DNA from: a virus
Direction: 5' to 3' (one strand)
Virus record (IMG/VR): IMGVR_UViG_3300030103_001879
Span: 1 to 29,713 of that record
DNA: 29,713 nucleotides
This document shows positions 1 to 29,713 of the stretch, one piece after another (the first letter of the stretch is position 1; the number at the start of each line of letters is the position of its first letter). A program made the position numbers and the translations under genes. The notes beneath the pieces are model-generated. The model was not told where the DNA came from, did not search any database, and was given only the letters and a program-made list of their open reading frames with translations.

Positions 1-2
1 CA

Positions 3-302
3 GATCTTGGCCCTGCGTTATCACCACAGATGCCTAATGATCCGCTGGTCGAGTTGCGTGATCGTGAGCTTGATATCAAAGAAGCGGATATGGATCGAAA
101 GGCGCGTGAAGCACAACAGCGCATCGATATAGAGCAAGAGCGTGTTGATAATAATAAAGAATTAGCCGAAGATCGCATGGATCTTCAGGCTGACACTGCA
201 GCTATGAAAGATCAGATCGCCAGAGAGCGCATCAATGTTCAGCGTTCTGCCCAGATGGCGAAGACGGCTGAGAATGTAGCCAAGAATTTCTTCGGAAATT
301 AG
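3..302 (+). CDS. C-terminal end of probable phage portal protein (5' end outside window)
   Basis: The reading frame is open from the left edge of the window, so this is the last ~99 residues of a longer gene and the ATG at 30 is probably internal. What is visible is a highly charged, almost entirely helical segment (Asp/Glu/Arg/Lys/Gln-rich, heptad-like), ending in KNFFGN. A long charged coiled-coil tail is typical of the C-terminus of portal proteins of marine podoviruses, and the position just upstream of the head-assembly genes fits. No portal core is visible here, so the name rests on context and tail style. The alternative is an independent small coiled-coil protein starting at 30; no Shine-Dalgarno sequence is evident before that ATG. 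Confidence 0.5.
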   Translation, partial: DLGPALSPQMPNDPLVELRDRELDIKEADMDRKAREAQQRIDIEQERVDNNKELAEDRMDLQADTAAMKDQIARERINVQRSAQMAKTAENVAKNFFGN

Positions 303-310
303 GAGGACAA

Positions 311-580
311 GTGAGTTCAGTACGACAAAAGATGGCAGAGACACAGAAGGCTCAAAACAAAGCGGAGGAGAGCGCCCGCCTTGGTGTTGAAGAAGTTGCT
401 CCAGTTGTAGAGCCACCCTCTGAAAAGCCGAAAACTGAAAAAACTGAAAAACTGGAAGCTAAGCCTGCACCTAAGAAAGCGGCTGCGAAGAAAGCACCTG
501 CAAAGAAAGCTGCAGCACCAAAGAAAGCGCCTGCTAAAAAGAAAACAACCACCTCGCCTGCACCGAAAGGAAAGAAGTAA
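311..580 (+). CDS. Small Lys/Ala/Pro-rich histone H1-like protein
   Basis: An 89-residue protein. The N-terminal ~40 residues are charged and helical. The C-terminal half is a low-complexity run of PKKA, AKKA and APKK units, like histone H1 or bacterial H1-like tails. The start is GTG at 311, chosen because AGGAGG at 301-306 (overlapping the upstream stop) lies just before it, whereas the next ATG at 332 is too far away. The stop overlaps the next start (TAATG). A role in binding nucleic acid or packaged DNA is an inference from composition only. Similar basic tails also occur in disordered virion proteins. Confidence 0.75.
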   Translation: MSSVRQKMAETQKAQNKAEESARLGVEEVAPVVEPPSEKPKTEKTEKLEAKPAPKKAAAKKAPAKKAAAPKKAPAKKKTTTSPAPKGKK

Positions 581-780
581 TGCACAACTTTAAGAGACAA
601 ACCAGTTTCCCACAGCCCAAGGTCACTGACAGCAAAGTAAGCGTTAAAGATCAGGGCACTGTTGATTACGCAAAAGAAGAGTCTGTTGCTACCCCTGACG
701 CTCCTAAGCCTTATGGTGCAGGACAGATGCGCGGATTTGGCGCGGCTTTGCGTGGCAAGAAGTTTTCTGGAGTTTACTAG
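580..780 (+). CDS. Small conserved phage protein, function unknown
   Basis: 66 residues, basic, with no clear fold. It has a Gly-rich C-terminus (GAGQMRGFGAALRGKKFSG). The start ATG overlaps the stop of the preceding gene by one base, implying translational coupling. It lies between the probable portal and the head-assembly genes, where marine phages often carry short basic proteins of this type. I do not recognise a named family. The RGFGAA/RGKKF ending resembles short motifs in other small phage virion proteins, so a minor capsid-associated role is possible but unproven. Confidence 0.7.
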   Translation: MHNFKRQTSFPQPKVTDSKVSVKDQGTVDYAKEESVATPDAPKPYGAGQMRGFGAALRGKKFSGVY

Positions 781-789
781 AATACGACC

Positions 790-2841
790 ATGGCTGAGCC
801 TAAGTATCGTACAGTACGAATACCTAAGCCTCGCTCTCGTGGCATTCGGGGGAAGATGGCGTTGCAAAGATGGCGACGCAGTGGTGGCCGTCAAAAGCAA
901 ATACTTAACCCTAAAACGGGCAAGTATGAGCGCGTGCTTTTTGGTGACGCTGGTCAGCGACAGCTGCAGAAGCTTTACCCGACGAAAGAGCGTGGCGAAG
1001 CGATTAAGAAGATAGAGAAGTCTAAGGTTGAACAGTCTAAGCGAAACATAGCAGGCGCAGCTGAAGCCAAAAAGAAAGCGGCAGAGATATCTGCAAAAGG
1101 AAAGAAAGACCGCGAAGCTAAGGCGAAAGCCAAGGCAGATGCAGAAGCAAAAGCGAAAGCAGATGCAGAGGCAAAAGAAAAGAGATCCGCTGCAAAGCCA
1201 AAAGCAGATCCAAAGCCTAAGCTTCCACCACCGCCTGCTCCGCCAAAAGCCCAGCCCAAACCTACGCTTGCGAAGCCAAAAGCTACACGAGGCCGTGGCG
1301 AACCCGACTTACCTATTCCGCCCGTTGCTTTGCCTGCGCCCAAGCCTGCGCCCAAACCTAAGCCTGCACCTAAGCCTGCAGCACCAAAGATTACACAGGC
1401 CCGTGGCGAGCCAGACTTGCCTCTGCCAACGCCAAAACCAGTTGTTCAAGCAAAACCAGAGCCACCACCTCCACCCAAGCGAGTGGTGCCAAAAGCACGG
1501 CCTACACCGCCTGTGGTTGCTGCAGAGGCACCGCCAACTAGAGGCGCTCTAACCCGTGGTGAACCAGAAGCGCCAAAGATTGCGCCACCTGTTCGCGTAG
1601 ACACAACGCCAAAACCAAAGCCTGTTAAAAAAATATCAGAGCTTCCTAAGATTGATCAGGAAAAACTTAACACTGTTTTGAAAGACTTGAAGAATAGAGT
1701 TGTTTCTCCAGATCTAAAAACGCCTACACAAGCTGAGATTGCAGAAGCTGTGACTAAGGCAACTGGCGGCAGGTACACACCTCCAACTTCAAAAGTTGCC
1801 AAGGCTTCACCACCAAAGGCAGAGCCTGTTGCTGTTGCCCCCAAGGCCACTCAAGAACTCGCAACTCCTACAGTTATAGATATTCCCGGCGCTGGACAAG
1901 TTAAGGTTCCAAGCATTTCAACGCCTCCTGCAGAACCTAGAATGAGGATGCGAACAGGAGATTTTCAGGACGCAAACAATAACCAAATCGATGATAGGGA
2001 TGAGCCTAGAACTACACCAGCAGTTACAAGAGTGCCAACGCCAAAAGCGGTATTGGATGCTAATAAAGCTGCAGGCTCACCAGTTGCAGATGTTCTTGCC
2101 GTTGCGAATGCACAAAAGGTTGGAGGTAATCTAAACGCTGATCAAATCAGAAGCCTTATCAATGAAGGCAAGATGGATCCAGATGATGATTTCTTCATAG
2201 ATAGAGAGGGGATTTTTGGGGAGCAAGGTCTCAGGTACAACAAGGGTGTGCCTGAGACTGTTGTAGACCAAATAGTCAAAGACAGACAGCAAGCTGCAGC
2301 TGCTGCTCAACAAGCCTCTGGGCAAACAGGCCCCATATTTTCTGTGCCTGACCCAAAAGCCAAGCCGCTTGCAGAAGTTGCACAGCAGCCTGTAGATGAC
2401 GGTGGCGTGTTTATGCCTATGCCAGGGCAAGATCCTCCGCCAAGAGACCCTGTTACAGAACCTGCGCCTGAGCCACCACCTCCTCCGCAGTTTGTGAACA
2501 TGGATCCTCTGCAAGGATTTAGAGAAACCTATATTCCTACCAACCTAATCGGGCAGGCATATGACCCATCTGTGCGTGATGCGTATACACAACAGATGAT
2601 GCAAGCAGGTGCAAACATACAGTCAGGCGGCTATCCAATGTTCAAGACGCCTACATCTGCGATACCGCAAGTGCAGTTTGGTGGGTATGGCGCACCTATG
2701 CCTATCGCGCCTTTGATGCCATATGCAGGTTTGGCAGCTCCTCAACCACCCCAAACGGCTAGTGGTGCAATTGTTAACCCTGGCACAGGACAAATTGAGC
2801 CTGTTGGTATGGCACCGCCACCTAGATTTCCGGGCATATAA
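790..2841 (+). CDS. Large Pro/Lys/Ala-rich, mostly disordered virion-associated protein
   Basis: 683 residues. Residues 1-60 are strongly basic, with many Arg and the pattern IPKPRSRGIRGK. Residues ~75-140 are a charged Lys/Ala/Glu helix. Residues ~140-290 are a Pro-Lys-Ala low-complexity stretch with three imperfect copies of RGEPDLP or RGEPEAP. Residues ~290-350 may be a small folded helix. Residues 394-405 (DANNNQIDDRDE) look like a calcium-loop, DxNxN...DxxE. The C-terminal ~120 residues are rich in Pro, Gly, Met and Tyr and look structural. It has only a weak ribosome site (GGAG about 18 bases upstream of the ATG). No enzyme motif is visible. The position between portal and co-chaperonin suggests a head or internal protein. 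Confidence 0.75.
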   Translation: MAEPKYRTVRIPKPRSRGIRGKMALQRWRRSGGRQKQILNPKTGKYERVLFGDAGQRQLQKLYPTKERGEAIKKIEKSKVEQSKRNIAGAAEAKKKAAEISAKGKKDREAKAKAKADAEAKAKADAEAKEKRSAAKPKADPKPKLPPPPAPPKAQPKPTLAKPKATRGRGEPDLPIPPVALPAPKPAPKPKPAPKPAAPKITQARGEPDLPLPTPKPVVQAKPEPPPPPKRVVPKARPTPPVVAAEAPPTRGALTRGEPEAPKIAPPVRVDTTPKPKPVKKISELPKIDQEKLNTVLKDLKNRVVSPDLKTPTQAEIAEAVTKATGGRYTPPTSKVAKASPPKAEPVAVAPKATQELATPTVIDIPGAGQVKVPSISTPPAEPRMRMRTGDFQDANNNQIDDRDEPRTTPAVTRVPTPKAVLDANKAAGSPVADVLAVANAQKVGGNLNADQIRSLINEGKMDPDDDFFIDREGIFGEQGLRYNKGVPETVVDQIVKDRQQAAAAAQQASGQTGPIFSVPDPKAKPLAEVAQQPVDDGGVFMPMPGQDPPPRDPVTEPAPEPPPPPQFVNMDPLQGFRETYIPTNLIGQAYDPSVRDAYTQQMMQAGANIQSGGYPMFKTPTSAIPQVQFGGYGAPMPIAPLMPYAGLAAPQPPQTASGAIVNPGTGQIEPVGMAPPPRFPGI

Positions 2842-3042
2842 ATGGATTCAATAGCTCTTGCTTCTTACATGATGAAGAAGTTTGAACAGTATGAGCAGGG
2901 CATTGTGGACTACACAACGTCAGGCAATATCCAAACGATGGAGGATTACAGATTCGCAATGGGTGAGTTATCAATGCTTCGCACCCTGCGTGAAGAAATA
3001 AGAGAAGCGTTGCAGATTGAAGGAGACCCCCTCGATGAGTGA
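2842..3042 (+). CDS. Small helical conserved phage protein
   Basis: 66 residues, acidic and predicted to be all-helical. The ATG follows the preceding stop without any gap, and the 3' end overlaps the co-chaperonin start by 8 bases. Short acidic helical proteins of this length occur near the portal in marine podoviruses, but I cannot name the family. Its tight coupling on both sides suggests it is made together with the head-assembly proteins. Confidence 0.75.
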   Translation: MDSIALASYMMKKFEQYEQGIVDYTTSGNIQTMEDYRFAMGELSMLRTLREEIREALQIEGDPLDE

Positions 3043-3478
3043 TCTATCTTTAGATTCCATCGCAGCAAAACCGTCCGTTGTGGATGCATATGTGAGCGAG
3101 AGCGAAAGGGTTTTAGACCCTGCCGTGCTAGACAAATCTTTGGTTGAAAGAATGCCAGAACCTTCTGGATGGAGACTTTTAGTTCTTCCGTACAAAGGCA
3201 AAGGCGTAACAGATGGTGGTATACAACTTCTTGAGTCCACTGTGAGCAAGGAGAACTTAGCTACATCTGTGTGTTATGTCATGAAAGTCGGCCCCTTGGC
3301 TTATCAAGATTACGATAAGTTTGGCGGAGAGCCATGGTGCAAGAAAGGCGATTGGGTGCTTATCGGTAGATATGCAGGCGCTCGCTTCTCTTTAGAAGAC
3401 GATCATGAGGTTCGCATCATCAATGACGATGAAGTGATTGGCACAATTCTTAATCCAGATGACATTAAGTCTGCATAG
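3035..3478 (+). CDS. GroES-like (Cpn10) co-chaperonin
   Basis: 147 residues. It has an N-terminal extension of about 45 residues, then a Cpn10 beta-barrel signature: RLLVLPYKGKG, a GGI-containing mobile-loop segment (GGIQLLEST), VMKVGPLAY, KFGGEPWCKKGDWVLIGRYAG and a C-terminal RIINDDEVIGTI. The ATG at 3035 is preferred because GAAGGAGA (3019-3026) lies 8 bases upstream. A TTG at 3017 would add six residues but sits on that ribosome site. In cells, Cpn10 caps GroEL. Phage versions such as T4 gp31 adapt the host chaperonin to fold the capsid protein. Its place directly before the scaffold and capsid genes fits that role. The first GG hydrophobic tripeptide in the loop is the expected GroEL contact. 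Confidence 0.92.
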   Translation: MSDLSLDSIAAKPSVVDAYVSESERVLDPAVLDKSLVERMPEPSGWRLLVLPYKGKGVTDGGIQLLESTVSKENLATSVCYVMKVGPLAYQDYDKFGGEPWCKKGDWVLIGRYAGARFSLEDDHEVRIINDDEVIGTILNPDDIKSA

Positions 3479-3485
3479 GTGAAAA

Positions 3486-4544
3486 ATGAGCGAAGAAACT
3501 TTAAGCGAAGCTTTAGCTAAGCTAGATAGCGACGAAGATATCAACAAAGCTGCGCTCCCCGAAGGGCGTAGAGTCGAGGAAGAAGTCCAAGAAGAAGATG
3601 CAATTATTGAGTTTTCTGAAGAGGAAGCTGAAGAACTTGCACCTGTCACAGAAGATGCTGTTCAAGAAGACTTTGATTCTCCAGATCAATCTGGCGAAGA
3701 AGAACTTTCTGAGGTTGAAGTAAAAGCCAGAACGGCCCAGAACAGAATTAATCAAGCAGTTAAACAAGCTAAAGAGTACCAGCGTCGTGAACTACAGGCG
3801 TTGCAATACGCTAAAGAAATCAAGGCGCAAAACGAAGCTTTAGCTGAACAACTCAAAAGCACGCAAACATCTAGTGCTGAGCAGAATCTTAAGATTCAAG
3901 AAAACTACAGCCAAGAGATGGAAAACCGTGTTGATACTCAAGCTATGGCTGCAAAGCGTAACTTGAAAACTGCGTATGAATCTGGTGATCCAGAAGCTAT
4001 GGCTGAAGCACAGCAGATGCTTGCTCGAGCAGAGGCTGATCGAAACGCGCTTGCTAAATATCGGCAAGATTTAGCTGATTACAAAGTGCAGTACGATTCT
4101 TGGTTGGAACAGCAAAGCCAGCAAGTCGAAGAAGATCAACAAATAGATTTTACACCGACTGAGCAGCCTGTTTACGAAGAACCATCTGAGCGAGCACAAC
4201 AATGGGCGACCAACAACGAATGGTTCGGAACAGATACTGTAATGACAAATGTAGCATTTGCCATACATAACGAATTGCAGGGCAGTGGAATTGACTTAGA
4301 GTCAGATGAATACTACTCTCAAATAGATAGACGTATGAGGGAGGAACTTCCTCATAAGTTTCCCGCAGGAGGCGAACAACAACCCGTCCAGACCGTTGTC
4401 TCCAATACGCGCATAGCAGGAAGTGGACGCAATCAAAATAATCGTCAAGTTAAACTTAACCCCAGCGAACAGCAACTTGCTAGAAAATTAGGGGTTCCGT
4501 TTAAAGAGTACGCAAAACAAAAGATGAGGCTAGAACGATCATGA
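3486..4544 (+). CDS. Putative capsid scaffolding protein
   Basis: 352 residues. The first ~85 residues are extremely acidic (Glu/Asp runs). Residues ~85-215 form a long charged, Gln-rich coiled coil. The C-terminal ~60 residues are basic and Gln/Asn-rich (GRNQNNRQVKLN, QQLARKLGVP). An acidic, helical protein with a basic C-terminal capsid-binding tail, just upstream of the major capsid gene, matches scaffolding proteins of T7-like and P22-like phages by architecture. No sequence motif proves it. AGGTGA lies before the ATG, and the last codons overlap the next gene as ATGA. Confidence 0.78.
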   Translation: MSEETLSEALAKLDSDEDINKAALPEGRRVEEEVQEEDAIIEFSEEEAEELAPVTEDAVQEDFDSPDQSGEEELSEVEVKARTAQNRINQAVKQAKEYQRRELQALQYAKEIKAQNEALAEQLKSTQTSSAEQNLKIQENYSQEMENRVDTQAMAAKRNLKTAYESGDPEAMAEAQQMLARAEADRNALAKYRQDLADYKVQYDSWLEQQSQQVEEDQQIDFTPTEQPVYEEPSERAQQWATNNEWFGTDTVMTNVAFAIHNELQGSGIDLESDEYYSQIDRRMREELPHKFPAGGEQQPVQTVVSNTRIAGSGRNQNNRQVKLNPSEQQLARKLGVPFKEYAKQKMRLERS

Positions 4545-5017
4545 GCGAAGAAACGACAACAGCAGGTTCAAATAGAACCCCACGGGGTGCTTCTTCACGG
4601 TCTTCAAAGACTGCAAGAAAACCATGGACGCCGCCTCAAGTATTGGAGACCCCAGAGCCTCCTGAAGGTATGAAGTATCGATGGGTAAGAACCCACATAC
4701 GCGGTGAAGCAGATAAGACTAACGTGCACATGAGATTTCGTGAGGGTTACGAACCTGTACACCCTAGCGAAGTCGAAGGCTATGACCTGCCTGTCATCGA
4801 TGATGGCAATCATGCAGGCACAGTCGGTGTCGGTGGTTTGATGCTAACCAAAATACCAGAGGAGACTGTGGAGGAGCGAAATGCTCACTTTGCACGCCAG
4901 ACCGATCAGCAGATGACTGCTGTAGATAACGATCTGATGCGTGATGAACATCCTGCAATGCCAATCTCAAAAGAGAGAAAGACGCAGGTATCTTTTGGTA
5001 GAGGCAACAAATCGTAG
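4541..5017 (+). CDS. Conserved phage head-region protein, function unknown
   Basis: 158 residues. The N-terminal ~40 residues are Ser/Thr/Arg/Pro-rich and disordered. A middle region has KYRWVRTHIRGEADKTNV and REGYEPVHPSEVEGYDLPV, followed by a Gly/Val/Leu strand (VGVGGLMLTKIPEETVEERN) and a charged C-terminus. This pattern (a WVR start, 'EGYEPV', then 'GG L+L ++P+E') recurs in small genes between scaffold and capsid genes of marine phages. I know no biochemical function. It starts inside the stop of the scaffold gene (ATGA), so the two are probably made in coupled amounts. Confidence 0.75.
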   Translation: MSEETTTAGSNRTPRGASSRSSKTARKPWTPPQVLETPEPPEGMKYRWVRTHIRGEADKTNVHMRFREGYEPVHPSEVEGYDLPVIDDGNHAGTVGVGGLMLTKIPEETVEERNAHFARQTDQQMTAVDNDLMRDEHPAMPISKERKTQVSFGRGNKS

Positions 5018-5053
5018 CCTCATTTTGATTGTGTTTAACTAGGAGATTCAAAA

Positions 5054-5638
5054 ATGGCAAACCAAGATGCCGCTTTTGGTATGCGTCCAGTTCGTATGGT
5101 GGGCGGTGCCCCCTATACTGGCGGACAGAGCCGATATCGAATCGCCGCTAACTATGGCACATCTATCTTCCAAGGAGATATGGTTGCGCAGGTTACTGGT
5201 GGAACGGTAGAGGTTCACGCAGACGGAGGCACTGTGCCTATCGTTGGCGTATTTAATGGCTGTCAATACACTGACCCCACGACAAGTGAGCAAGTGTTCA
5301 GCAACTTTTACCCGGCAAGCACCAACGCTTCAGACATCATTGCGTTCATCATCGATGATCCAATGGTTGTGTATGAAGTGCAGGCTGATGCTGCTTTCCC
5401 GATTGCCGATCTCTTCGGCAACTTCGATATTGTCTATACCACCGCTGGAAGCACCGCTACAGGTATTTCAGGCGCTGAACTAGAAGTATCAACGGGTGCA
5501 ACTACGGCTGCATTGCCAATTAAAGCCATCGACATCTCTGGCGATCCAGAGAATTCAGATGTTGCTACGGCGAATACCAACGTCCTCGTTGTTATTCAGA
5601 ACTCAATATTCGGCCAAAAAGGCGCGGGCTTAGCATAG
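5054..5638 (+). CDS. Putative capsid decoration / minor head protein
   Basis: 194 residues, beta-rich with few charged helices. The N-terminus AAFGMRPVRMVGGAPYTGG matches the 'FG(L/M)RPVR...GG' opening of a widespread family of small structural proteins encoded directly before capsid genes in marine phages. The rest alternates short strands and Gly/Thr/Asp turns. AGGAGA at 5041-5046 gives a good ribosome site. It follows a 36-base gap, one of the few gaps in this region, so it may be translated more independently than its neighbours. Decoration of the capsid surface is an inference from position, size and fold style. It could instead be a head-closure protein. Confidence 0.72.
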   Translation: MANQDAAFGMRPVRMVGGAPYTGGQSRYRIAANYGTSIFQGDMVAQVTGGTVEVHADGGTVPIVGVFNGCQYTDPTTSEQVFSNFYPASTNASDIIAFIIDDPMVVYEVQADAAFPIADLFGNFDIVYTTAGSTATGISGAELEVSTGATTAALPIKAIDISGDPENSDVATANTNVLVVIQNSIFGQKGAGLA

Positions 5639-5649
5639 GAGGCTAACTA

Positions 5650-6558
5650 ATGGCTATTTCAAGAGCACAATTAGCCAAAGAGCTAGAGCCTGGTCTCAAC
5701 GCTTTATTTGGCATGGAGTATGCGCGTTACGAAAACCAACACGCTGAGATCTTTGAAACTGAAGCTTCAGACAGAGCGTTTGAAGAAGAAGTTCTGATCG
5801 TTGGATTTGGCAACGCGCGCGATAAGTCTGAAGGACAAAGTGTTGGTTACGACCAAGCTTCTGAAGGCTTTACCGCACGATATACGCACGAGACCGTGGC
5901 GCTCGCTTTTGCGCTCACCGAGGAAGCGGTGGAAGATAATTTGTATGACCGCCTTGGCGCGCGCTATACAAAGGCGCTGGCTCGTAGCATGGCACACACT
6001 AAGCAAGTGAAAGCTGCAAACGTATTGAACAATGCGTTCTCAAGCTCTTTCACTGGCGGTGATGGCAAGTCACTTGTGGCTACCGATCACCCGCTTGCTG
6101 GTGGTGGCACGTTCTCAAATCGTCCTTCAGCTTTTGCTGATTTGAACGAAACGTCTTTGGAAAATGCATTGATCAGCATTTCAACTTTTGTTGATGATCG
6201 AAACATGATCTTGGCTCTGCAAGGAACCAAGCTCGTTGTTCCGCCTCAACTTCAGTTCGTAGCGGATCGATTGTTGGAAACCCCCGGACGAGTGGAAACG
6301 GCTGATAACGACATCAACTCAATCAGAAACATGGGTCTGCTGCCTGAAGGCTATGCAGTCAACCATTTCTTGACTGACACTGATGCGTTTTACATCCTGA
6401 CGGACTGCCCTGACGGCTTTAAGCACTTTGAGCGAAGCCCGATTGCCACTTCCATGGAAGGTGATTTCAACACTGGTAACGTGAGATACAAGGCCAGGGA
6501 GCGATACAGCTTTGGCTTCAGTAATCCACGCTGCGTGTTCGCATCACAAGGCGCTTAA
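5650..6558 (+). CDS. Major capsid protein (HK97-fold type)
   Basis: 302 residues, close to the usual size for compact HK97-fold capsid proteins without a long delta domain. It opens AISRAQLAKELEPGLNALFG, a form I recognise from marine phage capsid proteins. It contains an N-arm with EEEVLIVGFG, an E-loop-like GYDQASEGFTARYTHETV, helix-rich P-domain segments (YTKALARSMAHTKQ), a LVPPQL...ADRLL segment, and an A-domain with DTDAFYILTDCPDGFKHF ending GNVRYKARERYSFGF. AGGAGG at 5637-5642 is an exceptionally strong ribosome site. The gene is followed at once by a palindrome and an intrinsic terminator, as expected for the most highly expressed gene of the module. Confidence 0.9.
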   Translation: MAISRAQLAKELEPGLNALFGMEYARYENQHAEIFETEASDRAFEEEVLIVGFGNARDKSEGQSVGYDQASEGFTARYTHETVALAFALTEEAVEDNLYDRLGARYTKALARSMAHTKQVKAANVLNNAFSSSFTGGDGKSLVATDHPLAGGGTFSNRPSAFADLNETSLENALISISTFVDDRNMILALQGTKLVVPPQLQFVADRLLETPGRVETADNDINSIRNMGLLPEGYAVNHFLTDTDAFYILTDCPDGFKHFERSPIATSMEGDFNTGNVRYKARERYSFGFSNPRCVFASQGA

Positions 6559-6576
6559 TGTTTCACATGAAACATT
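6557..6576. promoter_or_regulatory. parS-like palindrome just after the capsid gene
   Basis: A near-perfect inverted repeat begins on the last two bases of the capsid stop codon: 9-base arms AATGTTTCA / TGAAACATT around a central CA. Its inner 16 bases (6559-6574, TGTTTCACATGAAACA) differ at one position from the chromosomal ParB-binding consensus TGTTTCACGTGAAACA. As RNA it could also form an 8-base-pair hairpin with an ACAU loop, directly ahead of the terminator hairpin. The match is read directly from sequence. Binding by a ParB-type protein is untested, and only one copy was seen in this window. Confidence 0.5.
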
Positions 6577-6581
6577 GAAAG

Positions 6582-6609
6582 AAAGGGGCACTTGTTGCCC
6601 CTTTTCTTT
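6582..6609 (+). terminator. Intrinsic (Rho-independent) terminator after capsid gene
   Basis: A perfect 9-base-pair stem is formed by AAAGGGGCA (6582-6590) and TGCCCCTTT (6596-6604), with a 5-base CTTGT loop. A T-rich tract (TCTTTTTC) follows. It lies 24 bases after the capsid stop codon and would end or reduce transcripts of the head module, separating capsid expression from the downstream genes. Confidence 0.88.
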
Positions 6610-6623
6610 TTCTACTGTATAAA
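6595..6623 (+). promoter_or_regulatory. Candidate sigma70-type promoter overlapping the terminator
   Basis: TTGCCC at 6595-6600 (4 of 6 to TTGACA) and TATAAA at 6618-6623 (5 of 6 to TATAAT) are separated by exactly 17 bases. The -35 box lies within the terminator stem and the -10 box about 58 bases before the next ATG. It would restart transcription for 6682 onward. The boxes are visible; promoter activity is inferred. Confidence 0.35.
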
Positions 6624-6681
6624 ACAACTATCCCTGACAGCCGCATCCCGCGTCTGACATTAGCCAAGACAGGAGATCCAA

Positions 6682-7191
6682 ATGGCGAATACGACATTCA
6701 ACGGCCCAGTCCGCTCAGAGAATGGATTTAAATCCATAAACAAAGATGCAACTAGCGGTGCAGTAACTGAAATTACAACTTATGGTGGCGCTCCAGTTAG
6801 CCTTTCAGACGGCAACGTCACTCTTACTAACGCCACTCACAGTGGTCGAGTTTTGTTGGTGCCAGATGGCGGACAAGACAATACCTATACATTGCCAGCG
6901 CCAGTTGCTGGATCTATGTTTAGATTCGTTTATGCAGGCGGAGCGGCTGACGCCACTGATGCACTCATTATAACTCCAGGCAACACTAACTTTTACATCG
7001 GTGGAGTTACTTTCTTAGATACAGATGGTAATGAAGTTAGCTCAGTGTTTTCTGATGGCAACTCAAACAGCAGCATTCAATTAAATGTTCCTGCTGGATT
7101 TGATGTAACCATCATGGGTATAGACACAACTAATTATCAAATCTTTGGAAATGTTACGAGTACCACTGCTCCTGCGTTTGCTGATCAGTAA
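6682..7191 (+). CDS. Virion structural protein, beta-rich
   Basis: 169 residues, almost all short beta strands with Gly/Asn/Thr turns. The opening ANTTFNGPVRSENGF is a hallmark I recognise from structural proteins of marine cyanophages and other marine phages. The later segment with TLPAPVAGSMFRFVY and DALIITPG suggests a jelly-roll or decoration-like fold. AGGAG at about 6671-6675 gives a good ribosome site. The gene sits alone between two hairpins, so it appears to be a separate transcriptional unit, as for an abundant virion component. Its exact place in the particle (capsid surface or tail) is unknown. Confidence 0.75.
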   Translation: MANTTFNGPVRSENGFKSINKDATSGAVTEITTYGGAPVSLSDGNVTLTNATHSGRVLLVPDGGQDNTYTLPAPVAGSMFRFVYAGGAADATDALIITPGNTNFYIGGVTFLDTDGNEVSSVFSDGNSNSSIQLNVPAGFDVTIMGIDTTNYQIFGNVTSTTAPAFADQ

Positions 7192-7209
7192 TAGACATGT
7201 GGCTATAAC

Positions 7210-7230
7210 AAGAGGGCTTTTGCCCTCTTT
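7210..7230 (+). terminator. Hairpin between structural genes, weak terminator or attenuator
   Basis: AAGAGGGC (7210-7217), a TTTT loop, and GCCCTCTT (7222-7229) form a perfect 8-base-pair stem. Only one T follows before GCC, so the classic U-tract is missing. The stem ends about five bases before the AGGAG ribosome site of the next gene. It may be a leaky terminator, protect the mRNA end, or tune translation of the downstream gene. Confidence 0.6.
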
Positions 7231-7244
7231 GCCTAGGAGAAAAA

Positions 7245-7649
7245 ATGGCTGATACAGTAACTTCGCAAACAATTCAGGATGACAATCGCAAAGCTGTTTT
7301 AAAGTTTACGAACATTAGTGACGGAACTGGCGAAAGCGCAGTTACCAAGATTGATGTAAGCGCGTTAACTAAAAACAGTGGTGGAGATTCTTGCACGGAA
7401 GTCGCCATAGCAAAGATATGGTGGCAGTGCGTAGGCATGGGTGTTGAGCTACTTAACGATGCAACAACTGACACGTTGATCATCGCCTTGTCTCCAGACT
7501 CAAATGGTATGCATGACTACTCAAGCTTTTCTGCTATACCAAATGACGCAGGCTCTGGTAAGACGGGAGATGTTAAGTTCACCACCATTGGCGCAAGCAG
7601 CGGTGATACTTACACCGTGATCTTGGAAGTGCTGAAGAGTTACACCTAA
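7245..7649 (+). CDS. Conserved marine-phage virion structural protein
   Basis: 134 residues, beta-rich. The opening ADTVTSQTIQDDNRKAVLKF with NISDGTGES follows a pattern I know from structural proteins of marine myo- and podoviruses ('ADTVTSQT...DG.R...KFTNISDGTGE'). The middle AIAKIWWQCVGMGVELL and the ending TYTVILEVLKSY complete the conserved layout. AGGAGA lies before the ATG. The stop overlaps the start of the neck gene (TAATG), so it begins the neck operon. Its biochemical role is not known to me. Confidence 0.75.
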   Translation: MADTVTSQTIQDDNRKAVLKFTNISDGTGESAVTKIDVSALTKNSGGDSCTEVAIAKIWWQCVGMGVELLNDATTDTLIIALSPDSNGMHDYSSFSAIPNDAGSGKTGDVKFTTIGASSGDTYTVILEVLKSYT

Positions 7650-8329
7650 TGGCAACCTCTGGCAGCAGCGACTTCACTCCAGACGTAGCTGAGTTTATCG
7701 AAGAAGCATTTGAGAGATGCGGCCTTGAGTTGCGTACTTCTTATGATGCGGTAACCGCTCGTAGATCTTTGAACCTCTTGTTTGCTGATTGGGCAAACAG
7801 AGGTTTGAATCAATGGACTGTCACCAACTCAACCACAACATTGTCTGTTGGTGATGAGTTCCTCGATCTTACTGCTACGACTATTGATGTGCTCGATGTG
7901 ATCCTGCGCAGAACAGAGAACAGCGAAACAACTGATATACAAATGACCCAGATTGGTAGATCTGAATATTGGAACATTCCAAACAAAGATACCAAAGCTA
8001 GGCCAACTCAGTGGTTCTTAGATAAGCAACTGACGCCTAGGCTATACATATGGCCTGCTTCAGAGAACTCTACTGATCAGGTGTTAATCAACCGTCTAGT
8101 GCGTATTGAAGATGCTGATGCGTCTGTGAACACAGTGGATACGCCATTTCGCTTTTACCCTTGTCTTGCTGCTGGACTCGCTTATTACATTGCTTTGAAG
8201 AAAGCACCGGATCGCGTTCAGATCTTGAAGGCTTTCTATGAAGAAGAGTTTGCGAGAGCCGCAGATCAAGACGAAGACAGAGCTTCTTTAAATATTGCAC
8301 CTGGCATTAGATCTTATAGGCGAGCGTAA
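7649..8329 (+). CDS. Putative head-tail adaptor / neck protein (P22 gp4- or T7 gp11-like role)
   Basis: 226 residues. The N-terminal region FTPDVAEFIEEAFERCGLELR then ARRSLNLLFADWANRGLNQWT is a strongly conserved block in marine phage neck proteins. Central residues form strands with a LDVILRR segment and TPRLYIWPAS. The C-terminal ~70 residues form helices (LAAGLAYYIALKKAPDR, YEEEFARA) ending in IRSYRRA. This helix, beta-sandwich, helix plan is that of adaptor proteins that ring the portal in podoviruses. The assignment to a particular family is inferred from layout and position. The gene overlaps both neighbours by one base. Confidence 0.72.
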   Translation: MATSGSSDFTPDVAEFIEEAFERCGLELRTSYDAVTARRSLNLLFADWANRGLNQWTVTNSTTTLSVGDEFLDLTATTIDVLDVILRRTENSETTDIQMTQIGRSEYWNIPNKDTKARPTQWFLDKQLTPRLYIWPASENSTDQVLINRLVRIEDADASVNTVDTPFRFYPCLAAGLAYYIALKKAPDRVQILKAFYEEEFARAADQDEDRASLNIAPGIRSYRRA

Positions 8330-8670
8330 TGGCTTATGCATCTGGCAAACGCTCAATAGCCATATGTGATCGATGCGGCTTTCAATACAAATACACTCAA
8401 CTTAGAGAAGAGTGGAATGGGTTTCGTGTTTGCCCAGAGTGTTTTGAACCAAAACACCCTCAACTAGAGCCTGTTCGACACACAGCTGATCCAGAGGCGC
8501 TGCGACATCCTAGGCCAGATGTTCCGCCTGAAGTTGTTGCGGGCGCTGGCGTTGTGCGCACAATAGACGCAAACAGCATGATGTCTATCACTGGAGATGT
8601 GATTGGCACAGAGTTTTCACAAGATGCCGCGACAGGTGAAATAGGTACAGTAACGGTGGTGATATCATGA
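8329..8670 (+). CDS. Small zinc-ribbon-containing conserved phage protein
   Basis: 113 residues. Four cysteines, C13-x2-C16 and C35-x2-C38 (CDRCG ... CPECF), form a probable zinc ribbon, followed by the conserved KHPQLEPVRH segment. The opening AYASGKRS and the EEWNGFRVCPECFEPKHPQ block occur in small proteins of many marine phages, where the cysteines are sometimes replaced; here all four are intact. The C-terminal half is beta-rich. It lies between two adaptor-like genes with TAATG and ATGA junctions, so a minor neck or connector role is plausible. A regulatory role cannot be excluded. Confidence 0.78.
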   Translation: MAYASGKRSIAICDRCGFQYKYTQLREEWNGFRVCPECFEPKHPQLEPVRHTADPEALRHPRPDVPPEVVAGAGVVRTIDANSMMSITGDVIGTEFSQDAATGEIGTVTVVIS

Positions 8671-9302
8671 GCTTTACCCTGGCTACACTAAAATCCACAG
8701 TTCAAGATTACTGTGAAACTGCAGAAACAACGTTTGTTGCTGATTTAGATACGTTTATCAAAGAAGCTGAAGAACGCATTCTCAAGAATGTTGAACTGCC
8801 TGTGTTTAGAAAGAACGTCACAGGAACAGCTGCAGCCAGCAATACATATCTATCTACGCCTACCGATTTTCTGTCACCGTATAGTTTGGCCGTGATATCT
8901 AGCAGTGCATACATCTATCTGCTTTTTAAGCATGTATCTTTCATCAGAGACTACACACCCAATCCAGCAACAACTGGTACTCCAAAGTACTACGCTTTGT
9001 TCGATGACACGACGTTCATCTTAGGGCCAACACCAGATACCACTTACACGTTTGAGCTTCACTACAAGTATCGCCCTGATTCATTGACTGCAGGTTCAGA
9101 CAGCGGAACAACTTGGCTATCAACTAACGCGCCTGATGCTCTGTTGTATGGCACCTTGGTAGAAGCGGCGACATTTCTTAAAATTCCAGAAGAGATAGGG
9201 CAGTACGAGCAAAGATTTATTGCAGCCGTCGCTGCTCTCAAAAAGCTTGGCGAAGGCTATGGCGCAAGGGATGAGTCTAGATACGACATCAATAGATCAT
9301 GA
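8667..9302 (+). CDS. Phage adaptor protein (SU10-adaptor-like)
   Basis: 211 residues. The N-terminal helices contain LKSTVQDYCETAETTFVADLDTFIKEAEERI. This is the pattern of adaptor proteins of podoviruses with long heads: helix, then 'I..AEERI.+.+.LPV.R....'. A beta-rich middle follows (TPKYYALFDDTTFILGPTPD, TYTFELHYKYRPD), then C-terminal helices (DALLYGTLVEAATFLK, EQRFIAAVAALKKL). The order is typical of ring proteins between portal and tail. The ATGA overlap with the zinc-ribbon gene and the ATGA at its own end show tight coupling. The subfamily name is from memory of the pattern. Confidence 0.75.
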   Translation: MSFTLATLKSTVQDYCETAETTFVADLDTFIKEAEERILKNVELPVFRKNVTGTAAASNTYLSTPTDFLSPYSLAVISSSAYIYLLFKHVSFIRDYTPNPATTGTPKYYALFDDTTFILGPTPDTTYTFELHYKYRPDSLTAGSDSGTTWLSTNAPDALLYGTLVEAATFLKIPEEIGQYEQRFIAAVAALKKLGEGYGARDESRYDINRS

Positions 9303-9595
9303 ATACGTTTTTTAAAGAACAAAAAACAGATATAGGAACAGTATCTGTAGCAACAACAGAATTTAAAGGACACGACGTAGATTTTTGGGCTAAGACCTTA
9401 TCTGACAGGATCATCAGTGTTGGTGAAGAGTCTCACCCGGTCATCGCGCAGCAAGCTGTAGCATTTAAAGATGCCGTGTTGAAGTTAATTGCATACTATA
9501 TGAGAGAGGCGATTAAGAGCGACAGAACTACGCTCATTAACGAATTAAACCGACAAGGCCATGGCGACATGGCTGAAATAATTAGGAGGCTCTAA
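9299..9595 (+). CDS. Small helical phage protein, function unknown
   Basis: 98 residues, predicted mainly helical. It opens with a short strand region (TDIGTVSVATTEFKGHDVDFWAKTLSDRI), then long helices (HPVIAQQAVAFKDAVLKLIAYYMREAI), and ends NELNRQGHGDMAEIIRRL. It has no signal peptide or cysteine. It sits among neck genes with coupled starts and stops. Proteins of this size and position recur in marine phages, but I know no function. Confidence 0.72.
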   Translation: MNTFFKEQKTDIGTVSVATTEFKGHDVDFWAKTLSDRIISVGEESHPVIAQQAVAFKDAVLKLIAYYMREAIKSDRTTLINELNRQGHGDMAEIIRRL

Positions 9596-10026
9596 TGGCT
9601 ATCACGACGGCTCTATGCACTAGCTTTAAACAGGAACTGATGGAAGCAGTTCATAATTTTAAAAACTCTGGAGGCAGCACGTTTAATCTTGCGCTGTATA
9701 CAAGCTCTGCAAGCTTGGGTGCTGGAACTACTGCTTACACGACATCAAACGAAGTGAGCGGCACAAACTACACCGCAAAAGGGGCTTCTTTGACTCGTGT
9801 AGATCCAACGACTTCAGGCACTACTGCTTTTACAGATTTTGCAGACCTGACATTTTCAAATGCAACAGTGACTGCGAGAGGAGCACTAATATTCAATGAT
9901 TCTGCATCTGGTGACCCAGCTGTTTGTGCTTTGGATTTTGGTGGCGATAAGACATCAACTGCTGGTGATTTCACCATACAGTTTCCTGCAGCTGACGCAT
10001 CTAACGCGATAATTCGCATCGCATAG
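9595..10026 (+). CDS. Virion structural protein of a widespread phage family
   Basis: 143 residues, beta-rich. It opens AITTALCTSFKQELMEAVHNF and continues with FNLALYTSSASLGAGTTAY and EVSGTNYTAKG, ending with FTIQFPAADASNAIIRIA. This 'C.SFK.EL....HNF....FKLALYTSSA.L...T.AY...NE..GT.Y...G' pattern is frequent in tail-region genes of many phages. The AGGAGG-like site (TAGGAGGC) before the start is strong. It probably forms part of the tail or neck surface. I know no enzymatic role. Confidence 0.78.
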   Translation: MAITTALCTSFKQELMEAVHNFKNSGGSTFNLALYTSSASLGAGTTAYTTSNEVSGTNYTAKGASLTRVDPTTSGTTAFTDFADLTFSNATVTARGALIFNDSASGDPAVCALDFGGDKTSTAGDFTIQFPAADASNAIIRIA

Positions 10027-10036
10027 GATCTAACGT

Positions 10037-10930
10037 GTGGCGAATGTTACTGGCTGGGGTAGAGGCACTTGGGGTGAGGGTGCATGGGGCGAAGAGGCCC
10101 CAGTACTTGTCACGGGTGTCTCAGGCACTTCAGCAGTTGGTTCAGTCACAATATCTGCAGCTGCCAGCACGTCAGTTACAGGCGTTGCAGGAACGAGTGC
10201 GGTTGGATCAGTCACGGTTGCAGCAGCCGCAACCACATCTGTCACAGGTGTTTCAGGAACGGGTGAGGTTGGCTCCGTCACTGTTACAGCGGGTGCAAGC
10301 GTCGTTCCTACAGGCGTATCGGGGACTGGGGCGGTTGGTTCCGTATCAATATCAGGAGCGGCCAGCACCTCAGTTACAGGAGTCTCTGGAACAAGCGCAG
10401 TTGGCTCAGTTACCGTTGCAGCAGCGGCTAACACAGATGTTACAGGAGTTGCAGGAACAGGCGGTGTCGGTTCTGTCACTGTTTCTGCAGCGGCCACAGC
10501 AGCTGTTACAGGCAATGTTGGAACGTCTGCGATTGGTTCAATCACAGTCGATGCGGCAAGCACAGCCGTTGTCACAGGCGTTTCTGGAACGGCGTCAGTT
10601 GGATCGATCACCACAGATGCAGCTGCGAATGTCGCAGTTGTTGGGGTTGAAGGAACGTCTGCGCTTGGCTCTATATCAGTATCTTGCGACAACAACATCA
10701 GCGTTACGGGACTTGAAGGTACTTCAGCGATTGGAACTGTCGTTGCGACTGGAGCGGTTGATGTTGTTCCTACAGGTGTGTCTGCTACTGGCTTGGTTGG
10801 CGGCGCATTGGTTTGGGGAAAAATTATTCCAGGTCAAGATTCTAACTGGCAAAATGTTGATGACAGTCAAACACCAAGCTGGTCAAATATTGATGACAGT
10901 CAAACACCGAATTGGGAAGAGGTAGCTTAA
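10037..10930 (+). CDS. Repeat-built tail/virion protein with ten 22-residue repeats
   Basis: 297 residues from a GTG start (weak AGGA site about 9 bases upstream). Residues 7-18 carry W-G-x-G-x repeated with tryptophans at 7, 12 and 17. Residues 25-244 are ten full copies of a 22-residue unit, consensus VTGVSGTSAVGSVTVxAAAxx, and an eleventh partial copy follows. The C-terminus has two copies of an 11-residue (N/S)W-x-N-(V/I)DDSQTP unit. The repeats would form a regular stack of short beta strands, suiting a fibre or spike shaft. It directly precedes the tail fibre gene, so a tail appendage part is likely. Other reading frames across the repeats are also open and are treated as shadows. Confidence 0.78.
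   Translation: MANVTGWGRGTWGEGAWGEEAPVLVTGVSGTSAVGSVTISAAASTSVTGVAGTSAVGSVTVAAAATTSVTGVSGTGEVGSVTVTAGASVVPTGVSGTGAVGSVSISGAASTSVTGVSGTSAVGSVTVAAAANTDVTGVAGTGGVGSVTVSAAATAAVTGNVGTSAIGSITVDAASTAVVTGVSGTASVGSITTDAAANVAVVGVEGTSALGSISVSCDNNISVTGLEGTSAIGTVVATGAVDVVPTGVSATGLVGGALVWGKIIPGQDSNWQNVDDSQTPSWSNIDDSQTPNWEEVA
10109..10768 (+). repeat. Ten tandem degenerate 66-bp repeats
   Basis: Ten in-frame 66-base units, each encoding 22 residues beginning VTG or PTG and centred on GTxAVGSVxV. Codons vary freely between copies (synonymous changes are common), so the array is old or under protein-level selection. Two of the other frames also stay open over much of the array. Confidence 0.88.
10857..10908 (+). 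repeat. Two 19-bp direct repeats at the 3' end of the repeat gene
   Basis: TTGATGACAGTCAAACACC occurs at 10857-10875 and again at 10890-10908, 33 bases apart. Each encodes the DDSQTP core of the C-terminal 11-residue units. The identity at DNA level suggests a recent duplication, compared with the diverged 66-base array upstream. Confidence 0.85.
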
Positions 10931-10931
10931 A

Positions 10932-13832
10932 ATGGCAGTTTATACCAACGACTTACGGCTCAAAGAGATCGCCACTGGGGACGAAAGCGGAACTTGGGGC
11001 ACAAGCACAAATACAAACTTATCGTTAGTTGCAGAAGCCTTTTCATTCGGCACAGAGGCAATCACCACCAATGCGGATACTCATACCACTACTATTGCTG
11101 ATGGTTCTACTGATCCCGGTAGGAGTCTGTTCCTCAAGTATACTGGAACACTCGACTCTGCTTGCACAATTACCATTGGTCCAAATACCGTAAGCAAGCT
11201 GTGGCTCATAGAAAATGCCACAAGTGGCTCACAAAACATAATTATCAAGCAAGGTTCGGGGGCGACGGTCACAGTCCCCAACGGCCAGACTAAAGCGATA
11301 TATTCGGATGGGGCCGGTAGTGGCGGCGCTATGGTTGATGCGTTTGCTCACCTCAACGTCGTTGATCTCACCGTAGAAGACGATCTGACGATTACGGATG
11401 ATCTGAGCGTGGGTGGAACTCTGGGTGTCACTGGTGTAGTCACTGCCAACGCTGGCGTAGTCGTAGACAACATCACGATTGATGGGACGGAGATTGATCT
11501 GTCCTCTGGCGATCTGACTATAGATGTTGCTGGCGACATTAACCTTGATGCAGATGGGGGTGATGTAAACCTTCAAGATGGAGGCACCACATACGCGCAT
11601 CTTAGTAAATCTTCCAATGATTTTCTCATTACAAATCCAATATCAGATGGAGATCTTACTTTAAGAGGAAATGATGGAGGGAGTTTTATCGCAGCCCTCA
11701 CCCTTGATATGTCAGCGGCGGGTGCGGCTACGTTTAACGGCACGGTGGCAGTCGGCGACAGCTTGTTCCTAAACGACGGCTCAACCACACGCGGAAAAAT
11801 AGAACTTAACTCTAGTGATACTGATGACATTGACATCATCGCAGTGTCGCTTGGTTCAAACCTCAAATTTCACACTGTTGGAACCGAGGTGGGGCGATTC
11901 GATGCATCAGGAAATTTCGGCATCGGCGGTTCGCCGACAACACCTTTGACCGTGACTAAGGATGCTGCGGGGATAGCAACCTTCACCGGAATATCATCAG
12001 GCGGCGTTAGTTCTCTCCTGATGAAACAGAGCAGGGGCAGCATTGCCAGCCCGTCAAATTCTGCAACTGCTGGCGACGGTAACTACATGCTATCGCAAGT
12101 CTATAACAGTGGTTATGCCACGATTGGCAGTATCGGGATTATCACTGGCAGCGCCCTGAACAATGGCGTAATTCAATTCAACACAGCCAGCAGCGGAACT
12201 GTGGCAGAGCGAATGCTTCTTGAGGCAGACGGTAATCTACGAGTCACGGATACTATTGACAACCTTACCGGCACGTTAACGCTAAACGGCAGAAACACTG
12301 GACAAATCTTGTTGCAATCTGGCGGTAGTACTAAAGTTACAATGCTTTCGGACGGAACTTTAAGCACAGTAGGTGGTGCAATATTTAACGAAGGTGGTTT
12401 AGACAAAGACTTCCGCGTTGAGTCAGACAATTCAACCCACGCTTTTTTTATTGATGGCACTAATGGTGGGGTAGGGTTTGGCACCTCTCTGAATTCGGAC
12501 TTACACGTCAGCGCAACAAATATCTTGCTAGGTCGCGCTGGTTCGTTGTTCGCAGAAAGATCCTCTTCGCTGGGTATTCCTGTCACCTCTATAGGTTACA
12601 ACTTCTACATAGATTCAGACACAGGAAGTCACGCAGCGAGGATAACTGACGGTGGTTCAAACCTATCTATGGGTGATGGCACGTTTAGTTTCAACACTGC
12701 CGCTTCGGTCAGTGCGGGTGCTGCGATCACCTATATATCAAGGATGAACATTGGCACAACCTCTGTAGTCATAAACGAAACTGGTGTAGACAATGACTTC
12801 CGCGTTGAGTCTGACGGCAACGCTCATGCTATATTTTTGAATGCAGCAAATAATGGACTTAACTTTTTTGGCGCATCAGGAACCTCAACGGTTGATATTG
12901 TTACAGGTAACGGTTCCGCAGGAGATTCCGTAGCTGGTGTAAGCATTAAAGCGTCGGACGCTAACACAACCGAAAAGCTAAATATGGGGGTTAACTCAAG
13001 TGTTACAAACGCTTTCATTCAGGCCGTTAAGCCCGGAACAGCTAACATCCCATTGCTTCTTAACCCTAACGGGGGCGCTGTTGTAGTCAATGAGACCGGC
13101 AACGGAGCCGGTGACTTCCGCGTTGAGTCTGACACTAACACTCATATGGTGTTTGTTGATGCTGGGAACAATAAGGTGTTCGTAGCTAAATCGTCCGATA
13201 ACGACAACACGGCAGGCCACACGCTGCATTCAACAGGGCTGGTCGTTCATACCCGTGCTTCCTCTCATGTCGCTATTTTCAATCGCACCTCTGATGATGG
13301 CGCAGTTTTACAAGTTAAAAAGGATGGCTCGCTCGTAGGGTCGATCGGTACACGCTCAAGCGGTGGAAACCTACAAATCCACACCAACCAATCGGGTATT
13401 GATTTCGGTGGCGATGGCTACTTGCCAATGCGCGGATCGCAGATCGTAGATAACGATGTTGACGTTGGAAGTGGGACCTTCCGCTACGATGACATTTTTG
13501 CTAGCAACGGCACTATCCAAACCTCAGACCGCAACGAAAAGCAGGACATAGAAGCACTGTCCGAAGCAGAGCAGCGTGTGGCTGTAGCCGCTAAAGGCTT
13601 GCTGCGTAAGTTCCGCTGGAAGTCTTCTGTCGAAGAAAAGGGCGACGATGCCCGTATTCACTTTGGAATCATTGCACAAGACCTGCAAGAAGCATTTACA
13701 GCAGAAGGCTTAGACGCTGCGCGGTATGCTATGTTTTGTTCAGACACTTGGACTAATGAGGATGGCAGTGAACAAACGAGGCTTGGCGTTAGATATTCTG
13801 AACTCCTCGCATTCATAATTTCAGCAATTTAA
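10932..13832 (+). CDS. Tail fibre/spike with C-terminal S74 intramolecular chaperone domain
   Basis: 966 residues. Residues 1-40 (TNDLRLKEIATGDESGTWGTSTNTN) form a conserved attachment-type start. Residues ~60-130 form a first beta domain. Residues ~135-860 are repetitive beta structure with G-D-L-T/I-D strands and three copies of DFRVESDxNxHxxF, typical of a trimeric fibre shaft. Residues ~862-966 form an S74 peptidase domain beginning TSDRNEKQDIEAL, with the nucleophile Ser865 and Lys870. Self-cleavage is expected just before Ser865, releasing the folded trimer. The domain stops at LLAFIISAI, lacking the usual C-terminal coiled coil. The start follows the previous stop directly. Host-range determinant is the expected role. 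Confidence 0.88.
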   Translation: MAVYTNDLRLKEIATGDESGTWGTSTNTNLSLVAEAFSFGTEAITTNADTHTTTIADGSTDPGRSLFLKYTGTLDSACTITIGPNTVSKLWLIENATSGSQNIIIKQGSGATVTVPNGQTKAIYSDGAGSGGAMVDAFAHLNVVDLTVEDDLTITDDLSVGGTLGVTGVVTANAGVVVDNITIDGTEIDLSSGDLTIDVAGDINLDADGGDVNLQDGGTTYAHLSKSSNDFLITNPISDGDLTLRGNDGGSFIAALTLDMSAAGAATFNGTVAVGDSLFLNDGSTTRGKIELNSSDTDDIDIIAVSLGSNLKFHTVGTEVGRFDASGNFGIGGSPTTPLTVTKDAAGIATFTGISSGGVSSLLMKQSRGSIASPSNSATAGDGNYMLSQVYNSGYATIGSIGIITGSALNNGVIQFNTASSGTVAERMLLEADGNLRVTDTIDNLTGTLTLNGRNTGQILLQSGGSTKVTMLSDGTLSTVGGAIFNEGGLDKDFRVESDNSTHAFFIDGTNGGVGFGTSLNSDLHVSATNILLGRAGSLFAERSSSLGIPVTSIGYNFYIDSDTGSHAARITDGGSNLSMGDGTFSFNTAASVSAGAAITYISRMNIGTTSVVINETGVDNDFRVESDGNAHAIFLNAANNGLNFFGASGTSTVDIVTGNGSAGDSVAGVSIKASDANTTEKLNMGVNSSVTNAFIQAVKPGTANIPLLLNPNGGAVVVNETGNGAGDFRVESDTNTHMVFVDAGNNKVFVAKSSDNDNTAGHTLHSTGLVVHTRASSHVAIFNRTSDDGAVLQVKKDGSLVGSIGTRSSGGNLQIHTNQSGIDFGGDGYLPMRGSQIVDNDVDVGSGTFRYDDIFASNGTIQTSDRNEKQDIEALSEAEQRVAVAAKGLLRKFRWKSSVEEKGDDARIHFGIIAQDLQEAFTAEGLDAARYAMFCSDTWTNEDGSEQTRLGVRYSELLAFIISAI
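12408..13129 (+). repeat. Three exact 17-bp copies inside the tail fibre gene
   Basis: GACTTCCGCGTTGAGTC is found at 12408-12424, 12795-12811 and 13113-13129, spaced by 387 and 318 bases. It encodes DFRVES at the start of each of three homologous fibre segments. Exact identity within diverged surroundings points to either conserved codon use or recombination between modules. Confidence 0.85.
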
Positions 13833-13844
13833 GGAGAATAGCAA

Positions 13845-14189
13845 ATGGCTATAAACACAACTTGGTCGGTCAGCAACATGACCCATGTAGACGCTGATGG
13901 TGGCGTCATTCTAGCTTACTGGAGCCTAGTCGCAGCAAGTGATGCTGGCGGTGGCGAAACTGCAACCGAAGGCGGTAAGGCTCGCTTTACCTATGATGCG
14001 TCTGCAAGCGGATACATTGCTTACGATTCGCTGAAAGAAAGCGACGTTTTAGGCTGGATTTGGGAGCAGAACAAAGAAGGCGACGAAACTGCTGCTGAGT
14101 ACAAGGCTCGCATTGAAGCGGAGCGCACTGCAAAGGTTGAGGCTCAAATTGAGCGTAACGCAACACAAGCAACTGGAGTGCCGTGGTAA
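13845..14189 (+). CDS. Small fibre-associated conserved phage protein
   Basis: 114 residues. It opens AINTTWSVSNMTHVDADGGVI, with strands ILAYWSLVAASD and ARFTYDAS, then helices (SLKESDVLGWIWEQN, EYKARIEAERTAKVEAQIERNA) and ends TGVPW. This 'INTTW.V..M.....DGGV....W' layout occurs in small proteins encoded next to tail fibres of marine cyanophages. AAGGAG lies before the ATG. The stop overlaps the next start. A fibre chaperone or small fibre part is the likely role, from position only. Confidence 0.75.
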   Translation: MAINTTWSVSNMTHVDADGGVILAYWSLVAASDAGGGETATEGGKARFTYDASASGYIAYDSLKESDVLGWIWEQNKEGDETAAEYKARIEAERTAKVEAQIERNATQATGVPW

Positions 14190-14434
14190 TGAGCGACGAA
14201 AACAAGGTCGTAATTAACGACGAAGAATATAACTTTGGTGATCTGAAGGTTGAGACTCAGGCTCACATTGCCAGAGTTGCAGAGATCCGTCGTGAAATAG
14301 CTACCCTGCAACAGCAGATAGCAGAGCGTAACGTGTTACTGCAAGCCTACACCCAGAGCATTGTTGAAGGTGTTAAGCCTGTAGAAGAGCCTGAAACTGC
14401 ACAAGGTCTGCCCGAAGGCTTTAAGGAACACTAA
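14189..14434 (+). CDS. Small coiled-coil phage protein
   Basis: 81 residues from the ATG at 14189, which overlaps the previous stop (TAATG). A GTG two codons upstream is possible but overlaps coding sequence needlessly. The protein opens SDENKVVINDEEYNFGDL, then a long helix with heptads (AHIARVAEIRREIATLQQQIAERNVLL), and an acidic tail ending PEGFKEH. The 'V.I.D.EYN..DL....Q.....V...R.EI..L' layout recurs in small phage genes near fibres and lysis genes. Function unknown. Confidence 0.78.
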   Translation: MSDENKVVINDEEYNFGDLKVETQAHIARVAEIRREIATLQQQIAERNVLLQAYTQSIVEGVKPVEEPETAQGLPEGFKEH

Positions 14435-14595
14435 TGAGCTTATTAGAAATCGTAAGCACACTCACCACATTGTCCGTAATTGCGTCGGCTGTGTGTGCAG
14501 TGACGCCCACCCCGAAGGACGATGCATTCTTAGCAAAGTATGTGTATCCAGTCATTGAGGCTTTGGCACTTAACATAGGTAAAGCAAAGGAGTAG
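14434..14595 (+). CDS. 53-residue membrane protein, lysis region (holin-like)
   Basis: A short gene starting at the ATG that overlaps the preceding stop and ending with TAG at 14593-14595. Residues 3-24 (LLEIVSTLTTLSVIASAVCAVT) form one hydrophobic segment. A conserved-looking TPTPKDDAFLAKYVYPVIEALALNIGKAKE tail (described here as TPTPKDD then a helix ending IGKAKE) follows. I recognise the TPTPKDD...K...VIE.LALNIGKAK pattern from small phage genes near endolysins. It is probably an inner-membrane protein helping lysis, but no activity is known to me. Confidence 0.75.
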   Translation: MSLLEIVSTLTTLSVIASAVCAVTPTPKDDAFLAKYVYPVIEALALNIGKAKE

Positions 14596-14597
14596 TC

Positions 14598-14726
14598 ATG
14601 GGTATTATGACCGAAGCGCAAAAGCGTAAGATGATAAAAGAACTTAAAGGCGCAAGCCGCCTACACGCTGCCCAAGCGAAGCGCCTAGAGAAGACGCTAG
14701 AAAAGGCGCCTAAGAAGAAAAAATAA
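14598..14726 (+). CDS. 42-residue basic helical protein
   Basis: Begins ATG two bases after the previous stop; GCAAAGGAG lies just before, a good ribosome site. It ends TAA, overlapping the next ATG. The protein is Lys/Arg/Ala-rich and helical (GIMTEAQKRKMIKELKGASR, then KRLEKTLEKAPKKKK). No hydrophobic segment. It could bind nucleic acid or membranes as an amphipathic helix. I do not recognise a family. Coupling on both sides and good codon continuity support it being real. Confidence 0.6.
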   Translation: MGIMTEAQKRKMIKELKGASRLHAAQAKRLEKTLEKAPKKKK

Positions 14727-14968
14727 TGTGCTATCTCGCACTCGCAGAGGAATGGGGCTTGGACAACGGTGATAAGGCTTTGCAAGAGATTAATACGCAT
14801 GAGCGAGAGTGTGCTCTGCGGTATGAGCGCATAGAAGAGCGCCTGAGAGATGGATCGAAGCGGTTTGACAGTTTAGACGAAAAGATAGATCGCTACGGCA
14901 ACAGGCTGTGGTGGATTATGGGTTTGATCGTTGTGAGCATCTTGGTGCCACAGTTTTTAGGAGGTTGA
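14726..14968 (+). CDS. Small coiled-coil + C-terminal TM protein (XhlA-like topology)
   Basis: 80 residues. Residues ~15-60 form a charged heptad helix (ERECALRYERIEERL, RFDSLDEKIDRYGNR), and residues 61-79 (LWWIMGLIVVSILVPQFLG) form one membrane segment. This charged-helix-then-TM arrangement is that of XhlA-type 'haemolysin' lysis proteins and of some small holins. It starts inside the stop of the previous gene and is followed two bases later by the mirror-topology gene at 14970. A role in membrane permeabilisation is likely but unproven. Confidence 0.72.
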   Translation: MCYLALAEEWGLDNGDKALQEINTHERECALRYERIEERLRDGSKRFDSLDEKIDRYGNRLWWIMGLIVVSILVPQFLGG

Positions 14969-14969
14969 G

Positions 14970-15272
14970 ATGAGTGACGGAACAATAAAAGTACCAACAT
15001 GGGCTTTGCCTATTGGTGCAGCAGCCCTGTCTGGTGCAATGGTGTGGGGCGCAAGCCAAGCACAAGCTCAGGCGACGCAGGAAGAAGTAGATCGCATCGA
15101 GGCTGTCGTTGAGAAAACCGTAGAAGAGGCCCAAGCCACGGGAAAATTAGCAGCCGTAAATGCGAGCAAGATAGAGGCTATCGTAGACTCTTTGGCGGAG
15201 CAGTCAGAGACAGCGAAAGCGTCGGACGCCAAGCTTCAGCAATTGATCGAGATAATGCTCAAGCAGAACTAG
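14970..15272 (+). CDS. N-terminal TM + coiled-coil protein (inner-membrane spanin-like)
   Basis: 100 residues. Residues ~10-28 (TWALPIGAAALSGAMVWGA) form a signal anchor. The rest is an Ala/Glu/Gln-rich helix with heptads (VDRIEAVVEKTVEEAQ, KIEAIVDSLAEQSE, KLQQLIEIML). An N-terminal anchor with a periplasmic coiled coil is the topology of i-spanins (Rz). No lipobox o-spanin is visible in the two other forward frames inside or just after this gene, so the spanin name is only a suggestion. AGGAGGT lies just before the ATG. Confidence 0.7.
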   Translation: MSDGTIKVPTWALPIGAAALSGAMVWGASQAQAQATQEEVDRIEAVVEKTVEEAQATGKLAAVNASKIEAIVDSLAEQSETAKASDAKLQQLIEIMLKQN

Positions 15273-15307
15273 AGTATGACCCCGCCAATCCGAATCTTTT
15301 TTGTGAT

Positions 15308-15547
15308 TTGAGAGAGTGGCGCATGTTAGAGCTAGTCAACCCGCCACAGTATCGTCACTGTCTTGCACTTAATTGGTTGCGTTATAACCACCGCCAGTGC
15401 GGCTATGGCGCGCAAATCTACATTCAAAACACGATGCCAAGGGTTCTGGGTACAGCGTATCAGCTAGATGTTGACTTGCTTACATGGGAACTTGTTAAGC
15501 CAAAAGCCGTGCGCACTCAGGCTGTCCAGAAAAAGAAGCGTTTGTGA
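15308..15547 (+). CDS. Conserved-looking small protein with uncertain or missing start
   Basis: 79 residues from a TTG at 15308 or 74 from the ATG at 15323. The body (LELVNPPQYRHCLALNWLRY, RQCGYGAQIYIQN) looks like a folded helical protein with three cysteines. Neither start has a convincing ribosome site. The same frame stays open upstream across the previous stop, and the region before 15308 reads as plausible protein (EYDPANPNLFCDL). An ATG at 15276, three bases after the previous stop, is in a different frame and meets a TGA at 15309-15311, after a run of six T. The gene may therefore need a frameshift, an unusual start, or carry a sequence error. No function recognised. Confidence 0.55.
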   Translation: MREWRMLELVNPPQYRHCLALNWLRYNHRQCGYGAQIYIQNTMPRVLGTAYQLDVDLLTWELVKPKAVRTQAVQKKKRL

Positions 15548-15771
15548 TGGACGCAGCACCCTTCCCTAATAGCGTCAACGCCCCAGTGCCTACTGTCGTA
15601 AAAAGCAAGATTCACGACAGCTATCGAATCAATCAACTATCTAATGTGCGTACAGATAAGGTGGCCGCAACTACAAAGTACAGCGAGTTCGTGTATGAGT
15701 ACCGGAGTGGTGAGGTGCTGACTACGACGCTGAAAGTCTATGACCAGTTTCTTTTGGATGTAAGCGCATGA
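15547..15771 (+). CDS. Small phage protein, function unknown
   Basis: 74 residues from the ATG at 15547, which overlaps the previous stop (TGATG); a GTG one codon earlier is the alternative. The protein starts with an extended Pro/Val region (APFPNSVNAPVPTVV), then KIHDSYRINQLSNVRTDKV and a beta-like ending (VYEYRSGEVLTTTLKVYDQF). There is no membrane segment. The stop overlaps the next start (ATGA). No family recognised; the lysis-region setting says little about its role. Confidence 0.65.
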   Translation: MDAAPFPNSVNAPVPTVVKSKIHDSYRINQLSNVRTDKVAATTKYSEFVYEYRSGEVLTTTLKVYDQFLLDVSA

Positions 15772-16010
15772 CCATGATGATTTTTGTGCTCATCATCGTA
15801 GAGCGAGGTGTGCCCACGGGAGAAGAGTTTTACTTTCAAGAACTTACATCCTGCCTTGAATATTCAGACGCACTTAATAATCAGTCGGTAGGTTTCCAAA
15901 GCGGTAGCAGAAACAGGTTCTTTGAATCCTACTGCCGTGTTCGTCAGATCAATGTGGCAGATGCTGGCACTAAGATACTATTTAGAGACCCCAAAAAATC
16001 GGAGGAGTAA
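15768..16010 (+). CDS. Small membrane-anchored protein with two cysteines
   Basis: 80 residues. Residues 1-11 (MTMMIFVLIIV) form a short N-terminal hydrophobic segment. The rest is polar with Cys29 and Cys56, which could form a disulphide outside the cytoplasm. The layout (short anchor, 'G..YF..L..C....', later 'YC') is frequent in small accessory genes of marine phages. It starts within the previous stop (ATGA), and its stop overlaps the next ATG (TAATG). It may be exported to the periplasm. Function unknown. Confidence 0.68.
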   Translation: MTMMIFVLIIVERGVPTGEEFYFQELTSCLEYSDALNNQSVGFQSGSRNRFFESYCRVRQINVADAGTKILFRDPKKSEE

Positions 16011-16330
16011 TGAGTCCTAAGAAATTAGAACCAAAATCGCGGTATGCTCAATACGATCTTGATGGGGACGGGACGGTCAGTGATGAAGAGTTGGCAAGAA
16101 ACCAAGAACTTGTTGAAATCGAATTGCGTGAAGAGAAGGCAGATAGTCAACGAAGAATGGCTTGGGTTAGTCTTAGCAGTATGGTGGTTTACTCTATATT
16201 ACCACTACTGTCCTTCGTTCCTGAATCGCGCTTGTCCACCCTTGCCGCTTTGAGCGACATGCTATTTTTGAGCCAGGCAAGCATTGTAGGCTTATACTTT
16301 GGTGCTACAGCTTACATGGCAAAACGATGA
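16010..16330 (+). CDS. EF-hand membrane protein in the lysis region
   Basis: 106 residues. Residues 16-27 form a textbook EF-hand calcium loop: Asp16, Asp18, Asp20, Gly21, Val23, Ser24 and Glu27 at loop positions 1, 3, 5, 6, 8, 9 and 12. A charged helix follows (residues ~28-48), then two hydrophobic segments (~50-68 and ~83-103). This EF-hand plus two-TM plan is common in marine phages but, as far as I know, has no tested function. It lies next to a 3-TM holin and the lysozyme. A calcium-sensitive holin or antiholin is the natural hypothesis. Both ends overlap neighbours. Confidence 0.82.
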   Translation: MSPKKLEPKSRYAQYDLDGDGTVSDEELARNQELVEIELREEKADSQRRMAWVSLSSMVVYSILPLLSFVPESRLSTLAALSDMLFLSQASIVGLYFGATAYMAKR

Positions 16331-16710
16331 GCATACTTGGATCTATCATAGGCCCAGCCACTCAGTTACTCGATAAAGTAATTGAAGATAAAGATGAAAA
16401 GAATCGCATCGCTTTTGAGTTAAGCACTCTAGCAGAGCGTCACGCTCAAGAACTTGCTAAAGGGCAGTTGGAAGTAAACAAAGTAGAAGCTGCCTCTAAG
16501 TCTTTGTTTGTGGCCGGGTGGAGGCCTTGTATTGGCTGGGTGTGCGCGCTTGGTCTTTTTTACAACACCATTCTTTCAAATATACTAGGCATATGGTTTG
16601 AGATGCCTGAGATTGACACTACGCTTCTTGTCCCTGTGATGATGGGAATGCTAGGCCTTGGCGCAATGAGAAGCTATGAAAAAGTTCAAGGCGTAAGTCG
16701 GGAGAAATAA
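16327..16710 (+). CDS. 3-TM phage holin
   Basis: 127 residues. Residues 1-55 form charged amphipathic helices (KVIEDKDEKNRIAFELSTLAERHAQEL). Then AGWRPCIGWVCALGLFYN begins the membrane part at about residue 63, with hydrophobic segments at ~68-91 and ~99-115. The GWRP.IGW.C..GL.Y signature and length match the 3-TM holin family (Pfam Holin_3TMs). It sits directly before the endolysin with one-base overlap (TAATG), the standard holin-endolysin order. Its job would be to open the inner membrane at a set time so the lysozyme reaches the cell wall. Confidence 0.88.
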   Translation: MSILGSIIGPATQLLDKVIEDKDEKNRIAFELSTLAERHAQELAKGQLEVNKVEAASKSLFVAGWRPCIGWVCALGLFYNTILSNILGIWFEMPEIDTTLLVPVMMGMLGLGAMRSYEKVQGVSREK

Positions 16711-17135
16711 TGGGTATTCAGTTAATAGGGATGTTAAAGCGTCATGAGGGTGTGCGAAGCCATGCCTATAAGTGCTCCGAAAATATGATTACCGTAGGCG
16801 TTGGTCGCAATATTGACGAAAACGGTGGTCTTGGATTGGCTGATGATGAGATTGAATATCTATTGGCTAACGACATAAAGCGCGTGCGTGAAGAACTTAA
16901 TGACACTTACTTTTGGTTTGCCGCACTTAACGAAGCGCGAAAGGATGCGATGATTGACATCTGTTTTAACCTTGGCCTGACAAGGCTTCGCGGATTTGTA
17001 AAAGCTTTGGAAGCTATGTCTCGCGAGCAGTTTGACATAGCTGCAGATGAGTTTATGGATTCTCGCTGGAGTGAGCAGGTGGGTAGTCGCGCTGTTGAGG
17101 TCACTGAAATGATCCGCACCGGGGAGTATCAGTAA
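16710..17135 (+). CDS. Endolysin, GH24 (T4-type) lysozyme
   Basis: 141 residues, shorter than T4 lysozyme (164) but complete. It shows the GH24 catalytic region MLKRHEGVRSHAYK...ITVGVGRNID. Glu13 corresponds to T4 Glu11, Thr28 to T4 Thr26, and Cys22 stands where T4 has Asp20. The C-terminal half has the expected RKDAMIDICFNLG...LRGF motif and SRWSEQVGSRAVEVTEMI ending, matching the helical lobe. There is no signal peptide, so export would depend on the holin. It would cut the glycan of peptidoglycan between MurNAc and GlcNAc. The stop overlaps the next start. Confidence 0.92.
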   Translation: MGIQLIGMLKRHEGVRSHAYKCSENMITVGVGRNIDENGGLGLADDEIEYLLANDIKRVREELNDTYFWFAALNEARKDAMIDICFNLGLTRLRGFVKALEAMSREQFDIAADEFMDSRWSEQVGSRAVEVTEMIRTGEYQ

Positions 17136-19024
17136 TGCCTTTGCAAAAGTTTATCTTCAATCCTGGCATCAACAAAGAAGGCACAGACTACACTGCAGAA
17201 GGCGGGTGGTTTGACGGCAACTTGGTGCGCTTTCGCAAAGGTTTGCCTGAGAAGATAGGCGGTTGGCAAAAATATATTCAGTCTTCTTACGAGGGCACAG
17301 GTAGAAAGCTTCATGGATGGGTAGACCTAGACGGCACAAAGCTTCTTGGTTTAGGCACAAGGTTCAAGCTATACATCCAAGAGGGAACCACCTACAACGA
17401 TGTCACACCTATAAGGTCAACCACCAGTGCGGGTGATGTGACTTTTGCTGCAACTGATGGCTCAAGCACCATAACAGTCACTGATTCTGGACACGGCGCA
17501 GTAGAAGGAGACTTTGTAACTTTTTCTGGAGCAGCAAGTTTAGGTGGCAACATAGTCGCTGCAGTGCTTAATCAAGAGTACCAAATAGTTTCTGTGCCAA
17601 GCACAAGCACATTCACCATAACTGCCAAAGACACAAGTGGCGCTACTGTCACAGCTAACTCAAGCGACAGTGGCAATGGTGGCAGCAGCGTGGTTGGGGC
17701 CTATCAAATCAACTCTGGCCTAGACGTGTTTGTGGATGGCACGGGTTGGGGTGTAGGCGCTTGGAGTGCTGGGGCTTGGGGGTCTACGACTTCAATCACA
17801 GATTCTAATCAGTTGCGCCTTTGGTCTATGGATAACTTTGGTGAAGACTTAATATCCAACCCAAGAGGCGGAAGCATCTATTACTGGGATAAAACGAATG
17901 GTTTGACCACTCGTTCTGTGCAGTTGTCCGAAAGAACTGGCGCAAACTTAGTGCCAACAAAGGGACTACAGGTAATCGTTTCAGACATAGATAGGCACGT
18001 TCTTGTGCTTGGCGCTGACCCAATCAACGCTGCAGGAACTGCTAGAACTGGCTCGATTGACCCTTTGCTGATTGCTTTCTCTGATCAAGAGAATGCAAAT
18101 GAGTTTGAGCCTAAGTCTACGAACACTGCGGGATCTCTTAGATGTTCTGCAGGGAGCGAGATCATAGGTGGCTTGCGAGCCAGGCAAGAGACTTTGATTT
18201 GGACAGACGTTGCTCTGTACAGCTTGCAATTTATTGGGCCACCTCTGACTTTTGGATTGAACCTGATCAACGAAGGTGTCAGCTTGATTGGTCCAAATGG
18301 CGCTGTGAACACGCCATCTGGTGTATTTTGGATGGACAAGAAAGGATTCTATTCATACGGAGGTAACGTCACTCCGCTGCCATGTTCAGTAAAGTCTTAT
18401 GTTTTTGATGACTTTAATGAAAGCCAAGCTTTTCAGGTATTCGCTTTCTTAAACAAGCAGTTCAATGAAGTGGGTTGGTTCTATTGTTCAGCTGCTTCAA
18501 CATCGATAGATAGGTTTGTTGCTTATAACTATGAAGAGCAAACTTGGAATATAGGTCAGCTATCTAGAACAGCATGGTTAGATGAAGGCATCGTTGCTTT
18601 CCCTCGAGCCGCTGGCAAGTCAAGCTCATCGCACTTTCTGTTTCAACACGAGACTGGGCACGACGATGATGGTAGCCCTATGACCAACGTGTTTATCGAA
18701 TCTGCCGACTTTGATATCGGAGACGGGGAAGAGTTTCAGTTTATTCGTCGCATGATCCCAGATATTAAATTTACTGGTACAGGTGGCAGTGACCAGGTTA
18801 TCAACGTTGTCATGAAGACTCGCAATTTCCCCGGTAGCGATCTAACCACAGATCAAACCACTGCGATTACCGGATCAACGACCAAAGTAGATACAAGGGC
18901 TAGAGGCCGACAAGCTGCTGTCAGGTTTGAATCTGACGATGATGCAGCTACAGATGCTCAGCTAGGCGTTGGTTTTAGGGTTGGCGGAACTCGTTTAGAT
19001 ATACAGCCTAATGGCCGCAGATGA
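17135..19024 (+). CDS. P22 gp10-like tail hub / DNA-stabilisation protein
   Basis: 629 residues. It opens PLQKFIFNPGINKEGTDYTAEGGWFDGNLVRFR, the typical start of podovirus tail accessory proteins of the P22 gp10 type ('F.PG......Y..EG.W.D...VRFR.G.PEKIGGW'). Residues ~100-190 hold an inserted beta domain with HGAVEGDFVTFSGA and TFTITAKD. Residues 205-216 hold W-G-V-G-A-W-S-A-G-A-W-G. The later region (LLIAFSDQENANEFEP, ALYSLQFIGPP, WMDKKGFYSYGG, YNYEEQTWNIG) reads as a beta-propeller-like core. It would close the tail and hold packaged DNA in place. TAATG junction with the lysozyme. Confidence 0.8.
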   Translation: MPLQKFIFNPGINKEGTDYTAEGGWFDGNLVRFRKGLPEKIGGWQKYIQSSYEGTGRKLHGWVDLDGTKLLGLGTRFKLYIQEGTTYNDVTPIRSTTSAGDVTFAATDGSSTITVTDSGHGAVEGDFVTFSGAASLGGNIVAAVLNQEYQIVSVPSTSTFTITAKDTSGATVTANSSDSGNGGSSVVGAYQINSGLDVFVDGTGWGVGAWSAGAWGSTTSITDSNQLRLWSMDNFGEDLISNPRGGSIYYWDKTNGLTTRSVQLSERTGANLVPTKGLQVIVSDIDRHVLVLGADPINAAGTARTGSIDPLLIAFSDQENANEFEPKSTNTAGSLRCSAGSEIIGGLRARQETLIWTDVALYSLQFIGPPLTFGLNLINEGVSLIGPNGAVNTPSGVFWMDKKGFYSYGGNVTPLPCSVKSYVFDDFNESQAFQVFAFLNKQFNEVGWFYCSAASTSIDRFVAYNYEEQTWNIGQLSRTAWLDEGIVAFPRAAGKSSSSHFLFQHETGHDDDGSPMTNVFIESADFDIGDGEEFQFIRRMIPDIKFTGTGGSDQVINVVMKTRNFPGSDLTTDQTTAITGSTTKVDTRARGRQAAVRFESDDDAATDAQLGVGFRVGGTRLDIQPNGRR

Positions 19025-19365
19025 GTAAGTTATTAAGAGGCCGACTCCCGCTGATCAACAACGGTGATTCTGTTGACGGAACCACGTTCAACAGGACTGT
19101 GCGCCTTCTTGAACTTAGTCTAGATGCGTTTGACCCAGACGCAACGCCGCAGTTTACGCGCGAGAAAAGAGACACTTTGAAATTTAATACAGGTGATTTA
19201 ATCTGGAATACAACCATCAATACTTTGCAAGTGTTTGATGGTAACAACTGGATTAGTTTATCGCAGGAGTTGCCGTACACGACTGACCCCCTTGAAGCTC
19301 AAGGACAAGTTGGTTCTGTTCAGGTGATAAACGAGGGATCAATAGTAGTGAGTGTAGGTTCATGA
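19021..19365 (+). CDS. Small tail/fibre-associated protein
   Basis: 114 residues. N-terminal helix (LRGRLPLINNGDSVDGTTFNR, RLLELSLDAF), then a beta segment TREKRDTLKFNTGDLIWNTTINTLQVFDGNNWISL. That 'F..GD.IWNT..N.LQV.DG..W..L' motif is a recurrent module of phage tail fibres. The start overlaps the preceding stop (ATGA). It directly follows the gp10-like gene, so it may be a short tail-tip or attachment component. The function is inferred from that motif and position. Confidence 0.72.
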   Translation: MSKLLRGRLPLINNGDSVDGTTFNRTVRLLELSLDAFDPDATPQFTREKRDTLKFNTGDLIWNTTINTLQVFDGNNWISLSQELPYTTDPLEAQGQVGSVQVINEGSIVVSVGS

Positions 19366-19610
19366 CAAAACTATGTCCGAGAGGCAAAGCTGCTGCCAAA
19401 CGTAAGTTCAAGGTTTACCCTTCAGCTTATGCAAATGCTTACGCAAGCAAAATCTGTGCAGGCAAGATCAGAGATCCGTCTGGCAAGAAGCGTAAAGACT
19501 TCAAAGGCCCGAAGCCCAAAAGCAGCGGAACGTCATCTGCAGCGAAGAAAATAAGAAGTGTGAGAGGCGGGGGTTTTATATCCAGAAGAGCTAGATTGAT
19601 AGACAGATGA
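19362..19610 (+). CDS. Small basic conserved phage protein (YPSAYAN type)
   Basis: 82 residues, strongly basic. The core LCPRGKAAAKRKFKVYPSAYANAYASKICAGK is a highly conserved phage block: short form 'LCP+G.AAAK.KF.VYPSAYAN.YA...C.GK'. I believe it is catalogued as DUF5872, to be checked. Two cysteines flank it. The C-terminus is KKIRSVRGGGFISRRARL. No enzyme motif. Composition suggests nucleic-acid binding or an internal virion protein. It is the first of three similar-style genes in a row, all with overlapping starts and stops. Confidence 0.8.
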   Translation: MTKLCPRGKAAAKRKFKVYPSAYANAYASKICAGKIRDPSGKKRKDFKGPKPKSSGTSSAAKKIRSVRGGGFISRRARLIDR

Positions 19611-19948
19611 GTTTAAAAGAATGGTTCGGCAAAGGCCCAAAAGGTGATTGGGTAGACATTGGAGCACCGAAGAAAGGCGGAAAGTTTCAGAAGTGTGGCC
19701 GTGCCAAGGCTTCAGGATCTAAGCGTAAGTACCCGAAGTGCGTGCCTAGGGCTAAAGCTAAGCAGATGACTGAAGGGGAGCGCCGTAGCGCCGTTAAGCG
19801 CAAGAGAGCAAAACCACAAGGCGTAGGTGGAAAACCTACTAACGTTAAGACCATTCTAAAGAAAGCTAGTGGTGGTGAAGTACGACGCAACCACAGAGGG
19901 TGTGGCGCTGTTATGTCTGATCGGCGCAAGAAGACAAGGTACTCCTGA
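19607..19948 (+). CDS. Small basic conserved phage protein (KGPKGDWVDIGAPKK type)
   Basis: 113 residues, very basic. It has the conserved opening SLKEWFGKGPKGDWVDIGAP, the Cys-containing KFQKCGR and KYPKCVPRAKAKQMT blocks, then RRSAVKRKRAKPQG, and ends SGGEVRRNHRGCGAVMSDRRKK. The same 'DWVDIGAP...KCGR....KYPKC' block is common in marine and other phages. Four cysteines in two pairs could bind zinc. No function is known to me. The ATGA overlap with both the preceding and following genes indicates coordinated synthesis. Confidence 0.8.
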   Translation: MSLKEWFGKGPKGDWVDIGAPKKGGKFQKCGRAKASGSKRKYPKCVPRAKAKQMTEGERRSAVKRKRAKPQGVGGKPTNVKTILKKASGGEVRRNHRGCGAVMSDRRKKTRYS

Positions 19949-20274
19949 TGTTTAGAAGGTATGCAGAAGAGTTTTCTAATGGTGGTGCTGTTAAAAAACG
20001 TCGCCGCGATAAGATGCCAAAGCGCAACAAGAAGAACTTTCGCCCTACAAAACAAGGCGCTGGCATGACAGAAGCTGGTGTAAAAGCATATCGAAAAGCT
20101 AATCCTGGTAGTAAACTCCAGACTGCTGTTACGGAGGACAAGCCTACAGGTAAGCGTGCAGCGCGCAGGAAGTCATTTTGCGCAAGATCTGCTGGTCAAA
20201 TGAAGAAGTTTCCAAAAGCAGCAAAAGATCCTAACTCTAGGTTGAGACAGGCTAGACGAAGATGGAAGTGTTAA
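19948..20274 (+). CDS. Small basic conserved phage protein (SFCARSAGQM type)
   Basis: 108 residues, very basic. The N-terminus carries FSNGGAVKKRRRDK, followed by KQGAGMTEAGVKAYRKANPG, KRAARRKSFCARSAGQMKKF and DPNSRLRQARRRWKC. The last blocks are strikingly conserved in many phage genomes; I believe the family is DUF6321, to be checked. Two cysteines, the last one being the final residue. It could bind DNA inside the capsid. The start overlaps the previous stop (TGATG), and an 17-base gap follows before the next gene. Confidence 0.8.
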   Translation: MFRRYAEEFSNGGAVKKRRRDKMPKRNKKNFRPTKQGAGMTEAGVKAYRKANPGSKLQTAVTEDKPTGKRAARRKSFCARSAGQMKKFPKAAKDPNSRLRQARRRWKC

Positions 20275-20291
20275 GCAGGTGAGTAACTGAT

Positions 20292-21500
20292 ATGGGAATG
20301 AAGAAATCTGAAAAAGAAATAGTTGCTCGACAAAGAGAGCTTGGAGAGGTTACCTCTGGAGCTTTGCAGGATTTTAAAACATCTGGTGGCTTTCAACGCT
20401 TCGCGCCTGGGCCGCTTCAAACTGCAATGCCTCAACTGCAAGGAAGCGCAACATTTCTAGGTGGCGCACCAAGCCCGTATGCGCAATCTTTAGCTTATCA
20501 AGCACTCCCTGGCATGACATACGCAAACAGGCCGGGTACCACCACAGCATTCTATCCACAAGCTAACGTAGCTCCTCCTACAGCTGCAGCACCTCCCGCG
20601 ACTGGAAGTACTTTTCAAAGATCTGAGCCAGTGATGGACTCAGGGAGAGTCAGTGATCCCTCTGATATCGAAAGAGAGAATGAGTTACTAATCGCTGAGC
20701 TTGTTGATCAAGCACGCGAGATGGATTTTGAGCGACAAGATGAGCTACGCGATGCAGTTAGAGATTTTGAAATAGCTCAAGACATTCGACGCGGGCCTTT
20801 TCAAATAGAAGATTACGATGACATTTTTGATAACGAAAACTTGTTTGTATCAAGAAATGCGCCTGGAGGAATACTGAGTCTTCAAGAACTCAGGAACCTT
20901 CAAGACTCTATTGGTGATAACGTCATGATGGCCATGGCTGATGGAGGCATAGCTAGGTTACCCGTTGAAATGAACGCAGGTGGAACACTTGCTGCTCCAG
21001 GCCAAACTTTAGGCGGCACTCCAGCTGGCGGATTAATGAGCCTTGATATGGGTGGAGTTGGTGGCGCTGGAGTTGGCATGAATCCATCATCGCCTTCACC
21101 TGCTGATAAGCCTGCAGATACAAAATCATCTTCACAAAGACAAAGCCCATACGCCAACATGACTAGAGAGCAGCTGATAGCTTTATTGGAAAAAGATAAA
21201 AAAGCTGATATAGGCAGCGAGCTTAAAAATTTAAGTCAAGCGTTAATGCCTCAAATATTGGCAGATGGAGGAGAGGCTTTTCCTCGAATGAACGGCCCAA
21301 TATCTGGGCCAGGTACAGAGACAAGCGATGATATCCCCGCAATGCTTAGTGATGGCGAGTTTGTCGTAAACGCTAAAGCAGTCCGTGGCGTCGGTAAATT
21401 AAACGGCGCAGGTAAATCAAAATCAGAACAACGCCGTGAGGGCGCTCGCATGATGTATGCCTTGCAGAAGGCAGGCGAGCAAGCGATGAGGAAAGCTTAA
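20292..21500 (+). CDS. Internal/structural virion protein with C-terminal 'PAMLSDGEFVV' motif
   Basis: 402 residues. The N-terminal 30 residues are charged and helical. Residues ~35-110 are Pro/Ala/Thr/Gly-rich. Residues ~120-175 form an acidic helix (ERENELLIAELVDQAREMDFERQ). Residues ~215-290 are Gly/Met/Pro-rich and disordered. The C-terminus has PISGPGTETSDDIPAMLSDGEF, VVNAKAVRGVG and a final helix. The 'GPGT.TSD.IPAMLSDGEFVV' motif is widespread in phage tail and internal proteins. It is the first of four long genes at the place of the T7 internal core/ejection proteins. AGGTGA about 9 bases upstream supports the ATG. Confidence 0.68.
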   Translation: MGMKKSEKEIVARQRELGEVTSGALQDFKTSGGFQRFAPGPLQTAMPQLQGSATFLGGAPSPYAQSLAYQALPGMTYANRPGTTTAFYPQANVAPPTAAAPPATGSTFQRSEPVMDSGRVSDPSDIERENELLIAELVDQAREMDFERQDELRDAVRDFEIAQDIRRGPFQIEDYDDIFDNENLFVSRNAPGGILSLQELRNLQDSIGDNVMMAMADGGIARLPVEMNAGGTLAAPGQTLGGTPAGGLMSLDMGGVGGAGVGMNPSSPSPADKPADTKSSSQRQSPYANMTREQLIALLEKDKKADIGSELKNLSQALMPQILADGGEAFPRMNGPISGPGTETSDDIPAMLSDGEFVVNAKAVRGVGKLNGAGKSKSEQRREGARMMYALQKAGEQAMRKA

Positions 21501-23548
21501 TGGCTAGTACAGGTGTAACAGATACCAGCATACCCGTTATTCTGCCTCAAGCAGGGCAGACATTTGCAGATCCAGCAATGGAGTTGGCGACAAGAAATAT
21601 TCTTGCGTCTTACTTCGGCACTGGGCAACCGGGCGATCTTGGCCTCATGGGTCAACCGATACCGATACCAATACAACAAGTAGCTGGCCTATCTCCTTTA
21701 GAAGTTCAAGCGCGTAATGCTGCTCAAGGTTTGGGTGGCTTTGGTGCACAACTCGCAGAAGCACAAGATTTATTTAGGCGTGCTGGTCAAGGATTTGATC
21801 CACGCTCCGCTGGCTTGTTTGCAGACCCACGAGCGCGTGAATTATACGAACAAAGCTTGGGCGTTTTTGACCCAGCCACAGGCGAAAGATTTGTAGATCA
21901 AAGAGCAAGATCTATGATGGAAGGTGCAGCTGGCGATATTAGAGCGGCTGGAGCAGGCATTCCTTCTATCATAGGTGGCGCACAAACAGGAATGTCTGAT
22001 GCAGAGAGGGCCATAGCGGAGGCAAGCGGAACTGCGAGGGCAGGAATAACAGATGCGGCAAGAGGCATTACTGGAGAAGTTGCTGGCGCACAAACAGGCG
22101 CTGCAGAAGCGGCACAGAGAGCGCGTGCACAAACAGAAATGGCTGGTCGAGATCTTCGCTCTGCTGGCCAGATGGGCCGTGCAGCTGCATTACAGGGAAT
22201 AGCTGGTCTTACTGGCACTGGTGAACAGTTCGATCCTGCAGGCATTGCTAGATTTCAAGACCCCTTCACTCAACAAGTTATTGATGCGCAACAAGCAGAG
22301 ATTGCAAGGCTAGGCGAACAACAGAAACGAGATGCACGCGCACAGCAGATACGAGCAGGTGCGTTTGGTGGATCTCGTGGCGCTATACAAGAAGCTGAGA
22401 TTGGTCGAAATGTATTGCAGCAACAGGCTAAGACAGGCGCTGAGTTGCGATCACAAGGATTTCAACAAGCAGCACAGCAAGCGCAACAAGCTTTTGAGCA
22501 GGCGCAAGCACGCCGTCAGCAGGCCGCACAACTTACTGGCTCATTGGGTCAAGCAGGCGCAGGAACTTCTCTACAGGCCGCACAGCAAGCAGGCCAGCTT
22601 GGCTTGAGTGCAGAGCAGTTGGCTCAACGAGGTGCGCTTGAAAGCGGTCAGCTTGGTCTCTCAGGACAACAAGGCATTGGATCATTGCTTGGTCAGGCGG
22701 GACAAATGGGTATGCAGGCAGGGCGCGACATTGGCTCTCTTGCTCAACAGCGTGGCGCGCTTGGTTTGCAGGGAGCACAAGCACAAGCAGGACTTGCGGG
22801 TCAAAGAGCAGATATCGCTCGAGGCATAGGTCAGCTAGGGCTTCAAGGTCAGCAACTTGGTGCAGATGTTTTTGGACAGCAGATGGGCAGAACCGCGCAA
22901 GCGGCTCAAGGTCTTGGAGGCCTTACGCAAAACCAATTCGGCACCGCATTACAGGCGTTTGGCGCAGGCACGGGAGCACAGCGTGCAGCCGCATCAGGTA
23001 TCGCAGGACTTGGCCAGCAAGGTCAACAAATGCTGGGCACACAGATAAGCACTCTTGGCCAACTTGGTCAGCAAGGTCGTGGCATACAGCAAGCGGGTCT
23101 TGATGCGCAGTACAAGGCAGCTACTCAGATGGCTGATGAGCCGTTCATGAGGTTGCAACGTGGCCAAGCACTGCTGCAAGGTGGTGCACCGTTCATGCCT
23201 CAGTACACCAGTGGGTTTGGCATGGGTCAGAATCAAGGGCAGGCTCAAACCAGAGGCAGTACTGCAGCTCAAGCGTTAAACGCAGCAGGCACTATTGCCA
23301 GTATTGTGGCCGCATCCGACATCCGCCTGAAAGAGAATGTAATGAAGATTGATGAAGTCCAGCCAGGCGTAGGCTGGTACACATGGGATTGGAATGACAC
23401 GGCTAAGGCTATGGGTATTGATGACCCAACTGAAGGTGTGATTGCACAAGAGCTTAAGGAAGTTGACCCAAGCGCAGTCATTATGGGCGACGATGGTTAC
23501 TACAGCGTAGATTATTCAAGAGTAAACCGTAGCCGTGAAGCGATCTAA
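21500..23548 (+). CDS. Gln/Ala/Gly-rich internal virion protein with C-terminal S74 domain
   Basis: 682 residues. Residues 1-90 are conserved-looking (VILPQAGQTF, MELATRNILASYF, QQVAGLSPLEVQARN). Residues ~130-600 are a long Gln/Ala/Gly/Leu-rich region with many LGQQG, QQAQQ and AGQLGL units, helical and repetitive. Residues 606-682 form an S74 domain: SDIRLKENVMKIDEV with Ser606 and Lys611, WDWND, TEGVIAQELKEVDPSAVI and YYSVDYSRV, ending EAI. S74 domains normally trim trimeric fibres and spikes. Here one caps a protein whose position and composition resemble an ejection protein. The last 14 bases overlap the next gene. Confidence 0.75.
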   Translation: MASTGVTDTSIPVILPQAGQTFADPAMELATRNILASYFGTGQPGDLGLMGQPIPIPIQQVAGLSPLEVQARNAAQGLGGFGAQLAEAQDLFRRAGQGFDPRSAGLFADPRARELYEQSLGVFDPATGERFVDQRARSMMEGAAGDIRAAGAGIPSIIGGAQTGMSDAERAIAEASGTARAGITDAARGITGEVAGAQTGAAEAAQRARAQTEMAGRDLRSAGQMGRAAALQGIAGLTGTGEQFDPAGIARFQDPFTQQVIDAQQAEIARLGEQQKRDARAQQIRAGAFGGSRGAIQEAEIGRNVLQQQAKTGAELRSQGFQQAAQQAQQAFEQAQARRQQAAQLTGSLGQAGAGTSLQAAQQAGQLGLSAEQLAQRGALESGQLGLSGQQGIGSLLGQAGQMGMQAGRDIGSLAQQRGALGLQGAQAQAGLAGQRADIARGIGQLGLQGQQLGADVFGQQMGRTAQAAQGLGGLTQNQFGTALQAFGAGTGAQRAAASGIAGLGQQGQQMLGTQISTLGQLGQQGRGIQQAGLDAQYKAATQMADEPFMRLQRGQALLQGGAPFMPQYTSGFGMGQNQGQAQTRGSTAAQALNAAGTIASIVAASDIRLKENVMKIDEVQPGVGWYTWDWNDTAKAMGIDDPTEGVIAQELKEVDPSAVIMGDDGYYSVDYSRVNRSREAI

Positions 23549-24782
23549 GCGCGAAAGAAAGATCAGCAAAGTGATGGGAGAGTTCAAAGATGGCTCACTC
23601 AAGTCAGGCGGTTCGGGTAGAAAAGTAACAAATCCAAAGCAAGCTATAGCCATTGCTTTGTCGGAGGCAGAGGGAATGAATCAAGGTGGAATGATGTACA
23701 ACCAAATCATGCAACGACCAATGTTTCAAACGCCTCAACAGCGCCAAGGCTTGGGAATCATGGCAGGCGTTGCTCCTGTGCGTGGGTATGCAGATGGTGG
23801 TGAAGCTGAAGAGATTGCAGTAACAGCAGAAAGTCCAGAAGAGTTAGATATAAAACTTTTTGGTGAAAGCGGTGTTTTGTTCGATACCGATTCTCCTATA
23901 TCAAGCACGTTGATGGCATTGACGATACCTATTGGAGGCGGTCTTATTGGGCTTACGGCTCGTGGCTTGATGGCAGCTAGAAAAGCTGCGCAAGTTGCAC
24001 AAGCATCAAGAAAAGCAGCTTTGGCGGCAGGCCAGAGATCTGTTGGTGTAACTCCACAGCTAGCAGCTAAAGCGCCAAGTCCTCCTCCACCTCCAAGCAT
24101 CGCTGCTCGTGTCTCAGGAGTACCTGCAGCCGCTGCTGGTGCAATAAAACGCAATCCTGGCAAGACGATTTTAGGTGGCCTTGGTCTTGCAGGGCTTTCC
24201 ACCATTGGTGAAAATGAGCCAACAACAGATGAGCCTCCTGCAGATACGTCCACTGATGACACTGGTGGAGGTGGTGAAGGTGCTGGCAATCAACAATCAG
24301 GCATCATGAAGTTTTTGTTTGGTTCAGATGGTATTGGCGGCGAACCAGGCGCTGTTGGCAAGGCTGTGGACTATTTGGCTGACCCCAAAACCAGATATGC
24401 ACTCGCTCGTGCTGCGGAGTCACGCCCTGGTGTCGTAGATAGAAACTTCTTTACCGATTTCGCGCTTGGCCAAGCAGAGTACGAGGCCGCTCAACAACAG
24501 AATCAAACTGCTTTCATGAGAAACTTTGATACTTTAAGGAAAATATATCCAGAAAGTGTTACAGATCAAGAGATTGCTGAAATTCTTTTAGATGATTCAG
24601 AAAATCCAGAAGATAAGTTTTTAACTTTGTTTAAGGCAGCTATAGATCCAACAACTCAGACAGTTAGCTTACCTATAGCTCAAGCTTTGGCTGCTGCTAT
24701 ACCTGGCTATGAGTTACCTGACGATTTTGAAAAAGTTTTAGCTCAACAAACACCTGTTTCCGCAACAGTTCCAGCTGAATGA
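23535..24782 (+). CDS. DUF6496-headed virion protein with internal hydrophobic segment
   Basis: 415 residues from GTG 23535, kept because the conserved block starts there: KRERKISKVMGEFKDGSLKSG then VTNPKQAIAIALSEA, which I recognise as DUF6496. An ATG at 23574 would cut into it. The head is followed by GYADGGEAEEIAV, a hydrophobic segment at about residues 118-145 (ISSTLMALTIPIGGGLIGLTA), a Pro-rich linker with PSPPPPPS, and an acidic Gly-rich linker (~231-255). The C-terminal helical part holds RYALARAAESRPGV and AQALAAAIPGYELP. It overlaps both neighbours. An ejected or membrane-interacting virion protein is plausible. Enzyme motifs were not seen. Confidence 0.65.
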   Translation: MKRSKRERKISKVMGEFKDGSLKSGGSGRKVTNPKQAIAIALSEAEGMNQGGMMYNQIMQRPMFQTPQQRQGLGIMAGVAPVRGYADGGEAEEIAVTAESPEELDIKLFGESGVLFDTDSPISSTLMALTIPIGGGLIGLTARGLMAARKAAQVAQASRKAALAAGQRSVGVTPQLAAKAPSPPPPPSIAARVSGVPAAAAGAIKRNPGKTILGGLGLAGLSTIGENEPTTDEPPADTSTDDTGGGGEGAGNQQSGIMKFLFGSDGIGGEPGAVGKAVDYLADPKTRYALARAAESRPGVVDRNFFTDFALGQAEYEAAQQQNQTAFMRNFDTLRKIYPESVTDQEIAEILLDDSENPEDKFLTLFKAAIDPTTQTVSLPIAQALAAAIPGYELPDDFEKVLAQQTPVSATVPAE

Positions 24783-27700
24783 GAGTAGTTGTACCAGATG
24801 GCAGTGGTCGGGTTATTGAGGTATTAACAGATGATCCAATCAAAGCTTCACAAAAAGCCAAAGAATGGGCGCAAGAAAACCCAGCTGTAGAACGTGGTGC
24901 TCAACTGGGTCAAGAAGACGTTTCTGCTTTTGGTGATGTCCTGCGTGGCGTGGGTGCTGGTTTAGTTGGCGCAGCTGAAGGAATAACAACTCTTCCGATA
25001 GAAATAATAGACTCAATAACAAGTTCTGATGAAAACAGCGCGCAAGTAGTCAGAGAGTTTTTCAATCGATACAAGCCTGAAACGTCTACAGGTATAGGAG
25101 AAGCTTCTAAATTTATAACTCAATTTGCCGTCCCCGGTGGTGCTGCATACAGAGCAGCTAGAGGATTAAGTGGTGTTGGGAAGGTTGGTGCTATAGCTGG
25201 TGCCGATATAGCTGCCACGACTCCAGACGTAGAAACCATTGGAGATTTCTTAGATGCTGGCCCCACAAAAAGAATTAATCTTGAGGATTTAGAAGGCGCT
25301 GAGCTTGCTCAAGCCACATTAGCTAATAGATTAAAAGTTGCAGCAGAGGGTGCCGCAGTTGTTTTTGGGGTTCCAGCCGCTGCAAGAATTGGTGTTCAAG
25401 GCATTAGATCTGGAGCAGAAGCTCTAGGTAGAACAGATGTAGTTAAAGAGGCCGCTAGATCTATACCTTTTCTTAAAGCAGATCCAGAGACTGCTTTCAA
25501 GACAGCGGCCCCAAAAGCGGAAATTGAAGATCCAAGCTTTCTTCAAGCTAAAGTTGAAGGTTTAAAAAAGCTAGGCACCAGATATCTGACTAATCAAGGG
25601 AGATTGCCAGATGAGTTTTCTGCTGGATACGAACAAGCAAGATTACAAGCTGTATCTGCAGCTAACTCTGGAGCCAGGCAAGCTGTTGAGAAACTAGACA
25701 ATGCTTTGAGTTTCATTAATAAAAATGAAGGTCTATTTAACGGTCAAAACAAAAGCACAATTTTAAATGCCTTTAACGACTATTTGTTTCCAGAAAGTAA
25801 GGGTGGCTTATCTAGAGAAGCTGTTAAACAAAGAGCAGAAAATATATTGAAGTCTGTAGACGAAACTATAGCAGCGCAAAAACCTAAAACCTTTTTTGGT
25901 AAAAACAAAGACTTAAGTCTTTTTCAAGGTGCTCAACAAGTGAGAGCATCGATTGATGATCTTAGCAAAAACATTCAAGACATACGAAGAGATGAACTAT
26001 TAGACCCCCTGCAACAACAGGGAATAATTCAAAGGATTGGCGATAACTTAGGCTTTTATGGTCGAAGGTTATATAGAGCATCTAATGAAACAAACTACCA
26101 ACCAAACGCTGAGCAAAGACGCGCGGCTATGGATGAATTAAAACGACAGCAGCTACAGTTAAACCCAGAGAAGCCTTTGAGCGATTCAATGGCTAATTCA
26201 ATATTGAATGACACTTTAATTAAAATGGGCAACAACAATGCTAACGTTAGTCCTAAAGATCTTTTTGATGATTCAACTCTATCTGGTATCGCTCAAGGGC
26301 TTTTGAAGGGTAGAAGGTTAGACAATCTTCCAGCAGTTAGAGATTTCCTAGGAGAGTACACTGGCGCTAGAGATGTCATCGGTAGAGTTGACACAAAGAT
26401 TATTAGAGCTAGAGATGTTGGAGAGCAAGAGACAGGATTAAAAACAAAGATTGTAGAGACAGTTGATCAAATGGCTAAGTCAGTGGCCAAGTCTAATTAC
26501 TACAAAAATCTATCTGAGCACAATAAATCACTCCCTGCTAATGCAAAATACTTTTATGACGAACCTCCTGTTGACGGGAAAATATACAAAAGAGTTGGAG
26601 ATAAAGCGCCAGATGCTCCAGTTACTGAAGAAGACATAGTCCGTTTTGGGCCTTTAGCTGGTAAATATGTTCTTCCTGAACACTTAGAAGCCTTCGAGAA
26701 CGCTGGGCAAGTGTTTAATTTAGCAAACACCATACCTTTGTACGCAACTTTCTTAGGCATGAAAGGTATGTCACAGGTTATGAAGACTGTTTATAGCCCA
26801 ATCACTCAAATAAGAAACGCTACGACAGCAGCTTTTTATTTATTGCAAAATGGAAATTTACCTAGCTCAGATTCGCTCGCAAAAGGCGTTTCTTCAGTTC
26901 TCACAAACATAAACCAAAGGCTCAGTCGAGTAGGCGATTTTGATATAACCACAGGCACTGGCAAAATTATATCTTCTCAAAACGCCACTAAAGCTGATTT
27001 AGAAAGGTTTTATAATGAAAAGGTTGACCTAGGAGTTGTTAACACCAACGCGAAGATAGGTGAATTTGAGTCTCTTCTCAATGACGCTGTTGATGCAAAA
27101 CAAGCTATGCCGGGCGTTGCAAAAAAAGCATTTCAATTTGTTAAGAATCAACAAAACAATTTTGCTGCAAAGCTGTATCAAGGGTCTGATGATGTTTGGA
27201 AGATATCATCACACGAGTTAGAACTAGGTAAATTACAAAAGGTATTTAAAAACAACGTCAATGCAAGGTTGCCAGTTAGCGATTCAAATAATTACCTAAC
27301 ACTAGAAAAGTTAAATCTAGGGCCAGTGTTTTCTAAAGCGCAACTCAATCAGTTTAGTGATAACGTTCTTATAGATGCATTCAAAAGAACAGACCCCAAA
27401 GGGTTTACCTTAAACCTAGATGAGTTTGCAAAGTTAAACAAAGAGAAGAAAGTAGACTTCTTAACTGAAGCTATACTTAAAAGAGAAGCAGCTGAGATCG
27501 TAAAAGATACAGTGCCAAACTATGCTCGAGTGCCTGAAGCAATCAAAAGATTGCGTCAACTACCTTTAGGCAACTTCATTGCATTTCCTGCAGAAATTAT
27601 CAGAACTAGTGGAAATGTTTTGCAAAGAGCAATCAAGGAATTGGCTAGTGAGTCTCCTGAGCTAAGAGAGATTGGCATGAAGCGGCTTACTGGAATGATG

Positions 27701-28954
27701 GCAACTACTGCTGCAATACCTTCAACGCTAATGGCTGCAGGGACCGCTTTAACTGGAGCAGACAGCGATCAAGTTCAAGCTTATAAACGATCCATGGCAT
27801 ATGAATGGGATAGAAACTCTACTCTGATACCGATAGCCACGGACAAGGATGGCAACATCACTGAGATGTACAACTTTTCGTACACAAATCCATACGATTA
27901 CATGATGAGACCAGCACGCGCTGTATATAACGCAGTGGCAAACGGCATAACTTCTGAGAAAGATTTGTCTGAAATAGCTTTTGATGCTTCATCTGACTCT
28001 TTGTATGAGTTTGCAGCACCATTTACTAGTGAATCAATCATCACTCAAAAGATATTTGATATTAATAGAAACAAAACAGACTTTGGCGCTCCGATATACA
28101 ACGAAGCAGACCCTCTTGGATTAAAGTTTGCCAAAGGCGTCGCTCATTTTGCAGAGGGTTTAACGCCAGGAGGATCTCCCGTTGAACTAACTGGCGATGT
28201 AGGCAGTCCAATTTACTTTAACTTGAAGTTTGGAGACTTTCCAAAAGCAATTGGTTCTGTCGCAGGTATGGATCCAAGGAGTGCTGTGACTCGACAAGGG
28301 TATCGCATTGACCCAGCGCAAGAATTTGCGGAGGCACTCACAGGGCTGAAGACGATCAAGCCCAGAGTAAAAAGAACTTTGTACTATCGCGGTGTAGAAG
28401 CGGCAAGGAATGTGCGAGATGCATCTGCAATCTTTAACCAAGTGGCAAAACAAAGAGGTGCTGTGGACGCAGAGAAGATAACTCAAGCGTATATCACCGC
28501 TAATGAACAGCGATTCAAGGCTTTGCGTGATCTCAACATGGCCATTGAAGACGCTAAGACTCTTGGGCTGTCAACGTCAGAAATTGTTAAGCCGCTAAGA
28601 GAGGCTAAAACTCCAAAGATTAGCTCTTTGCTTTCTGGGCGTTTTAATGCATTTTTTCCCACAAAAGAAACAATCGGTATTGCGATGCGCGGAACTGAGG
28701 ATAAGCTTACAAATCCGTTCAATTTTGATGAAATCAGAAACGCTTACAGAGGATTTCAAGGCGCTGCACTAAGACCACAGGCTGCAGCCGACGCACAGGC
28801 CGCACAAGCGCCTGTTTCCCCACCCCCTACACAACCACAGCCTGCGCCTCAAATCGCGCCTACACAGCCTAGCGCGCCGCCTACGTCGCTGTTTGACCGT
28901 GGCATTGATGCATTGAGACAGGTAGAGTTGAACAAACTCCTAGGCATCGATTAG
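24779..28954 (+). CDS. Very large internal virion / DNA-ejection-type protein
   Basis: 1391 residues, almost entirely helical, the largest gene here. It opens RVVVPDGSGRVIEVLTDDP and then shows several Ala/Gly-rich hydrophobic stretches in the first 220 residues (VLRGVGAGLVGAAEGITTLP, VAAEGAAVVFGVPAAARIGV) and one around 970-990 (TTAAIPSTLMAAGTAL). Long charged helices fill the middle. The last ~60 residues are Ala/Pro/Gln-rich, ending SLFDRGIDALRQVELNKLLG. Size, composition and position after the other internal-type genes fit the large core protein of podoviruses (T7 gp16-like role). A lytic transglycosylase domain was not seen. It starts within the previous stop (ATGA). Confidence 0.6.
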   Translation: MRVVVPDGSGRVIEVLTDDPIKASQKAKEWAQENPAVERGAQLGQEDVSAFGDVLRGVGAGLVGAAEGITTLPIEIIDSITSSDENSAQVVREFFNRYKPETSTGIGEASKFITQFAVPGGAAYRAARGLSGVGKVGAIAGADIAATTPDVETIGDFLDAGPTKRINLEDLEGAELAQATLANRLKVAAEGAAVVFGVPAAARIGVQGIRSGAEALGRTDVVKEAARSIPFLKADPETAFKTAAPKAEIEDPSFLQAKVEGLKKLGTRYLTNQGRLPDEFSAGYEQARLQAVSAANSGARQAVEKLDNALSFINKNEGLFNGQNKSTILNAFNDYLFPESKGGLSREAVKQRAENILKSVDETIAAQKPKTFFGKNKDLSLFQGAQQVRASIDDLSKNIQDIRRDELLDPLQQQGIIQRIGDNLGFYGRRLYRASNETNYQPNAEQRRAAMDELKRQQLQLNPEKPLSDSMANSILNDTLIKMGNNNANVSPKDLFDDSTLSGIAQGLLKGRRLDNLPAVRDFLGEYTGARDVIGRVDTKIIRARDVGEQETGLKTKIVETVDQMAKSVAKSNYYKNLSEHNKSLPANAKYFYDEPPVDGKIYKRVGDKAPDAPVTEEDIVRFGPLAGKYVLPEHLEAFENAGQVFNLANTIPLYATFLGMKGMSQVMKTVYSPITQIRNATTAAFYLLQNGNLPSSDSLAKGVSSVLTNINQRLSRVGDFDITTGTGKIISSQNATKADLERFYNEKVDLGVVNTNAKIGEFESLLNDAVDAKQAMPGVAKKAFQFVKNQQNNFAAKLYQGSDDVWKISSHELELGKLQKVFKNNVNARLPVSDSNNYLTLEKLNLGPVFSKAQLNQFSDNVLIDAFKRTDPKGFTLNLDEFAKLNKEKKVDFLTEAILKREAAEIVKDTVPNYARVPEAIKRLRQLPLGNFIAFPAEIIRTSGNVLQRAIKELASESPELREIGMKRLTGMMATTAAIPSTLMAAGTALTGADSDQVQAYKRSMAYEWDRNSTLIPIATDKDGNITEMYNFSYTNPYDYMMRPARAVYNAVANGITSEKDLSEIAFDASSDSLYEFAAPFTSESIITQKIFDINRNKTDFGAPIYNEADPLGLKFAKGVAHFAEGLTPGGSPVELTGDVGSPIYFNLKFGDFPKAIGSVAGMDPRSAVTRQGYRIDPAQEFAEALTGLKTIKPRVKRTLYYRGVEAARNVRDASAIFNQVAKQRGAVDAEKITQAYITANEQRFKALRDLNMAIEDAKTLGLSTSEIVKPLREAKTPKISSLLSGRFNAFFPTKETIGIAMRGTEDKLTNPFNFDEIRNAYRGFQGAALRPQAAADAQAAQAPVSPPPTQPQPAPQIAPTQPSAPPTSLFDRGIDALRQVELNKLLGID

Positions 28955-28955
28955 T

Positions 28956-29321
28956 TTGATCCCAAAAAGAAAGCGGCCAAAGTCTAAATACTTTGCAAAG
29001 AAGACTGAATACGATGGCATCGTGTTCGACTCCAAGTTAGAAGCTGCACGATACAAAATACTCAAGCAACTAGAGCAGGCTGGCGAACTATCTGATCTTG
29101 AAGTGCAGGTGGACTTTCCCTGCGTAGTCACCGTCAACGGCGAGGATCAGAAGATCTGCTCATACATAGCAGACTTCCGATACAAGCGCGATGGTGAGTA
29201 TGTGGTCGAAGACACCAAGGGCGTGATCACTCAAGTGTTCAGGCTCAAGAAGAAACTTGTCGAGGCACTCTACCCCGGCACCAAGATACTGGTGGTCAAA
29301 GACCCCCGCAGCTGGGACTAG
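28956..29321 (+). CDS. DUF1064 PD-(D/E)XK-like phage nuclease
   Basis: 121 residues from a TTG at 28956, the only reasonable start since the protein has no internal methionine. The conserved blocks are KYFAKKTEYDGIVFDSKLEAARY, YIADFRYKRDGEYVVEDTKG and FRLKKKLVEALYPG. Glu29, Asp73 and the Asp86-Thr-Lys88 element fit the active site of PD-(D/E)XK nucleases. DUF1064 proteins are phage-encoded and proposed as endonucleases in DNA processing. Here it closes the late operon, one base after the large virion gene. Its stop shares CTAG with the convergent minus-strand gene. Confidence 0.88.
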   Translation: MIPKRKRPKSKYFAKKTEYDGIVFDSKLEAARYKILKQLEQAGELSDLEVQVDFPCVVTVNGEDQKICSYIADFRYKRDGEYVVEDTKGVITQVFRLKKKLVEALYPGTKILVVKDPRSWD

Positions 29322-29713
29322 AACGGAACCTTGCGCTCATCCATGTTGTCGATCTGACTGCCAGGGAACTCACTCCTGATCACCTCACCATTGATCATCA
29401 TCTCAGCATTGAACTGCACCTTGGATAGCTCACGCATCTCTGCGCTGCTGTAGTGGTATTCTCCGCTCACTTCTGACGTTGAGTTGTAGAAGTCTATGAT
29501 GCCCACCCTGTACGCCACAGAGTCCTCTGTGCTGCGTTCTGGCATGTGATCTGCGTTCACCAACTCAGGTATCCACAGGTGATCTTTGCAGCCAAGCTTC
29601 TGCTCTTCAAAGGGTATGGCCCGATTACTGCGTGAACAGTACCAAGTCGCACCATTGCTGGTGGTGAGTGGCTTGATGTTCTTGCAGTTTCTGCAGTTCA
29701 CCGACTCAGGCAA
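29318..29713 (-). CDS. Partial minus-strand gene: cysteine-motif C-terminal domain
   Basis: The minus-strand frame is open to the right edge of the window, so at least 131 C-terminal residues are visible and the real start is probably outside. The first visible residues hold a Cys motif: C7-x2-C10 ... C26 ... C42 (numbered from the window edge), i.e. NCRNCKN, WYCSR and LGCKDH. These could bind zinc or an iron-sulphur cluster. A Q-K-L-G-C-K-D-H-L-W-I-P-E-L-V block follows, similar to C-terminal tails I associate with phage DNA-metabolism proteins such as nucleases. The gene faces the late operon and probably belongs to the early/replication half. Function not established. Confidence 0.65.
   Translation of the reverse strand: MPESVNCRNCKNIKPLTTSNGATWYCSRSNRAIPFEEQKLGCKDHLWIPELVNADHMPERSTEDSVAYRVGIIDFYNSTSEVSGEYHYSSAEMRELSKVQFNAEMMINGEVIRSEFPGSQIDNMDERKVPF

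Follow-up and report, generated by a model that had tools for sequence, protein, structure and literature searches.

The window, meaning the whole stretch of 29,713 bases analysed here, comprises bases 1–29713 of a 46,502-base virus record. The gene order, 5′ to 3′, is the end of a portal gene, an H1-like protein of 89 residues, a 66-residue protein (p66b), a Pro-rich protein of 683 residues, another 66-residue protein, GroES, a scaffold-like protein and the capsid protein (Table 1). Two proteins (phrog_36003 and phrog_37556) are encoded between the scaffold-like gene and the capsid gene. A preliminary description of this DNA correctly placed the 89- and 683-residue proteins between the portal and the capsid assembly genes. 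Both of its open reading frames were recovered, but it had left out the gene between them, p66b, which is the most widely conserved of the three slot genes.

Table 1. Position, strand and supporting evidence of the features around the portal–capsid interval of the window.
Feature	Position	Strand	Evidence or remark
Portal C-terminal end, cut at contig start	3..302	+	90% identical to end of L004 portal
H1-like Lys/Ala/Pro-rich protein, 89 aa, GTG start	311..580	+	ORF, alignment, dN/dS
p66b, basic 66-aa protein with C-terminal tag	580..780	+	alignment, dN/dS, tag scan
C-terminal tag RGFGAALRGKKFSGVY	730..777	+	HMM, motif scans; 21-aa query places tag at 715–777
Long Pro-rich protein, 683 aa, ATG start	790..2841	+	ORF, alignment, dN/dS, AlphaFold2
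Predicted folded N-terminal mini-domain, residues 1–62, basic	790..975	+	AlphaFold2 pLDDT 74–88
Predicted single long helix, residues 66–133, Lys/Ala/Glu-rich	985..1188	+	AlphaFold2
Pro-rich stretch with three RGEP (1294–1305, 1402–1413, 1555–1566)	1294..1566	+	relatives: not conserved
DANNNQIDDRDE, calcium-loop-like DxNxNxxxDxxE element	1969..2004	+	Q in window, G or R in relatives
Conserved C-terminal block of long protein (FVNMDP...GGYG.P...PYAGL...)	2491..2781	+	alignment
66-aa protein of phrog_32603, between slot and GroES	2842..3042	+	PHROG match, E 0.0018
GroES-like co-chaperonin	3038..3478	+	phrog_3188, 4.7e-14; PF00166
Scaffold-like protein, 352 aa, phrog_28737	3486..4544	+	PHROG match; function inferred from position
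Major capsid protein, Mu gpT-like	5650..6558	+	phrog_371, PF25209, 21 public relatives

The first bases of the window are called portal because of their 90% identity to the end of the L004 portal, which itself matches the PHROG portal family phrog_1216 at 5.8e-49. The predicted fold of a homologue matches those of podophage portals such as PaP3, Pan3, N4, T7 and P22. A PDB sequence search gave no match for the portal or the capsid protein. The scaffold-like protein, named "kinesin-like" in public relatives, occupies the usual place of a scaffold, before the capsid gene. The window shares with the HTVC023P-type phages a homologous portal, GroES, scaffold-like protein and gpT-like capsid in the same order. 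The available text of PMC9599517 describes these phages as podoviruses whose 13 core genes include GroES, and mentions eight unannotated ones; according to the available text of PMC10149686 their structural module is common to CRP-901/902.

The window copies of the three slot genes were compared with their relatives by the Nei–Gojobori method. dN/dS is 0.13–0.18 for the 89-residue protein, 0.08–0.18 for p66b and 0.25–0.31 for the whole 683-residue protein. Values of 0.08–0.31 indicate that all three are real genes and exclude chance frames.

The 89-residue protein has a conserved N-terminus (SSVRxKMA...) followed by a Lys-rich tail. Searches at E 0.01 assign it to neither a Pfam nor a PHROG family, and its only Pfam match is at chance level (E 4.4). 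Histone H1 and the bacterial H1-like proteins have a Lys/Ala/Pro-rich tail in common with it, but without a family match the "H1-like" of the preliminary description is, judged from sequence, a likeness of composition only; the gene itself is genuine. An H1-like gene follows the portal in 17 of 35 loci fetched by capsid protein. A rule for such proteins, requiring SS close to the start together with a basic tail, was passed by only 32 of 8,798 ORFs, all of them behind a portal except for nested frames. Since the rule was written after the first examples were seen, and the alignment of H1-like proteins (A2) holds 23 hand-picked members, these counts serve as description and not as an independent test.

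In p66b, a small basic protein, conservation is strongest at the C-terminus; 22 aligned copies share the invariant columns G26, G46, G48, G52, A56, G59, F62 and G64. The C-terminus carries the motif RG.GAA..G.KF.G, hereafter the tag. An HMM of the last p66b columns matches other proteins as well, and the significant matches lie at their very end. IMG/VR was scanned with two DNA patterns, neither of which contains a stop codon. The first (GKGK.RG.GAA), read in 95 of its loci, lies exactly 21 residues before the stop in 93 of 94 ORFs; most of these p66b copies are found shortly behind the portal, as is the window copy. For the second (CRG.GAA..G.KF), 134 loci were read, 112 from this pattern and 22 left from the first scan, and only 3 or 4 residues follow the motif in all 113 ORFs. 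A relaxed motif, applied to all fetched loci, was found 291 times, each time within 5 residues of the C-terminus, never elsewhere and never in reversed ORFs.

Many of the fetched loci overlap or repeat, and the distinct tagged proteins number 226 (median length 104.5 residues, median net charge +0.11 per residue). Their bodies are unrelated, forming about 74 clusters by 3-mer overlap, and are mostly basic. The third codon base varies freely at the fixed Gly and Ala positions of the tag, showing that the peptide is under selection and ruling out a copied DNA repeat. Calcium-like loops occur in 5 of the 74 clusters of tagged bodies versus a mean of 0.22 in shuffles, a suggestive number.

TerL, portal, GroES, capsid or adaptor/tube genes are in view for 221 of the 226 tagged proteins, most of which are encoded in the portal–GroES or the TerL–portal interval. 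Ninety-nine lie between the portal and GroES or scaffold, 47 between TerL and the portal, 20 behind the portal but before the capsid gene, 17 beside adaptor/tube genes and 16 upstream of the portal. Another 11 precede GroES or capsid in loci that do not show the portal, 11 are behind the capsid gene and less than 2.5 kb from the adaptor, and five have no landmark in view. Some loci encode several tagged proteins. In L121 the portal and p66b are fused in one 863-residue frame, a single contig that may reflect an assembly deletion. The AlphaFold model of this fusion, whose tail had no homologous rows, leaves the p66b part entirely below pLDDT 50 and displays no docking. Alignments A5 and A6, in which p66b rows fell across the portal body, were left out.

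The long protein contains 113 P, 90 A, 68 K, 39 R, 35 D and 35 E. It is Pro-rich as earlier described, but only mildly basic, with a net charge of +37 over 683 residues. Its ends are held tighter than its middle, as dN/dS drops from the value of the whole protein to 0.06–0.13 in the first 90 residues and 0.12–0.18 in the last 118 or so. An AlphaFold2 model made with 10 sequences has a mean pLDDT of 51, with 419 of 683 residues below 50. Residues 1–62 are predicted as a small confident domain (block means 74–88), from which a helix continues to residue 133. The model thus fits the earlier claim of disorder for most of residues 135–683, approximately, but not for residues 1–133. A fold search of PDB and BFVD with this model returned nothing at E ≤ 0.001. 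Two LptE chains found by PDB sequence search (E 0.005–0.007) align to the Lys/Ala helix at residues 54–142 and were taken as a match of composition.

The protein has no match in INPHARED, PHROGs or Pfam. In tblastn searches of INPHARED, no meaningful match was obtained with the whole protein, its N- and C-terminal parts, the calcium-loop region, the GDGKVTF module, the 345-residue protein of L004 or the tag; one of these queries gave a single phage (two records) at E 9. With short or low-complexity queries such negatives carry little weight, since the tag query missed the HTVC023P proteins found by the HMM.

Relatives of the long protein are encoded in 17 IMG/VR loci, three of which (L015–L017) match only around the calcium-like loop. 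In their alignment the N-terminus and the C-terminal block are constant, and the modules between them are gained, lost and moved. The GDGKVTF module, for example, is doubled in L003 and L004. The three RGEP (residues 169, 205 and 256) and the calcium-loop-like element (from residue 394) pointed out in the preliminary description are present in the window but are not features of the family. RGEP copies occur in some members only. The loop, DANNN(G/Q/R)IDDRDE, is missing in L002–L004 and lies elsewhere, nearer the C-terminal block, in L007, L008 and L010–L014. An EF-hand function was rejected, given the lack of Gly6 in the window copy, the absence of the loop from L002–L004 and the lack of an EF-hand Pfam match. 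The C-terminal PYAG(M/L) block is common to otherwise unalignable long proteins, including those of the window, L034, L035, L036, L045, L152, L206 and L344. Another set of long Pro-rich proteins carries GGPAYFTP.GY near the N-terminus.

Eighty loci were fetched by the capsid protein, and the slot between portal and GroES was counted in the 35 that have both genes in view and a distinct GroES. The slot holds an H1-like gene in 17, a tagged gene in 20 and a long Pro-rich protein (296–985 residues) in 10. One or both of the H1-like and tagged genes are present in 31 of the 35, and neither in L055, L061, L066 and L092. In a wider set of 95 distinct loci, which includes public genomes and loci fetched by the tag itself and is therefore partly tag-selected, the corresponding numbers are 21, 71 and 17. 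The long protein is thus not essential to the group, being found in 10 of the 35 capsid-fetched loci, nor is it an oddity confined to this window. The proposed order of portal, H1-like gene, long protein and GroES was found in relatives. L344, a contig binned as Sphingobacteriales with a capsid 96% identical to that of the window, has portal, H1-like, tagged, long Pro-rich, 66-residue and GroES genes in the window's order. Among loci from cellular assemblies, 5 of 24 have a tagged gene in view and most have none. The remark that an unusual set of disordered, basic proteins sits beside the portal was right, and it understates the case, as the relatives demonstrate conservation; the interpretation built on it is partly supported.

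The Pelagibacter phage HTVC023P has the order of portal, variable small genes, GroES, scaffold-like protein and capsid, as in the window, and its capsid is 70% identical to the window capsid over 98%. No H1-like or long Pro-rich protein was found in its slot, unlike in the window. By HMM the tag is present in its gp32, a basic protein of 245 residues encoded behind the portal, and in gp51, encoded further down. A cultured phage with two tagged proteins is thus at hand as a test case. The tag was absent from the fetched parts of HTVC027P, 023Pt_psg01, DSL-LC04, Pag-Yong1, CRP-902, QDWS535 and RW. In their available text, PMC9599517, PMC10149686, PMC12753301 and PMC11288001, which deal with such phages, make no mention of the tag or the cassette.

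The closest published mechanism, by functional analogy, is that of T7. T7 genes 6.7 and 7.3 sit just before the portal gene and encode small, mildly basic proteins; these low-complexity proteins beside the portal are like those of the window cassette. As described in the available text of PMC11784390, only the C-terminal loop 84–98 of gp7.3 is ordered in the T7 virion, where two nozzle subunits anchor it at the junction with the adaptor. The mostly positive N-terminus of gp7.3 was assigned to density around the DNA end, and residues 2–15 of gp6.7 ring the portal barrel (PMC11784390). A tag plus basic body fits the gp7.3 pattern of a C-terminal anchor and a basic rest. In the H1-like protein conservation is mainly N-terminal, which fits the anchor of gp6.7. 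The two systems differ in that the T7 genes precede the portal and the window genes follow it, that here one tag is placed on many unrelated proteins, also beside adaptor genes, and that the window cassette has a third member, the long Pro-rich protein. The tag HMM (24 columns) did not match gp7.3 among the ORFs of T7 18000–24500, although remote homology could escape so short a profile. The parallel is drawn here as a functional analogy only.

We give about an even chance to the reading that these genes beside the portal form a cassette for disordered virion proteins that are anchored and work like the gp6.7/gp7.3 pair of T7. Each protein would combine a short, conserved anchoring segment with a flexible part that is charged or Pro-rich. 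In p66b the C-terminal tag would be the anchor, its most likely site being the portal–adaptor–nozzle channel, and the basic part would lie against the end of the DNA. The conserved N-terminus would anchor the H1-like protein, leaving its Lys-rich tail on the DNA. For the long protein, the N-terminal mini-domain and the C-terminal block may be the anchors on either side of a variable and disordered middle; the protein is probably an internal or ejected component. The tag would act as a sorting signal, as related phages put the same C-terminal tag on many different basic proteins. The anchor-like ends of all three proteins, together with the portal or adaptor genes next door, point to a portal–neck position rather than bulk DNA condensation.

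The tag might instead bind the inside of the capsid shell, or else the scaffold, and pack tagged basic proteins into the head as internal proteins. For a loading peptide one would expect a strict C-terminal position and exchangeable bodies, both seen here; loci with several tagged proteins also occur, and precedents exist. Encapsulin cargo-loading peptides are C-terminal, about 10 residues long and bind the lumen of an HK97-fold shell, as stated in the available text of PMC7355545. As described there, the peptides are short and conserved, and the unrelated proteins that carry them have genes close to that of an HK97-fold shell; in these descriptive terms the tag is similar. Encapsulin cargo, however, consists of enzymes, whereas the tagged bodies here are low-complexity and basic, with genes beside portal and adaptor. 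T4 internal proteins are routed into the head by a signal of about 10 residues, according to the available text of PMC9958956, but that signal is N-terminal and the tag is C-terminal. No head protease was identified in the window. The clustering of tagged genes beside portal and adaptor genes favors the neck over head loading, which we regard as unlikely.

Disordered proteins often act as assembly factors, and the position of these genes between portal and GroES/scaffold would suit proteins that help portal, scaffold or adaptor assembly together with the phage GroES and are absent from the mature virion. Lys-rich tails would be superfluous for that role and a scaffold-like protein is already there, so that we hold it quite improbable. 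The flexible scaffold suggested for the long protein in the preliminary description likewise became less likely. A classic scaffold role was rejected, as the protein matches no scaffold family, its gene lies before GroES and a separate scaffold-like gene occupies the usual place. The basic, H1-like composition might equally suggest late intracellular DNA-binding or host-takeover proteins with no structural role; the common terminal tag makes this very doubtful, as does the fact that in most loci the genes are linked to those of portal and adaptor. The long protein could also be a neutral, drifting low-complexity ORF with no role, given its variable, module-shuffled middle and its absence from most relatives. 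That reading is hardly tenable, since the dN/dS of the whole protein and of its ends reveals selection, and the C-terminal block is kept in members that are otherwise unalignable.

Few parts of the phage particle are understood as poorly as the small disordered virion proteins. The present finding extends the known anchored small virion proteins, with the portable tag as the part not found described in the literature searched. That search, which covered open-licence literature, yielded no description of the motif or the cassette; print elsewhere may differ. Returning to the T7-like cassette, we suggest tentatively, at somewhat short of even odds, that in this large marine phage group one portable C-terminal peptide is a sorting code that mounts any tagged small basic protein at the portal–neck (or in the head) for delivery with the genome. 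The cassette would then be a cargo bay that changes quickly and in which only the tag stays constant. The long Pro-rich protein, constant at both ends and exchangeable in the middle, where a Hint domain sometimes sits, would be a second and larger type of cargo. A conserved terminal tag would allow such virion proteins to be found by sequence in uncultured phages, and gp32 and gp51 of HTVC023P on HTCC1062 provide the cultured test case. If the reading is true, the tag could be used to direct delivery into the heads or necks of phages, and the idea drawn from T7 gp7.3, so far one protein in one phage type, would become a general way of attachment at the DNA gate.

Proteins bearing the tag (the conserved C-terminal peptide RG.GAA..G.KF.G) vary in what precedes it. 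Dockerin- or EF-hand-like loops (DLTGDGKVTxxD, DKNKDGKISGED) are found in several of them, for example in loci L249, L283, L239 and L255, and occur in 5 of the 74 clusters of unrelated tagged-protein bodies, where shuffled sequences gave 0.22 on average. In the single contig L121, portal and the 66-residue tagged protein p66b share one frame, a possible assembly deletion. The cultured Pelagibacter phage HTVC023P carries a second tagged protein, gp51, whose gene is distant from the portal.

The 1006-residue low-complexity protein of L015, also present in L016 and L017, contains the DFQDANNNGIDDRDE element of the long window protein. Its second half contains repeats and its end is Lys/Pro-rich and H1-like; the gene lies 3′ of the capsid gene and 5′ of an adaptor homologue.

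Two long Pro-rich proteins of the portal-GroES interval, in L036 and L041, enclose a domain of the Hint or intein-like kind, which scores over the cut-off of Pfam's Hom_end_hint; L127, apparently that of L036 again, shows it too. With this domain, which terminates in VVAHNK or VVSHNK, the L036 and L041 proteins may cut or splice themselves.

Neither the overlapping window frames nor the two late structural-module proteins gave a match in the PHROG search.

Coordinates of the proteins discussed
Feature	Locus	Positions	Strand	Length (aa)
Overlapping long frame	window	10035-10925	same for both frames	296
Overlapping long frame	window	10037-10930	same for both frames	297
Late structural-module protein	window	23535-24782		415
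Late structural-module protein	window	24779-28954		1391
Hint-bearing protein	L036	4567-6762		
Hint-bearing protein	L041	844-2673		
Low-complexity protein	L015	5470-8490		1006
Basic protein	L004	280-1838		
Basic protein	L013	799-2294		
HTVC027P protein	L018	8967-9158		63
023Pt_psg01 protein	L021	11127-11318		63
Portal-p66b	L121	2371-4962	minus	863
HTVC023P gp51	MN698239	32480-32863		

Two basic proteins encoded in the TerL-portal interval of L004 and L013 end in PRGVG.A.RGYGKA(L/M)(K/R), a second C-terminal form, which resembles the tag but lacks KF. Shortly 3′ of the portal, HTVC027P and 023Pt_psg01 each have a 63-residue gene, and because the products share a C-terminus different from the tag (RGTKRM...ATWY or KGTRRM...ATWY), a further anchor type may exist.
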